Shown here in pieces: positions 1 through 64,000 of a DNA stretch of 64,000 bases; positions within the stretch are counted from its first letter, which is position 1, and each line of letters begins with the position of its first letter. The stretch comes from Clostridia bacterium (GTDB lineage: Bacteria > Bacillota > Clostridia > UMGS1810), in assembly GCA_017621495.1 (NCBI GenBank), contig JAGATB010000039.1:1-64000 (forward strand), read 5' to 3'. The translations under genes and the position numbers were made by a program. The notes beneath the pieces are model-generated. The model did no database searches. It was not told the origin of the DNA and saw only the letters and a program-made list of their open reading frames with translations.

Positions 1-1
1 G

Positions 2-316
2 GCATCAGAGTCAATGTTTACAAACGGAAAACTTAAAGTTGACTATGCTGCAGGCTGTGCATACCTTGATGATGAGGAAATGCACCTAACACCGACAGAA
101 TACAAGCTGCTTTGTGTGTTGTCGCAAAATGTAGGAAAGGTTCTTACACATAAATTTATCGCTGAAAAAATTTGGGGCAGCACATGGGAAACGGATATAG
201 GTTCTCTTCGTGTATTTATGACAACACTAAGAAAAAAGATTGAAAAGCTTCCAGACTCTCCGCAGTATATCCAGACACACATAGGTGTCGGATACAGGAT
301 GATGAAGGTTGAATAA
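2..316 (+). CDS. Response regulator, C-terminal DNA-binding domain (5' partial)
   Basis: The reading frame is open to the left edge, so only the C-terminal part of the gene is present. The roughly 100 visible residues form an OmpR/PhoB-type winged helix: LTPTEYKLL, the GKVLTHKFI helix region, then a recognition helix and a C-terminal hairpin ending GVGYRMMKVE. This resembles KdpE-like regulators. The receiver domain and any sensor kinase lie outside the window. The SdpI-like gene starts 9 bases downstream and is probably cotranscribed, so it may be a target or partner of this regulator, which is inference. Confidence 0.85.
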   Translation, partial: ASESMFTNGKLKVDYAAGCAYLDDEEMHLTPTEYKLLCVLSQNVGKVLTHKFIAEKIWGSTWETDIGSLRVFMTTLRKKIEKLPDSPQYIQTHIGVGYRMMKVE

Positions 317-325
317 GGTGGTTAT

Positions 326-958
326 ATGATAAAACAAAATAAATATAAGATAATTATTTCCTCTATAATTACATTATTGCCGATGTTTTTCGGATTTTTA
401 GTATGGAACAGACTTCCGGAAAACATAGCGACAAGCTTCGGTTGGAATGGCGAGGTTACAGGTTACAACAGTAAAATTTTTGCAGTTGTTGGACTTCCGG
501 CGATACTGACTTTTGTGAATTTAATATGTATTATCGCAACAAGCGCCGATCCGAGAAGAAAGAATATAAGTAATAAAATTTTCTCGACCGTTATAAGCAT
601 TGTTCCTGTTTGCTCACTGCTTTGCGGAATTTGTATCTATGCTAATGCATTGGGATATCAAATAAGTGTCGAAAGCATAATGCCCGTCTTCGCGGGGATT
701 TTATTTTTTGTGCTTGGCTTTATTCTTCCAAAATGCAAACAAAATTACACAATAGGAATCAAGCTCCCCTGGACACTACATGACGAAGAGAACTGGAATA
801 AAACACATAAGCTTGCAGGAAAACTTTGGATTTGCGGCGGTATAATAATGATTGTGTCAGGATTGTTTAATTTAACATTTATATTTGTGACAATAATTTT
901 TGCACTTGTTATTATTCCAACTGTCTATTCATATTTGTTGTATCGGAAACAAAAATAA
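326..958 (+). CDS. SdpI/YhfL-like membrane protein (DUF1648 plus SdpI domain)
   Basis: A 210-residue integral membrane protein with about six hydrophobic segments. The N-terminal DUF1648 signature (LPENIATSFGWNGEVTGY, about residues 30-47) and the C-terminal SdpI signature (YTIGIKLPWTLHDEENWNKT, about 141-160) are both present. In Bacillus subtilis SdpI gives immunity to the SdpC toxin and sequesters a repressor. Most clostridial homologues sit beside regulators without a toxin gene, as here. No SdpC-like gene is visible, so a specific immunity role is unproven. It follows the response-regulator gene by 9 bases and is followed by a strong terminator. Confidence 0.8.
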   Translation: MIKQNKYKIIISSIITLLPMFFGFLVWNRLPENIATSFGWNGEVTGYNSKIFAVVGLPAILTFVNLICIIATSADPRRKNISNKIFSTVISIVPVCSLLCGICIYANALGYQISVESIMPVFAGILFFVLGFILPKCKQNYTIGIKLPWTLHDEENWNKTHKLAGKLWICGGIIMIVSGLFNLTFIFVTIIFALVIIPTVYSYLLYRKQK

Positions 959-999
959 GAAATAAATATTTTAAAAGCATTAGATTCTATATTGATGAA

Positions 1000-1032
1000 A
1001 CGGCACGGATTTTCTCCGTGCCGTAACTTTTA
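1000..1032 (+). terminator. Rho-independent terminator after the SdpI-like gene
   Basis: A perfect 10-bp stem (ACGGCACGGA with TCCGTGCCGT), a 5-base loop and a short T-rich tail lie 42 bases after the SdpI-like stop codon. Confidence 0.85.
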
Positions 1033-1033
1033 A

Positions 1034-1171
1034 ATGTGTCAAATTTTAATATACAGTAACCAAAGAAAAGCAGAATTGTATTTGGACAAAAAATATCTGC
1101 GAGAATTGAAAAATATTCTTGCAGAATTGTTCTCTACAGGCGAAATTGATAGAATTGACAAAATCAAATGA
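1034..1171 (+). other. Short ORF of 45 codons in a gene-poor gap; possible remnant
   Basis: An ATG-started frame encodes a charged, helical-looking peptide (ends TGEIDRIDKIK). It has no clear ribosome binding site and begins just after a terminator. The surrounding 380 bases contain only broken frames. It could be the decayed end of a lost gene or chance. I do not recognise it. Confidence 0.2.
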
Positions 1172-1379
1172 TGCTAAAATGATGATGTAGCAGACGGAAT
1201 CGTTAGAAACGGATGCAACCGTATGCGAAATTGATGCTCATTTCGGGCATGATTATTTGAGTCTCAAGACCATGCGCCGTCATCAAAAATATAATTAAAA
1301 ATTACTAAAATTCAAAATTGATGCTCTGAAATTTGATTTTGAAACACAAAAATTTTTAATAATTAAAAAATAAGAAGTG
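1172..1379. other. Non-coding, AT-rich gap
   Basis: Between the short ORF and the tRNA terminator there is only AT-rich sequence with short fragments of open frame in shifting phase. I see no gene, promoter or repeat I can support here. Confidence 0.4.
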
Positions 1380-1400
1380 GCTCAAACGTAGTGTTTGAGC
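1366..1400 (-). terminator. Terminator downstream of tRNA-Trp
   Basis: An 8-bp perfect stem (GCTCAAAC with GTTTGAGC) and 5-base loop, followed on the minus strand by a T-rich tract, 10 bases past the tRNA 3' end. Confidence 0.75.
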
Positions 1401-1409
1401 AACTTTGTA

Positions 1410-1485
1410 TGGCAGGGGTAGTAGGACTTGAACTCACGGCACGCGGTTTTGGAGACCGCTGCTCTACCAACTGAGCTATACCCCT
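1410..1485 (-). tRNA. tRNA-Trp (anticodon CCA)
   Basis: The reverse strand folds into a complete cloverleaf: acceptor AGGGGTA pairing TACCCCT, D-arm TAGCTCAGTTGG, anticodon stem GCGGT/ACCGC around loop CTCCAAA (anticodon CCA), T-arm with GTTCAAGTC, and an encoded 3' CCA. It is 76 nt long, and is transcribed alone from its own consensus promoter. Confidence 0.97.
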
Positions 1486-1504
1486 ATGTATTTGCAACAT
1501 TGAT

Positions 1505-1533
1505 ATTATACACTAAAAATTGCTTTGTGTCAA
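1505..1533 (-). promoter_or_regulatory. Consensus promoter of tRNA-Trp
   Basis: On the minus strand TTGACA (1528-1533) and TATAAT (1505-1510) are separated by exactly 17 bases, a perfect vegetative sigma-A promoter about 20 bases upstream of the tRNA. Confidence 0.9.
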
Positions 1534-1561
1534 CAGTTTTTTTGAGTTTTTTTGGATTTTG

Positions 1562-1605
1562 AAAAAAACACCTTGCCGGGAAGTACAGCTTCCTCAGCAA
1601 GGTGT
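1562..1605 (-). terminator. Rho-independent terminator of serC-serA
   Basis: A 9-bp stem (ACACCTTGC with GCAAGGTGT) with an internal stem-loop, followed on the minus strand by a run of seven T, starts 11 bases after the serA stop codon. Confidence 0.9.
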
Positions 1606-1615
1606 AAATTTTATA

Positions 1616-2785
1616 TTATTGAGCCTTGATAATTCTTACCTTGTGAACGCCCTCTACAGCTTCAATCTGCTGTTCCAGAGAGTCGGGGATTTGGTCTACA
1701 TCAAGGATTGTGTATGCGTTTTCTTTCTTGCTCTTATTCATCATATTGATGATGTTGATATCAGCATCGGAGAAAAGTCCGGAGAAAGTAGTGAGCATAT
1801 TTGGAATGTTCTGGTGAGCGATTGTCACTCTGAACTTGCCCTCCATAGGCATCTCGCAGTTAGGATAGTTTACGGAGTTCTTGATGTTACCGTAGCACAT
1901 AAAGTCAGAAAGCTCCTTTGCCGCCATCACTGCACAGTTATCCTCGGATTCGGGTGTGGATGCACCCAAGTGGGGGATGTTGACAGTATTGGGCATATCC
2001 AGAGTTTCCTCTGAGGGGAAGTCTGTCACATAGCAAGCTACCTTGCCGCTCTCCAGCGCCTTCTTCATAGCAGCATTGTCTACGAGGGCATTCCTTGCAA
2101 AGTTAAGGATTCTTACGCCATCCTCCATCTGCTCTATAAGCTCATCATTTATCATACCTCTTGTAGAATCAAGTAGAGGAAGATGCATTGTGATATAGTC
2201 ACACTGTGCTACCATCATCTTAAGGTCATTTGACTTCTTTACAGAACGGGAAAGATGCCAAGCTGCATCTACAGATATATATGGGTCATAGCCTATAACC
2301 TTCATACCCATGGAGTTTGCCAGGTTAGCAACCATTACACCAATGGCACCCAAACCTATAACACCCAGAGTTTTGCCCTTGATTTCGGGTCCTGCGTATG
2401 CACTCTTGCCTTTTTCTACGAGCTTCTCTACATTAGCACCCTCACCCTTTAAGGTCTTAGCCCATTCTACTGCATCGGTCACCTTTCTGGAAGCCAAAAG
2501 TAAACCTGCCAGAGCAAGCTCTGCCACTGCGTTTGCATTGGCACCGGGAGTGTTGAATACAGGTATACCCAGCTCACTGCACTTGTCTATCGGGATATTG
2601 TTTACACCTGCGCCGGCTCTTGCTACAGCCTTTAAGCTCTTGGGGAGCTCCATCTCATGCATGGAAAAGCTTCTCAGGATTATGGCATCGGGGTTTTCGC
2701 TTGCATCGGTCACTGTAAATACGTCTTCATCCAGCATTTCCAGACCGCATTTAGCAATTTTATTCAAAGTCAGTACTTCGTACAT
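1616..2785 (-). CDS. serA: D-3-phosphoglycerate dehydrogenase
   Basis: Catalyses the first committed step of serine synthesis, oxidising 3-phosphoglycerate to 3-phosphohydroxypyruvate with NAD+. The 389-residue protein has the 2-hydroxyacid dehydrogenase fold: substrate half RAGAGVNNIP, Rossmann motif GVIGLGAIG (about residues 140-150), then N-A-R-N-A-L-V-D and a catalytic His in IPHLGAST. A C-terminal ACT domain (about 320-389, HQNIPNMLTTFSG) suggests feedback binding of serine. This is the short form with a single ACT domain. It lies 78 bases behind serC, presumably in one transcript. Confidence 0.95.
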   Translation of the reverse strand: MYEVLTLNKIAKCGLEMLDEDVFTVTDASENPDAIILRSFSMHEMELPKSLKAVARAGAGVNNIPIDKCSELGIPVFNTPGANANAVAELALAGLLLASRKVTDAVEWAKTLKGEGANVEKLVEKGKSAYAGPEIKGKTLGVIGLGAIGVMVANLANSMGMKVIGYDPYISVDAAWHLSRSVKKSNDLKMMVAQCDYITMHLPLLDSTRGMINDELIEQMEDGVRILNFARNALVDNAAMKKALESGKVACYVTDFPSEETLDMPNTVNIPHLGASTPESEDNCAVMAAKELSDFMCYGNIKNSVNYPNCEMPMEGKFRVTIAHQNIPNMLTTFSGLFSDADINIINMMNKSKKENAYTILDVDQIPDSLEQQIEAVEGVHKVRIIKAQ

Positions 2786-2826
2786 TTAAATCAATCCTTT
2801 CAATTTTTACAGTACCATTTTATAAA

Positions 2827-2853
2827 GTAGGGAGCGACGCCCTCGTCGCTCCG
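2827..2853. repeat. GTAGGGA-type palindromic hairpin between serC and serA
   Basis: A perfect 8-bp stem (GGAGCGAC with GTCGCTCC) around a 6-base loop, preceded by GTAG. It has no T tract, so it is more likely a dispersed intergenic palindrome or processing/attenuation hairpin than a strong terminator. A GTAGGGA-prefixed sequence with weaker symmetry also occurs near 58900-58922 (reverse orientation). Confidence 0.5.
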
Positions 2854-2863
2854 TTATAATATT

Positions 2864-3949
2864 TTACTTATTGTCAGCTTCAAACTTCTTCATGAAGTCT
2901 ACCAGAGCCTTTACGCCTTCAACGGGCATTGCATTGTAGATGCTGGCTCTCATACCGCCTACGCTTCTGTGACCCTTTAAGTTTACAAAGCCTGCAGCGG
3001 TTGCTTCCTTTATAAATTTAGCATTTAATTCATCGTTGCCGGTAACAAAGGGCACGTTCATGAGAGAACGGTCTTCCTTAGCTTCCACGGTAGCGTTGAA
3101 CATAGCGGAATTATCAAGGTAATCATACAGAAGGGCTGCCTTTTCTACATTGATAGCCTTCATAGCCTCAAGACCGCCTAATTCTTTAAGCCACTTGCAT
3201 ACGAGTGAGCAGATGTAGATAGTGTATGTGGGCGGTGTGTTAAACATAGAGCCGTTTTCTGCATGGGTAGCATAGTTAAACATAGTAGGTGTGATATCCA
3301 TAGCATTTCCTATGAGGTCCTCTCTTACTATCGCAACAGTAAGACCTGCGGGAGCCATATTCTTCTGAGCACCTGCGTAGATTATGCCGAATTTGGACAC
3401 ATCAACAGGCTCGCTGAGAATTGATGACGACATATCTGCTACGAGAGGTACATTGCCTACGTCGGGAAGTTCAGCAAACTTTGTACCGTAGATAGTGTTG
3501 TTGTATGTAATGTGGAAGAAGTCCGCATCGGGTGTGAATGTACTCTTGTCGAGCTTGGGGATGTAAGAGAAGGTCTTATCCTCAGAAGATCCCACAACCT
3601 TTACATCACCGTATCTGGAAGCTTCTTTATAGAATTTCTTCGCCCAGAGACCTGTGAGTACACAGTCAGCCTTTTTGGAACCATTGAAAAGGTTAAGCGG
3701 AACCATAGCAAACTGGCTGGATGCACCACCTTGAAGGAAGAGCACCTTGTAGTTTTCGGGAATATTAAGAAGTGAACGCAATGAAGCCTCGCACTCGTCG
3801 ATTATAGCCTGATAAGCACCGGAACGGTGGCTCATCTCCATAACAGACATACCGGAATCACCGTGGCATATCATATCTCTCTGTGCTTCTTCAAGCACGG
3901 GTAAGGGTAGTGCAGAAGGTCCTGCGGAAAAATTATAAACTCTGTTCAT
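2864..3949 (-). CDS. serC: Phosphoserine aminotransferase
   Basis: Pyridoxal-phosphate aminotransferase converting 3-phosphohydroxypyruvate to phosphoserine with glutamate, the step after SerA. The protein (361 residues) begins MNRVYNFSAGPSALP, typical of SerC, and carries the PLP-lysine region IIYAGAQKNMAPAG. A longer frame could start at an upstream TTG, but that codon overlaps the GGAGGAG ribosome binding site that serves this ATG with 8-base spacing, so the inner ATG is chosen. First gene of a two-gene operon with serA. No serB phosphatase is nearby. Confidence 0.95.
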   Translation of the reverse strand: MNRVYNFSAGPSALPLPVLEEAQRDMICHGDSGMSVMEMSHRSGAYQAIIDECEASLRSLLNIPENYKVLFLQGGASSQFAMVPLNLFNGSKKADCVLTGLWAKKFYKEASRYGDVKVVGSSEDKTFSYIPKLDKSTFTPDADFFHITYNNTIYGTKFAELPDVGNVPLVADMSSSILSEPVDVSKFGIIYAGAQKNMAPAGLTVAIVREDLIGNAMDITPTMFNYATHAENGSMFNTPPTYTIYICSLVCKWLKELGGLEAMKAINVEKAALLYDYLDNSAMFNATVEAKEDRSLMNVPFVTGNDELNAKFIKEATAAGFVNLKGHRSVGGMRASIYNAMPVEGVKALVDFMKKFEADNK

Positions 3950-3986
3950 ATCTATCTCCTCCAAATTTAATTATTATTTACTTTGG

Positions 3987-4003
3987 TATAGTTTAAAACT
4001 ATA
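3987..4003. promoter_or_regulatory. Perfect palindrome in the serC leader, possible operator
   Basis: TATAGTTTAAAACTATA is a perfect 8+1+8 palindrome lying between the likely serC promoter and its ribosome binding site. Its position just downstream of the predicted start of transcription fits a repressor operator, though AT-rich palindromes also arise by chance. Confidence 0.35.
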
Positions 4004-4029
4004 GCCAGTTATAGATAAAATTTATACTC

Positions 4030-4058
4030 ATTATACACAAAAAGCGGGCAACACGCAA
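4030..4058 (-). promoter_or_regulatory. Probable serC-serA promoter
   Basis: Minus strand TTGCGT (4053-4058), 17-base spacer, TATAAT (4030-4035). The -35 matches only in TTG, but the -10 is perfect. The element overlaps the ligA terminator hairpin. Confidence 0.55.
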
Positions 4059-4076
4059 GTGCAATTCCCGCATTTT
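4036..4076 (-). terminator. Terminator downstream of ligA
   Basis: GCGGG and CCCGC arms enclose an 18-base loop and are followed on the minus strand by TTTTTGTG, about 70 bases beyond the ligA stop. The arms sit inside the serC promoter spacer. Confidence 0.6.
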
Positions 4077-4145
4077 GTTGGATATACCCAATTTTTCTTA
4101 TGAATTCATCTGTATTATATCAATATTTATAGCTTTTCTATAAAC

Positions 4146-6779
<2,634 letters not shown>

Positions 6780-6787
<8 letters not shown>

Positions 6788-8618
6788 AGCAAACACCACC
6801 TTTAAAGCAATTTGCACCGCAGGCTGAGCACTTCTGCCTGCAGTTGGGAGTTACCTCGGCTCTTGCCGCTCTTTTGGCTTCCTCTATAAGGAAGCTCTTT
6901 TTAACACCCACATCTATCATGTCCCAGGGCAGGATTTCATCAAAGCTGCGTTCTCTGGTGTAGAAATCGGGGTCAAGACCACATTCCTCAAAGCACTCCA
7001 GCCACTTGTCCATATCAAAAAACTCACTCCACCCGTCAAAGCGTATACCTTTTTCATGAGCTTTCAGCAATACCTCTGCCAGACGTCTGTCTCCTCTGGC
7101 AAATACTCCCTCCAATATACTCACCGGAGCTTCGTGATAATTATACTTAACTCTCTTGCACGTGATGGTATCTTTAAGTGCTTTCTGCTTTACCTTTAAA
7201 TCCTCCATGGTATCCTGCTTAGCCCACTGAAATGGTGTAAATGCCTTCGGCACAAAGGACGATACAGAAAGTGTGATATTGAGTCCCGGAGCTCGCTGCT
7301 CCTTGGGTACGGTAAAGTACACCCTGTCCACCTTTTCTGCAAGGTGGCCTATGCCGCATACATCCTCTATTGTCTCAAATGGAAGTCCTATCATAAAATA
7401 CAGCTTAATGCGGTTGTAGCCTCCCTCAAATGCCATTCTGGTACTGCTCATGAGGTCCTCCTCGGTGATGCCCTTATTGATAACATCTCTCATGCGCTGA
7501 GTACCTGCCTCCGGAGCAAAAGTCAGCGAGCTTTTGCGAACCTTGGATATCTTGTCCATAAGCTCCATGGAGAAGGAATCCAGTCGTAGTGACGGCAGTG
7601 CCAGATTTACACGCTTGCTTTCCGTTATTTCCAGAAGTCCGTCGGTAAGCTCCTTCAATCCACGGTAGTCCGATGTACTAAGTGACGACATGCTTATCTC
7701 CTCATAGCCTGTGGAGGCAAGAAGTGCCTTTGCCTGCCTGATGAGGGTTTCGGGAGATTTCTCCCTTACAGGGCGGTATATCTGCCCTGCCTGACAAAAT
7801 CTGCAGCCTCGTATACATCCTCTGAAAACCTCAAGCATTATCCTGTCGTGAATAATCTCTACAAATGGTACCACCACCTTGTCCGGATAGTACATATTGT
7901 CAAGATCCTCAACCACTCTTTTGCGTACGGTCCGGGGTACGAAATCATACAGAGGTTCTATAGCCCTCACGGTACCGTCTGTGTTATATGATACATCATA
8001 ATACGAGGGCACATATATACCGGGCACCTGAGACACCATCTTCAAAAATTCTTCTCTGGGCTTACCGGATTTTTTCCACTCGATATATACATCCATACAC
8101 TCATTCATCATCTCTTCGCCCTCACCCAGCTGGAAGAAATCCGCAAAGGGCGCCAGGCATTCCGCACTGTAGGCACAGGGACCGCCCATCATTACGAAGG
8201 GGTCGCCTTCCTTTCTGTCCTTTTGCAGGAGAGGTATGCCGGCTAAGTCAAGCATATTGAGTATGTTGGAGTAGCTCATCTCATACTGCAGAGTAAATGC
8301 CGCAAAGTCAAAATCGCGTATGGGCTCCATGCTCTCCAGACCATAAAGCGGTATACCCGCCTCACGCATTTTGTCCTCCATGTCCACCCATGGTGCAAAG
8401 ACTCTTTCGCACCAGGTATCGGGTCTCTCGTTGAGAAGTCCGTAGAGGATTTTCATACCCAGATGGCTCATGCCTACCTCATACGTATCCGCAAAGCAAA
8501 ATGCCACCCTTATATCCACATCATTTTTATCTTTTATCACGCTGTTCAGCTCGCCGCCCGTATAGCGGGCAGGTTTCTCCACAAGGGGGAGTATATTTTC
8601 TATCTTTTGTCGAAGCAT
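6780..8618 (-). CDS. TIGR03960-family radical SAM protein with B12-binding-like N-terminus
   Basis: A 612-residue member of the uncharacterised TIGR03960 family. The N-terminal 200 residues resemble the cobalamin-binding fold of B12-dependent radical SAM enzymes. The radical SAM cluster motif is C-x3-C-x2-C in RGCIRGCRFCQAG (about residue 270), and a Cys-rich tail (CRQKCSACGANCFKGGVCYE) may hold a further cluster. Substrate unknown; the obligate pairing with the next gene (DUF2344) suggests a shared modification reaction. It follows the M50 peptidase gene by 51 bases. Confidence 0.88.
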
Positions 8619-8669
8619 TGTATCAATTCCTTTTCTTAATTTCTCCTATTATATATAATACACCAAAAT

Positions 8670-9518
8670 TCAAAATTTTTCAATACATTCTCCAACAGTT
8701 ATCATAGTATTTTTTAAAACACAGTCTATAACACGTTCCTGAGTTACCGTACCTATAAACACTCCGTCCTTTGTGACCCTGAACACAGTAGTATAAGCCG
8801 GGCTTATGAGATTGACAAGGCATACCGCATGACTGGAGCTGTCCACCCACTGCTGTTTAATTGACCGTGAAGAACGGATTTCTCCGGTAAGGAGCCTCTT
8901 TTTGATACACATAATAAGCTCACGTTCATGCTTTAAATTAAAAAGTATAAACGCACCTGCCATCAGATAGGAAATATTGTATCCCGTAACCCAAAGCATC
9001 TGTAGCCCGAACATCATCATAAATATGCCTATAGCCGCAGTAATCCTGAGCATATATATGAATCCACGTACAAATCCCGCCCCGGTACACAGGAATGCCT
9101 TGAGGATTATACCACCGTCCAGGGGAAGTGCGGGTATGAGATTTAAAAGTCCGTCAGCCAGATTGGCAAGAGCAAACAGCTCCGCTGTATCTTCGGAGAA
9201 TATCACCTCTATGGCAGGACAAAATGTCAGCAGAAAAAAATTAAACATCGGACCTGCGGCAGAGATTATAAACTGTGACAAGGGTTCATGCATCAGCGGT
9301 GCAGAGGCGGTAAGCCCCCAGGGCAGAGCTTTCATGCCGAACACTTTGATACCCAGTGCCTTACATGCCGCCATGTGTGCCAGCTCATGCAGAATTACCG
9401 CAATACCTATTACGACCACTCTTTTTACAGAAAAAAGAGTGGCGCATATACAAATTGAAATTGCAAATTTAACACATGGTTTTACCTTCAAAAACCTCAC
9501 CTTATTTAAAAGAAACAT
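8670..9518 (-). CDS. SpoIVFB-like site-2 protease (M50)
   Basis: An intramembrane zinc metalloprotease of 282 residues. The catalytic HELAH (about residues 44-48) lies in the first membrane helices, and the third ligand region NLIPALPLDGG (about 125-135) in a later one; about five to six membrane segments are seen. The C-terminal 70 residues look like a CBS-type domain, as in SpoIVFB, which cleaves pro-sigma-K in the mother cell. The start overlaps the upstream M23 gene by 17 bases. GGAGG is only 3 bases before this ATG, so a start slightly further in is possible. Confidence 0.85.
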   Translation of the reverse strand: MFLLNKVRFLKVKPCVKFAISICICATLFSVKRVVVIGIAVILHELAHMAACKALGIKVFGMKALPWGLTASAPLMHEPLSQFIISAAGPMFNFFLLTFCPAIEVIFSEDTAELFALANLADGLLNLIPALPLDGGIILKAFLCTGAGFVRGFIYMLRITAAIGIFMMMFGLQMLWVTGYNISYLMAGAFILFNLKHERELIMCIKKRLLTGEIRSSRSIKQQWVDSSSHAVCLVNLISPAYTTVFRVTKDGVFIGTVTQERVIDCVLKNTMITVGECIEKF

Positions 9519-10326
9519 AATCCTCCGGGTTCACACTTTTTCCGTCCTTCTTAATCTCAAAATGCAGATGCGGACCTGTAGATATGCCGGTAGAACCCAC
9601 CTCACCTATTTTAACCAAAGGTGAGACAGCCTCCCCTTTAACCACCGAGGCTTTGAGCATATGTGCATAAACAGTGGTAATACCTCCGTCGTGTTCTATT
9701 ATCACATAGTGCCCGTTGGCATCGTCATATCCTACCGTAGCTACAATTCCAGGATATGCAGCTACTATGGTTTCGCCCTCTTCGGCAGCTATATCCACGC
9801 CGGTATGCACTGTCTCCGTGCCGTTTATGGGGTGAATTCTGCTGCCAAATGCAGAGCTTATCTCCCCGTGCAGGGGTACCTGCCAATTAAGAGTTACTTG
9901 TTCAGCAGCCGCAGGAGCCTCCGCTTCAGGCTCCGGTTCATTTCTATCATGCTTTTTCACAGTGTCTTTATCCTGATTTTGTGCCTTGGCGGTAACGGCG
10001 TTTTTGGGGTCGGATTTGATGCCAAGGGATTTTTCTGTGGATATGAGCCAGTCAGTGTACATGGACACCAGCTTTGCCGAACTGTTCTTCACTGCAGTAG
10101 CAGCAGGTCTGATACCTGCCTCCCATTGAGATAAATTGTATGTAGTATACAAAACCCTTGCGAAGGCTCCTTTAGGGCAAAAGCCGAAAAACGACACTAA
10201 AATTCCTGCCATTAATATAACGCTGGATATTATACTCTGGCAAAGGATTATTTTCTCAAATGACATTTTGGATTTGGGCACTTTGACCTTATATTTACGA
10301 TTGGTTCTGCCATATCTGGGAAACAT
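9502..10326 (-). CDS. M23 (LytM) peptidase-domain membrane protein, SpoIVFA-like
   Basis: A 274-residue protein with one membrane helix (about residues 30-52), a charged Pro/Ala/Glu linker and a C-terminal LytM domain. Metal-binding HTGVD and HLHFE motifs are intact, so peptidase activity is possible, unlike degenerate SpoIVFA of Bacillus. Its coupling to the SpoIVFB-like gene suggests a SpoIVFA role: anchoring or gating the site-2 protease at the outer forespore membrane. The ATG is chosen over an upstream GTG because AGGAAG is 8 bases before it. Confidence 0.82.
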   Translation of the reverse strand: MFPRYGRTNRKYKVKVPKSKMSFEKIILCQSIISSVILMAGILVSFFGFCPKGAFARVLYTTYNLSQWEAGIRPAATAVKNSSAKLVSMYTDWLISTEKSLGIKSDPKNAVTAKAQNQDKDTVKKHDRNEPEPEAEAPAAAEQVTLNWQVPLHGEISSAFGSRIHPINGTETVHTGVDIAAEEGETIVAAYPGIVATVGYDDANGHYVIIEHDGGITTVYAHMLKASVVKGEAVSPLVKIGEVGSTGISTGPHLHFEIKKDGKSVNPEDYVSFK

Positions 10327-10472
10327 AGGTATCACTTCCTTTTTATTATGTTTATGTGCCCGGAAGTAAAAAAAGCACTTTTAATGGGATTTTCATAATT
10401 TGTTCATATCTTTGAAGTTTACGGATTATTGCGACATAATTATACAAAAACTGCCAAAAGACGTGTTAAACT

Positions 10473-10501
10473 CTTGATTTTACATCGTTTTTATGATAGT
10501 A
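10473..10501 (+). promoter_or_regulatory. Probable promoter of the OFA-type transporter
   Basis: TTGATT, about 17 bases, then a TAGTAT-like -10 about 35 bases before the start codon. Moderate match. Confidence 0.45.
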
Positions 10502-10536
10502 TATATTTGAAATAAAAAAGAGAAAGGATAAGAAAA

Positions 10537-11853
10537 ATGGATAATGAACAACAAAAGAAAAGCTTAAAAAATAACAAATGGTTTCGGGCTGCAATTCCGG
10601 CACTGCTTCTCCATTGCAGTATAGGTACGGTGTATTGCTGGTCTATCTTCAGTCAGGAAATCGCAACTCACATAGGTTTTTCAAAAGGTGCTACGGAATG
10701 GGCATTCAGCTTGGCAATTTTCTTTTTGGGAATGTCGGCGGCATTTTTAGGAAATATAGTAGAGAAAGATATTCATAAATCATCTCTGATTGCTGCTATA
10801 TGCTTTGCGGCAGGTATGGCAGGCACCGGGGGATTTATATATTACGGCGGTATACATAACGGCAGCATAATCGCACTGGTGGGCATATATATTTGTTACG
10901 GATTGATTATGGGTATAGGTCTGGGCACAGGCTATCTGTCGCCGGTTAAAACATTGATGCTCTGGTTTAGTGACCGCAAGGGTCTGGCAACCGGGCTTGC
11001 GGTAGCAGGTTTCGGAGCGGCAAAGGCAATTGCAAGCCCGATTATGCAGTGGATGCTTGAGAGTCTGGGTGACGGCGGCATATATAAGATGTTTATAATC
11101 CTTGCCTGTGTTTATTTTGTAATGATGTTCATAGGTCACTTACTCTTAAAGAAACCCGACGACTGGCACGAACCGCAAACCTCAGAAAAATCCAAAAGCA
11201 TCATGACTGTACTAAAGACTAAGCCAATCACCAACTATATAGGCATATGGCTGATGTTTTATATAAATATAACATGCGGTCTTGCACTCCTGTCACAGGA
11301 AAAGATGATACTTAAATGCATAGGACTTGCAGGATTTGTGGGTATTATATCTACTGTTTCGGCGATTTTCAATGCATTGGGACGACTGGGATTTTCTGCT
11401 TGGGCAGATAAAATGAAAGACAGAAATACTATCTACAAGATGATATTTATTATTTCTATTCTGCTCACCGGTCTTGTTATCATTACCGGCGGTATAGAAA
11501 ACGGCTTTGGAAACACAATTTTGATTGCACTTGTTCTGGTGCTGATTATGGCAGTCAACGCAGGATACGGCGGAGGATTTTCAAATGTGCCTACCCTGCT
11601 GTCCGACCATTACGGCATGAGCAATATCAGTGCTATCCACGGAATCACATTATCCGCATGGGCATTTGCGGGATTAACCGGCAACCAGATGGCTACATGG
11701 ATTGTAAACCATTTCGGAGAAACCGTAGAAATCAGCGGCAACTTGGTAAACCCCACAGGTTATCAGACAGTGCTGTATGTTACTGTAGTTCTTTACATCA
11801 TAGCCCTGCTGCTTAGCATGATATTTGTAAAACCTGCAGATAAAACAGAATAA
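10537..11853 (+). CDS. OFA-family MFS transporter (oxalate/formate antiporter-like)
   Basis: A 438-residue major facilitator with about 12 membrane helices. Conserved features include LLHCSIGTVYCWSIF in helix 1, GLGTGYLSPVKTLMLWFSDRKGLATG in the helix 4-5 region, and the internal loop DRNTIYK. Best placed in the OFA family of monocarboxylate/oxalate-formate exchangers; substrate not assignable. GAAAGGA precedes the ATG. Single-gene unit between minus-strand operons, ended by a hairpin. Confidence 0.85.
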   Translation: MDNEQQKKSLKNNKWFRAAIPALLLHCSIGTVYCWSIFSQEIATHIGFSKGATEWAFSLAIFFLGMSAAFLGNIVEKDIHKSSLIAAICFAAGMAGTGGFIYYGGIHNGSIIALVGIYICYGLIMGIGLGTGYLSPVKTLMLWFSDRKGLATGLAVAGFGAAKAIASPIMQWMLESLGDGGIYKMFIILACVYFVMMFIGHLLLKKPDDWHEPQTSEKSKSIMTVLKTKPITNYIGIWLMFYINITCGLALLSQEKMILKCIGLAGFVGIISTVSAIFNALGRLGFSAWADKMKDRNTIYKMIFIISILLTGLVIITGGIENGFGNTILIALVLVLIMAVNAGYGGGFSNVPTLLSDHYGMSNISAIHGITLSAWAFAGLTGNQMATWIVNHFGETVEISGNLVNPTGYQTVLYVTVVLYIIALLLSMIFVKPADKTE

Positions 11854-11862
11854 TCGTTTTTT

Positions 11863-11892
11863 ATGGCTGAACGAAATCAATCGTTCAGCCAT
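11863..11892. terminator. Hairpin between the convergent transporter and clpC genes
   Basis: A perfect 11-bp stem (ATGGCTGAACG with CGTTCAGCCAT) around an 8-base loop. No good T tract follows on either strand, but it is positioned to end both convergent transcripts. Confidence 0.6.
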
Positions 11893-11914
11893 TTGATATC
11901 ATATGTTAATTTTA

Positions 11915-14338
11915 TTATTTTATGCAAACCTTACCCTCGGCGTAATCCACAGTGATTTCTCCATCTGTGGCTACATCACCGCTTAAAATTGCATCTGCCA
12001 GGAAATCCTCCACCTCGGACTGTATGGCACGGCGCAGAGGTCTGGCTCCATACATCTCATCATAACCGGCATCTGCCATATGAGACACCAGCTCGGCAGT
12101 AAAAGTGATTGTATGCCCCAGGGAAGCCATACGTTCTTTGAGGGAGCTGAGCATAATGGATGCTATCTGCTCTATATCCTCATGGCTGAGCTTGCGGAAG
12201 ACTATAATCTCATCTATACGGTTTATAAGCTCCGGTCTGAACACTTCCTTCAGCTCACCAAGCACCTTTGATTTAATTGATTCGTAGTCACTGTTAACAT
12301 CATCCGGAGCAGAGCCAAATCCCAACGAAGGTTTAGCCTTCTCAGTGATGAGCCTTGCGCCCACATTGGAGGTCATTATAATTACAGTGTTTTTGAAGTC
12401 GACCCTTCTGCCCTGTGAATCTGTCAATATACCATCCTCAAGTATCTGCAGCAGTATGTTGAACACATCGGGGTGAGCCTTCTCTATTTCATCAAAAAGC
12501 ACCACGGAGTATGGCTTTCTGCGGACCTTTTCCGTAAGCTGTCCGCCCTCCTCATAACCTACAAATCCCGGAGGTGAACCCACCAGCCTGGACACATTGT
12601 GCTTATCCATATATTCGCTCATATCTATGCGGATTACTGCGTTTTCATCTCCGAACACAGCCTCGGCAAGTGCCTTGCAAAGCTCTGTCTTACCTACACC
12701 TGTGGGTCCTAAGAATATGAATGAACCGGTAGGTCTCTTAGGGTCTTTTAATCCCACACGGCCACGGCGTATAGCCTTGGATACGGCTACCACAGCCTCA
12801 TCCTGACCCACCACTCTCTCATGGAGTATATTTTCCATATTCTTAAGACGTTCCTGCTCCTCCCCTGCAAGCTTCTTTACGGGGATTGATGTCCAGTCAG
12901 TTATTACATCGCAGATTTCGTCCTCGGTGACACACAGCTCTTCCTTGGAATTGCTCTTTTCCCACTCTGACTTTTTATCGGCAAGCTCCTTGCGCGTCTG
13001 CTCTTCCTCATCTCTGAGCTTAGCGGCAGTCTCAAACTCCTGATTTTCTATAGCTTTGCGTTTATCCGCACTTATGCCCTCCAGACGTTCCTCTATCTCC
13101 TTGATATCCGGCGGTGCGGTGAATGCCTTCATGCGGATTTTGGAAGCCGCCTCATCAATCAAGTCGATTGCCTTATCGGGCAGGAAGCGGTCTGTGATAT
13201 ACCTGGAGGACAGCTTTGCTGCGCTCTCCAATGCAGAGTCCGTAATCGTAACTCTATGGTGTGCTTCGTATTTTTCACGGATACCCTTAAGGATTTCTAT
13301 GGTTTCTGCTACGCTGGGTTCACCTACCGTTATAGGCTGAAATCTTCTTTCCAGAGCAGCGTCTTTTTCTATATTTTTACGGTATTCATCGAGGGTTGTA
13401 GCCCCTATAAGCTGCAGCTCGCCCCTGGCAAGAAGCGGCTTTAATATATTAGCTGCGTCCATAGCACCCTCTGCGGCACCGGCACCCACCAGGGTATGCA
13501 CCTCATCTATAAACAGTATGATATTCTTGTTCTTTTTTACTTCATCCAGAGCTGCCTTTATCCTCTCCTCAAATTCACCTCTGTACTTAGTACCGGCTAT
13601 CATAGCCGAGAGGTCAAGAGAAAATATCCTCTTACCCTTTAAAGTTTCGGGGATTTTGCCTTCGGTAATCTTGGAGGCAAGTCCCTCGGCTACCGCCGTC
13701 TTACCTACTCCGGGTTCACCAATCAGACAGGGGTTATTTTTGGTACGACGGGAAAGTATCTGTACTACTCTCTCTATCTCTTTATCTCTGCCTATAATAG
13801 GATCAAACTTGCCCTCCTCGGCAAGTGATGTAAGGTCTGTGCCGAATTGCTCCAGGTTTTTCAGATTGCCTTTTCGTTTTGATTCGCCTTTGCCCTGAGA
13901 ATTAGCATCCGATGCGCCGTGCATAAATCTTACCAAGGCATTAAAGTCCACTCCCAAATCCCTGAGAATCCTTATAGCCACACTCTGACCTTCTCTTAAA
14001 ATGGCAGTCAGTATATGCTCGGGCTCTATCAAGAGTGACCCTGCCTTCTTGGCTTCATTAAAGCTTATCTCCAATATAGCCTTGCTTCTGGGAGTAAGGG
14101 GCAGGGTTTGATTTAAGTTAACCTTACCCGTAGGTGCAGTGTACTCGGATATTTTGGCAATCACATCATCATAATCAGCTCCCTGAGCCTCCAAAGCCGC
14201 CGAAGCCTCTGTAGAAGCATCTCTCAATATGCCTGCAATCATATGCTCCGAGCCCACATAATTATAACCCATTTCAGCAGCTATATCATGAGATATTCTT
14301 AGTATCTTTTGAGATTTATCCGAAAATCTTGAATCCAT
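11915..14338 (-). CDS. clpC: ATP-dependent Clp protease ATPase subunit ClpC
   Basis: AAA+ unfoldase feeding ClpP, adapted by McsB-marked phospho-arginine substrates. The 807-residue chain has two N-terminal Clp repeats ([19 protein letters not shown]), the first AAA domain with GEPGVGKT and [13 protein letters not shown], a UVR-containing middle domain (about 410-480) typical of ClpC rather than ClpB, and the second AAA domain with GPTGVGKT. Last gene of the ctsR operon, 4 bases after mcsB. Regulated by CtsR at the operon promoter. Confidence 0.97.
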
Positions 14339-14342
14339 ATTA

Positions 14343-15350
14343 TCATCCTCCTATTCTTGTGCGTACCATTCTTGCCCTTTCTGCATCTCTCTCGGCAGGG
14401 TTATCTCTGCCGTATGCAAGATGAGCAGGACTGGTTTCTACCATCAGTGCATTTAATACACGTGGCTCTATATCATCTATCAGCCCCAGCGATATGCCGA
14501 AGCGTACATTAGAAAACAATGTTAGCATTTCCTTGGTTGATAGCAGCCTTGATGTTTTAAGTATACCCGCAGAACGCATTATTTTATCCTCCAAAGATAA
14601 GCCCTCACGCTTATGAAGTGCACTTCTGAGCTCGCGTTCCTTGGCGATTAGCTGATTTACCACATCATTCAATCTGTCTGTGATTTCCTTTTCATTAACA
14701 CCCAGTGTCATCTGATTGGAAATCTGAAACAGATATCCCGATGCCTTACTGCCTTCACCGTACATACCCCTTACGGTTACTCCCAGCTTGCCCATAGCAG
14801 AAAACAAACTGTCGGCAACCTGCGCCTTGCATATAGCAGGTAGGTGCATCATAAACGATATCCTGATACCGGTGCCCACATTGGTGAGACAGCTTGTAAG
14901 GTAGCCGTACTTTTGATGAACTGCGTAGTTTAAATTCTTAGCCATATATGAGTCTACATTTGATATCACCTCGTATGCCTTCTGACATTCAAATCCTGCG
15001 AAAATCGCCTGCATCCTTATATGGTCCTCTTCATTGACCATTATGCTCACGCTTTCATCACCGCTTATAAATACCGCAGAGGGCTTCTTTTGTCTTGCCA
15101 GATTGGGGCTTATAAAACGTTTTTCCACCAATTGCTCCCGTTCCAGCGGAGATACGGACAATATATCCGTTCTGCTAAAGCCCATGTTCATAGTGCTTAG
15201 AGACTGCTCCACCATATCCACCACTGCCGATGCAGCTTCATCAGTCATCTTGCGTGGGAAGGGAATGTCCTTAATATTTCTTGCCAGTCTCACTCTGGTG
15301 CTCAGTACTATATCACTCTGAAACCCCGAGTCATCATACCATTTAGCCAT
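14343..15350 (-). CDS. mcsB: Protein-arginine kinase McsB
   Basis: Phosphorylates arginine residues, marking proteins for ClpCP and releasing CtsR in heat shock. The 335-residue protein has the phosphagen-kinase fold: STRVRLARN at the N-terminus, the NEEDHIR motif, and LTSCLTNVGTG with the conserved Cys region. The C-terminal RDAERARMVR matches the phospho-arginine receptor motif. It overlaps mcsA by 8 bases, indicating coupled translation, and lies just ahead of clpC. Confidence 0.96.
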   Translation of the reverse strand: MAKWYDDSGFQSDIVLSTRVRLARNIKDIPFPRKMTDEAASAVVDMVEQSLSTMNMGFSRTDILSVSPLEREQLVEKRFISPNLARQKKPSAVFISGDESVSIMVNEEDHIRMQAIFAGFECQKAYEVISNVDSYMAKNLNYAVHQKYGYLTSCLTNVGTGIRISFMMHLPAICKAQVADSLFSAMGKLGVTVRGMYGEGSKASGYLFQISNQMTLGVNEKEITDRLNDVVNQLIAKERELRSALHKREGLSLEDKIMRSAGILKTSRLLSTKEMLTLFSNVRFGISLGLIDDIEPRVLNALMVETSPAHLAYGRDNPAERDAERARMVRTRIGG

Positions 15351-15843
15351 TTTCCTTCTCCTCCATCTTCTTTATTCTATCCCTCAAGACAGCCGCATCC
15401 TCATATCGCTCGTCAATAATAGCCTTTTTCAGGTTTTCTTTCAATTCATTAAGTTCATTTTCCTTGCGGATTTTCTCTCCGGCTTCTCCGCACAGTGACC
15501 CCTTGTGAGTAGTAGAGGGCTGTATCTGTGCAAGGCTGGCTTCCACTATAGCCTCAAATTCATCATAGCATTTATCACATCCCAGAAGTCCGGTTCGCTT
15601 AAACTCATCATATGTGGTAGAGCATATAGGGCACCTTGCCACAGTCTTATTTACAGTGTGCGCCGAGGGCATGGATATGAAATCATTTAATATACTGCCT
15701 ATGTCAAACAAGCTCTCGCCGTTACCGGTATAGCCCAAAGCATTGGCACACTCCGCACACAAGTGCTGTTCTGACTTTTTGCCGTTTACAATCTGCTTGT
15801 AATGCAAAACTGCTTCCTTTGATTTACAATTGGTACATAACAT
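15343..15843 (-). CDS. mcsA: McsA, zinc-finger activator of McsB
   Basis: Activates the McsB kinase. The 166-residue protein has paired CxxC motifs (CTNCKSKEA and CAECANALG near the N-terminus; CPICSTTYDEFKRTGLLGCDKC further on) for zinc, and a C-terminal UVR-type helix (DERYEDAAVLRDRIKKME). The start is set at the ATG 9 bases after AAAGGA, giving MLCTNC at the N-terminus as in homologues; a start two codons upstream (15849) is also possible. Second gene of the ctsR operon. Confidence 0.93.
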   Translation of the reverse strand: MLCTNCKSKEAVLHYKQIVNGKKSEQHLCAECANALGYTGNGESLFDIGSILNDFISMPSAHTVNKTVARCPICSTTYDEFKRTGLLGCDKCYDEFEAIVEASLAQIQPSTTHKGSLCGEAGEKIRKENELNELKENLKKAIIDERYEDAAVLRDRIKKMEEKENG

Positions 15844-15859
15844 AAACATCATTCCTTTC

Positions 15860-16309
15860 TCACGCAAACAATAATAACAGGTTCTTAAAAATATCTGCTC
15901 TGACACGATTTTTCAGTGAACCGTCCGGTATGGCGGTAAGTGAACTGTTGGAGCATGCCGTCATGATTATCTTGGCTTCTGCCGAACCGATTACTTCATT
16001 GATATATAGTGTATTCAATATTGCCTCTACAGTCATTATATCCACACTGCTGCCTATACTATTCAATACATGTTCAATCATATTGTCATCGGAAAGCTGC
16101 ACACGGGTTATTTTGACATAGCCTCCGCCGCCTCGACGGCTTTCTACCATATACCCCCTCTCGGTGGTAAACCGGGTCTGAATTACATAATTAATCTGCG
16201 ATGGTACGCAGTTAAAGTACGTAGCAAGCTCGTTACGTTTGAGCTCTACACTGCTTTGAGCTTCCAGTAATTCTCGTATGAAGCTCTCTATAGAATCACT
16301 TATCTTCAA
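15860..16309 (-). CDS. ctsR: Transcriptional repressor CtsR (TTG start)
   Basis: Repressor of class III heat-shock genes; winged helix-turn-helix at the N-terminus (LATYFNCVPSQINYVIQTRF) followed by the glycine-rich wing SRRGGGGYVKI, which reads DNA and senses heat. The 149-residue length matches the family only if translation starts at TTG, 8 bases after AAGGAGG; the longer frame would run through the operator. First gene of ctsR-mcsA-mcsB-clpC, and autoregulated through the operator just upstream. Confidence 0.95.
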   Translation of the reverse strand: MKISDSIESFIRELLEAQSSVELKRNELATYFNCVPSQINYVIQTRFTTERGYMVESRRGGGGYVKITRVQLSDDNMIEHVLNSIGSSVDIMTVEAILNTLYINEVIGSAEAKIIMTACSNSSLTAIPDGSLKNRVRADIFKNLLLLFA

Positions 16310-16331
16310 GGGTAAAACCTCCTTGTATAAA

Positions 16332-16354
16332 TTTGACTTTGACTTTCTTTGACT
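16332..16354 (-). promoter_or_regulatory. CtsR operator
   Basis: On the minus strand AGTCAAA-GAA-AGTCAAA (16338-16354) matches the CtsR heptad repeat (A/G)GTCAAA-NAN-(A/G)GTCAAA. A third GTCAAA follows directly at 16332-16337. The site overlaps the predicted start of transcription. Confidence 0.92.
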
Positions 16355-16363
16355 TTCAAGTGC

Positions 16364-16392
16364 ATTATACATCAGAATTTACATTTTGTCAA
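16364..16392 (-). promoter_or_regulatory. Sigma-A promoter of the ctsR operon
   Basis: TTGACA (16387-16392), 17 bases, TATAAT (16364-16369) on the minus strand: full consensus. CtsR bound to the operator immediately downstream would block it. Confidence 0.92.
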
Positions 16393-16926
16393 GTATAAAT
16401 TTGAAAATTTTTAAAATTTTTTCATACTTTCTTTAAATATGCAAAAATTGCCTGTTTTTGCGTATAAAAATTAGTATTTTTGATGGTAAGTCTTTTAAAC
16501 ACCAGTGTTTATGCGGTTTTGCGTACTTTATTAATTGAATTTTTGAATTTTTTGGACTTATTTTTTTCACTGTTTTTTGATAAAAATTTACCAAAAAAGT
16601 TATTACAAAATTGTTAAATAAAATATTATGTAACCCAAAAAAAGTTTTTGAATTTTTTTAAGTTTTTTCAAAAATTTTTCTTGTTTTCTTAATTTGACTA
16701 TGTGGATAACTATGTGGATATGTGGAAAAAACCCACTAAAACACTAACTTTGAGACTGTTTAAAATTTTTTTAAAAAATTTGCTTGATGCCTTGTCAAGA
16801 ACAAAAAATAAACAAAATTATTTTTATTTTTTATAGACAATTTTTCTTGACAAGCGTATTCACAACCCGAAAATATTTCGCATAAAATTTTTGCATTTTA
16901 AAATTATGTAAACTTGCAGAACGTGA
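16393..16926. other. AT-rich intergenic region with DnaA-box-like motifs
   Basis: About 530 bases without a supported gene, dominated by runs of A and T. It contains TGTGGATAA (16701-16709, a perfect DnaA-box 9-mer on the reverse strand), TGTGGATAT (16713-16721) and TGTGGAAAA (16721-16729), and two near-palindromes CTTGTCAAG and CTTGACAAG about 60 bases apart. No dnaA or dnaN is near. Confidence 0.5.
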
Positions 16927-16983
16927 TTAGTGAGATTGGGTGACAGGTTCGGCTTTACCTATTCTGTCACCCAATCTCACTAA
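16927..16983 (-). terminator. 20-bp perfect inverted repeat after the GH26-like gene
   Basis: Arms of 20 bases (16927-16946 and 16964-16983, containing GTGAGATTGGGTGACAG) surround a 17-base loop. It lies 27 bases past the stop codon of the minus-strand gene and probably ends its transcript, although no T tract follows. Confidence 0.6.
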
Positions 16984-17010
16984 GTAATATAATATTTATA
17001 ATTATTTATT

Positions 17011-18966
17011 CTATTGTGTAATTATTACCGTCTGTGTATCGTTATCCCAATCAACATCGCACCCCAGACTTTCGCTTATAGCACGTACCGGTACCAGAGT
17101 TCTGGAATTAATAAGCATTGCTGGTACATCAAGCTCTTTGGCTTCGTCATTAACGTACATCATGTTCTCCCCTATTGTGAGGCGTATCTCCCTGTCTGCC
17201 TTGTGAGAGATTACAGTCTGAGTATCATTATCCCACTGTACTTGTGCTCCCAGAGCCTCAAATATTGCGCGCAGAGGTACCATAGTTCTGCCACTAATGA
17301 GTACCGGCGGCTGGTCAAATGCTACCGGGCTTTGGTTTAACAGCACCTGTATAGTATTTTCTATAGGCTGCGCGCTTAACCTGTGTCCCCTGCCCACATA
17401 AAACTCATACTCTTTTACAGTATAATAGCTGCCGCAGGATACCGCTTGAGTAAGTACATGATGTCCTAAGGACAAGGATTCTACATCTATCTTGGCCTCA
17501 AACGGAACTACGGAAGATGCATATACGGGAGCACCGTCCAGCGTATATGCAACACTCGTCTCGCCTCCATTGGGATATTTAGCATAAGTAAAGAGTCTTA
17601 AGGTATTGAGAGCTTCATCAATTGAGGCAAACTTACTGTATCCCTCTGTAGTGTCATTGAGAGAAGCCTGTATAGATATATTGGAACGCATCATTTCATC
17701 ATACACAGCTTTAAGCTCCGGATTTGACGACAACGCATAGTCCTTCTCCATATTGTGATTAAAATACAATATCCCCTTTATCTGTGGATAAACCATGTTT
17801 ACATATGAATAAAATTCACGGCATTTTTTCATAGCACGGGCTGTATTCTGTACACCGTCTCTGCCATATGCAAATCCGCACTCACTTATCATAATGGGCT
17901 TTCTGTCACCAAAAGCATCCACTATATCTTTAATTCGTACTATCGCATTGTCATAGAGACCTCTGCAATAATATGCATCCACATAGTCTGCAGCCTTGTT
18001 GGAAGCACTAATCTCTGCGTTGGGATATGTAGACATACCCACCCAGTCGACGTACTCATCTCCGGGATAAAAATCCTCCGCTTTTACGTACCAGTTAGAT
18101 ATATCGTTAGGCGAATACACTATCGCCGTATTCGGAGCAAGCTGACGTGTGTAGTTTGCTATCTTGATGAAAGCATTTTTATAGCTCTGTATATATGCTT
18201 CCCGTGCTGCAGAGTCCGACGGCATATCCCAAACATTGACCTCCGCGCCGAAACGCAGGAACACCTTATTGCCAAGTGTGGCAAGATATGAAATATTGCG
18301 TTTTATGTAGTCATCATATGCGCCGCTTGCTATCATATCAAGCTCATTTTTATTCTCTCCGGGTACATTCCATGCTACATCAAGATATTCTGCATTAGAG
18401 GGTATCAAATATCCAAATGAAGATATATCTTCACTGAAGAAAGCAACATACAACAGGTACGCATTGCTTATGGCAGGGTCAAATGTATTGCACATACCGG
18501 TAAATGTACCGTATCTTTCCTCGTGTTTTGCCCCATAATATGGAGTATCCTTTGGCGCAGTGCTTGCAAAGTAGAGCTCCGGCTCCGTATCTATGTGCTT
18601 TAAAGCAGATTTAAATCCTTTGATATTATCTGTGTGATCCTCACTCGTATGCTGCTGCAGATACTCAGCAGTTTCTATATATTTCTTGTAATAATAAGCA
18701 GCCTTATCATAGTTACCTATCCTCTCATATGACAATGCCGCATTATAATAAGTCCAGACCACCGATTTGTATTCATCCGGCGTCGGATTTGGAAATAATG
18801 ACAAAAGCTCCTCTGCGGTAGCACATATGCCATAATCATCACCGCTGTTTACAGCAGCGGAATATACATCAAGTTTTTGATAATACCCCGCCGGCAGCGC
18901 AAATGCGCTTATTGATGCTGATACAGTGATTAACAAACAAACCAATACGCAAATAATTTTTTTCAT
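17011..18966 (-). CDS. Secreted GH26-like glycoside hydrolase with copper-amine-oxidase-type stalk domain
   Basis: A 651-residue exported protein. Signal peptide about residues 1-23; a TPR-like helical segment (about 30-120); a central TIM-barrel resembling family 26 hydrolases with candidate catalytic glutamates in RFGAEVNVW (about 240) and MISECGFA (about 359); then a linker and a C-terminal tandem of copper-amine-oxidase N-terminal-like repeats (about 545-651, each with RTMVPLRAI or RTLVPVRAI and DNDTQTV). Those repeats are common cell-wall-associated modules in clostridia. Likely acts outside the cell on polysaccharide; substrate unknown. Single gene with its own promoter. Confidence 0.75.
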   Translation of the reverse strand: MKKIICVLVCLLITVSASISAFALPAGYYQKLDVYSAAVNSGDDYGICATAEELLSLFPNPTPDEYKSVVWTYYNAALSYERIGNYDKAAYYYKKYIETAEYLQQHTSEDHTDNIKGFKSALKHIDTEPELYFASTAPKDTPYYGAKHEERYGTFTGMCNTFDPAISNAYLLYVAFFSEDISSFGYLIPSNAEYLDVAWNVPGENKNELDMIASGAYDDYIKRNISYLATLGNKVFLRFGAEVNVWDMPSDSAAREAYIQSYKNAFIKIANYTRQLAPNTAIVYSPNDISNWYVKAEDFYPGDEYVDWVGMSTYPNAEISASNKAADYVDAYYCRGLYDNAIVRIKDIVDAFGDRKPIMISECGFAYGRDGVQNTARAMKKCREFYSYVNMVYPQIKGILYFNHNMEKDYALSSNPELKAVYDEMMRSNISIQASLNDTTEGYSKFASIDEALNTLRLFTYAKYPNGGETSVAYTLDGAPVYASSVVPFEAKIDVESLSLGHHVLTQAVSCGSYYTVKEYEFYVGRGHRLSAQPIENTIQVLLNQSPVAFDQPPVLISGRTMVPLRAIFEALGAQVQWDNDTQTVISHKADREIRLTIGENMMYVNDEAKELDVPAMLINSRTLVPVRAISESLGCDVDWDNDTQTVIITQ

Positions 18967-18988
18967 TTATATCACCCTTTCTTTTAAT

Positions 18989-19018
18989 ATTATTGCACAC
19001 ATTGAGCATCAATGTCAA
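18989..19018 (-). promoter_or_regulatory. Probable promoter of the GH26-like gene
   Basis: TTGACA (19013-19018), 18 bases, AATAAT (18989-18994) on the minus strand. It is divergent from the trmO promoter, whose -35 begins 8 bases away. Confidence 0.65.
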
Positions 19019-19025
19019 CACATAT

Positions 19026-19054
19026 TTGCATTTTAATGAGAATTGTGTTAAAAT
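19026..19054 (+). promoter_or_regulatory. Probable trmO promoter
   Basis: TTGCAT (19026-19031), 17 bases, TAAAAT (19049-19054), about 30 bases before the start codon. Confidence 0.7.
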
Positions 19055-19082
19055 ATCTTTATATTTAATTACAAAGGAATTT

Positions 19083-19757
19083 ATGTACATGATTATTAAA
19101 CCTATAGCTAAAATATACACAGGCTTTCCGGAGAAATTCGGAATCCCACGTCAAAGCGGACTTGCTCAAACTCAAGGCAGGATTGTCTTTGAAAAAGAAT
19201 ATCGTAATCCCGATGCATTTCGAGGTCTGGAGGGTTACTCACATCTATGGCTTATATGGGAGTTTTCGCAATGCAATACACAGCAATGGACTCCTATGGT
19301 ACGCCCTCCCCGGCTTGGCGGCAACAAACGCATGGGAGTATTCGCTACCAGGTCTCCCTTTCGTCCCAATTCCCTGGGGCTGTCATCTGTGAAGCTGGAC
19401 AGAATATCCTTTGCAGAAACGGACTCACCCCTACTGTATGTGACCGGAGCAGACTTAGCAGACGGCACACCTATATACGATATCAAACCGTACTTGTCAT
19501 ACACAGACTCCCACCCGGAGGCAGTGTGCGGATTTGCGGACGAAATGCTGGATTATTCCCTGAAATGTACAATCCCCGATGAATTAGCAAAAAAAATTGA
19601 GCCTAAAGTGCTGAACTCTTTGATTGATATACTAAAAAACGACCCCAGACCCGCATATCAGAATGACCCGGAAAGGATATACAAGATGAGTTACTGCGGG
19701 TATGAGGTGGAATTCAGCGTTGCGGATGATGAGGTAATTGTGCGAGATGTGAAGTAA
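19083..19757 (+). CDS. trmO: tRNA (N6-threonylcarbamoyladenosine37-N6)-methyltransferase TrmO
   Basis: SAM-dependent methyltransferase of the TsaA/YaeB family acting on t6A37 of tRNA. The protein (224 residues) starts IIKPIAKIYTGFPEKFGIPRQSG and shows the family signatures RPPRLGGNKRMGVFATRSPFRPN, then GADLADGTPIYDIKPYLSY. AAGGA lies 4 bases before this ATG; another ATG two codons further in (19089) is 10 bases away and equally possible. Single-gene unit, divergent from the GH26-like gene. Confidence 0.9.
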   Translation: MYMIIKPIAKIYTGFPEKFGIPRQSGLAQTQGRIVFEKEYRNPDAFRGLEGYSHLWLIWEFSQCNTQQWTPMVRPPRLGGNKRMGVFATRSPFRPNSLGLSSVKLDRISFAETDSPLLYVTGADLADGTPIYDIKPYLSYTDSHPEAVCGFADEMLDYSLKCTIPDELAKKIEPKVLNSLIDILKNDPRPAYQNDPERIYKMSYCGYEVEFSVADDEVIVRDVK

Positions 19758-19769
19758 ATTGGAGTTTAT
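19755..19769 (+). repeat. Solo 15-base match to the end of the element at 44555-44680
   Basis: TAAATTGGAGTTTAT is identical to 15 bases of the right terminal repeat of the MITE-like element after ybaB. It begins at the trmO stop codon. Confidence 0.35.
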
Positions 19770-19810
19770 TTTACTATATGTTATTCATTTTTGTATCAAG
19801 TAATATTTAC

Positions 19811-19852
19811 AAAAATCCCCCGTCCACATTTTATGGACGAGGGATTTTAAAT
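19811..19852. terminator. Bidirectional terminator between trmO and rplQ
   Basis: Stem of CCCxCGTCCA-type arms (CCCCCGTCCACA / TATGGACGAGGG) with A and T tracts on both sides, so it can end the trmO transcript and the long ribosomal operon. Confidence 0.88.
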
Positions 19853-19856
19853 TTCA

Positions 19857-20198
19857 TTAAACTAATTCAATAATTGCCATTTCTGCAGCATCACCGCGTC
19901 TGGGACCTAATTTTAAAATTCTGGTATAGCCGCCGTTTCTGTCTGCATATTTGGGAGCGAGCTCCGCAAATACCTTTGTTACGACATCCTCTTTAGTTAT
20001 ATAGCTAAGAGCCTGTCTTCTGGAATGCAATGTATTAGTCTTGCCTAATGTAATCATCTTTTCAGCCATGCATCTTGTTTCTTTAGCCTTTTCAACGGTT
20101 GTTTCAATTTTACCGTTTTCCAGGAGAGATGTAACTAAGTTTCTGAGCATTGCATCTCTGTGATCGGAAGCACGACCAAGCTTTCTTGTACCGGGCAT
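19857..20198 (-). CDS. rplQ: 50S ribosomal protein L17
   Basis: Large-subunit protein near the tunnel exit. The 113-residue protein starts [21 protein letters not shown], the family hallmark, and has the short bacterial length. It is the last gene of the ribosomal superoperon, 68 bases after rpoA, and its stop is followed within a few bases by the bidirectional terminator. Confidence 0.98.
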
Positions 20199-20266
20199 TA
20201 GATAAACCTCCTTTGTACTATAAATTAACCATATGTCAAACGTTATTTAAAACACTGCAAGATTTA

Positions 20267-21220
20267 TTATTCGTCATATTCCTTGGAGAACTGTAATCCC
20301 AAAGAAGTAATCTTGCCGACAACTTCCTCCAGGGACTTTCTACCGAGATTTCTGACTCTCATCATCTCAGCTTCTGACTTAGCAACCAAGTCAGCTACAG
20401 TGTTGATACCTGCTCTCTTCAAGCAGTTGAACGAACGAACGGACAAATCGAGTTCTTCGATTGTAGTCTCAAGAACCTTATCCTTCTTCTCTTCTTCCTT
20501 CTCTACCATGATATCGGTATTAGCAATATCATCGGAAAGATCGGTAAAGAGGTTCATATGCTCTGTGATAATCTTTGAGCTTAAGGAAAGTGCATCCTCG
20601 GGAGCAATTGTTCCGTCGGTAAAGATTTCTATCGAGAGCTTATCGTAGTCGGTTATCTGACCTACACGGAAGTTTGTTACGGTGTAGTTCACCTTATCTA
20701 CGGGAGAATACACGGAGTCAACGGGTATTACACCGATCACAGACTGCATCTTCTCCTTGTTCTTCTCGCTTGTTACATAACCTCTGCCGTTTTCAAACAC
20801 AATCTCCATATAGAGTCTTGCCTTATCGCCAAGTGTAGCAATGTGCAAATCTCCGTTGATTATGTCAATCTCATGGTCTGTAACAATATCTTTTGCTAAA
20901 ACTTCACCTGCTCCGGTTGCTTCTATATATACAGTCTTAGGACCTTCAGAATATACCTTAGCTATAATTCTCTTTATGTTGAGAATTATCTCGGTTACAT
21001 CCTCCTTGACGCCGGGGATTGTAGAGAATTCATGCAGAACTCCGTCAATCTTGACGCTGGTAGGAGCAGCACCTGGAAGTGAAGATAAAAGTACTCTTCT
21101 TAATGCGTTGCCCAAAGTCGTGCCGTAACCTCTTTCGAGCGGCTGAACTTCAAATCTGGCATATTGGGGATTGGTCTTATCGTCAACTCTTTCAAGACCG
21201 GGTTTCACCATTTCGATCAT
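20267..21220 (-). CDS. rpoA: DNA-directed RNA polymerase subunit alpha
   Basis: Scaffold subunit of RNA polymerase. The 317-residue protein has the N-terminal dimer domain ([24 protein letters not shown], about residues 28-51) and, after an acidic linker, the C-terminal DNA-contacting domain ([21 protein letters not shown] and [11 protein letters not shown]). GGAGGGTT precedes the ATG. It sits between rpsD and rplQ, the standard alpha-operon order. Confidence 0.98.
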
Positions 21221-21274
21221 ATTTTAACCCTCCATTCAAAAACCACAATTATTTTATATCTGAGGGTAGCCTTA

Positions 21275-21901
21275 TTATTTAGAATACAACTCGACGATGA
21301 GATGTTCTTCAATGTCTAAGTCGATGTCGTCTCTCTGAGCCAAAGCTACAACCTTCGCCTGCATGGTGTTTGTATCAAGGTCAAGCCACTTAGGAATAGC
21401 CTTACCTTCAGTCTGTTCCAAAATAGCCTTAATCTTAGGAAGACTTCTGCTGCCTTCCTTTAAGCTGATAACTTCGCCTTCCTTAACGAGATAAGAAGGA
21501 ATGTTTACCTTCTTGCCGTTAATCTGGAAATGACCATGAACAACGAGCTGTCTTGCTTCTGCTCTGGAAAGAGCAAAACCTAATCTGTATACAACATTGT
21601 CCAAACGGCTTTCGAGTATCTGTAAGAGGTTTTCACCTGTTACACCGCTCTTCTTGTTAGCAAGCTCGAAATAATGAGCGAACTGGCTTTCAAGAACACC
21701 GTAAAATCTCTTAGCTTTCTGCTTTTCTCTAAGCTGCTGACCGTATCCGGAAAGCTTCTTCTTGCTCTGACCGTGCTGGCCGGGAGCATATTCTCTCTTA
21801 CTGATTGCGCATTTTTCGCCGTAGCATCTTGAACCCTTCAAGAATAACTTCTGTCCTTCTCTACGACAGAGACGGCATACAGCGCCGGTATATCGTGCCA
21901 T
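21275..21901 (-). CDS. rpsD: 30S ribosomal protein S4
   Basis: Primary 16S rRNA binder that nucleates small-subunit assembly. The 208-residue protein keeps the N-terminal zinc form: Cys at about 9, 12, 26 and 31 ([14 protein letters not shown]). The S4 RNA-binding domain includes [27 protein letters not shown]. Placed here in the alpha operon, unlike Bacillus subtilis where rpsD is separate and autoregulated. Confidence 0.98.
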
Positions 21902-21919
21902 GTTTTACACCTCCTGTAA

Positions 21920-22312
21920 TCAGACTCTTCTTCTCTTAGGCGGTCTGCAACCGTTGTGGGGAATCGGAGTTACATCTTTGATCATTGTTACTTCAAGTCC
22001 TGCTGTCTGAAGTGCTCTGATAGCAGCTTCTCTTCCGGCACCGGGACCCTTAACATAAACTTCAACGGACTTTAAGCCGTGTTCCATAGCAGCCTTTGCA
22101 GCTGTTTCTGCAGCCATCTGAGATGCAAAAGGTGTGCTCTTCTTAGAACCTCTGAAACCGAGGCCACCGGAGCTTGCCCATGAAAGAGCATTACCCTGTA
22201 CGTCTGTAATGGTTACTATTGTGTTATTAAAAGTGGAGCGAATATGAACAGCTCCGCGTTCAATGTTTTTCTTTTCACGTCTCTTACGAGTTTTCTTGAC
22301 CTGAGCAGCCAT
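21920..22312 (-). CDS. rpsK: 30S ribosomal protein S11
   Basis: Platform protein of the small subunit near the E site. 130 residues, with [18 protein letters not shown] and the basic C-terminus [14 protein letters not shown] typical of the family. 18 bases separate it from rpsM and from rpsD. Confidence 0.98.
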
Positions 22313-22330
22313 TTAATTTTCCCTCCTCTT

Positions 22331-22699
22331 TTATTTCTTCTTACCTGCGATTGTTCTCTTAGGACCTTTTCTTGTTCTTGCATTGTTCTTAGTGTTCTGT
22401 CCTCTTACGGGGAGGCCTCTTCTGTGACGAAGACCTCTGTAACAACCGATTTCGATAAGTCTCTTAATATCAAGAGCAATCTGACGTCTTAAATCACCTT
22501 CAACAGTGTAATCTCTGTCAATGATTTCTCTTATCTTTGAAAGTTCATCTTCAGTTAAATCTTTAACTCTGGTATCAGGATTTATACCTGCTTCCGCTAA
22601 AATTTTGTTTGAGCTCTTTACGCCGATACCGTATACATAGGTAAGGCCGTATTCAACTCTCTTTTCGTTAGGTAAGTCTACACCTGCTATTCTTGCCAT
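22331..22699 (-). CDS. rpsM: 30S ribosomal protein S13
   Basis: Head protein that contacts the large subunit (bridge B1). 122 residues; begins [26 protein letters not shown] and ends in the basic tail [11 protein letters not shown]. Precedes rpsK; preceded by rpmJ after an unusually long 161-base gap containing a hairpin. Confidence 0.98.
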
Positions 22700-22761
22700 T
22701 AGCTTTTTCGCACCTCCTGCTTTAATATTAACAATAGTATATATTTCATAACCGAAGGGTT

Positions 22762-22783
22762 CACGGACTCTTAAAGGTCCGTG
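22762..22783 (-). other. Hairpin in the rpmJ-rpsM gap
   Basis: Perfect 7-bp stem (CACGGAC with GTCCGTG) around 8 bases, with no T tract. It could be a processing or attenuation structure, or the leader of the rpsM-rplQ part of the operon. Confidence 0.45.
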
Positions 22784-22860
22784 CAGCCGCTCCCTTACAG
22801 CTATAAGCCTAAATGAGTTTTATGCTGCTTTAACTTTGCAGCAATGGTCAATCTTAATAA

Positions 22861-22974
22861 TCAACCCTGTCTTTGTTTGTGCTTGGGATTTTCGCAAATA
22901 ACCATGATTTTTCCTTTTCTCTTGATTATTTTGCACTTTTCGCACATAGGTTTTACTGATGGTCTTACCTTCAT
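22861..22974 (-). CDS. rpmJ: 50S ribosomal protein L36
   Basis: A 37-residue protein: [20 protein letters not shown] at the start and [11 protein letters not shown] at the end. The Cys-x2-Cys and Cys-x4-His set shows the zinc-binding form. AGGAGG lies upstream. It sits between infA and rpsM, as in most Firmicutes. Confidence 0.97.
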
Positions 22975-23004
22975 TTTGGCTACCTCCTATTTAAAACTTA
23001 AGCC

Positions 23005-23223
23005 TTATTTGGCTCTCCATGTAATGCGTCCTCTGGTCAAATCATACGGACTCATCTCAACTGTTACCTTGTCACCGGGAAGGATTCTTATAAAATTCAT
23101 ACGAAGCTTTCCGGAAATATGAGCAAGTATCCTGTGTCCGTTTTCAAATTCAACCTGGAACATAGCATTAGGCAGTGCCTCTACTACTGTTCCTTCCAAT
23201 TCTAAAACATCTTCTTTTGCCAA
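23005..23223 (-). CDS. infA: Translation initiation factor IF-1 (TTG start)
   Basis: Binds the A site of the small subunit during initiation. The 72-residue OB-fold protein ([20 protein letters not shown], then [13 protein letters not shown]) matches family length if translation starts at TTG, 8 bases after GGGAGG; the longer frame adds residues not found in IF-1. Lies between the KOW-domain gene and rpmJ. Confidence 0.97.
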
Positions 23224-23249
23224 GTACAAAACCTCCCTTATCAATAATT

Positions 23250-23522
23250 TTATTCTGATGCTCTGCTTAGGTATCCTCTGAGCGAACATCTGACTTCCTT
23301 ATTGGTAAGCTTGCCAACTGCGTCGAGTTTCTTTATGACTGATTCATCATAATGTCCCGTCGCCTCAACATGCTTTATCTTTTTCTTCTTCGGGTTACTT
23401 ACCTTTCGGTTTTTACCGTCACATAAATACAGATAATTGTCTTCGCAAGATATTACTATGAAACACTTGCCCGCATCTCGTCCCGATGTCGCATATACAA
23501 ATTCGCCGGGATGAGTGTTCAT
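23250..23522 (-). CDS. KOW-domain RNA-binding protein (L14e/L6e-like)
   Basis: A 90-residue protein with a KOW motif ([21 protein letters not shown]) and a basic stretch ([10 protein letters not shown]). Such short KOW proteins occur between map and infA in many clostridia, resembling archaeal/eukaryotic L14e; their role, presumably ribosome-linked, is not defined. The third of three candidate starts is chosen because GAGG is 8 bases before it. Confidence 0.85.
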
Positions 23523-23535
23523 AATCATCACCTCA

Positions 23536-24282
23536 TTAATAATCTGTCAGAAGCACCGGTTCACCGTCGGTGATGAGGATTGTATTCTCATAATGAGCTG
23601 TAAGAGAGCCATCCAATGAGACTACCGTCCACTCATCATCCAATACTGTGGTACGATAATCACCGTAGTTTACCATAGGCTCTACAGCTATAGTCATACC
23701 CTTGGCAAGTCTTATGCCCCGTCCGAAGGTACCGTAATTAGGTATTTCCGGACTTTCATGCATCTCTTTGCCTATACCGTGACCGCAATAATTTCTGACA
23801 ATTCCAAATCCGTTTGATTCCACATAGCTTTGGATTGTAGCTTGTATACTGCCCAATCTTTCACCATGGCGGGCATATTTAAGTCCTTCAAAGAAGCTTT
23901 GCTTTGTAACATCTATAAGGCGTTTAGCCTCGGGGCTTATATTACCTACGGCAAATGTCCTTGCGGCATCGCCGTGGTAACCGTCCTTTACGGCACCTAC
24001 ATCAATGCTTATGATGTCGCCGTCTTTAAGCTTCCTGCGTGAAGGTATCCCGTGTATAACCCCTTCGTTGACCGAAGCACATATACTTGCAGGATAACCG
24101 TTATATCCCAGGAAAGACGGTTTTGCTCCTTGACTTAAGATATATTCTTTTGCAATTTGGTCTAATTCTTTTGTAGTAATTCCGGCCTTTATGTGTTTCT
24201 CCACCTCACACAAGGTTTCATACACAATTCTGCCTGATACTTTCATCTTTGCAATTTCAGCTGACGATTTAATATATATCAT
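23536..24282 (-). CDS. map: Type I methionine aminopeptidase
   Basis: Removes the N-terminal Met from nascent proteins. 248 residues with the five metal ligands in order: IDVGAVKDGYHGDAART (two Asp), CGHGIGKEMHE (His), and Glu residues in VEPMVNYG and the ENTILIT end. GGAGG is 8 bases before the ATG. It sits 20 bases after adk in the spc operon. Confidence 0.96.
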   Translation of the reverse strand: MIYIKSSAEIAKMKVSGRIVYETLCEVEKHIKAGITTKELDQIAKEYILSQGAKPSFLGYNGYPASICASVNEGVIHGIPSRRKLKDGDIISIDVGAVKDGYHGDAARTFAVGNISPEAKRLIDVTKQSFFEGLKYARHGERLGSIQATIQSYVESNGFGIVRNYCGHGIGKEMHESPEIPNYGTFGRGIRLAKGMTIAVEPMVNYGDYRTTVLDDEWTVVSLDGSLTAHYENTILITDGEPVLLTDY

Positions 24283-24302
24283 ATATGTCGCCTCCGCCGC
24301 TA

Positions 24303-24935
24303 TCAGAGCCCGAGTGCAGCTACCACATTATCAGCAGTAGCTTCAACCGTGCTTTCTCCCTTGACCTTGGTAAGCTTGCCTTTTGCCTCGTAGTATTCCT
24401 TCACGGGAGCTGTCTCCTCGTGATAAACCTCCAGACGGGCAGCTATGGTCTTGGGATTGTCATCCTCCCTTGCTTTAAGGGGGGCACCGCACTTATCACA
24501 TATACCTTCCTTTTGGGGAGGGTTATTTGTAACGTGGTATGGTGTCCTGCAGGATGTACATTCCCTTCTGCCGGAGAGTCTGTCAACAATGACACTATCG
24601 TCAACCTCAAGAGATAATGCCGTATCTATTTCTATGCCGTAATCATTGAGCGCTTTAGCCTGAGTTACTGTTCTGGGGAAGCCATCTAATATATAGCCGC
24701 CCTTACAGTCATCCTCAGTGATGCGGTGCATGATTATCTCTATGACCGCATCATCCGGAAGAAGCTGTCCTTTGTCTATATAGGTCTTTGCCTTTATACC
24801 AAAGGGAGTCTCTTTCTCTATAGCCTCGCGAATTATGGCACCGGTAGATATCGCCGGTATAGAAAGTTTTTCACTTAAAATTTCTGCCTGGGTGCCTTTG
24901 CCGGCACCGGGCGCACCCAATATAATGAGTCTCAT
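24303..24935 (-). CDS. adk: Adenylate kinase
   Basis: Interconverts AMP, ADP and ATP. The 210-residue protein begins MRLIILGAPGAGKGTQ (P-loop). Its long LID contains four cysteines (CTSCRTPYH, CDKCGAP), the zinc-binding Gram-positive type, and the AMP site DGFPRTVTQA. The frame is open further upstream into secY, but AGGTGA just before this ATG and the family N-terminus fix the start. Confidence 0.97.
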   Translation of the reverse strand: MRLIILGAPGAGKGTQAEILSEKLSIPAISTGAIIREAIEKETPFGIKAKTYIDKGQLLPDDAVIEIIMHRITEDDCKGGYILDGFPRTVTQAKALNDYGIEIDTALSLEVDDSVIVDRLSGRRECTSCRTPYHVTNNPPQKEGICDKCGAPLKAREDDNPKTIAARLEVYHEETAPVKEYYEAKGKLTKVKGESTVEATADNVVAALGL

Positions 24936-24951
24936 AACAGTCACCTGCTTA

Positions 24952-26226
24952 TTATTCAAGGAATCCCTTATAATGACGCATGAGCATCTGAGATTCAATC
25001 TGCTTAGTTGTCTCTAAAGCAACACCGACTACGATGAGCAGTGATGAGCCGCCTATAGCGTAGAAATTGTAGTTAATAGCCGTTGAGAGTATCATCGGCA
25101 ATACTGCAACTATACCAAGGAAAAGTGCACCTGCTAAGGTGATTCTGGTAAGAATCTTCGCTATATAATCGCTTGTGGGTCTGCCGGGTCTTATACCGGG
25201 TACAAAACCGCCGTTTCTCTTCATGTTGTTTGCAATTTCTACAGGGTTAAACTGTATTGCTGTATAGAAGTATGTGAAGAACACGATGAGCAGGAAGTAG
25301 AGTATCATATAAACCCATGAAGTCTGTGTAAACAAGCTCCAGAATTTACCCCAGAAGGTTGAATTTCCGGGAGTATAGCCCATGAATCCCATTATTGTAG
25401 ACGGGAAGCTCATGATACTCATGGCAAAGATAATCGGAATTACACCTGCCATAACAACCTTGATCGGAATATGTGTATTCTGACCGCCGTACATCTTTCT
25501 GCCAACCATTCTCTTAGCATACTGAACGGGTATCCTTCTCTCAGCATTGTCCATGAATACAACGAATGTAACCATGACAAGAGATATGAGAGCAATTGCC
25601 AATACACCCCAAATATTGAGCGAACCTGCACTGAAGTTCTTGGCAATCTGAGATATCATTGAAGGCATATCAGAAACGATACCTGCAAATATTATAATTG
25701 AAATACCGTTGCCGATGCCTTTTTCAGTAATCTGCTCACCGAGCCACATAAGAAATGCAGTACCTGCAGTAAATGTGGTCACTATTGTGATGTAACCCCA
25801 TACGCCGGGAATACTGATGAAGCTCTTAATAGCAAAGTAAAGTCCTGTTGCCTGTATAAAAGCAAGAATTACTGTACCAAATCTGGTCCACTTAGCAATA
25901 ACTCTTCTACCCTCTTCGCCTTCCTTGGAGAGTCTCTCAAGGGCAGGTATAGCAACTGTGAGCAGCTGCAGTATAATTGAAGAGTTAATGTAAGGGGTAA
26001 TACCCATTGCAAATATTGTAGCATTTGCGAAAGCACCACCGGAGAAGGTATCAAGCATTGCAAAAAGGTTGTTACCGTCACCGAGGAGGCTTTCAAGTGC
26101 TCCTTCTCTAAGTCCCGGTACGGGAATAAACGAACCGAGTCTAAAGATAAATATCATAAGCAAGGTGTAAAGCATTTTATGTCTTAAATCCGGGATAGCC
26201 CAGGCATTTCTAAGAGTCTTAAACAC
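24952..26226 (-). CDS. secY: Preprotein translocase subunit SecY (GTG start)
   Basis: Core channel of the Sec translocon. 424 residues with ten membrane helices; plug and helix 2 region GGAFANATIFAMGITPYINSSIILQLL, cytosolic loop PVQYAKRMVGRKMYGGQNTHIPIKV and C-terminal GIRPGRPTSDYI. Translation starts at GTG, with the ribosome binding site GAGGTGA lying within the last codons of rplO, so the two are likely translationally coupled. Confidence 0.97.
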   Translation of the reverse strand: MFKTLRNAWAIPDLRHKMLYTLLMIFIFRLGSFIPVPGLREGALESLLGDGNNLFAMLDTFSGGAFANATIFAMGITPYINSSIILQLLTVAIPALERLSKEGEEGRRVIAKWTRFGTVILAFIQATGLYFAIKSFISIPGVWGYITIVTTFTAGTAFLMWLGEQITEKGIGNGISIIIFAGIVSDMPSMISQIAKNFSAGSLNIWGVLAIALISLVMVTFVVFMDNAERRIPVQYAKRMVGRKMYGGQNTHIPIKVVMAGVIPIIFAMSIMSFPSTIMGFMGYTPGNSTFWGKFWSLFTQTSWVYMILYFLLIVFFTYFYTAIQFNPVEIANNMKRNGGFVPGIRPGRPTSDYIAKILTRITLAGALFLGIVAVLPMILSTAINYNFYAIGGSSLLIVVGVALETTKQIESQMLMRHYKGFLE

Positions 26227-26228
26227 TT

Positions 26229-26669
26229 TTACATCACCTCTGCCTTTCCACCTGCTGCTTCTATTTTAGATGCCGCAGAAGCTGTAAACTTTGCTGCCTT
26301 TACTGTAACTTTCTTTGTAAGTTCGCCGTTTCCGAGAACCTTAACACCGTCTAATGCTTTGGAAATAATTCCTGCATCGAGTAAAGCCTGGGTGTCTACA
26401 ACTGCACCATCTTCAAATTTGTTTAAATCTGAAAGCTTAACCTCAGCATACTGCTTTGCAAAAATATTTGTAAAGCCGCGCTTCGGAAGTCTTCTGTAAA
26501 TAGGCATCTGACCGCCTTCAAAGCCGATTCTGACACCGCCGCCGCTTCTTGCGTTCTGACCTTTATGACCGCGGCCTGCTGTCTTACCGTTACCTGAACC
26601 GTGACCTCTGCCCTTTCTCTTTGAATCCTTAGTGGAACCTTCAACGGGAGTAAGTTCAAATAATTTCAT
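26229..26669 (-). CDS. rplO: 50S ribosomal protein L15
   Basis: Large-subunit assembly protein. 146 residues; N-terminal Gly/Arg-rich extension ([22 protein letters not shown]) that penetrates 23S rRNA, then a globular domain ending in AGGKAEVM. Between rpmD and secY. Confidence 0.97.
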
Positions 26670-26690
26670 CTAAGGCACCTCCTTTTAGAT

Positions 26691-26870
26691 TTATATTTCT
26701 TCTACACTGACTAAGTGGCAAACCTTTGCTACCATACCCTTAATCTGAGGTGTAGCTTCGTGAATTTTTTCGTCTCTTATTTTCTTTAAGCCGAGTGCTG
26801 CAACTGTAGCAATCTGATCTTTCTTGCTGCCGATTGTGCTCTTGGTTAAAGTAACTTTTATTTTAGCCAT
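26691..26870 (-). CDS. rpmD: 50S ribosomal protein L30
   Basis: A 59-residue protein, [19 protein letters not shown] at the start, with the ferredoxin-like L30 fold and the [21 protein letters not shown] segment. It fills the gap between rpsE and rplO, with TAGGAGG upstream. Confidence 0.96.
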
Positions 26871-26907
26871 CGTTATATCCTCCTAATTAATTTTAAAACG
26901 CGTCGTA

Positions 26908-27408
26908 TTAGCCGAGAAGCTCTTCAACGGTCTTACCGCGAAGTGCTGCAACTTCTTCTGCTATCTTAAGGCTCTTAAGACCTTCGATTGTTGCGTTTAC
27001 AAGATTGTTAGGAGTGTTGGAACGAAGAGACTTCGCTCTGATGTTGTGGATACCTGCAAGCTCCAATACTGCTCTCACGCCGCCGCCTGCGATGATACCA
27101 GTACCTTCTTTAGCAGGCTTCATAAGAACCTTACCTGCACCAAACTCGCCGATAACTTCGTGAGCAATTGTTGTACCAACCATAGGAACAGTAATCATGT
27201 TCTTTTTAGCTGAATCAATTGCCTTTCTTACAGCATCCGGGATTTCGGCAGCTTTACCTGTGCCTGCACCTACGTGACCGTTTTCGTCACCAACTACGAC
27301 AAGAACACTAAATCTGAAGGTTCTACCGCCCTTTACAACCTTAGCAACACGATTGATGTTAACTATCTTTTCTTTTAAATCTAATTCGTCTGCATTAAAT
27401 CTTACCAT
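26908..27408 (-). CDS. rpsE: 30S ribosomal protein S5
   Basis: Decoding-fidelity protein at the mRNA entry channel. 166 residues: the double-stranded-RNA-binding-like N-terminal domain ([20 protein letters not shown]) and C-terminal domain (GSVR-like [16 protein letters not shown]). Between rplR and rpmD. Confidence 0.98.
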
Positions 27409-27427
27409 AAAAGCTTTTACCTCCTTA

Positions 27428-27796
27428 TTAGAATTCTAAGCCGCCTTCTCTGGCGCCGTCTGCAAGTTCCTGAACTCTGCCGTGATAAACATAGCCGCCT
27501 CTGTCGAATACTACAGCCTTGATGCCTGCATCAATTGCTTTTTTAGCAACGAGTATTCCAACTTCTTTTGCTGCAGCCTTGTTGCCGCCGTAACCGAGCT
27601 TTTCCTTGATTTCCTTATCCAAGCTGGAAGCGGAAACTAAGGTCTTGCCTGTTGTATCATCGATAATCTGAGCATAGATATTGCTCAAACTTCTGTATAC
27701 ATTAAGTCTGGGGCGTGCAGGAGTACCGGAAATATTTTTTCTGACTCTTAAGTGTCTTTTAATTCTCTGTGCATTACTGCTTTTCTTATTAATCAT
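27428..27796 (-). CDS. rplR: 50S ribosomal protein L18
   Basis: Binds 5S rRNA with L5. 122 residues: basic N-terminus ([20 protein letters not shown]), then [20 protein letters not shown] and the Gly-rich [20 protein letters not shown] signature. Confidence 0.98.
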
Positions 27797-27817
27797 TTTT
27801 CTTTACTCCTTTCTGGC

Positions 27818-28363
27818 TTACTTCTTAGCGCCTGTTTTACCTTCTTTTCTTCTGATTACTTCATCAGCGTACTTAATACCCTTGCCCTTATAAGGTTCAG
27901 GCAGTCTCTTTTCCCTTACAACAGCAGCAATCTGTCCTACGATCTGCTTGTCGATACCTCTAACAATGATTGTGTTAGGATCGGGAGCTTCGAAAGTATA
28001 ACCGTCGCCATCTTCCATTTCAACCGGATGGGAGTAACCCAGTGTAAGAACAAGCTTCTTACCCTGCTTCTGGCATCTGTAACCAACACCGTTTATCTGG
28101 AGTGTCTTTGCGTAACCTTCTGTTACACCGACAACCATGTTATTTAAAAGTGTTCTTGTAAGACCGTGAAGTGATCTGTTTTCTTTCTTGTCATCCGGTC
28201 TTTCTACGATAATCTGATTTCCTTCAACTTTGATTATCATATCCTTGTGAAGGTTCTTTTCTAAAGTACCCTTGGGGCCCTTTACAGAAACTTCGTTGTT
28301 TGCGCCTATTTTGATTTCTACACCTGCAGGTATATCTATAGGCATTTTACCAATACGTGACAA
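27818..28363 (-). CDS. rplF: 50S ribosomal protein L6
   Basis: Protein near the factor-binding region. 181 residues, two similar domains, with the C-terminal signature [22 protein letters not shown]. Starts [17 protein letters not shown] after AGGAGG. Confidence 0.98.
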
Positions 28364-28384
28364 TTTGTTTCACCTCCTGAATTC

Positions 28385-28783
28385 TTACCAGATAAATGCT
28401 AACACTTCGCCGCCAACATTGTTCTTTCTTGCTTCTTTATCAGTCATGATACCTTTAGAAGTAGAAATGATGGCGATACCAAGTCCCCTGAGTACTCTGG
28501 GGAGCTCGTCTTTGCTTGCATATACTCTGAGACCCGGCTTAGATACTCTCTTTAAACCGGTAATAACCTTCTGCTTATTAGCAGCATACTTAAGTGTAAT
28601 CTTGATTACACCCTGTAATCCGTCGTCTATAACTTCATATCCGTTGATGTAGCCTTCTTCGTTTAAGATTCTTGCGATTTCAATCTTAAGCTTAGAAGCA
28701 GGAACATTTACAGATTCGTGCTTTGAAGAGTTTGCGTTTCTGATACGAGTAAGCATATCAGCGATAGGATCTGTAATTTGCAT
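28385..28783 (-). CDS. rpsH: 30S ribosomal protein S8
   Basis: Binds the central domain of 16S rRNA. 132 residues, [20 protein letters not shown] at the start and the conserved end [26 protein letters not shown]. In Escherichia coli S8 represses the spc operon; whether that applies here is not visible. Confidence 0.98.
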
Positions 28784-28813
28784 AGTGCTACCTCCTTTTT
28801 CTCTAATTAAATC

Positions 28814-28999
28814 TTACCAACTTGCCTTTTTAACACCGGGAATCTGACCTTTGTAAGCAAGCTCTCTGAAGCAGATACGGCAAATGCCGAACTTTCTGAG
28901 ATATGCGTGAGGTCTTCCGCAGATTTTGCATCTGGTATATTCACGTGTTTTATATTTTTGCGGTTTCTGCTGTTTTACAATCATTGACTTCTTAGCCAT
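28814..28999 (-). CDS. rpsZ: 30S ribosomal protein S14, type Z
   Basis: A 61-residue, zinc-binding S14 with CxxC pairs CKICGRPH and CRICFREL. The true start [10 protein letters not shown] follows a GGGGG-containing ribosome binding site; the longer open frame is not part of the protein. Only the zinc form is visible in this window. Confidence 0.97.
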
Positions 29000-29015
29000 T
29001 GTGATATACCCCCTC

Positions 29016-29558
29016 TCAAGCCTTTGTGAACGGAGCACCCATAAGTGCCAGGAGCTCTCTTGCTTCTTCATCTGTGTTTGCAGTTGTTACAAAGATGATA
29101 TCCATACCTCTGATCTTGTCGATCTTATCGTAATCGATTTCGGGGAATATAAGCTGTTCCTTAATACCTAAGGCATAGTTACCTCTGCCGTCAAAAGCAT
29201 TGGGGTTAATACCTCTGAAATCTCTTACTCTGGGGAGTGCTATATTGAACAATCTGTCCAAGAATTCATACATCTTGTCGCTGCGAAGTGTTACCTTGCA
29301 ACCAAGGTTCATGCCTTCTCTGATTTTGAAGTTAGCAACAGACTTCTTAGCCTTTGTGATTACAGGCTGCTGACCTGTGATTAAAGCCAGGTCTGCTACT
29401 GCAGCTTCGAGTGCTTTAGCATTGTCTTTTGCTTCGCCGACACCGATGTTGATTACTATTTTATCAAGCTTAGGAATTTGCATAGGGCTTTTGTAGCCAT
29501 ACTTTTCCATAAGAGCTTTTTTTACTTCTTCTTCGTATTTCGCTCTCATTACTGTCAT
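29016..29558 (-). CDS. rplE: 50S ribosomal protein L5
   Basis: Contacts 5S rRNA and P-site tRNA. 180 residues with [24 protein letters not shown] and the [21 protein letters not shown] signature. Translation from the first ATG (GGAGG 10 bases upstream) or the ATG three codons later are both possible. Confidence 0.97.
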
Positions 29559-29583
29559 GTGCGAAAATCCTCCTCTCTATCTA

Positions 29584-29910
29584 TTAGTTATCTAATACTT
29601 CCATGCAGTTTTTGCATACTCTGGACTTTGTGCCGTCTGCCATCACCTTATAACCGATTCTGGTGGGCTTACCGCATTTTTCGCAGATATGCATTACCTT
29701 GCAGGCATATATAGGAGCTTCCTGATGGACGATACCGCCTGTTTCTCCGGCTCTTCTTGCCTTGGTGTGCTTGGTAACCATGTTAACGCCTTCTACAAGA
29801 ACTGTTCTCTTGCTTGCGCCTACTGTGAGTACCTTGCCCTTCTTGCCCTTGTCCTTACCGGAAATAACAACTACGTTATCACCTTTTTTGATATGAATTT
29901 TGTTTTTCAT
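29584..29910 (-). CDS. rplX: 50S ribosomal protein L24
   Basis: Assembly initiator binding the 5' end of 23S rRNA. 108 residues: KOW motif (KKGDNVVVISGKDKGKKGKV) and a C-terminal pair of CxxC motifs (CEKCGKPTRIG and CKNC). The inner ATG, 8 bases after AAGGAGG, is preferred over an upstream GTG. Confidence 0.97.
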   Translation of the reverse strand: MKNKIHIKKGDNVVVISGKDKGKKGKVLTVGASKRTVLVEGVNMVTKHTKARRAGETGGIVHQEAPIYACKVMHICEKCGKPTRIGYKVMADGTKSRVCKNCMEVLDN

Positions 29911-29923
29911 ACTTGCCACCTCC

Positions 29924-30292
29924 TTACAGAACTTCAGGTGCTAATGATAAAATCTTCATATAATCCTTATCTCTAAGCTCACGAGCTATAGGTCCGAATA
30001 TACGAGTACCCTTCGGGTTTTTATCATCTCTGATTATTACTGCTGCGTTTTCGTCAAATTTTATATAGGTTCCGTCGTTTCTTCTGACACCGTTAATCGA
30101 ACGAACGATAACTGCCTTAACAACTTCGCCCTTCTTAACAACACCGCCGGGTGTTGCTTTTTTAACGGAAGCAACAACAACATCACCGATATTAGCGTAT
30201 TTTCTTCTTGAGCCGCCGAGTACTCTGATGCACATAAGTTCCTTAGCACCTGTGTTGTCGGCAACCTTTAATAAAGTCTGCTGTTGAATCAC
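29924..30292 (-). CDS. rplN: 50S ribosomal protein L14
   Basis: Interface protein forming bridge B8. 122 residues, [19 protein letters not shown] at the start and [23 protein letters not shown] at the end, with no deviation from family length. Confidence 0.98.
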
Positions 30293-30315
30293 TTGACTCT
30301 CTCCTTCCCGTAAAA

Positions 30316-30570
30316 TTACTGAGCTTTTTCAACAATCTCAACCAATCTCCATCTCTTATCCTTAGAGAGAGGTCTGGTCTCCATGACCTTTACTCTGTCG
30401 CCGATATGAGCAACATTCTCCTCGTCATGAGCCTTGAGCTTATAAGTTCTTTTAACGATTTTGCTGTATAATTTGTGCTTAACGTTTTCTTTTATAGCAA
30501 CAACGATTGTCTTATCCATCTTATCGCTGACTACTGTACCGATACGTGTCTTTCTGTAATTACGTTCCAT
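30316..30570 (-). CDS. rpsQ: 30S ribosomal protein S17
   Basis: OB-fold 16S rRNA binder, 84 residues. [21 protein letters not shown] at the N-terminus and [20 protein letters not shown] further on are diagnostic. Confidence 0.98.
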
Positions 30571-30592
30571 TCTTATAGTTCCTCCTCTCTAA

Positions 30593-30793
30593 TCAGGCAA
30601 TCTGATTTAATTCTCTTTCACGAAGGATTGTCTTAACTCTCGCAATGGTTCTCTTAACGTCAGTAATTACTCTGGGATTGTCGAGCTGATTTGTAGCATG
30701 CTGGAATCTTAAGTTAAAGAGTTCAGCCTTCAAATCCTCTAATTTCTGATTTAATTCATCATTTGTGAGATCTCTGATTTCATTAATTTTCAT
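30593..30793 (-). CDS. rpmC: 50S ribosomal protein L29
   Basis: Two-helix protein near the tunnel exit, 66 residues ([20 protein letters not shown] onward). The start lies inside the last codons of rplP (11-base overlap), consistent with translational coupling; the longer frame extends into rplP and is not used. Confidence 0.97.
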
Positions 30794-31223
30794 TAGAATC
30801 GCCCTCCATTTCCTCTTTTTCGCGGACAACGACCTTTGTCTTAATCGGGAGCTTGTGAGCAGCAAGTCTTAATGCTTCTCTTGCAACTTCTTCCGATACA
30901 CCGCCTACCTCAAACATTACTCTGCCCGGCTTAACTACTGCAACCCAGTATTCGGGTGAACCTTTACCGGAACCCATTCGAGTTTCAGCAGGTTTTTCTG
31001 TGATGGGCTTGTCGGGGAATATCTTAATCCAAACCTGACCGCCTCTCTTTGTATAACGAGTCATCGCTACTCTGGCAGCTTCTATCTGGTTACTTGTGAT
31101 CCAGCAGGGCTCTAAAGCCTGAAGACCAAAATCACCGTAGCTAACCTTGTTACCGCGCATAGCCTGGCCCTTTAAACGGCCTCTCATGACTCTTCTGTAT
31201 TTTACTCTCTTAGGTAACAACAT
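30783..31223 (-). CDS. rplP: 50S ribosomal protein L16
   Basis: Protein of the A-site and peptidyl-transferase periphery. 146 residues; [21 protein letters not shown] start and [19 protein letters not shown] signature. Its acidic tail ([12 protein letters not shown]) is encoded across the rpmC start. Confidence 0.98.
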
Positions 31224-31225
31224 GA

Positions 31226-31936
31226 TTATCTGCCTCCTTTGCTTCTGGGTCCTCTTCCTCTAGGAGCTTTGTTTTTGGGTTCGCTTGCTGCCTGGAGCTG
31301 CTTACCTGCGTTTAAAACTTCACCTTTGTAAATCCAAACCTTAACGCCGATTTTACCGTATGTGGTATCTGCTTCTGCGAAACCATAGTCGATATCAGCT
31401 CTAAGTGTCTGAAGCGGAATAGTACCTTCATGATAGTGCTCTGCTCTTGCGATTTCTGCGCCGCCGAGACGACCGGAGCATGTGGTCTTAATACCCTTAG
31501 CACCCATCTTCATAGCTCTCTGCATAACCTGCTTCATTGCACGTCTGAAGGAAATTCTTCTTTCGAGCTGAGAAGCGATGTTCTCTGCTGCAAGCTGTGC
31601 ATCAACGTCTGCATTTCTTACTTCAACTACATCGATGATTACATTCTTGCCTATGAGCTTTTCTACATTTGCTTTAATCTTATCCTTTTCAGCACCCTGC
31701 TTACCTATGAGGATACCGGGCTTTGCTGTGTGGATGTGAATTCTTACCTTATCGTCATTTCTTTCGATTTCAATCTTTGAGATACCCGCTGAGAAAAGTG
31801 ACTTCTTAAGGTATTTTCTAATATTATAATCTTCTACGAGATTATCACCAAAATTTTTCTTGTCTGCGTACCACTTGGAATCCCAGTCCTTGATTACGCC
31901 TACTCTTATTCCGTGTGGATGTACTTTCTGACCCAA
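31226..31936 (-). CDS. rpsC: 30S ribosomal protein S3
   Basis: mRNA-entry helicase-site protein. 236 residues with KH domain ([23 protein letters not shown]) and C-terminal domain ([22 protein letters not shown]). Only 2 bases separate it from rplP. Confidence 0.98.
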
Positions 31937-31955
31937 GGTTCTTTCCTCCTTTACA

Positions 31956-32306
31956 TTAATCTCTTTCTTTAAGAACTACAGTGATATGGCTTGTTCTCTT
32001 TCTGATTCTGAAAGCCCTACCCTGTGCTCTGGGCTGTACTCTCTTTAATGTCGGTCCCTGGTTTGCAAAAACTTCTGCAACGTAAAGCTTCTCAACATCC
32101 ATATCATGGTTGTTTTCAGCGTTAGCGATGGCGGACTTTAAAAGCTTCTCAACTATCTCGGCTGCTGCCTTGGGAGTGAGCTTTAATATTGCCATAGCTT
32201 CCCCGACATTCTTATTTCTGATTAAATCTATAACTGCTTTAACTTTTCTTGAAGAAATACGAGCATAGCTAACTTTAGCTCTTGCTTCTTTCGCAATGAT
32301 TTCCAT
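31956..32306 (-). CDS. rplV: 50S ribosomal protein L22
   Basis: Lines the exit tunnel; the macrolide-contact hairpin is in [26 protein letters not shown]. 116 residues, normal length; no visible deletion in the hairpin. Confidence 0.98.
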
Positions 32307-32350
32307 GCGTAAATCCTCCTTCCCGGATTATGTGAAATTTTTTAGTCTTA

Positions 32351-32629
32351 TTATCTTACACCGGTTGTCTTTGCACCGGCATGACCCTTAAAGGTTCTTG
32401 TAGGTGCAAACTCGCCGAGCTTATGGCCAACCATATCTTCGCTTATATATACCGGAACGTGCTTTCTTCCGTCGTGTACAGCGATTGTATGACCAACCAT
32501 GTCAGGGAATATTGTAGATGCCCTTGACCATGTCTTAACAACGATCTTTTCGCCGGCATTGTTCATATCAATAATCTTCTTTAAAAGCTTTTCATCAACA
32601 AAAGGTCCTTTTTTAACTGATCTTCCCAT
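32351..32629 (-). CDS. rpsS: 30S ribosomal protein S19
   Basis: Head protein next to S13. 92 residues, [19 protein letters not shown] at the start and [18 protein letters not shown] at the end. Confidence 0.98.
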
Positions 32630-32679
32630 TGATTAAACCTCCTCCCAAAATATGGTCTGTATAACAGATAATCTTCAAA

Positions 32680-33513
32680 TTATCTGCCGTTTCTTCTCTT
32701 AACAATAAACTTGTTGGACTGTTTCTTCTTCTTGCGAGTCTTGTAACCTAATGTAGGTTTACCCCAAGGAGTAACAGGTCCGGGCATACCGATAGGTGAC
32801 TTACCTTCACCACCACCGTGGGGATGGTCGCAGGGGTTCATAACAACACCACGAACTGTGGGTCTCCAACCCATGTGTCTCTTTCTGCCGGCTTTACCGA
32901 TAGAGATGTTACCGTGATCCACGTTACCAACCTGACCGATTGTAGCTCTGCAGTTTAATGCAACCATTCTTACTTCGCCGGAGGGAAGTCTTACCTGTGC
33001 ATAGCCGTTTTCCTTAGCCATGAGCTGTGCAGCGTTACCTGCTGCTCTTACCATCTGAGCACCTCTGCCGGGGAATAATTCAACATTGTGAATCATTGTA
33101 CCAACGGGGATATCTTTTATCTCAAGCGCGTTACCGGGCTTAATATCCGCATCGGATCCGGAGCGTACTATATCGCCGACCTTAAGGTCAACAGGTGCTA
33201 TGATGTAGCTCTTTGTGCCGTCTTCGTACTGGATTAAAGCGATGTTAGCTGTTCTGTTAGGATCGTATTCGATTGTCATAACAGTAGCATTCATGCCATC
33301 CTTATTTCTCTTGAAATCTATAATTCTGTATTTCTGTCTGTTTCCGCCGCCTCTGTGACGAACTGTTATTCTACCGTATGAATTTCTTCCGGCATTGCTT
33401 TTCTTGGGTTCGAGCAATGACTTTTCCGGAGCAACCTTAGAAAGCTCTTCAAAGGTTGAAACAGTCATAAATCTGCGTGCGGGAGATGTAGGATTATACT
33501 TTTTGATTGCCAT
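32680..33513 (-). CDS. rplB: 50S ribosomal protein L2
   Basis: Required for subunit joining and peptidyl transfer. 277 residues; [14 protein letters not shown] near the N-terminus and the conserved [19 protein letters not shown] region carrying the functional His. Confidence 0.98.
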
Positions 33514-33548
33514 TCCTTTTCACTCCTTAAATTAATTAACTATTCCTA

Positions 33549-33839
33549 TTAAGCCATTCCGTCAAAGAACTCAATGGTCTTGCTGTCGGCTGTGAGCTTA
33601 ACAACTGCTTTCTTCCAGTCTGCTCTCTTGCCCGATGTAGCGCCCATTCTCTTAACCTTACCAAGAACTCTGCAGGTTGTAACCTTTTCAACCTTAACAC
33701 CGAAGATTTCCTCTACAGCCTTCTTGATTTCGATTTTGTTTGCACCGAGTGCTACCTTAAAGGTGTACTTCTTATCAGCGGACTGATCCATGCTCTTTTC
33801 CGAAATAATCGGTTTTATAATGATATCATATTTATTCAT
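33549..33839 (-). CDS. rplW: 50S ribosomal protein L23
   Basis: Tunnel-exit docking site for SRP and trigger factor. 96 residues; [16 protein letters not shown] start and [19 protein letters not shown]. Its ATG overlaps the rplD stop codon by one base (TAATG). Confidence 0.98.
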
Positions 33840-34462
33840 TATGCGTACACCTCCTCAATCTTGGATACAGCGTCTTTGGAAATTACCATTGTATCATATT
33901 TTAAGATATCATATACATTGAGGCTTCCCATAAATGTGGTAGCAACACCCTGTATATTGTTTGCTGACTTAACAACATTGTCGTTCTTTTCGTTTGTAAC
34001 GATAAGTGCCTTGGACTCAACCTTCAAATTCTTGAGCATAGCAACAATTTTCTTTGTCTTGATTTCATCTACAGCGATATCATCAACTACGATGAATGCA
34101 CCTTCGTTAACCTTTGAGCTGAGAGCAGACTTTAAAGCAATTGCCTTTAACTTCTTATTTACAGAGTATCTGTAATCTCTCGGCTTAGGACCTAAAGCGA
34201 TACCGCCCTTAATCCACTGTGTAGCTCTGATGCTACCCTGTCTTGCACGACCTGTTCCCTTCTGTCTCCAGGGCTTAATACCGCCGCCGCGAACTTCAGA
34301 ACGAGTCTTTGTGCTCTGTGTGCCTTGTCTCTGATTAGCGAGGTAGTTTTTAACTATTGTATGAAGAGCACTTGTGTTAACTTCAGCACCGAAGATACTT
34401 TCATTAAGCTCAACATCGCCAATCTGCTTTCCTTCCATATTATATAAAGCTACTTTAGGCAT
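33839..34462 (-). CDS. rplD: 50S ribosomal protein L4
   Basis: Extended tunnel loop protein, 207 residues. The loop region [20 protein letters not shown] is conserved. In proteobacteria L4 autoregulates the S10 operon through its leader; no such control is established in Firmicutes. Confidence 0.98.
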
Positions 34463-34484
34463 TGTTAGTCCTCCTTTCTATCAA

Positions 34485-35114
34485 TTACGCTTTAACTGAG
34501 TTTTTGATAGTTACAACGCCGCCCTTGGGGCCGGGAACTGCACCCTTAACGAGGATGATGTTCTTTTCTGCATCTACCTTAACTACATCTAAATTCTGAA
34601 CTGTTACCTGTTCAACACCCATGTGTCCGGGCAATCTCTTGTTCTTCATTACCCTTGAAGGTGTAGAGCAAGCACCCATGGAACCAACGCCTCTGTGATA
34701 ACCGGAACCGTGGGTCATAGGACCTCTGTGTGTGCCCCATCTCTTTACAGTACCTGCATAGCCGTGACCTTTGCTGATACCTGTTACGTCAATCTTGTCG
34801 CCTTCTGCAAAAACGTCAACCTTGATTTCGTCGCCTACATTGTAAGCGGAATCATCTTCGAGTCTGAATTCCTTAAGAACTCTCTTATTGGATACGCCTG
34901 CTTTTGCAAGGTGACCCTTCTGAGGCTTGTTCATAGCCTTATCCTTGGCATCAACATAGCCTACCTGGATAGCATTGTAGCCATCGTTTTCAACTGTCTT
35001 CTTCTGAACGACTGTAACAGGGCCTGCCTCGATAACTGTAACAGGAATTACGAGACCGTCTTCTGTAAAAATCTGAGTCATTCCGATTTTCTTTCCTAAA
35101 ATCGCTTTCTGCAT
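34485..35114 (-). CDS. rplC: 50S ribosomal protein L3
   Basis: Early assembly protein close to the peptidyl-transferase centre, 209 residues. [20 protein letters not shown] start and [19 protein letters not shown] loop. A 120-base gap with small hairpins (for example around 35171-35193) separates it from rpsJ, longer than other gaps here. Confidence 0.98.
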
Positions 35115-35234
35115 TTTAGATTTCCTCCTATTATGGTTATTGGTTGAAGCTAAGGTGCCTCAACATGACCTGCTGTCAAACACACGGTGACAGCTCCGTA
35201 TAAGGCCTTATGTAAAAGCCTTTGGCAGAAGTAA

Positions 35235-35549
35235 TTACATCTGCTTGATTTCGATATCAACGCCTGCAGGTAATGAAATTTTCAGCAAGCTGTCGATAGT
35301 CTTGGGTGTAGGTTCAAGTATGTCGATAAGTCTCTTGTGAGTTCTCATTTCGAACTGTTCACGGGAGTCCTTATACTTGTGTACCGCTCTTAAGATTGTA
35401 ACAACCTCTTTCTTAGTAGGGAGCGGAATAGGACCTGCAACCTTTGCACCGGTTCTCTCAGCAGTCTCCACAATCTTCTGTGCGGACTGATCGATTAACT
35501 GGTGATCATAAGCCTTAAGCTTAATTCTGATTTTCTGACTTTTAGCCAT
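35235..35549 (-). CDS. rpsJ: 30S ribosomal protein S10
   Basis: First gene of the superoperon. 104 residues; [25 protein letters not shown] without long gaps and the assembly/NusE-type loop [20 protein letters not shown]. The start after AGGAGGTACTATCTC is used; an upstream in-frame start would add 16 non-homologous residues. Confidence 0.98.
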
Positions 35550-35817
35550 GAGATAGTACCTCCTCTTTCTAATAATTGGTGCCATTCCGGCAGTCATGAA
35601 ATCGCATCCACCCTTCCGGGTGTGTCATGCTCAATGCATTATAAATCCCGGTAAGCTAAGTTGACCTAACCTATCCGGGGCATAATACACCTATATCAAG
35701 TGACCGTGCCGCCCGAATTCACGATTCGGACATTCTCCGTGGAAATTAACCGCTTGACCCGTTACTGTCTGCGATTGGTAACCTCCCACATCATCGTATG
35801 TCATGCCACGCTTGTTT
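35550..35817 (-). promoter_or_regulatory. Long 5' leader of the S10 superoperon
   Basis: About 265 bases between the predicted promoter and rpsJ, unusually GC-rich for an intergenic region, with several potential stems, including one bounded by CCGG arms around 35647-35680. It looks like a structured RNA leader that could mediate ribosomal-protein feedback or antitermination. A 37-codon frame inside it has no ribosome binding site at a sensible distance. Confidence 0.5.
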
Positions 35818-35846
35818 ATTTTATAATATATTCGCCAATTTTGCAA
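35818..35846 (-). promoter_or_regulatory. Probable promoter of the S10 superoperon
   Basis: TTGCAA (35841-35846), 17 bases, TAAAAT (35818-35823) on the minus strand, upstream of the long rpsJ leader. Confidence 0.65.
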
Positions 35847-35966
35847 GCATTTTTTTCTCAAAACGGCAATTTTTGGCTGTTTTTTCGAAATTTCGTTAAT
35901 GTTGTACATAATACCAACTGCAAATTGTGCACTTTGCATATATAAGTTCAGGCTTTTTTCAAGCTA

Positions 35967-36012
35967 AAACCCCCGGAAAGCCTTGACACTGCAGGCATTC
36001 GGGGGGTTTAAA
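35967..36012 (-). terminator. Terminator downstream of xerD
   Basis: Long stem with AAACCCCC.GAA.GCC and its complement around a short loop, followed by TTTT on the minus strand, located about 190 bases after the xerD stop. Confidence 0.75.
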
Positions 36013-36198
36013 AACATTTATGAATTATGTAAACTCCGTTGGGTATATCTTTAATTCAAAACCTATTATATATAATAAGGTAGAAACTCGCCAATAATTC
36101 CGCGTTTAGCAAAGCAAAACAACCTTAACTTACCTCACAGAGTCAAATTTCACTCACACAAATCGTGAATTTCATATTTTGCCGCAGTCAAAATATTC
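36013..36198. other. Gap between xerD and its terminator
   Basis: About 190 bases with no open frame, promoter or repeat I can support. It is the 3' untranslated region of the xerD transcript. Confidence 0.4.
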
Positions 36199-37080
36199 CT
36201 ATGCTCTGGGGTGTGCTTTATTATATATCTCTCTTAAGTGATTTTTCATAAGCTTGGCATACACCTGGGTTGAAGTTATATCTTTGTGACCGAGCATTTC
36301 CTGAATGGACGCAAGGTCTGCACCGTTTTCCAGAAGATGTGCCGCAAATGAGTGCCTTAATGTATGAGGAGTTATATCCTTATGTATATCTGCCTCTGCA
36401 GCATAACTCTTGATAAGCTTCCAGAAGCCCTGACGCGTCATTCTGGAACCATTGCAATTCACAAAAAGTGCATTCTCCTCAGGAAGAGCAATCATAGCCG
36501 GCCTCACGATAAGTATATATTCTCTTAAGGCTCTGATAGCCGTTTTACCTAAGGGTACGATTCTCACGTCATTCTCACTTATACACTTGAGATATCCCAT
36601 ATCGAGGTCCACATCATTTTCATTGAGAGATATAAGCTCTGATACCTTAATACCGGTAGCATAAAGAAGCTCAAGCATTGCCTTGTCCCTTACACCCTTG
36701 GGCATTGAAGTATCCGGACACTTCAGAAAGGCATCCACCTCATTGGTTGAGAGTATCTGGGGCATCTTTTTCTCTACCTTGGGAGTTTTGAGCTTATGAG
36801 TAGGGTCGTGGGGCACCTTGCCCTTGAGCAGCAAATATCCGAAAAGTGCCCTGACAGAAGCCAGAGACCTGGACACAGACGATGCCGCCTTGCCTTCAAG
36901 CTGCATATACGTCACATAGCTTTGAATGTCTGTACCGCTTACTTTAGTCACCTCCAGATGTCTGGCGTCTATGTAGTCTGAAAACTGCTTTATATCTCTT
37001 GTATACGACTGCAAAGTGTTTTTAGCAACCTTTTTATCATTTTCCAAATAATCAACAAATTCACACATAAGTGCGTTCAT
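36199..37080 (-). CDS. xerD: XerD-like tyrosine recombinase with altered active site
   Basis: A 293-residue protein with the SAM-like N-terminal core-binding domain (NDKKVAKNTLQSYTRDI) and C-terminal catalytic domain. The box II set is intact: HTLRHSFAAHLL, LGHKDITSTQVYAKL with the catalytic Tyr. The first catalytic arginine, normally in ATGLRVSEL, is Lys here (ATGIKVSEL), and the usual GKG-type beta-hairpin lysine is missing (CISENDVRIVPLG). It follows spoIIM, matching the spoIIM-ripX order in Bacillus, which supports the chromosome-dimer recombinase family, but activity is uncertain. Confidence 0.85.
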   Translation of the reverse strand: MNALMCEFVDYLENDKKVAKNTLQSYTRDIKQFSDYIDARHLEVTKVSGTDIQSYVTYMQLEGKAASSVSRSLASVRALFGYLLLKGKVPHDPTHKLKTPKVEKKMPQILSTNEVDAFLKCPDTSMPKGVRDKAMLELLYATGIKVSELISLNENDVDLDMGYLKCISENDVRIVPLGKTAIRALREYILIVRPAMIALPEENALFVNCNGSRMTRQGFWKLIKSYAAEADIHKDITPHTLRHSFAAHLLENGADLASIQEMLGHKDITSTQVYAKLMKNHLREIYNKAHPRA

Positions 37081-37104
37081 TATAAATCCCTCTCTTTTAT
37101 TACT

Positions 37105-37692
37105 TCAAAATAGTTTAAGTACGATTGTGCCCAAGCCTATCTGGATGCATTCCGCTATACACATAATCAAAAAAAATATCAGTACTCTTGCCGCAAACCT
37201 GAAGTATTCCGCTGCAGCCTCGCCTGCCGTAAGCTCACCGGAGCACACCCCGGCAGAAAACTTAAGCGATATAAGAAATACCAGTATGTATATAGGCAGT
37301 ATCAGCACATTAGATACAAATACAGCAAAAAGTATGGATGCCGCCTTGCGAATCACGCAGCCTGCAGATGCAAGCCCCGCTACAGCTCCCAGAGCAAAGC
37401 CCTTAAGAGCGATTAATCCCCCCGGAAGCAACGATACCGGAAATCCGGCAGTAAATATCAACACACAGCAGCAAAAAACGAAATCGGCAAATATAGCCTT
37501 GCGTACACTTTGTGAAAATGATATCTGTTCAAAGGACACACTGTGTACAAACTCCGCCACCTGTGCAAACACCCCACCCGCTGTACGAAAGGCGATAATC
37601 ATGCCTGCAAAAATGCACATCACAACTGCTGCCAGGCAGGATACAAAAAGCATTTTTGGCTTATTTACGGATTTATCCAATCGGAACACCAC
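37105..37692 (-). CDS. spoIIM: Stage II sporulation protein M-like membrane protein
   Basis: A 195-residue membrane protein with about five hydrophobic helices, including VSLLPGGLIALKGFALGAVAG, which is typical of SpoIIM/DUF95. SpoIIM joins SpoIID and SpoIIP in septal peptidoglycan removal for engulfment. Adjacent xerD supports the assignment. The start is uncertain: GTG codons at the given start lack a good ribosome binding site, and a TTG 12 bases in (37680) is preceded by GGTGG. Confidence 0.75.
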   Translation of the reverse strand: MVFRLDKSVNKPKMLFVSCLAAVVMCIFAGMIIAFRTAGGVFAQVAEFVHSVSFEQISFSQSVRKAIFADFVFCCCVLIFTAGFPVSLLPGGLIALKGFALGAVAGLASAGCVIRKAASILFAVFVSNVLILPIYILVFLISLKFSAGVCSGELTAGEAAAEYFRFAARVLIFFLIMCIAECIQIGLGTIVLKLF

Positions 37693-37779
37693 CGTTCTTA
37701 TAAGTAATAGTGAATAAGTTATTTCGTTACATGCTTGTCAATAACAGATTATGAAAAACGGCGGGGTAATATTCCGATT

Positions 37780-38574
37780 TTATTTATTCATTTTTTGAGC
37801 TTTATCCGCACAGGCGTCTATGGCGCTTATCACAGCATTTCTAAACCCTGCTTCTTCAAGCTTGGCTACGGCTTCAATAGTGGTACCGCCGGGTGAGCAC
37901 ACCATATCCTTGAGCACTGCAGGGTGAATACCCGTCTCCTGCTGCATAAGAGCACTGCCCATGATTGTCTGAGAAGCCAAAATATATGCATCTGCTCTGG
38001 GTATACCGTGCTTTACGGCAGCATCAGCCATCGCCTCTATAAACATAAACACATATGCCGGCCCGCTGCCGCTCACGGCGGTACAGGGGTCTATGAGCTT
38101 CTCGGGTACACGCAGAGTCTTGCCGGCTCCGGAAAAAATCCTCTCTGCAAATGCCAGCTCATCTTCGGTCACACCGTCACCTGTTGCAATTACCGTCATA
38201 CCGGCACCTGCCTGAAGTGCCAGATTGGGCATGGTGCGTATAACCTTTACATCGCCGAGTATACCTCTAATGTAATCTATGGTAACTCCGGCAGCTATAG
38301 ATACATACACCTTGTCTGCATATCCGTCTGCAGATTTAATTTCATGCAAAAGAGCTTCAAAGCCATTTGGCTTCACACACAATATTATGTAATCCGATTT
38401 ATTAACTAAATCTTGCAAATTTGTTACATTAATATTAAGCTCTTTAACCTTGTCGGAAAACGCCAGAGAATGTGCATATATATCCTTTTCATTAAATCCG
38501 GCTTTACAAACAGCACCGCAAAGTATGGCACTTCCCATATTTCCGACGCCTATGAAGCCTATCTTACTATTCAT
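37780..38574 (-). CDS. proC: Pyrroline-5-carboxylate reductase
   Basis: Final enzyme of proline synthesis, reducing P5C with NAD(P)H. The 264-residue protein starts MNSKIGFIGVGNMGSAI (Rossmann motif) and contains the C-terminal signature VSGSGPAYVFMFIEAMADAAVKHG and SPGGTTIEAVAKLEE. The ATG with GGAGG 8 bases upstream is chosen; the upstream frame lacks family similarity. Probably transcribed with spoIIM and xerD (88-base gap). Confidence 0.95.
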   Translation of the reverse strand: MNSKIGFIGVGNMGSAILCGAVCKAGFNEKDIYAHSLAFSDKVKELNINVTNLQDLVNKSDYIILCVKPNGFEALLHEIKSADGYADKVYVSIAAGVTIDYIRGILGDVKVIRTMPNLALQAGAGMTVIATGDGVTEDELAFAERIFSGAGKTLRVPEKLIDPCTAVSGSGPAYVFMFIEAMADAAVKHGIPRADAYILASQTIMGSALMQQETGIHPAVLKDMVCSPGGTTIEAVAKLEEAGFRNAVISAIDACADKAQKMNK

Positions 38575-38792
38575 ATATATACCTCCGTATTTCAGGTAAA
38601 TTTTTAGAGTGCACTTGAAATTATAACACATTTTAATGCAAATTGTAAAGTGATTTTTTAAAAAAATTTAAAATATTATGTCAACAATTTTCACCTATAC
38701 AATATGTAGTATGTTGTCAAAAAATATCATGGGTATATTGTGGTGAAGCATATTATTGCTCAAACAAAATTTTCGACAATTTTTAATACAAC

Positions 38793-38812
38793 CGTAACCA
38801 ATTCGTAAACAT
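38793..38812 (+). promoter_or_regulatory. WalR-box-like direct repeat upstream of walR
   Basis: CGTAAC-CAATT-CGTAAA has the 11-base spacing of the WalR box TGTWAH-N5-TGTWAH but with C for the first T in both halves. It lies 8 bases before the walR -35. Possible autoregulation. Confidence 0.4.
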
Positions 38813-38819
38813 GGAATTA

Positions 38820-38848
38820 TTGACTTTTATACCGCAATATGATATGAT
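38820..38848 (+). promoter_or_regulatory. Probable promoter of the wal operon
   Basis: TTGACT (38820-38825), 17 bases, TATGAT (38843-38848), about 50 bases before the walR start codon. Confidence 0.75.
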
Positions 38849-38896
38849 ATACATGTATAAGTATATAAATAAGTACAAAAGGGAGCGCAGACACAT

Positions 38897-39586
38897 ATGG
38901 AAAATTTAATTTTAGTTGTAGATGATGAAAAGCCGATAGTTGATATACTTAAGGTTAACCTTGTAAAAAGCGGTTACAGGGTAATTGAAGCATATGACGG
39001 AAATGAAGCTGTAAACAAGGCACTTACAGAAGAACCCGACCTTATACTTCTTGATGTAATGCTGCCCGGTCAGGACGGCTTTTCCGTATGCAAAAAAATC
39101 CGTGAAACCTCTGCAGTTCCGATTATAATGCTCACAGCACGTGAAGAAGAAGTAGACAAAATCCTGGGTCTGGAGCTCGGTGCCGATGACTATATGACCA
39201 AGCCCTTCTCCCTGCGCGAGCTCATGGCGAGAGTCAAAGCAAACCTGAGGAGAACCCAGCTTGCAGCCAAGGAGGAGGCAGGCGGCGAAATCCTCACATT
39301 TGGAGACCTTGCAATTGACGTGGAGAAGTACGAGGTTAAAAAACGCGGCGAGGTAATAGAGCTTACATTCAGAGAATTTGAGCTTTTGAAATTCCTTGCA
39401 ACCAAAAAAGGTAAAATTTTCTCCAGAGAAAATCTCCTTAATAAAGTATGGGATTACGAATTCTACGGAGATGTGCGTACCGTGGACGTAACCATAAGAC
39501 GTCTGCGTGAAAAAATAGAGGATAACCCCAGCATGCCCACATATATTATAACCAAGCGCGGAGTAGGATATTATTTTGGAGCGTAA
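38897..39586 (+). CDS. walR: Cell-wall response regulator WalR (YycF)
   Basis: OmpR-family regulator of peptidoglycan hydrolase genes. The 229-residue protein has the receiver domain ([16 protein letters not shown], phospho-acceptor D53 in LLDVMLPG, K in [19 protein letters not shown]) and a winged helix ([41 protein letters not shown]). The receiver closely follows the WalR pattern. Followed 3 bases later by walK and then yycH and yycI. Confidence 0.92.
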
Positions 39587-39589
39587 GCA

Positions 39590-41359
39590 ATGTTTAAAAG
39601 TCTTAGTATAAAAATAGCTATGATGTTTGTGCTTCTCACCATATCGATTATCATATTGATTGGTTCGTTTATGACAGGAAGTATAGACACCTTCTATGAC
39701 AATGAGTTCAAAAACCTCATGTCGCTTGTGTTTAGTGATGAATATGTAAGCCAGCTTAATAAGAGCATTGACGCAGGCGTGGAAGCCAAAGAACTCTACA
39801 AAAACATCAGCATATACAGCGGTCAGATAGGTGTGGATTCATTCAGAAATATATACCTTCTGGACGGCAAAACCGGCAAAACCATAGACAAGCTCACCAC
39901 CAACACCGAGCTTGCCAAAAATCTGGAGGTCTCGCCAAACGTCATAACTGCCATAGGCGGCAAAACCGGCAACGAGACCTTATCAAGCTCCGGCTACATG
40001 GATTACGCAGTACCCCTTATGGACGGAGACGAGGTCAGATACATCATCTATATATGCGACACCAAGGAAGAGACCGACAATGTGATGAACTCCATATTTA
40101 CCATAATGATACAGGCACTTCTCATAGGACTCGCTCTTTCGGTGCTGTTTTCCATACTTCTTTCTAAGACAATCATACTGCCTATACAGTCACTAACCAA
40201 CAAAGCATCCAGGCTATCAGAGGGTGACTTTGATGAAATGATAGAGGTACGCTCCGGAGACGAAATCGGCAGACTGACAAATACATTTAACACCATGGCA
40301 TCCGAGCTGCAGAATACCCTGAAAGAAATCCGAAGTGAAAAGGACAAATCCGAAACCGTGCTTCTGCACATGACAGACGGAGTTGTAGCATTTAATAAGC
40401 TTGGCGAGGTTATACATATCAATCCCGCAGCCAAGGAGCTCCTTAAAATTGAGGATACTCAGGATATTACATTCAATTCCCTTTTCGGTGATACAGACAT
40501 ATCTATAGAAAAGGTGCTGTTCCTGCCGCACTTTAAGAGCACAGAACGCCGTATAACCACGGACACCAATGAACTTAACGTTCACTTTGCACCATTTAAA
40601 ACCACCGATAATTCCGACGGACTCATCGCCGTGATACAGGATATCACCGAGCAGCAGAGACTGGACAAAGCCCGCAGAGAATTCGTGGCGAATGTATCTC
40701 ACGAGCTGAGGACTCCGCTTACCACGGTGAAAAGCTATGCAGAGACCTTGTGTGATGCAGCTGCTGATAACAATATGGACTCAGATATGTTTAAAACATT
40801 CCTCAATGTGATAAACAATGAAACCGACCGTATGACCAGACTGGTAAAAGACCTGCTGCTTCTTTCAAGACTTGACTATTCACTTAAGGATATGCCAAAG
40901 GAAAGCTTCGATATAAGCGAGATGATTAAATCCCTGGTTGACAGACTGGCAATGTCAACCCGAGAAAAGAAACAGACTCTCATATATGAGCCTACAAATA
41001 CTCTGCCTGTATACAACGGTAATCCGGACAGAATAGAGCAGGTTCTTATCAATATAATCACCAACGCTATCAAGTACACCCCTCAGAACGGCCGTATACT
41101 CATAACAACCATATATATGTATAACTCCATAACAATCAAGGTAATCGACAACGGCATAGGCATACCGGAGGAAAACCTTGCCCATATTTTTGAGAGGTTT
41201 TACCGTGTGGATAAAGCACGTTCCAGAGAAATGGGAGGTACGGGTCTGGGGCTTGCCATTGCAAAGGAAATAGTGGAAGCTCATGACGGTACTATAGAAA
41301 TAAAAAGTAAGCCCGGTATAGGCACAGAGGTTGTGATAACTCTGCCAACGGGGAATTAA
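39590..41359 (+). CDS. walK: Sensor histidine kinase WalK (YycG)
   Basis: 589 residues: N-terminal membrane helix (about 10-30), a roughly 130-residue extracellular sensor, second helix (about 168-198), HAMP, a PAS domain (GVVAFNKLGEVIHINPAAKELL), HisKA with H371 in VSHELRTPLTTVKSY, and an ATPase with NIITNAIKYTPQNG, DNGIGIP and GTGLGLAIAKE. This is the WalK layout. Partner of WalR, with YycH/YycI downstream as likely membrane modulators. Confidence 0.93.
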   Translation: MFKSLSIKIAMMFVLLTISIIILIGSFMTGSIDTFYDNEFKNLMSLVFSDEYVSQLNKSIDAGVEAKELYKNISIYSGQIGVDSFRNIYLLDGKTGKTIDKLTTNTELAKNLEVSPNVITAIGGKTGNETLSSSGYMDYAVPLMDGDEVRYIIYICDTKEETDNVMNSIFTIMIQALLIGLALSVLFSILLSKTIILPIQSLTNKASRLSEGDFDEMIEVRSGDEIGRLTNTFNTMASELQNTLKEIRSEKDKSETVLLHMTDGVVAFNKLGEVIHINPAAKELLKIEDTQDITFNSLFGDTDISIEKVLFLPHFKSTERRITTDTNELNVHFAPFKTTDNSDGLIAVIQDITEQQRLDKARREFVANVSHELRTPLTTVKSYAETLCDAAADNNMDSDMFKTFLNVINNETDRMTRLVKDLLLLSRLDYSLKDMPKESFDISEMIKSLVDRLAMSTREKKQTLIYEPTNTLPVYNGNPDRIEQVLINIITNAIKYTPQNGRILITTIYMYNSITIKVIDNGIGIPEENLAHIFERFYRVDKARSREMGGTGLGLAIAKEIVEAHDGTIEIKSKPGIGTEVVITLPTGN

Positions 41360-41389
41360 CGTATAAATGTTATACTGTTTTAAGCTCAG

Positions 41390-41422
41390 TGTAATGGTTC
41401 TGTAACAATTATGTCGTATAAT
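41390..41422 (+). promoter_or_regulatory. Perfect WalR box and -10 upstream of a secreted-protein gene
   Basis: TGTAAT-GGTTC-TGTAAC (41390-41406) matches the WalR consensus TGTWAH-N5-TGTWAH exactly. TATAAT (41417-41422) follows 10 bases later, with no -35, the geometry of a promoter activated by a PhoB/WalR-type regulator. Confidence 0.8.
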
Positions 41423-41488
41423 ATAGTTAAGATAAAATGTAAAAGTATGAATTCAATTTTTAGTGTACAATACAAAGGTGTGATTTTT

Positions 41489-41950
41489 ATGAAACTCAAA
41501 AAACTAATAACAACAATACTCACAATTGCCATACTTACTATGCCTATGCTGGCATTTGCTTCTGCAGAGACTCTTCCTGCAGGTTATGCAGGCAATTCCG
41601 ATGCGCTCATTGACATCAAGAATCCGGAAGCTGCAGTAACGTCTACCACAAGTAAGATTTGCGTGGTTTCTGCTGTTGCCGTATCCGGTACTACAGTTAC
41701 ACTCTATACATATGATAATGCATCCGGCAAATATGTAAAGATGTATTCCGACGGTAAGGCTCTTGAATCAGTGGTAGGTGCCGCAGGTCTCTATGCGCAG
41801 AGTGTAGAGCTCAAATCCGGTGCTAATACCATACTCGTAGTAGCTAACTCAGGCGATGCTACAGAGACAATCAAGCTGGATATCACTCTTCTTAAGAATG
41901 ATTTTGCCGAAAGCCTCAGAAGCATCTGGCAGACTCTTATAAATTATTAA
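41489..41950 (+). CDS. Small secreted protein, likely WalR target
   Basis: A 153-residue exported protein of unknown function. Signal peptide with cleavage after AFA (about residue 25), then a beta-rich mature region (VSAVAVSGTTVTLYTYDN, ANTILVVANSGDATE). No catalytic motif is evident. It starts 130 bases after walK under a WalR box and sits between walK and yycH, 14 bases before yycH, so it may be part of the wall-homeostasis output. The ATG after AAAGGTGTG is used. Confidence 0.65.
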   Translation: MKLKKLITTILTIAILTMPMLAFASAETLPAGYAGNSDALIDIKNPEAAVTSTTSKICVVSAVAVSGTTVTLYTYDNASGKYVKMYSDGKALESVVGAAGLYAQSVELKSGANTILVVANSGDATETIKLDITLLKNDFAESLRSIWQTLINY

Positions 41951-41963
41951 TAGGGAGATTGCT

Positions 41964-43382
41964 ATGAAAAAGGAAACCCTTAAAACCATAACTCTGGTTT
42001 TACTGGTGCTCAGCAGTATAATATTGACCATTAACAATTGGTTTAGTGAAAAATTATGGCCTGACGGCTATAATTTTTTTTCTAATTTAGCAAATTATTT
42101 TTCCGATGAGGAAGCACCAAAAAGCTACTACCTGTCCAAGGAGAATGTATCAAACCCAACCAAGCTCATTGTCAACAACAATGAGTACAGAGGTATGTAT
42201 ACGCACACCTCCACACACTATAACGATATGGTAGAGCCCGTTAAAAAAATACTCAAGCAAGGTCTCAAAAGCGAAAGCTATGACAAAGGAACCGAGGAAG
42301 CCTGGAAAAATGCCCTTAAAACGAAATCAATATATATTGCTTACCCTGTGGCATATGGCACCAAGACCTTTTCTGCTTTGATGGATACCCCTATCAAAGC
42401 TGTAGAAAACGGCAGTATACAAGAATTCGTAATTGCCGCAGGAGATGCCATAACCGGCAAACCGCATCTTTTGATAAAAAATGCCGCCTCCGACAGCTTT
42501 GTGGATGTAACCCTTACAGCAGACAGCACTGAAATTGATGAGATTATAGAGAGATATGCTGTTTCATCCATAGGCGAGCTCCCCTACTCCTTCGAGCTCA
42601 ACTTTGATAAATCCGGCGACGCAATAGAGCAAAAAGTAATCATAGAGCCCCAGGTGGTACTGTCTATAAATCCTATGACCGCTTCCACGGTTACAGCAAC
42701 AAATTATTTCGAAAACATATCCGGAAACAAAGAGCTTTACAGCGAATTTTTGCACTCATTCGGATTTAATACTTCAAATATGAAGAAATATGTAAATGTT
42801 GATAATTCAATAGTATTTGCCGAAAATTACGGCAGTATAAAGATGTATCCCGACGGACTTATGGAATACAAGTCTCTGGATGATACTATGGGTATAGAAA
42901 TAGGCAAATCAACCGAGTTTTATGACACATTTATCGACTGTATAGAATTTGTAAACAACATATGGGACACAGCATGTCATAAACTGAATATGAACATTAA
43001 CCTCTCATCTGTAAAGACTACCGGCAGTGACAACAGCTTTGTGCTCACTATAGACTACTTTGCAGATGGTATGGAAATAGTATCGGCACTCCCTGCAAAC
43101 GAATCTCACGACAAGATAAGCCACGCCATAGAAGTAGAAGTGAAAAATTCCAGGGTTATATCATACAGGCAGATTGTAAAAGGTTATGAAACCAACAATG
43201 ATGAGGTACAGTGCAGCTCTGTGATAGAAGCACTGGACACACTCATGGCAAACGAAAGCATAAAGTCCGATACCATAACAGACCTGTATCTGGCATATTA
43301 TCCATACAAAAAGACTATATATGCACCATGTTGGGTTGCCAAAACCGATAAAAATGAAATCAGGATTATCAAAAATCAATAG
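41964..43382 (+). CDS. yycH: WalK regulatory membrane protein YycH
   Basis: 472 residues, a single N-terminal membrane helix followed by WFSEKLWPDGYNFFSNLANYF, the YycH hallmark, then a large extracellular part. In Bacillus YycH and YycI form a complex that restrains WalK; in Staphylococcus they activate it. A GGGAGA ribosome binding site is present. Transcribed with yycI. Confidence 0.85.
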   Translation: MKKETLKTITLVLLVLSSIILTINNWFSEKLWPDGYNFFSNLANYFSDEEAPKSYYLSKENVSNPTKLIVNNNEYRGMYTHTSTHYNDMVEPVKKILKQGLKSESYDKGTEEAWKNALKTKSIYIAYPVAYGTKTFSALMDTPIKAVENGSIQEFVIAAGDAITGKPHLLIKNAASDSFVDVTLTADSTEIDEIIERYAVSSIGELPYSFELNFDKSGDAIEQKVIIEPQVVLSINPMTASTVTATNYFENISGNKELYSEFLHSFGFNTSNMKKYVNVDNSIVFAENYGSIKMYPDGLMEYKSLDDTMGIEIGKSTEFYDTFIDCIEFVNNIWDTACHKLNMNINLSSVKTTGSDNSFVLTIDYFADGMEIVSALPANESHDKISHAIEVEVKNSRVISYRQIVKGYETNNDEVQCSSVIEALDTLMANESIKSDTITDLYLAYYPYKKTIYAPCWVAKTDKNEIRIIKNQ

Positions 43383-43398
43383 AATGTGAGGCAGGCAT

Positions 43399-44184
43399 AT
43401 GAATCTGGGTAAGGTGAAAACTTTTCTGATTGTACTGTTTTTGGGCATAAATATTTATTTGATTGCATCACACTTTATGGCAACTACATTTTACGTAGAT
43501 GATAAGACCATAGACAGCACTATAGAAATTATAAAAGGACGAGGTATAGAAGTTGATAAGGATACCGTGATTAAATATACGGTAAACTTAAAAAACGTCG
43601 ACACAAACAACATAATCTATACAGACGGCTTTGACACGAAAAAAAACGGCTATGAAATAAGCGGAGATGAATTTAAAATCCGCGAAGAATCACCGGACAT
43701 CTACAGCAAAAGCGATAAGGCGATACACAAAGAGGTAAAATCATTTTTAGAGCAAAGCGGATTTGATACCAAACATATGAAATTTAGCAAAATCAGTAAA
43801 CAATCCGATAAGAAATCCTTTAAAATAGTTTGCCGTATACGTGATTATGAGATATTCGACAGCAGGATAAATGTAAATGTGGATAAAAACGGGTATACTC
43901 TTATGGGAAGCTGGTTTGAACCCCAATCCGATGACACCATGATGAATTCCCGTTCCAGAAAAGCAGTTTACATCACAAGTGTGCTGATGGATTTGGCTGA
44001 AAACGAGGATGCCAAGAAAAATCTGCCCTTTAAAATAACAGATATCGACTATGGTTACCTCTCCGGCACACTGTACGGCGGTGAAGGTCACGTAACTGCA
44101 ACAGCACAGCCCTGCTACAGAATAAAGGATAATAAAAGCAATGTATATTATTATGATGCCTCTGACGGCACATATATTAAATAA
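43399..44184 (+). CDS. yycI: WalK regulatory membrane protein YycI
   Basis: 261 residues with an N-terminal anchor (NLGKVKTFLIVLFLGINIYLI) and an extracellular YycH/YycI-type domain with repeated beta-alpha structure. Follows yycH by 16 bases, completing walR-walK-yycH-yycI, with the extra secreted-protein gene inserted. Confidence 0.82.
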   Translation: MNLGKVKTFLIVLFLGINIYLIASHFMATTFYVDDKTIDSTIEIIKGRGIEVDKDTVIKYTVNLKNVDTNNIIYTDGFDTKKNGYEISGDEFKIREESPDIYSKSDKAIHKEVKSFLEQSGFDTKHMKFSKISKQSDKKSFKIVCRIRDYEIFDSRINVNVDKNGYTLMGSWFEPQSDDTMMNSRSRKAVYITSVLMDLAENEDAKKNLPFKITDIDYGYLSGTLYGGEGHVTATAQPCYRIKDNKSNVYYYDASDGTYIK

Positions 44185-44208
44185 TCAAATAACAGGAGGA
44201 AATACAAA

Positions 44209-44550
44209 ATGGCAAAATCAAGAATACCTATGGGAATGGGCGGCAACATGAACAATATGATAAAGCAGGCTCAGAAAATGCAGCAGAACATGCTGAAAAT
44301 GCAGGAAGAAATTGAAAAGGAAGAGTTCGAAGCAAGTGCAGGCGGCGGTGCTGTGACAGTAAAGATGTCCGGCAAAAAGGAGCTTACCGCAGTAAGCATC
44401 AAGCCGGAGGCTGTAGACCCGGACGATGTGGAAATGCTGGAGGACCTCATACTTACTGCAGTGAATGATGTGCTCTCTAAAGTAGACGAAATGAATGCCA
44501 AAAAGATGGGTGCAATCACCGGCGGACTTAATATACCGGGGATGTTTTAG
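44209..44550 (+). CDS. ybaB: YbaB/EbfC nucleoid-associated protein
   Basis: 113-residue DNA-binding protein. Starts [20 protein letters not shown], with a coiled Met/Gln-rich helix ([20 protein letters not shown]) and the conserved [28 protein letters not shown] precedes it. It normally follows dnaX and precedes recR, but neither is here; it sits at the end of the wal cluster. Confidence 0.9.
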
Positions 44551-44554
44551 GATA

Positions 44555-44680
44555 TAAATTGGCGTTTATGTGCCGCAGGCATAATTTGTAATTGATAATT
44601 GATAGTTGATAATTGATATATGTATTAATTTTCCATTTTCCATTTTCAATTTGTGCCGTAGGCACATAAACTCCAATTTA
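44555..44680. repeat. MITE-like element with 20-base terminal inverted repeats
   Basis: TAAATTGGCGTTTATGTGCC (44555-44574) and its near-perfect complement (44661-44680, one mismatch) frame 86 bases that include short TTGATAA direct repeats. It lies 4 bases after the ybaB stop, has no open frame, and may be a non-autonomous mobile element or a folded RNA. Confidence 0.6.
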
Positions 44681-44763
44681 ATTTTTATTGGCAATTTCGC
44701 AAGAATGGTGTATAATTAAGAAAACAAAGAAATTTGTTTCCATAAATTGTTTATAACAGAAAT

Positions 44764-44813
44764 TTTACAGATTGGTAAACATTATTGACTTTGTCCGTGT
44801 AATATGGCAAAAT
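44764..44813 (+). promoter_or_regulatory. Possible promoter of the exported-protein gene
   Basis: TTGACT (44785-44790), 17 bases, CAAAAT. A GTAAACAT (44775-44782) in the same position as near the walR promoter precedes it, with only a loose second half-site. Confidence 0.4.
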
Positions 44814-44849
44814 GTATGTGTATGAAAAAATATAAGGAATGATACATAT

Positions 44850-45641
44850 ATGAATAAAAAATTACTTTCTCTGCTGCTGGCGGGGATGCTCATCCTAAGT
44901 ACTGCGTGTACGGCAAGCGGAGCTGAACTTGAAGAAAGCGGAGCTGTTTTGACAATTGACCGCATAACTCACTACTCCAACCCACAGGATCCGATTATAT
45001 TCAACATTACAGTTCCAACAACATATACCGATGGTATTCTTCTTGCAGGCTTTTACACAAACGGGCAAATGAGTAAGCTCGAACCGCTTGATATATCATC
45101 CAAATCAAAATTCTCCGTAAAATATCAAATGACCTATGAGGACAATGACGGATACCCTCTTACTCCCGATGAAATTAAACTGTTTATATGGAACAGGGGC
45201 AACCTTATGCCGCTTACTATTGCAACTGAATCGGAAAGTATTTTAACATCAGATATAATTGAAGCAGCAAATTATTGCACTATCAATTGGATGCTTAACA
45301 GAATCCTCGGAACCGGTTCAACAACCGGTGTGATTTCCGCATTGAAAAGTAAAATCGATCCCCCTGAAAATTACCCCAAAATAATTTATTTGTTGGACTT
45401 GATGAAGGATGCAGCTCAAAAAGCATATAACATAAAATCAGAAAAAATTCTGACAAGTGAATTTACCAAAAGATTTTTGGATGATGAATTACAGGAATTA
45501 AAATCAGTGGTTGAATATATTGAAAGTGTTGAGACTCAAAAAAATGCACTGGTAAATGCATACAACACCTTGAACAAAACTCAAAAAAATACAATCAACT
45601 ATTTATTTACATTCTTTGGAATTGAATTTAATCTTCAATAA
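44850..45641 (+). CDS. Exported protein of unknown function
   Basis: A 263-residue protein with a signal peptide (LLSLLLAGMLILSTAC). A cysteine follows ILSTA, so it may be a lipoprotein, although the lipobox -3 residue is Ser rather than the usual Leu. The middle part is beta-rich; the C-terminal 100 residues are helical. I do not recognise a family. AAGGA precedes the ATG. Single-gene unit ended by a strong terminator. Confidence 0.6.
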   Translation: MNKKLLSLLLAGMLILSTACTASGAELEESGAVLTIDRITHYSNPQDPIIFNITVPTTYTDGILLAGFYTNGQMSKLEPLDISSKSKFSVKYQMTYEDNDGYPLTPDEIKLFIWNRGNLMPLTIATESESILTSDIIEAANYCTINWMLNRILGTGSTTGVISALKSKIDPPENYPKIIYLLDLMKDAAQKAYNIKSEKILTSEFTKRFLDDELQELKSVVEYIESVETQKNALVNAYNTLNKTQKNTINYLFTFFGIEFNLQ

Positions 45642-45665
45642 ATAAACTGCTATAGATAAAAAATA

Positions 45666-45710
45666 AATGCCAATCCCTGAAAATAAATTCACAGGGATTG
45701 GCATTTTCAT
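45666..45710. terminator. Bidirectional terminator
   Basis: A 14-bp stem (AATGCCAATCCCTG with CAGGGATTGGCATT) with T tracts on both sides, ending the plus-strand exported-protein gene and the minus-strand SLH gene. Confidence 0.92.
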
Positions 45711-45740
45711 TACTTCGATAAAATTTCTATAGTATTGCTT

Positions 45741-47588
45741 TTAGTTGCCGTAATTTAAATTAACATTAAATATTGTTGCAAGGTCCATCATTACCTTGCT
45801 GTTTAGGGCATTGCACTCATCTTTCAATATCTCTCTGCTTTCACTGTCCATAGGATCATAAATTTCTTTTATATTAGCTATTTGCTCGGCATAAACAGTG
45901 CGCACAAGATTACTGGAAACCATTACCCCCTGTTCCTCCCAGCTCACAATTGTTTCGCCGGTTTCGGAATCTTCAAAAGTCTTAAGAATTTCATCAGCAT
46001 CAATATCATACTTGCCAACGACATTCTGCATTGCCGACTCAAGTATGGGAAGTATACCACATTCATCAAAAAATGTCAGCTGTTCATCAAGTCTCTTTAA
46101 AGCTATATCCTTAAGAGCCGCCGCAAGCGCATCATAAATATATATATACTCCTCCTGCATATCCTCCCAAACAGCATGATAAATCAGGTTTCCGGTAGTT
46201 CCGGCAGGAATCACCGTAATCGGTTCATCTGTATGGAAAATTGCTGTTGTACCATTGAATTCTCTTGGTTCATACCAACCAATGAAAGGAACACCATCTT
46301 CTCTCTCCGGTATGGGAAGCTCATAATCTTCATCATATTCGGTATATTTTGTTTTTTGTGTTCCGTCCAGCTTGCCAATCGCCGCAGGGTCATAGTCGGG
46401 GTCATCTTCGGCATAAGTCACCGGATTTATCTTATACTGAATTTTATATTCATACGCCCACTTTGCATAATATGTCTTGTCTCCTGTAGAGCCTGATGCA
46501 AGCACCGTTACAGGCTCGCCGTCAAACTCAGCTGTTTCATACCAACCAAAGAACTTATATCCACCGTTTTTAGTTGGCGTAGGCAAAGTATAATCGGCAT
46601 CGGATGCCTTATATGTTGTTCTCTGTCCGCTGAGAGTTCCGTTATTTAAGTTATAGGTAATTTTGTATGATGTCTCTGTGGGTGTATCGGGAGTGCCTTG
46701 ATTACCACTGTCGCCGGAGCCTTGATTATTATCGTCTCCGGAGCTGCCGTTGTTACCGGAATTGCCGGAATTGCCGGAACCGCTACTTCCTCCTGTAGAA
46801 GGCTTAACAGTTGTATTTCCTCCGGAGCTTGTATTGCCACCTGTACCGGTTCCTGTGCTGCCGCCTACATTAACTGTGGGAGCTTTTTCCGGCTCTTTGA
46901 TAACTACAAAATCGTCCAGTGTAACTGCAAGCTCACCTCTGGTCATATCATCTGTAGCACGAAATTTGCCATCTGCTTCAAGGGGCATATATCCCAAAGC
47001 AATGATATTAGTAACGTAAGGCACAGCCCAATCGGATACTGTATCTGTAATTACAACTTCCTTGTCGGTGGTTTGATCTAATATACGGCTTAAGATAGTG
47101 CAGACTTCTTCACGGGTAATGAAGTCATTGCCACGGAAGGTACCGTCCTGATATCCCTGAATGTAGCCGTAGTGAATTGCAGGGAGTACGTGAATATAGT
47201 ACCAGTCTGCAGGTGTTACATCAGTAAATTTGTTGTCTGCCATGATAGTATAATCAAAGGTTGTGTTTATCATCTTGCAGAATTCGGCTCTCGTAATGGG
47301 GTTTAAGGGTCTGTAGGTATATGTACCGTCAGCTTCAAGGTAACCGTTTACCACACCGCCTGCAATAAGCTTTGCTATACTTTTGCCCAGATCTGAGCTT
47401 CCGTCAATATCCTTCATGGGAGATGCAGTGGTTTCTTCTTTTTCATTGGTTTCTGTCTGTGTTTCTGCTGTCGTTTCCGGTGTTGTCTCGGCTGTAGTCA
47501 CTGCGGCAGTATCTGCAAAGCAGAAATTCACCGAGCACACCAGTACTAAAACAAGCGCCAGAAGTGAAATAACTTTTTTCATTTTCAT
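45741..47588 (-). CDS. S-layer-homology protein with InlB-type repeats
   Basis: About 615 residues: signal peptide (cleavage near CFA-D, about residue 24), Thr/Glu-rich linker, three SLH modules (about 65-225, including ITRAEFCKMINTTF, ITREEVCTILSRIL and MTRGELAVTLDDF), a Gly/Ser/Asn linker (about 230-300), and two Listeria-Bacteroides-type repeats (YNLNNGTLSG and FFGWYETAEF, then a second copy), then a helical acidic end. SLH modules would hold it on the wall. The ATG 6 bases after AAAGGA is chosen. It stands alone, downstream of the giant gene. Confidence 0.85.
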   Translation of the reverse strand: MKMKKVISLLALVLVLVCSVNFCFADTAAVTTAETTPETTAETQTETNEKEETTASPMKDIDGSSDLGKSIAKLIAGGVVNGYLEADGTYTYRPLNPITRAEFCKMINTTFDYTIMADNKFTDVTPADWYYIHVLPAIHYGYIQGYQDGTFRGNDFITREEVCTILSRILDQTTDKEVVITDTVSDWAVPYVTNIIALGYMPLEADGKFRATDDMTRGELAVTLDDFVVIKEPEKAPTVNVGGSTGTGTGGNTSSGGNTTVKPSTGGSSGSGNSGNSGNNGSSGDDNNQGSGDSGNQGTPDTPTETSYKITYNLNNGTLSGQRTTYKASDADYTLPTPTKNGGYKFFGWYETAEFDGEPVTVLASGSTGDKTYYAKWAYEYKIQYKINPVTYAEDDPDYDPAAIGKLDGTQKTKYTEYDEDYELPIPEREDGVPFIGWYEPREFNGTTAIFHTDEPITVIPAGTTGNLIYHAVWEDMQEEYIYIYDALAAALKDIALKRLDEQLTFFDECGILPILESAMQNVVGKYDIDADEILKTFEDSETGETIVSWEEQGVMVSSNLVRTVYAEQIANIKEIYDPMDSESREILKDECNALNSKVMMDLATIFNVNLNYGN

Positions 47589-47630
47589 AACCATTCCTTT
47601 CTCTGTTGCGTATAAAATCTAACTTTTGAG

Positions 47631-47702
47631 ATAATATCTCTGCACCATAGGGCGCAGAGATATTTATCCTTTCACTTATAATACTTTTGAGAGACTCAAA
47701 AG
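47631..47702 (-). terminator. Two hairpins after the giant surface-protein gene
   Basis: ATATCTCTGC arms (47631-47665) and a 19-base near-palindrome CTTTTGAG-AGA-CTCAAAAG (47684-47702) lie between the stop of the giant gene and the next gene. Neither has a clear T tract, so termination may be partial. Confidence 0.5.
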
Positions 47703-47713
47703 GTTGCATTTTT

Positions 47714-50700
47714 TTAGTCTGTAATATATTGCAGATATCTTTGTGCATCTACTGTATGTCTGCCTGTGTTGTAACCCTTAACTTCTCTTGCTGCAACTGT
47801 CTTAGTGTATGCATCTCTGATAAACTTAAGACTTGTAACAGGCTCATACTTCAGACCTTCGAGTTTGGACTTAATCTTCATCATAACATCTTCAATCTTG
47901 TTTACACCATGATAATTTGTAGAATCAAATATCGCAGTAGCAAGAGTATCAATGTTAAATGCGTTATTTTCTTCGCTCATTTCCAGAAGAATCTTATAAA
48001 CCTCATATGCATTTCCGTCTGCATACACACTCAGATTAGCAAGGTCAATGATTTCGGTATAATCTCTGTCTAAGTAATCTTCATAGAAATTCTTAGCTTT
48101 GTCAATATACTCGGTAATCTTATCCTCGTGCTTCTCGTAGAAGTCTTCTACCTTGTCATATGCACTGTCTACCTTATCATTTACACCAAGTACCTTACCC
48201 AGGAACTTATCTGCAAGCTCATAAGGTGTGTAACCCTTGGGAAGCTCGCCTGTCTCAATGTAATGCATAATAACATTATTTGCCTTGTTAGCATATACAC
48301 CCAGTATATGTGATACTGCATCAAGCTTATCTTCAAGTGAAGCTTCACCCAAAGTATTATACCACATAACAGCGTCATGTACCAAGATTGCGTTTTCAAG
48401 GAGTATGTCATAGTATCTTACTATGGGGCTACCGTATTCCATTGTTTCCTCATCGTAATGACCCTTCTTGATGCTGTAGCCGCTCATTTCCTCGCTTACC
48501 TTAGATGCATCGTAATCAAGAAATTCAAGTATCCAATCCTTAGCAAGGAGCTTCTGTACATAGGGGTTGTTTGCTATAAACTGCTTGCTGTTAAGCTTGG
48601 GTTTAACCTTATCCATTACCTTGTTGTAGTAAATCTCTACAATGTCCATGTAGTTAATGCGTACAGCAGGTCTTGTGCTGAAGGTGTATTCTGCAGCTGT
48701 GTTTCCTTCACCATCTTTATATTCTGCATTAAACTTAGCAATTGCATCATCCATCAATCTGCAGAACTCTGCAAAGTATGCATTCACTATATCTGCTACT
48801 ATGTCGTGACCTATGAGGTCTACTACCTTCTGAATATTCTCGGGCAGGAAGTCTGATGCAAGCTTATCGTAATTATAAGTATGCATAAGCTCATCGAGGA
48901 TTTCGATGAATACTATGTTGCCCTCGTTGACTCTTACACCCTTACCGGACATGAAATCTGTGATTGTGTTCTTAAACTCCGGTGTTTTCTTAAGTGCTTC
49001 TACAGCAGTATGTGCATATGTCGGAACTAACTTTTCAAGCATTTCAACGCTTTCGGAATCTCCGGCGATGTATCCGTCAATGTATTCCTTCATATGTTTG
49101 TTGATTTCAGCATCAATAAACTCTTGCAGATCTTTATCCATGTTATAGTTAACATAATCGTCAACAAGTTTTTCAACCTGGGTATGGATTATATCTCTGA
49201 TTGTAGTTTCTGAAGCATCGTCAAGCTTTTCATACGCGTAGTCACTAACTATCATGGATGCATTATCTTTTATCAACTGATCTACCGCTGTTTTAAAGTC
49301 ACCATCATTGTTATAATTTTCCCTAAGTGTAGCTTTAATGTCAACCTGTGCAATAACCTTATCAACCATAGACTTAAGACCGGATTCAACCTCTACATCG
49401 TCATCGGCATCCTTAGCACCGGCAATATATTCGTCCACCAATCTTGTCACTACATTTTTGATTGTAGAACGTACAGTCGCTGTAGTTGTAGGTTCATCGT
49501 ATGCAATGTTTGCCCATTTTTCTACATTTGCTTCATACAACGAGTCGAATATTTCATCAAAATAATCATCGAAATATTCATCGAAAAGGCTATCATACTG
49601 TGATGTGTAGAAGCTATCAAAATGTGTATTAACTAAATTGTTAAATTCATCCGTACCAAGTGAGTTATAATATGTGCTGAAATTATCATCAAATAATGTT
49701 TCGTATGCTGTCTTACCTGTTTCGGAATCCTTGGTGTTATCATTAATAATAGTATCTACATTATCATCAAATAGTGTTTCATACGGTGTCTTACCTGTTT
49801 CGGAATCCTTGGTATCATCACTGATAATCGCATCTACGTTGTCATCAAACAATGTCTCATATACTGTCTTATTAGTTTGAGGATCCTTAACCTTATCATT
49901 TACGATAGAAGTAACATTATTGCTAAACAGCTCTTCGTACTTATCTTTGTCACCTGTAATCTTATCGATATTTGCATCAAACAATGTTTCATACGTAGCT
50001 GTATCATTCATTATAGCATTTAAGTTATCTTCAAACAATTTTTCGTATACAGTCTTTTCGGATTCCGAATCTGCCTTGCTGTTGAGGTATGTTTCATTAA
50101 AGTAATCGCTAAACAATGTTGTGTAATTTGATGTAGCATACTCCTCTATATTGTCTTCAATAGCCTTTTTGTATTCTGCGACTATATTATTATATGTCGA
50201 TTCGTCAATAGCTTTAAGTTCAGACGGAGCGTTTATGAACTTATCTATAAATGTGTCTGCATCAACATCTTCCCAAACCGTACCAATCGTAACGCTTTCG
50301 TATGCATTTACAAATTGTGTTCTTACAGTTTGGTTTGACAATATATCTGTACGCTTATCATCTGCTTTGAAGTCATCAACATTAGAAACTATATAGTCAA
50401 TAACTCTGTCTTTTATTGTATCTTCTTCGCTATGCTTTTCAATATAGTCAACAACCGTACCTCTTACAGTGGCATCATTCATGTGTTCTTCAAGATAAGA
50501 TTTAACTGTTCCCTTAATCAAATCATCATTCTTATGATCTTTAATGTAGCTAACAATCGTGTTCTTTATAGTGGTATTATTCTTATTAGTAGTAATATAA
50601 TCCACAACAGCATCTTTTATCAATTTATCATTCTTATGAGCTTTGATATACTGAACAACAGTATTTTTGATGGAAGTACTATTCTTATTATCTTTTATAT

Positions 50701-53700
50701 AAGATGTTACTTCATCTTTAACTACATTTTTATTTGCAATCAGGTAATTCTCAACCTCTGCTTTGATCTCCGAATTAGTTTGAGGATTCTGCAGCATTTC
50801 AAGAAGTTCTGTCTTAAGAATAGCCTTAGCATCTTCGTCTGTTTCCAAAGTAGTTTTGAGTACAGCACGGATTTCACCACTATTCTCAATTATTACCTTA
50901 AGCTCACCCTTTACAGCTTTTGATTTGAGCTCTGTTTCTATATAGCTCTTGAGCTCTGCATCAACAGTATCGCCAAAGTAAACATTTTCTATGTGCTGTG
51001 CGCCGGTATCAACAATCTTCAATTTGAATGTTGTTCCACTTTCAAGCACTTTTGCACGAATTTCTTCATTGTTTAACACATAGTCCAGTACACTATCATT
51101 GTTGATAACTGTGCTTGCAAAATCTGTATTATTAATAATATCATTAACAAACGCAGAATTATTATTTTCTATATCATCCTTGATAATCTCTTTGATAAAG
51201 TCATCTGTAAGGAAGATACTTCTTATTTCAGGATCGCCCATAGCATTATGTTTGAGCTGTTCGTCTTCCAAAAGCATTTTTTCGACAGAATCATGTCTCA
51301 GAATATCTCTTATAAATTCTTCATTGTCAATGTTCGCATCAATATAGATATCAATTTCTTTCATGATAAGATCTTCGGTAACAATCTTATCAAGCGGTAT
51401 CGGAATAAGCGGATTAAGAAGATTGCCGTCTGCATCCACAAATCCTGTCTTGGTAGCCTTTTCAAGTGCAAACTCATACGGGTCAAATCCACCGTGTTCT
51501 TTCAGGTCATAGAGCATACTTTCAAGTGTCGTGCCAAATGCCGTAAGTGCATCAAGACCTGATTTAATGATTTCCGTATTGGAATCATAAGCAATAGCAA
51601 GCTCAATCTTAGGAATCTTAATTCCCTTAACTTCAAGGTCTGTTTCGTAGGATGCGCTTACATAAGCTGTCATCAAGTACACATTTGTCTCTTCCATGAT
51701 AGGTGTATTCAGGTCAAAGAGCTTCCACTCCTTGCCATCCTGATACCAATACTCAGGCATGATTTTGTGTACATTGCCATCACTGTCGGTGTAACCTTCT
51801 ACATCTACATATTCTGATTGAGGAATTATTGCATCAAGCTGAGTCTGTGTTATCTTGCCGCCTACTTCTACCGGGATATCGTCAATGTATTTCTTACCCT
51901 TGTGTACCTTTACAACTATGCTGTCTGCCTTGGTGAGGCTTATAATAGCATCTGTAGGTTTATAATCACGTGCATCTGTACCATCAGCATCTGTAAGCTT
52001 GGTATCTGTGTAGGTAAAGGTCACATCACCCTCTGTTGCTAAATCCTTTGTAAATGTTATTTCAAAGAGGATATTGCCAAGAGTCATCATATCTTCTGAT
52101 GTGAGGGCTTTGTCTGTTGCCCACTTGATTGTACCATCTGCCTTTTCGGTAATAGTACCGGGTATACCGTCATACAAGGCTGTATCCTTATACTTGAGAA
52201 GGTCTACATCCATGTCATAAGTAAGCTCCATGGACTTAAGGTTATCCACATCGTTAGGAATATCCTCAAGTGTTACGCCCACCTTAACTTCCGTATCTGT
52301 AGATGAAAGCTTTACAAATGTGAGAACGGGGTTCTCCTTGCGCCATTTAGCTGTATAAACCTTGGCATCCTTTTCCAGCCATTCCGATGCAGGAATTGTA
52401 GTTACCTTCTTGTCTGTGGTACCTTCATACCAATATTCAAATACATAGCCCTCTCTTACAGGCTTAAATACTGTAAGATCATAGTCAGTATCTTCTATAG
52501 TATATGTGGTCTTAGGTGATTCGCCATCAAACTTACCGTTTGTTCCCAGTTCGTATGTAATCGTAAAGGGTTTAGCTGCCTTTGATACAGTTGCACTGCT
52601 GCCCACATAGCTATCAGGCTCTTTACCATCGGAGTCCTTCATATGAATCTGGTTGTCTGAGGTCTTAATAGTAGCATGCACACTACCATCCCAGTCGTCA
52701 TCTTTCATATTTACATTGAATGTAATTGTAGCAACTACGTTATTATTAGCTTCCAGTAATTCCTTAGTAATGACACCATCAGCCATAGTAGTTATAGCTG
52801 CTCTGCCCTCAGACATAGGCATAATAGTCATGCCGGAAGCCGCCCATGTCATAGCTCCGAGCTTATGCTCGAAGTTACCGCTGAGTCCCAATCCGGGATT
52901 GAGCTCAGTCTTAACATATTCAAGCTCGCCATCAGCGTCTTCTAAATCATAATAAAGTCTGAGTACTGATATATCTTCCATTTCCTCGGGAAGCTCATTA
53001 ATCTTAACATCAATTTTAACCGTCTTGGATGATTCATCTATAGCATGAGCATAATAATTGATAGTACCAACCTGCTCAATCCACTTACCATAGAACTTGT
53101 AGTTACCGAGCTTTGTTATTGCATTTATCTTAGCATCGCTGTCGGTAAAGGTTTCCTTATCATACCAACCAATAAATGTGAAGCCGGACTTTGTAGGTGC
53201 AAGTAAGTCATAGGTGCTATTTACCATATCCTTAACATTATAGTCGTCTACATTTCCATACTGTTCAAATGCCTTAGTATCATCATTGTAGATATAGTAT
53301 GTAATCGTATAAGGAATTGGTTCTTCCACGATAGTGATAGTAATATCTTCTTTTACTTCATATGTGGTTACATCTATCTCATTCTTGCCGCTTGCGCCAT
53401 CGGCATATACTACCCACTCATAACCATCTGTATTCTGAGTGTTCAGTTTAGCGTTAATAGCATTGATAAGGTTTGTATTTGTGTCAAGCTTTGCATTTTC
53501 TGCAACATCATAATCTGTTCCGTTATAATGTACTGTATAGTAACCGTCGGGAATATCAATAACTATACCATTGGGGTCAATGGTGTATCCGGTTGCAATT
53601 TTTGCATTATAGTTGGCAAGCTCAGCACCGTCAATCTTAACTTTAACCTTGCCGCCCTTTGTTAAATCTTCTCTTGCAAAGGTTATCACAAAGAGTGCCT

Positions 53701-56700
53701 TATTGCTGTCAATCTCAGTAAGTCTGTCTGCGGATGAATTTGCATTCCATACAATTCTACCATCCGCATTATTCTTAAAGGTGCCGTTTGTTGTACCAAG
53801 AGGCTTTCCTGCACCATCTACTCTGACATACTTAACACCCTTGTATGTAAGGATACCTTCGCTGTTTCCTTCCATAATATAGTCTATGGTGATAGCAGAA
53901 AGGTCATCTATGCCGATATCCTTGGGGAAATCGCTGAGTTCTACATAAACCATGATTTCCGTGGTATCTTTCTCAACTGTTACGGGCTTATAGCTAAGTG
54001 AGAGTACAGACTCACCGCTCCAGTCAGCATAGACATACATCGGATTTTCGGGGTCAAGCTTTGTAATATCATCAATCTTGTCTATAGGTGTGGTAAGAGC
54101 TGCGTCCTTGTACCATCCCTTGAAGTACTTGGGATTTTGAGGTTCTGCCCATTCTACATCATTTTCATTTATAAGCGTGTATTTCTTGCCGCCTAATGTA
54201 TCAACATCCAGTGTTACTTCATATTCACCTGTTGTTGCTCCGACTTTACCACCATTGAGTACATATATCAACTTATACTCAATTGCATCCCACTTAGCAT
54301 AAAGTGTTGTTACATTATTGTTATCTCTGGGAGAATTAATATCAACACTATTCACCTTACTTGCATCGGACAGGCTTGCATCTGTATGCCAGCTTGCAAA
54401 TTTAAGTCCTTCGTCAGCTTTGGAAGCGGGTGTTGGTAATGAACTGATGGGTTCATCAATATTGTAACTGTAATCCACTGTTACAGCAGCATCAAATGCT
54501 GCATCTGAACTACCATCCATATACTTAACCGTATATTCTATGGGTGTTTCGGCAGAGGTAATTGTTATATCGCCATTAACCACTATTTCTTTAATTTGAT
54601 CAATGGTATACTCTGCGCCATTAATAATGAACTTCTTACCATTTTTGAACTCATAGTGTTCTTCCGGCTCATATGCATTTAACGCATCGACAAGAAGCTC
54701 CTTAACAGCCGCATCAAGGTCAATTGCTGCTGTTGAGAGTTTATCACCGGCATATGCCTCATATGTTTTTTCGTCAAATTCTATTTTAAATAACTGGTCG
54801 CCGTCAACAGTAGTTGTAATTCCCTTAACATCGTATCCGTATGTTACTTCTTTGCCGGTTGCATCCAGAATAGTTGCCTTGTCATCAACAAAGTCAATAG
54901 TAACATTTCCGGTTGCTTCTCTGTTCTTGCTGAATGTAATTGTAAAGAGAGTTACACCTGCATTGGAAATACTTGAAATATCTCCTGTCCATGTAATCTT
55001 ATTACCATTACGAACCACGGTGCCAACTGTTGAACTGATGTTCTTGCAATCTATACCGGCATTGGCATCCGTTGCAGTTAAATCATATTCAAAGGTAACA
55101 GATGTTATTCCTGTAGTGCCTACAGGGAGCTTATTCAATATAACATCAATTACAAGATTTTCCTTATCTGTAGCAGCATTCGTATACAATCCTAATACTG
55201 CATTCTGTTCCCATTCCGCATATACAGTAATTCCTGTAGCATTACCTTCGGGGAGCAGCTTGTTCGGAATGTGAGTTATAGCAGCATCAGAAAGGTCTTT
55301 CTTTAAATGCCAGCCTACAAATGTATAACCGTCTCTTACTATAGCTGCAGTTGTCAAACCGTGCAGCTTGTAGAGATTGTTATCTTTGTATGTGTCAATA
55401 TCATACACATCATCTAAAGTCAAAACAGGTACTCCGTTAATTTTAGCAGATGTATCATTGGTATTAACATCATATATAATATCGTACTTTATAGCAACGA
55501 AATTAGGAACAATTACCTTGCCGTTCATAGTGTACTTAGCTATGGTATCGGGAGTTATAAGTCCATTTTCTCCGTCAAATTTAAATCCTTGATGTGTAAA
55601 TCCGGCAGGAACTTCGTCCTCATCCAGTGGTTTAAGCACATCGGATAACTCTGTAGTGCCATTTAATGCGTCATAGAGCTTTTCGTCTTCATAAACAGAA
55701 TACTCTACATCTTTATACTTTACGGTAATTTTAGTCTTACCGGTACCAATATCAAATGTCAGGGGAGCAGTATCGAATGCTGTTGAGCTTTCGGTATCAT
55801 TGGTAAGTGTAATATCGCCATATGTAAATGTTACTTCACCTGTAGCAAATTTATCTTTAGTAAATACGAGTGTAAAGAGTACACCGTCGGTAGGAAGTGC
55901 AGTAAATGCATTGCCTGTCCATCTAATAATTCCGTTTTCAGAACCGACAACCGAACCGCCTATACCTGCATTAGGTATAACACCGGTGAGCGGGTTATGG
56001 ACTAAAGCATTGGCACCTGTTCCTGTATAAGTGTAATTAATAACCATGTTCTTGATACCGTTTTCTATATCTTCCGGAATCTTATCAAGAAGCACATTTA
56101 CTCTTACTTCTGTATCAGTTGTTGACGCTACTTTAAATGTAAAATTAGCATTATCGGGCCATCTTGCATAGAACACGTACTTGCTTCCTTCACTGCCGTC
56201 GCCGGGAGCTGCCAAAGCAGGGATTGTTTCATAAGGTCCATCTTTAAATTCGGCATCCTTGTACCAGCCAAGGAATTTGGATGTTCCTTTAGTGGGAACA
56301 GGAAGCGTAACAGTCTTATCTACGGTATATGTCTTATCATATACAGCCGGTAGAGTACCACCGTTCAATTTATATTCGATATCATAGGGTATGGTAACAA
56401 TATGAGGATAAACAGTTATAGCACCCTCCACTACATAGTCGGTACCAACCTTATCACCCTTACCTTTTTCTTCGGTATAATATCCCTCTATCTTATATCC
56501 CTTGTCAACCGATGCAGGAACCTTCTTATTAGCTATAATGTCCGCAAGAACTGTATCCTTGCTGATGGGTTCCTGGTAACGATAATCATACTCTGTACCG
56601 TTAAGAGTTACCTTAAATGTATCACGCTTATAGTAAACCTTAATTTCCAGACTGCCATTGTTTGTTCCGGAAAGAACGGACTTGTCTGTATCTATCACAA

Positions 56701-57826
56701 AACCGTATTTGTCATCCGGGGTATAGGTTATTGTATTGCCTTTTTTAGCTACAGGGTTCTCTGTAGAAACTAAAGTATACTCGCCTTCCTTATCCACATC
56801 TTCAATGTATGTATGTATCTTATAGTAAGCATTCTTCTTAGAAGAGGATGATGAGCCACCGGTGTTAAAGCTTACATTACCCAGGAAGGTAGCCTCTGTA
56901 TCGAGAACTATACAATCAAAAATCTTCTCATTTCTGTAGTTATGGAAGTTTACCACGCCGTTGATGTCGTGAACTACAACCATCTCTCCTACGCTACAGC
57001 CGGAAATAAACTGAACCTTGCCTTCACCGCCTCGGCACAGAATTCTTCCGCTAACTTTGACGTTATTCATGATAACATCACCAGCACCGACACCATCACC
57101 CAAAATGAGGTCACCGCTTATGGTAACGTTAGTTAAAGTAACGTTTGGAACTCTGATTACAGTTGTACCATAAACTGCACCGGCTACATTTCCGGAGGTG
57201 CTTATGTATGTTTTGAAGATATTGTGCATCACCTGTGCAAACTCTTCTCTGGTGATATATGCCTGAGGATTGAGTCTGCCCTCATTATCACCGTTTACAT
57301 AGCCGCGTTTAGCCATAGCACTTACGTATGAAGCCGCCCACACTGAAGTATCACTGCCGTCAACAAATCTTGACAGTGAGCCTGCTGTGGTATCGGAGAG
57401 CACCAGGGCTCTTGCTACCACGGTAAACATAGCCTCTCTTGTAATATATCCGTTGGGGTTTAATATACCGTCGCCTTCACCGACGATGGTACCCATATTA
57501 ACCGCCTTTTGGAATTCGGAATAATACCAGTCACCGGGATTTACATCGGTGTACTCCGAAATGTCAGCCTTTACAGTAGCACCGAAAGCACGGTTAATAA
57601 CCGCTGCCGCCTCTGCCCTGGTAAGGTTGTCTCGGGGAGCAATAATTCCTCCTCCTTTACCTTGTAATAGGCCGTTGTTTACAGCTGCGGTAACTGCCTC
57701 TTCAGACCATGTCCCGGTGGGGAAGTCCGAAAAACCATATGCAGCTGCACCGGCAAACACGGGTAACATGCTTATTATCATAAGTATGCTAAGCAGTGCT
57801 GCCAGAACTCTGTTTGATTTTCTCAT
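47714..57826 (-). CDS. Giant SLH surface protein with cohesin-like and helical tandem-repeat regions
   Basis: A 3370-residue exported protein. Signal peptide (about 1-28); three SLH modules (about 30-205, SLH ends VINRAFG, VVARAL, VMHNIFK); a right-handed beta-type stretch (about 215-330, TLTNVTISGDLILGDG); then InlB/Listeria-Bacteroides-type repeats alternating with five cohesin-like beta modules (near 559-705, 875-1010, 1275-1420, 1589-1750, 1832-1968). From about 2100 it is acidic and helical, with 17-residue repeats (about 2362-2475) and 26-residue repeats (about 2559-2712), and ends in a long helical region. No catalytic motif. Cotranscribed 17 bases behind a membrane-anchored protein. 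Overall a wall-bound scaffold or adhesin is likely; ligand unknown. Confidence 0.88.
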   Translation of the reverse strand: MRKSNRVLAALLSILMIISMLPVFAGAAAYGFSDFPTGTWSEEAVTAAVNNGLLQGKGGGIIAPRDNLTRAEAAAVINRAFGATVKADISEYTDVNPGDWYYSEFQKAVNMGTIVGEGDGILNPNGYITREAMFTVVARALVLSDTTAGSLSRFVDGSDTSVWAASYVSAMAKRGYVNGDNEGRLNPQAYITREEFAQVMHNIFKTYISTSGNVAGAVYGTTVIRVPNVTLTNVTISGDLILGDGVGAGDVIMNNVKVSGRILCRGGEGKVQFISGCSVGEMVVVHDINGVVNFHNYRNEKIFDCIVLDTEATFLGNVSFNTGGSSSSSKKNAYYKIHTYIEDVDKEGEYTLVSTENPVAKKGNTITYTPDDKYGFVIDTDKSVLSGTNNGSLEIKVYYKRDTFKVTLNGTEYDYRYQEPISKDTVLADIIANKKVPASVDKGYKIEGYYTEEKGKGDKVGTDYVVEGAITVYPHIVTIPYDIEYKLNGGTLPAVYDKTYTVDKTVTLPVPTKGTSKFLGWYKDAEFKDGPYETIPALAAPGDGSEGSKYVFYARWPDNANFTFKVASTTDTEVRVNVLLDKIPEDIENGIKNMVINYTYTGTGANALVHNPLTGVIPNAGIGGSVVGSENGIIRWTGNAFTALPTDGVLFTLVFTKDKFATGEVTFTYGDITLTNDTESSTAFDTAPLTFDIGTGKTKITVKYKDVEYSVYEDEKLYDALNGTTELSDVLKPLDEDEVPAGFTHQGFKFDGENGLITPDTIAKYTMNGKVIVPNFVAIKYDIIYDVNTNDTSAKINGVPVLTLDDVYDIDTYKDNNLYKLHGLTTAAIVRDGYTFVGWHLKKDLSDAAITHIPNKLLPEGNATGITVYAEWEQNAVLGLYTNAATDKENLVIDVILNKLPVGTTGITSVTFEYDLTATDANAGIDCKNISSTVGTVVRNGNKITWTGDISSISNAGVTLFTITFSKNREATGNVTIDFVDDKATILDATGKEVTYGYDVKGITTTVDGDQLFKIEFDEKTYEAYAGDKLSTAAIDLDAAVKELLVDALNAYEPEEHYEFKNGKKFIINGAEYTIDQIKEIVVNGDITITSAETPIEYTVKYMDGSSDAAFDAAVTVDYSYNIDEPISSLPTPASKADEGLKFASWHTDASLSDASKVNSVDINSPRDNNNVTTLYAKWDAIEYKLIYVLNGGKVGATTGEYEVTLDVDTLGGKKYTLINENDVEWAEPQNPKYFKGWYKDAALTTPIDKIDDITKLDPENPMYVYADWSGESVLSLSYKPVTVEKDTTEIMVYVELSDFPKDIGIDDLSAITIDYIMEGNSEGILTYKGVKYVRVDGAGKPLGTTNGTFKNNADGRIVWNANSSADRLTEIDSNKALFVITFAREDLTKGGKVKVKIDGAELANYNAKIATGYTIDPNGIVIDIPDGYYTVHYNGTDYDVAENAKLDTNTNLINAINAKLNTQNTDGYEWVVYADGASGKNEIDVTTYEVKEDITITIVEEPIPYTITYYIYNDDTKAFEQYGNVDDYNVKDMVNSTYDLLAPTKSGFTFIGWYDKETFTDSDAKINAITKLGNYKFYGKWIEQVGTINYYAHAIDESSKTVKIDVKINELPEEMEDISVLRLYYDLEDADGELEYVKTELNPGLGLSGNFEHKLGAMTWAASGMTIMPMSEGRAAITTMADGVITKELLEANNNVVATITFNVNMKDDDWDGSVHATIKTSDNQIHMKDSDGKEPDSYVGSSATVSKAAKPFTITYELGTNGKFDGESPKTTYTIEDTDYDLTVFKPVREGYVFEYWYEGTTDKKVTTIPASEWLEKDAKVYTAKWRKENPVLTFVKLSSTDTEVKVGVTLEDIPNDVDNLKSMELTYDMDVDLLKYKDTALYDGIPGTITEKADGTIKWATDKALTSEDMMTLGNILFEITFTKDLATEGDVTFTYTDTKLTDADGTDARDYKPTDAIISLTKADSIVVKVHKGKKYIDDIPVEVGGKITQTQLDAIIPQSEYVDVEGYTDSDGNVHKIMPEYWYQDGKEWKLFDLNTPIMEETNVYLMTAYVSASYETDLEVKGIKIPKIELAIAYDSNTEIIKSGLDALTAFGTTLESMLYDLKEHGGFDPYEFALEKATKTGFVDADGNLLNPLIPIPLDKIVTEDLIMKEIDIYIDANIDNEEFIRDILRHDSVEKMLLEDEQLKHNAMGDPEIRSIFLTDDFIKEIIKDDIENNNSAFVNDIINNTDFASTVINNDSVLDYVLNNEEIRAKVLESGTTFKLKIVDTGAQHIENVYFGDTVDAELKSYIETELKSKAVKGELKVIIENSGEIRAVLKTTLETDEDAKAILKTELLEMLQNPQTNSEIKAEVENYLIANKNVVKDEVTSYIKDNKNSTSIKNTVVQYIKAHKNDKLIKDAVVDYITTNKNNTTIKNTIVSYIKDHKNDDLIKGTVKSYLEEHMNDATVRGTVVDYIEKHSEEDTIKDRVIDYIVSNVDDFKADDKRTDILSNQTVRTQFVNAYESVTIGTVWEDVDADTFIDKFINAPSELKAIDESTYNNIVAEYKKAIEDNIEEYATSNYTTLFSDYFNETYLNSKADSESEKTVYEKLFEDNLNAIMNDTATYETLFDANIDKITGDKDKYEELFSNNVTSIVNDKVKDPQTNKTVYETLFDDNVDAIISDDTKDSETGKTPYETLFDDNVDTIINDNTKDSETGKTAYETLFDDNFSTYYNSLGTDEFNNLVNTHFDSFYTSQYDSLFDEYFDDYFDEIFDSLYEANVEKWANIAYDEPTTTATVRSTIKNVVTRLVDEYIAGAKDADDDVEVESGLKSMVDKVIAQVDIKATLRENYNNDGDFKTAVDQLIKDNASMIVSDYAYEKLDDASETTIRDIIHTQVEKLVDDYVNYNMDKDLQEFIDAEINKHMKEYIDGYIAGDSESVEMLEKLVPTYAHTAVEALKKTPEFKNTITDFMSGKGVRVNEGNIVFIEILDELMHTYNYDKLASDFLPENIQKVVDLIGHDIVADIVNAYFAEFCRLMDDAIAKFNAEYKDGEGNTAAEYTFSTRPAVRINYMDIVEIYYNKVMDKVKPKLNSKQFIANNPYVQKLLAKDWILEFLDYDASKVSEEMSGYSIKKGHYDEETMEYGSPIVRYYDILLENAILVHDAVMWYNTLGEASLEDKLDAVSHILGVYANKANNVIMHYIETGELPKGYTPYELADKFLGKVLGVNDKVDSAYDKVEDFYEKHEDKITEYIDKAKNFYEDYLDRDYTEIIDLANLSVYADGNAYEVYKILLEMSEENNAFNIDTLATAIFDSTNYHGVNKIEDVMMKIKSKLEGLKYEPVTSLKFIRDAYTKTVAAREVKGYNTGRHTVDAQRYLQYITD
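49674..50080 (-). repeat. 78-base tandem repeat encoding 26-residue units
   Basis: Near-identical DNA units of 78 bases (for example 49690-49770 and 49770-49850) encode YETLFDDNVDTIINDNTKD plus SETGKT spacers. Neighbouring shorter 18-residue copies lack the spacer. The DNA identity suggests recent expansion and possible length variation. Confidence 0.75.
50405..50755 (-). repeat. Tandem 17-residue helical repeats
   Basis: Seven or more consecutive copies of a 17-residue unit, such as IKNTVVQYIKAHKNDKL and IKNTIVSYIKDHKNDDL, diverged at DNA level. Helix with hydrophobic positions 1, 5, 8 and 9. I do not recognise a named family. Confidence 0.7.
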
Positions 57827-57843
57827 ACCGTAATCTCCTCCTG

Positions 57844-58686
57844 TTATTTATAGTCTTCGTCATTCATCTTATTGAGATAATATGACTTCTTCAAGCTTTT
57901 TTCATCATAATAGTAATCTCGTATTTCTTTTACGAGGCCCAGGTCACCGCCTACAGCCTTTAATTCAGCTTCCAGCTCCTTGAGCAAGGCTCTCACCTTG
58001 GCATCACACTCTGCCTCCATGGTACCCACGGTACCGGTATAGCTGTCTACTATAGTCACAATCTGATTTCTGTCATAGTGGCAAGCCTCGTAATCGGCAT
58101 AAGCTTGGTCGCCCAATGCCTCTAGCCGGGATATAAAGTCTGCCTGTACCACATACAGCTCTGCAACCAGTGCCGATACCTTGTCTGTCTCCTCTTTTTT
58201 GGCAGGAGCCTGCGTTTCCACGGTTTCTTCCTTTTTTGGGGGTTCAGCCTTGGGAGGTGACTCTGTCTTGGTATCAGCAGGCTTATCCTCCGGCTTCTCC
58301 GCCTTGGGTTCTTCCTCAGGCTTCTTCTCGGGCTCTTTGGCTGCGAGTATCTCCTCCAAAGTAGCATCACCCTTTACAAGCTTCACAGCTTCCTCTCGGG
58401 TAATCTTACCGTCGGCATATGCCTTGGCTTCCTCTGCCGTGAGCTCGCCCCGGATATTGATAAGGGGGTTTTCCTCTGCTATCTTCTCCATTTTTGCCTT
58501 ATTGGTCTCCATCTTTTTCTCGATTTCCTCGGCAGATTTACGCGAGTTCACGAAGGATACGATGTTGTCCCAATTAAACACAATACGCACTATATTTCGG
58601 TAGCGTATGCCCAGGGCTCCCAGAGTAACTACGATAACCGCAAGTATGCTCAGAAGTGTTATCTTAATTATTTTCTTTTTATTCAT
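57844..58686 (-). CDS. Membrane-anchored protein with charged linker, partner of the giant surface protein
   Basis: 280 residues: a lysine-rich N-terminus and one membrane helix (about 5-27), a coiled-coil region (about 45-100), a Pro/Glu/Lys/Ala-rich linker (about 115-175), and a C-terminal helical domain (about 180-280) with tyrosine- and charge-rich end. No catalytic motif and no recognised family. It precedes the giant gene by 17 bases in the same transcript, so it may anchor, export or organise that protein; this is inference. Confidence 0.7.
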   Translation of the reverse strand: MNKKKIIKITLLSILAVIVVTLGALGIRYRNIVRIVFNWDNIVSFVNSRKSAEEIEKKMETNKAKMEKIAEENPLINIRGELTAEEAKAYADGKITREEAVKLVKGDATLEEILAAKEPEKKPEEEPKAEKPEDKPADTKTESPPKAEPPKKEETVETQAPAKKEETDKVSALVAELYVVQADFISRLEALGDQAYADYEACHYDRNQIVTIVDSYTGTVGTMEAECDAKVRALLKELEAELKAVGGDLGLVKEIRDYYYDEKSLKKSYYLNKMNDEDYK

Positions 58687-58767
58687 TTTCTCTCCTCAAT
58701 AATAAATAAAACATCTTAAAAACCAATGAGGGTATAAAATTGCATATTAAACAATTATACATAATAT

Positions 58768-58796
58768 ATTTTACACTTTCCTTATGCAAATGTCAA
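58768..58796 (-). promoter_or_regulatory. Strong promoter of the surface-protein operon
   Basis: TTGACA (58791-58796), 17 bases, TAAAAT (58768-58773) on the minus strand, about 80 bases before the membrane-anchored gene. Confidence 0.82.
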
Positions 58797-58890
58797 TAGT
58801 TTTAACCTAAAAGTAATGTACAAAAATTGTCTCAAAATACTGTCAATTTGCGTAAAAACATTTGTGAAACAAGTGTTATAAACCAAAAAT
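58797..58890. other. Short gap upstream of the surface operon promoter
   Basis: AT-rich sequence with no supported gene or motif apart from the promoter described separately. Confidence 0.35.
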
Positions 58891-59028
58891 GCACACAGAC
58901 CGTCGAGGATGCCTGTCCCTACATTGGTGTGCGAACATTCCAATTACAACATCACAAAAGAAAAAGCCATAATCCGCGGAAGGGAGACGGCCTGTTACCA
59001 TCACCATCCCGACGGTCATGACTTTTTC
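58891..59028 (-). terminator. Complex inverted repeats after the Cys-rich gene
   Basis: GACCGTCG/CGACGGTC (58898 and 59010), GCACAC/GTGTGC (58891 and 58927) and GAAAAAG/CTTTTTC (58960 and 59022) form overlapping inverted repeats. The last is followed by TTTTTC on the minus strand and may terminate the Cys-rich gene; the rest resembles a degenerate dispersed palindrome containing a GTAGGGA-like box (reverse). Confidence 0.45.
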
Positions 59029-59035
59029 TAATCAT

Positions 59036-59866
59036 TTAATCGTTAAAGCATCCCTTTTCAGGCGGGAAAAACTCGTCTATAGGGAAATGGAGCTTCTCGA
59101 AAAGCTCGCAGGGATTGCTCTCGGTAGAAACAGTACATTCATCCTGAGGAATACAGAAATCAATCACAGGAATAAGAAGCTGTACGTCTCTGATAAGTCT
59201 CACGATTGTAAACAAACCAAGGGTCACATATACCTTGCGGTTGTTATCGCAATCGGTGATTTCATCATCAAACACCTTACAGATGCTTTCCGGTACAGAG
59301 TTTACATCTGTCTCACCGCAGCAGCAACAGCAGTTGTTATCTGCAGGTTCTACGATTTTTGCTCCGAGAGCAATGGGATCTACTACCTCAATGTGCGCCT
59401 CGGGCAGATTGTTTTTCTGCCAGAGCTGGACATCTGCTTCATCGAATTTGTATTTTGAACGGAAGGTTTTGGCATTGCCTTCGGAACCGAAAAGAATTAC
59501 CTTCTTGTCAAATATAGCCAGACCCTCAACAGTGCAGGGTCTGCCCACACCTGTAAATACCTCAAGTGTGATACGGAAGAAGAATCTTAGGTCTACCGAA
59601 TAATAGCCGCGGTTAAACTGAACAGGCTCCACATCCGAATATATCCAGATGATTTCCGCTTTTTTCGCTTTGACGCTCATTGCTCTGTCCACAAGGCATT
59701 GTCCTGCCTCGGTCAGATATACTCTTAAGTTTTCAATGCATTCTTTATCCCTGCACGAATCATATACCTTGCCGGTTTCTATGCAGGCATTACCGCTGTT
59801 GCAATTGGAGTTATTACTGTTGTTGTTACAGCATGGATTGCAACCGGGAAGCACTTTTTCACCCAT
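59036..59866 (-). CDS. Conserved Cys-rich clostridial protein, possible spore-coat type
   Basis: 276 residues with a Cys/Asn-rich head (GCNPCCNNNSNNSNCNSG), a beta-rich core (GRPCTVEGLAIFDKKVILFGSEGN), a five-cysteine run (NNCCCCCGE, about residue 180) and acidic Cys-containing tail. Similar proteins recur as hypothetical in spore-forming clostridia. High cysteine without a signal peptide or membrane segment fits a spore-surface or metal-binding role, which is inference. GGGAGG precedes the ATG. Divided from its neighbours by hairpins. Confidence 0.6.
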   Translation of the reverse strand: MGEKVLPGCNPCCNNNSNNSNCNSGNACIETGKVYDSCRDKECIENLRVYLTEAGQCLVDRAMSVKAKKAEIIWIYSDVEPVQFNRGYYSVDLRFFFRITLEVFTGVGRPCTVEGLAIFDKKVILFGSEGNAKTFRSKYKFDEADVQLWQKNNLPEAHIEVVDPIALGAKIVEPADNNCCCCCGETDVNSVPESICKVFDDEITDCDNNRKVYVTLGLFTIVRLIRDVQLLIPVIDFCIPQDECTVSTESNPCELFEKLHFPIDEFFPPEKGCFND

Positions 59867-59946
59867 TTATAATTCCTCCCAAAAGATTGAATTTACTGCT
59901 TCGATATCATAATATGAGAGAAATGAAATTTATGTTCCTGTTTTTA

Positions 59947-60810
59947 TTAATGTTTCGCCATATGATTTTTTACCACTACTATTTTAAAATAGCTTTTGCT
60001 CAATATATAATCCTCAAGGATGAGCTTTTTGTCCTCTGTATATGCAGAGCTTAATCCGGACTGACGGTTGATATCCTCCGCCACACTCTCTATATCGCCA
60101 TATCTTGCAAGCTGGCGGTAGGTAGGTGCAGTCGCCGGCTTCACAAAGTATGTTATAACCTTGCCGTACAGGAATATGAGCAGCAGCATAAATATCCAGA
60201 AGCATGCATAATCGGTGGAGGCTGTGTCCATCTCCAGATTACGCACATCGAGCATATATTCGCTGACTTCCAGGCTTTCTCCCTCGCCTATGGTTTCGGA
60301 AAGCACAGAGAGTATGGGCTTTTGCACATCTGTAATATATGCTGTTAAGTTTTTGGTAACCTTCTGATTTGCATATGCAAGCACAGGAACATTTCTGCCG
60401 CCAATCTGCGCCATATACAGCTTATACAAGTCATACTCCTTGACCTTGGTGCCGGTGGTGCCTCCTCCCATAGTACCTTTGAAGCTGTGGTCGGTATCTG
60501 TGACAGAATCTGCCTTTATATTAAAATAATATTTGTCATCCTGCCAGTAGCTTGTGGAACGAACCAAGGAGCCTTCGGGGTTTTTGTGGTCCTTCCTGCC
60601 CAGTTCTATTATTTCTTCTATTACTATAGTATCCGTCTCAGAGATGAACCTCTGTGTATCCAGCGGTGACGGACCGCTGTGCTCGGTCTTGAGATAGGGC
60701 ATTTTATTGATGATAAACAATATATAAAGCACTGTAAGCAATATATTGATGATGAGAAACTTAATGCGGTATCTTGACATTTCTTTGTATAAAAGTGTTC
60801 CTTTTTGCAT
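59947..60810 (-). CDS. Membrane protein of unknown function with two helices
   Basis: 287 residues: membrane helix at about 17-37, a 160-residue beta-rich extracytoplasmic domain (TDTIVIEEIIELGR, GTMGGGTTGTKVKEYDL), a second helix (about 203-222), then a cytoplasmic tail (PTYRQLARYGDIESVAEDINRQ). Not recognised. It is 11 bases behind rsmI and so probably in its operon. Confidence 0.6.
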   Translation of the reverse strand: MQKGTLLYKEMSRYRIKFLIINILLTVLYILFIINKMPYLKTEHSGPSPLDTQRFISETDTIVIEEIIELGRKDHKNPEGSLVRSTSYWQDDKYYFNIKADSVTDTDHSFKGTMGGGTTGTKVKEYDLYKLYMAQIGGRNVPVLAYANQKVTKNLTAYITDVQKPILSVLSETIGEGESLEVSEYMLDVRNLEMDTASTDYACFWIFMLLLIFLYGKVITYFVKPATAPTYRQLARYGDIESVAEDINRQSGLSSAYTEDKKLILEDYILSKSYFKIVVVKNHMAKH

Positions 60811-60821
60811 TTGTTTTCCTC

Positions 60822-61667
60822 CTAATATTTCTCGTACTCGTTATATACATCCCTTCGGGCAGCACCTCGCTGTTTGGCTGCCTCCTTTATGGCATCTTTT
60901 TTGCTGAGACCTTGTGCTATGAGGGTATCAACATGCTCCTTAACGGATATATCTGCAAACATCCGGTCTCTCTCCGCTTCCTGCTCGGCATCGCTTTTAC
61001 CTGCAAGCACCAGTACATATTCACCCTTAGGGTTATTGTCTTCATAGTATGCCACTGCCTGCTCCAGAGTAGTAACCATACATTCTTCGTGAAGCTTGGT
61101 AAGCTCACGCACTATGCTTATGGGTCTGTTGCCAAATACAGCATGCATATCTGCAAGAGTACGTACGAGCTTGTGGGGTGCCTCATGAAATATCATGGTG
61201 CGTTTCTCATTAAGGAGAGAATTAAGGTGCTCATTTCTGCTCTTTTTGTTTACGGACAAAAAGCCTTCAAAACAAAATCTGCCCGTGTCCTGCCCGGATA
61301 TGATAAGTGCATTTATAAGAGCCGCCGCACCCGGTACCGGCACCACGGAGATATCCTCGGCTATGCACATCCTCACCAAATCCTCACCGGGGTCAGATAT
61401 AGCAGGTGTACCGGCATCGGTCACCAGTGCAACATCCTTGCCGGTTTTAAGCACGGATATGATATAATCACCTTTTTCTTTTTTATTGTGTTCAAAGTAG
61501 CTTGTAAGGGGCTTTTGTATATCAAAGTGATTTAAGAGCTTCATAGAATGCCGTGTATCTTCACAGGCTATGAGCTCCACACTTCCAAGCACCTTTAAGG
61601 CTCTGTAGGTTATATCCTCCAGATTGCCTATCGGTGTAGCTACAAGGTAAAGTTTACCGTATTGCAT
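60822..61667 (-). CDS. rsmI: 16S rRNA (cytidine1402-2'-O)-methyltransferase
   Basis: SAM-dependent methyltransferase of the tetrapyrrole-methylase fold that modifies C1402 in the P site. 281 residues; LVATPIGNLEDITYRALKVL start, VTDAGTPAISDPGEDLVR and the region IFHEAPHKLVRTL are diagnostic. Lies 9 bases after trmN6; this adjacency is the standard clostridial order. Confidence 0.96.
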   Translation of the reverse strand: MQYGKLYLVATPIGNLEDITYRALKVLGSVELIACEDTRHSMKLLNHFDIQKPLTSYFEHNKKEKGDYIISVLKTGKDVALVTDAGTPAISDPGEDLVRMCIAEDISVVPVPGAAALINALIISGQDTGRFCFEGFLSVNKKSRNEHLNSLLNEKRTMIFHEAPHKLVRTLADMHAVFGNRPISIVRELTKLHEECMVTTLEQAVAYYEDNNPKGEYVLVLAGKSDAEQEAERDRMFADISVKEHVDTLIAQGLSKKDAIKEAAKQRGAARRDVYNEYEKY

Positions 61668-61676
61668 ATGTGTTCC

Positions 61677-62351
61677 TCATTTCCAATTTACATATATGGG
61701 GTTTTCCAGTTTAAGAGACGGGCTTGCTCCCAGCATACCCTCCACAAGTATCAATGTAGCCGCTCTTTCGGGGTCAGGATGCACGAATGCAAGTCGCTTG
61801 GGCTCAAGGTTGGCAGAGCGCATGGAGCAGAGCACATCACAAAGCCTGTCCGCCCTATGTACCATATAAAAATATCCACCGTATTTAAGAAGCTTTGAGG
61901 CGACAGAAGTTATATCATCCAATGTGGCAAATACCTCATGACGAGCTGCCGCCTTTAAATCGTGAGGATTCTGAAATCCTGAACCCACCTTCATATATGG
62001 AGGATTGCAGGTAACAACATCTGCCCACCCGGTAACAAAATGCTGCTGCCAGTTCTTGATATCGTCATTGATAAACCTGAGCTTATCCGAAAGATTATTA
62101 AGTTCACAATTGCGTACTGCAAGAGAATACGACTCCTTTAATATTTCCACACCTACAAGCTCTCTTGCCTTGGTCTTGGCACTGAGCAGTATGGGTATGA
62201 TACCGTTGCCCGTGCACAAATCCACTATCCGTCCGCCCTTTTTGATACGGACAAAATCAGTAAGCAATACACTGTCGGTACCAAAGCAAAACAGGTCCGT
62301 ATCCTGTATGAGCTTAAGACCCTCTATTCCCAAATCGTCTATTCTTTCCAT
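61677..62351 (-). CDS. trmN6: tRNA1(Val) (adenine37-N6)-methyltransferase family (TrmN6/YfiC)
   Basis: 224 residues with the class I SAM motif (VDLCTGNGIIPILLSAKT) and the amino-methylase NPPY tetrapeptide in VTCNPPYMKVGSG. Family members methylate tRNA in bacteria, although the exact target outside Escherichia coli is inferred. Between the ferredoxin gene and rsmI, matching the yabB position. Confidence 0.9.
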   Translation of the reverse strand: MERIDDLGIEGLKLIQDTDLFCFGTDSVLLTDFVRIKKGGRIVDLCTGNGIIPILLSAKTKARELVGVEILKESYSLAVRNCELNNLSDKLRFINDDIKNWQQHFVTGWADVVTCNPPYMKVGSGFQNPHDLKAAARHEVFATLDDITSVASKLLKYGGYFYMVHRADRLCDVLCSMRSANLEPKRLAFVHPDPERAATLILVEGMLGASPSLKLENPIYVNWK

Positions 62352-62396
62352 CTATCTAAATTCCCATTCTTTAATTATTTTCAGCCCAAATAGTCC

Positions 62397-62437
62397 AAAA
62401 AAGGGCTGTAAAAAAATTCATTTTTTACAATCCCTTT
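62397..62437 (-). terminator. Terminator of the ferredoxin gene
   Basis: Stem of AAGGG-ATTGTAAAAAA with its complement around a 4-base loop, followed by TTTTTTGG on the minus strand, about 17 bases after the ferredoxin stop. Confidence 0.8.
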
Positions 62438-62453
62438 CTTGAATGTTTCAAAA

Positions 62454-62624
62454 TTATTCAGCGTTAGGAGCGCCTACAGGGCAAGCACCTGCACATGCAC
62501 CGCATTCGATGCACTCATCTGCATTGATTTCGTATTTGCCGTCGCCTTCTACGATAGCGTTTACGGGACATTCAGGAGCGCAAGCACCGCAGCTGATGCA
62601 ATCATCATTGATAATGTATGCCAT
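62454..62624 (-). CDS. Bacterial 2[4Fe-4S] ferredoxin
   Basis: A 56-residue electron carrier with two complete clusters: CISCGACAPECP and CIECGACAGACP. Low-potential ferredoxins like this serve anaerobic metabolism. It has its own promoter (TATAAT) and terminator and lies between ricT and trmN6, where yabA sits in Bacillus. Confidence 0.95.
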   Translation of the reverse strand: MAYIINDDCISCGACAPECPVNAIVEGDGKYEINADECIECGACAGACPVGAPNAE

Positions 62625-62655
62625 CTAAGATACACCTCCTTATTAAGTTAAGTTA

Positions 62656-62684
62656 ATTATAATACAAAACTTGTACAATTTCAA
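62656..62684 (-). promoter_or_regulatory. Promoter of the ferredoxin gene
   Basis: TTGAAA (62679-62684), 17 bases, TATAAT (62656-62661) on the minus strand, 32 bases before the start codon. Confidence 0.85.
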
Positions 62685-62698
62685 GACTTTTTGACAAA

Positions 62699-63565
62699 TT
62701 AATCTTCAAGTTGTTTAAGTTCTGACATATCAATTTTTTCCTCATCACGGCGTGAACTGCGTTTGAGGATTTTTACATCCTTTATCTTGTAATCCTTGAT
62801 GGTCTTTTCCTCGTCTCCTACAGTTACTGTGACTATACCTTTGAGTATGCTCACGGCAGATACTATACCCTTGCCGTCCTCGGTCTCTACCAGAGAACCC
62901 ACACCAGGAGCATTCTTGGCGAGGGCCTCGTATGCCGCCTGCTCGTTTTTAAGACAGCACATAAGCCTGCCGCAGGTACCGGAAATTTTGGTGGGATTGA
63001 GTGATAAGTTCTGTTCCTTGACCATCTTGATAGACACAGGCTCAAAATCGCCCATATATGAGTTACAGCAAAGCACTCTGCCGCACACTCCCAGACCGCC
63101 AATCATCTTGGCTTCGTCTCTGACACCTATCTGTCTTAATTCTATCCTGGTCTTAAACACGGCCGCCAAATCACGCACAAGCTCACGGAAATCTATCCTG
63201 CCCTCTGCAGTGAAGTAAAATAGTATCTTATTGTGGTCAAATGTGTATTCCACATCTATGAGCTTCATCTCCAACTGATGTTTTTCTATCTTTTGACGAC
63301 AGATTTCCATAGCCTCGGCTTCTTTCTTTTTGTTGAGCTCTACAGTCCTGTCATCTTCCGCAGTAGCTATACGCAGTACCTTCTTTAGCGGGGGCACTAT
63401 CTTGTCTTCGCTTACCTCTTTGGACCCGATAACAACCAGACCGTACTCTATGCCGCGGGCAGTTTCCACTACAACGTGCATGCCGTTTTCAAGCTCAAGC
63501 TTGCCGGGGTCAAAATAGTATATCTTGCCCATTTTTTTAAAACGAACACCTGTTACCTTTACCAT
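62699..63565 (-). CDS. ricT: Ric-complex iron-sulfur subunit RicT (YaaT, PSP1 domain)
   Basis: 288 residues. In Bacillus RicT forms a complex with RicA and RicF that carries iron-sulfur clusters and modulates RNase Y and phosphorelay. Here the C-terminal region contains cysteines in GGLGVCGRVLCCNSYMG and GTCGRLMCCLKNEQ, plus the conserved PSP1 core (VRFKKMGKIYYFDPG). The ATG after GAAAGGA is 12 bases away, but the family N-terminus MVKVTGVRF supports it. Located between holB and the ferredoxin. Confidence 0.93.
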   Translation of the reverse strand: MVKVTGVRFKKMGKIYYFDPGKLELENGMHVVVETARGIEYGLVVIGSKEVSEDKIVPPLKKVLRIATAEDDRTVELNKKKEAEAMEICRQKIEKHQLEMKLIDVEYTFDHNKILFYFTAEGRIDFRELVRDLAAVFKTRIELRQIGVRDEAKMIGGLGVCGRVLCCNSYMGDFEPVSIKMVKEQNLSLNPTKISGTCGRLMCCLKNEQAAYEALAKNAPGVGSLVETEDGKGIVSAVSILKGIVTVTVGDEEKTIKDYKIKDVKILKRSSRRDEEKIDMSELKQLED

Positions 63566-63600
63566 ATATATAATCAATCCTTTCAATCAAATAAAATACC

Positions 63601-63668
63601 GACAAAAGGGGACGTACATTTTTTGTCATTTAAAAACTTGTGACAAAAAATGTACGTCCCTTTTTGTC
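63601..63668. repeat. Long palindrome overlapping the holB stop codon
   Basis: 20-base perfect arms (63609-63628 and 63641-63660, GACGTACATTTTTTGTCA type) extend nearly to 30 bases with AAAGG/CCTTT flanks and include the end of holB. It acts as a terminator or is a dispersed intergenic repeat. Confidence 0.7.
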
Positions 63669-64000
63669 ACATTTCCGCTCTGCACTTCAACAAAAGCATA
63701 GTCATTGCGATAGTGAAGTTACCGTTTTTACCCTTTTCCTTTTGAGCTGTTATTATATGCTGCATTATTCTGCAGCACTGAGCCGCGCTTAGATTAGCGG
63801 AAAAGGTGTTTATATAATTCATTTTATCTTTATTAATAATCAGAGACTCAAGCCCGTTTTTTTTGAAGTAGGCATCTCTGGCAAAAATCAATATAATATT
63901 AAATATTTCCTCTTTGTTTTCCTTAATCTTGTCAAGCCTTGCCGATATATCATAGGGCGCATAGGGGTCAGCACCCGCAAGTGAAGCAAATGCATCTGTG
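63667..64000 (-). CDS. holB: DNA polymerase III subunit delta' C-terminus (partial)
   Basis: The open frame continues beyond the right edge; about 110 C-terminal residues are seen. The helical segment (ARLDKIKENKEEIFNIILIF and LSAAQCCRIMQHIITAQKEK) and the end FTIAMTMLLLKCRAEM resemble the helical C-terminal domain of clamp-loader delta-prime subunits. The position before ricT strongly supports this (holB-ricT-trmN6-rsmI order). The sequence signature alone is weak. Confidence 0.65.
   Translation of the reverse strand, partial: TDAFASLAGADPYAPYDISARLDKIKENKEEIFNIILIFARDAYFKKNGLESLIINKDKMNYINTFSANLSAAQCCRIMQHIITAQKEKGKNGNFTIAMTMLLLKCRAEM

Follow-up and report, generated by a model that had tools for sequence, protein, structure and literature searches.

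A membrane protein of undescribed family encoded with giant and small SLH proteins in a gut Clostridia bacterium

Three genes and their products

The locus lies in a 64,000-nucleotide window, part of contig C26 in a 2.2-Mb, 89% complete genome from a gut Clostridia bacterium. Three genes stand in a row on the minus strand of the window, and its open reading frames (ORFs) give a membrane protein (hereafter the partner), a giant SLH protein and a small SLH protein, with gaps of 17 nt between partner and giant and 119 nt between giant and small SLH gene (Table 1). SLH domains recognize pyruvylated secondary cell wall polysaccharide (SCWP), and the 136 SLH-domain matches in this genome indicate that SLH proteins are numerous in it.

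Among two promoter-like sites of comparable score in 14.6 kb, the one predicted upstream of the partner is alone in being intergenic. A predicted terminator follows the small SLH gene, and the natural unit is therefore three genes rather than two. This layout suggests that the three are co-transcribed, as an operon for part of an SLH-anchored cell surface. An earlier sequence-only reading had described one promoter, a membrane protein and, 17 bases on, a 3370-residue protein, with a second SLH protein bearing InlB-type repeats downstream; the ORFs, the promoter and the domain matches all agree with that description, from which the terminator was absent. The hairpin between the giant and small SLH genes may set the ratio of their products through processing or attenuation.

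Table 1. Positions of genes, domains and predicted signals of the locus within the window
Feature	Position	Strand	Basis
Small SLH protein, 617 aa	45741..47594 (true start possibly 47588)	-	ORF; own clade
Small SLH: three SLH domains	46926..47420	-	PF00395
Small SLH: private helical C-terminal domain	45753..46160	-	Alignment A5
Strong hairpin in the gap from giant to small SLH gene, lacking a T-run	47627..47669	-	RNA fold z -4.95
Giant SLH protein, 3370 aa	47714..57826	-	ORF; relatives L140-L160
Giant: three SLH domains	57236..57733	-	PF00395
Giant: CBM54-like beta-helix segment	56867..57199	-	5gzt_A (ChiW) E 3.9e-8; alignment A2
Giant: cohesin-like module 1	55745..56161	-	Alignment A3, weak
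Giant: cohesin-like module 2	54806..55201	-	Alignment A3, weak
Giant: cohesin-like module 3	53543..54013	-	Alignment A3, weak
Giant: cohesin-like module 4	52583..53071	-	Alignment A3, weak
Giant: cohesin-like module 5	51932..52333	-	Alignment A3, weak
Giant: conserved helical C-terminal domain, ~330 aa	48185..49291	-	Alignment A4; 13 complete giants
Membrane partner, 280 aa	57844..58686	-	ORF; family alignment A1 of 26
Partner: TM helix, ~residues 7-28	58603..58668	-	Sequence; AlphaFold2 helix 3-37
Partner: charged variable linker, residues 118-160	58207..58335	-	Low pLDDT, gap-rich alignment
Partner: C-terminal three-helix bundle, residues 161-275	57862..58206	-	Helices 161-201, 206-245, 250-275
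Predicted sigma-70-type promoter, TTGACA-17-TAAAAT	58768..58796	-	11/12 consensus bases, intergenic
Predicted terminator, 14-bp stem and T-run	about 45659..45706	-	RNA fold z -5.9

The partner belongs to a family of consistent predicted architecture. A basic tip, a single TM helix, a helical stalk and a helical domain at the C-terminus are common to its 26 relatives, along with a linker whose length is highly variable; the membrane anchor (one N-terminal TM helix) and charged linker noted in the sequence-only reading are thus borne out. In the structural model (pLDDT 85.8 overall) the three-helix bundle is mostly above 90. No Pfam family matched more than one of the 26 members, and a fold search gave no PDB match at E <=0.001. 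The best library match, TIGR04526 (immunoglobulin-blocking virulence protein), scored 27.3 bits against a cut-off of 150 and covers the TM helix and charged linker only; across the window's proteins, no NCBIfam family exceeded its cut-off except the repeat model TIGR02543.

The giant combines fixed ends with a free middle. Its SLH domains (94.3 bits against a Pfam cut-off of 20.8) are accompanied by six Flg_new/InlB-type repeats (68 bits, Pfam) and by a CBM54-like segment, a single copy in the host genome, whose similarity to the CBM54 beta-helix of the chitinase ChiW (5gzt_A) lies in its first half and spans ~50 residues of an N-terminal fragment only. We found no catalytic domain in the giant, and its C-terminal third has no Pfam match above cut-offs. 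Among 13 complete giants (the window's and twelve relatives), the helical C-terminal domain ends 98-225 residues short of the C-terminus. This domain has no Pfam family and no confident PDB chain match; its model is not of trustworthy quality (pLDDT 62.8) and returned no PDB match at E <=0.001. The SLH and CBM54-like head is common to all twelve complete relatives, and the middle varies freely. Because the ends are conserved and the middle differs among relatives, the giant is a real inherited protein, and these shared ends rule out the fragment or assembly fusion that the sequence-only reading had named as a refuting case. When named genomes were scanned with the N-terminal alignment A2, the nearest relatives came from ruminant-gut Clostridia and Oscillospiraceae assemblies, and distant ones from Soehngenia, Anaerovorax, Thermincola and Paenibacillus.

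The five cohesin-like modules fared less well. Pfam cohesin has no match in the giant, and the module profile reached the scaffoldin cohesin 4ums (ScaB) at E 0.047, below accepted thresholds. A module profile search did not find them in the giant's relatives. Of the earlier label "SLH/cohesin-like," then, the SLH part stands and the cohesin part is weakly backed by that one similarity; a cohesin-based matrix is rejected given the Pfam result and the modules' absence from the relatives searched. Elsewhere in the host genome there are five dockerin and five cohesin matches (contigs C16, C38, C22, C11 and C5; L126-L130 and L133-L137), several of them within SLH proteins or next to them; together they may represent a small cohesin-dockerin surface system.

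The small SLH protein carries its three SLH domains (93.7 bits, same cut-off) and two Flg_new repeats. Its C-terminal domain has no Pfam family and was found, among the sequences read, only at these loci; the convergent gene at 44850-45641, considered as another carrier of this domain, gave no match. Homology among the helical ends of all three proteins, which could have hinted at one docking fold, was also considered and rejected, as their profiles do not match one another. Searches of a literature library yielded no description of the locus, the partner family or the C-terminal domains of the two SLH proteins. The partner family and both domains are undescribed; the general arrangement, in which helper genes accompany SLH genes, is already known from B. 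anthracis and P. alvei.

Recurrence of the gene order and spread of the partner family

Each of the two kinds of SLH protein is a coherent lineage. In a tree of 92 SLH triplets, 20 small SLH proteins grouped together (support 100/99) and 24 giants formed another group (100/98), both separate from 38 SLH paralogues encoded in the window's genome. Similarity to the window protein helped to choose the small group, and an N-terminal profile was used to collect the giants, so the tree confirms this coherence rather than discovers it. The best matches of the small SLH protein are mostly syntenic small SLH genes elsewhere (97-182 bits); its best paralogue in its own genome outside the locus scores 74 bits. 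Because the order recurs in several genera, and because both kinds of SLH protein are supported groups apart from paralogues, the gene order is more than chance, and the genes share their inheritance.

The partner occurs, nearly always as a single copy, in 50 of 392 Clostridia genomes from 16 families (E <1e-12). All 50 bear SLH domains (E <=1e-9), compared with 164 of the 342 others (Fisher p 4e-15; this and the p values below are too small, the genomes being related and not independent). No partner genome without SLH was seen in the Clostridia sample, to which this restriction applies. The converse does not hold: three SLH-rich relatives (G006, G007, G010) have no partner. A phylum-wide sample added 14 genomes besides the window's in which the partner has a strong match (E of at most 4e-14). 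Thirteen of these fall outside the class, and six of their 13 partner neighborhoods hold SLH or polysaccharide genes (L319, L321, L324, L328, L329, L331).

Giants follow the partner in part of this range. A giant homologue comes directly after the partner in seven genomes of the window's family (G001, G004, G005, G008, G012, G013, G015) and also in families f18 (G066) and f27 (G100, G144), at gaps of -8 to 51 nt; several of these homologues run off contig ends, their full length unseen. The giant's C-terminal domain scores strongly in 10 of the 392 genomes, eight of which have the partner (p 1.5e-6); in the remaining two, from family f65, the partner's place is taken by a small, linker-bearing TM protein unrelated to it. 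Four giants (L152, L155, L157, L160) have neither protein, and in G032 it is a chain-length gene that comes before the giant, the partner being located elsewhere. The coupling of partner and giant put forward by the sequence-only reading thus recurs in three families, but the partner is not giant-specific. That reading had named partners without giants as the finding that would count against it, and across Clostridia the partner mostly has no giant and lies beside SLH, csaB or polysaccharide genes. The f65 protein itself has 166-177 residues, a linker and a helix-rich end, and stands before the giant at L141, L142 and L144, and also at L332 and L333; tried as a partner relative, it aligned over the TM segment only (probability 37%).

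The small SLH gene is a more constant mate of the partner than the giant is. Its C-terminal domain was found in 16 genomes (E <1e-9), and 12 of these also have the partner (p 6e-9). All 10 giant-bearing genomes have this domain after the giant, and in families f5, f17 and f75, without a giant, it comes after the partner. The sequence-only reading had treated this second SLH protein as an extra, which these counts reverse. The likely history is a pair of partner and small SLH genes into which the giant was inserted in some lineages. Partner length and small SLH length correlate across 12 loci (rho 0.64, p 0.02), a relationship we set aside because it is not significant within giant-holding loci (rho 0.46, p 0.29).

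Simple ORF picks around 56 partner loci show what else accompanies the family. An SLH gene lies directly downstream in 23 loci (gaps -8 to 220 nt) and within three genes in 31; csaB adjoins the partner in seven; and a CpsB, chain-length or CapD-type gene lies within three genes in 15. Altogether 42 loci have at least one such marker within three genes and 14 have none. As background, 179 genes seven or more away hold one SLH gene and three polysaccharide genes. One of the csaB genes was verified with TIGR03609 (272 bits, cut-off 213), and the others are its homologues. CsaB makes the ligand bound by SLH domains, and SLH proteins are lost from the wall in csaB mutants (PMC6801904, PMC3297441). 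The host genome has one pyruvyltransferase-family gene.

What the partner may do

A surface role for the partner, in the SLH/SCWP envelope, is well supported, and the protein probably acts as a so far undescribed helper when the SLH outer coat is built or held in place. The candidate molecular steps are assembly or tethering, polymer synthesis and export. We favor, at a probability of roughly 0.45, a membrane-anchored factor of the SLH/SCWP system that acts in assembly or tethering where membrane and wall meet. Both SLH proteins would be exported and bind the wall through their SLH domains, each carrying a conserved helical domain that lies past a variable stretch, at the C-terminus or close to it. 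The partner, presumed bitopic, would present its helical bundle outside the membrane on a flexible linker, and may contact the SLH proteins there to hold them or hand them over from membrane to polymer, the small one first. We prefer this reading on three grounds: in the window's lineage the partner is tied to SLH genes; each of the three proteins has a fixed anchor and a conserved helical domain together with a variable spacer; and a different TM protein substitutes for the partner at that position. Counting against it are the many partner loci with polysaccharide rather than SLH neighbors, the giants and SLH-rich relatives without a partner, and the 14 loci without marker genes. In a broader version that we consider unlikely, the family would be a general SLH/SCWP component in part of Bacillota, a rod that links the membrane physically with the SLH layer; the small SLH protein would serve as its receptor on the wall side, and in this lineage the giant would have joined the same complex.

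The strongest rival, possible though more doubtful than an assembly or tether factor, takes its weight from csaB and the capsule-type neighbors: the partner could be an accessory of SCWP or wall-polysaccharide synthesis (for example polymerization, chain length or ligation), with SLH neighbors because SLH proteins use the polymer. In the seven csaB loci that gene is directly upstream of the partner; chain-length (Wzz), CpsB, tyrosine-kinase and CapD-type genes stand beside it in 15 Clostridia loci, and such genes also occur at L321, L324, L329 and L331 elsewhere in the phylum. About one partner copy despite dozens of SLH genes also fits a common anchor rather than a single client. However, the partner resembles no known polysaccharide enzyme or copolymerase, and the window's lineage ties it to SLH genes, not polysaccharide genes. 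Ranking third, and improbable in our view, is a role for the partner in exporting or folding SLH proteins as a membrane-bound helper, like that of SlaP/SlaQ with SecA2 in B. anthracis. The partner gene does sit just ahead of large secreted proteins at short gaps, and secretion genes in an S-layer cluster provide a precedent (PMC9277125), but the protein offers only a short cytoplasmic tip and no recognized chaperone domain, and among its gene neighbors no secA2-type gene was noticed. Inherited gene order or shared lineage with no functional tie to SLH proteins at all would accommodate the same 14 unmarked loci, the several SLH-bearing relatives that have no partner and the nonindependence of the genomes. 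It is nevertheless very unlikely given that every one of the 50 partner genomes, in 16 families, bears SLH, that SLH adjacency recurs in many families and that a different TM protein takes the position in f65.

According to a review, the mechanisms that organize S-layer-associated proteins had yet to be revealed (PMC3297441). The placement of SLH proteins in the wall is poorly known, and the partner family is a direct, testable candidate for it. The C-terminal domains of the giant and small SLH proteins and the f65 TM protein are further undescribed pieces.

Related systems and neighboring genes

The locus resembles several known arrangements in part. The S-layer cluster of B. anthracis and B. 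cereus (slaP-slaQ-secA2, csaA-csaB, sap-eag) likewise places SLH genes beside secretion and anchoring genes (PMC9277125, PMC3297441), but no partner-type gene is described there, no csaB or secA2 gene was noticed at the window locus, and the window's two SLH proteins are of another make; the comparison of SlaP/SlaQ with the partner is by gene setting only. The P. alvei cluster offers a similar setting, with SLH genes and unknown ORFs alongside SCWP genes (PMC6801904), and its two unknown ORFs are again comparable by gene setting only. The giant's head, in which a CBM54-like segment comes after three SLH domains, follows the order of ChiW/Lic16A-type surface enzymes, a layout known from cell-surface enzymes (PMC5132251). 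Unlike ChiW, the giant has no catalytic domain that we could find and lacks the self-cleavage serine: where the ChiW motif is G-G-G-X-X-S, the window giant reads RGGEGKVQ. The giant of relative L050 reads RGGEQSVK, keeping a serine that fits this motif and that is lost in the window's giant and others. With anchoring scaffoldins (cohesin-SLH) the giant shares an SLH anchor, repeated modules and the subthreshold likeness to ScaB cohesin, but the modules were not found in its relatives and the window's genome has only five dockerin matches.

Several other genes near this and related loci deserve mention. At 38897-44184 on the plus strand, a two-component regulator and sensor kinase are followed by a small secreted-protein gene, a YycH-family gene (PF07435, 43 bits) and a membrane-anchored gene; together these form a WalRK-type wall-regulation operon, which lies near the surface locus and is convergent to it. 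Just upstream of the partner, at 59036-59866 on the minus strand, lies a cysteine-rich gene with the motif KVYDSCRDKECIENLRVYL and no Pfam family. It has homologues at the same place in L041, L044, L046, L050, L051 and L055, and before the giant in L152. At L182, L186, L188, L196 and L199, secreted proteins of ~205-216 aa with a repeated VPTVLPIAVGTDG motif directly precede SLH-CBM54-like proteins of ~450-480 aa, forming a separate recurring pair.
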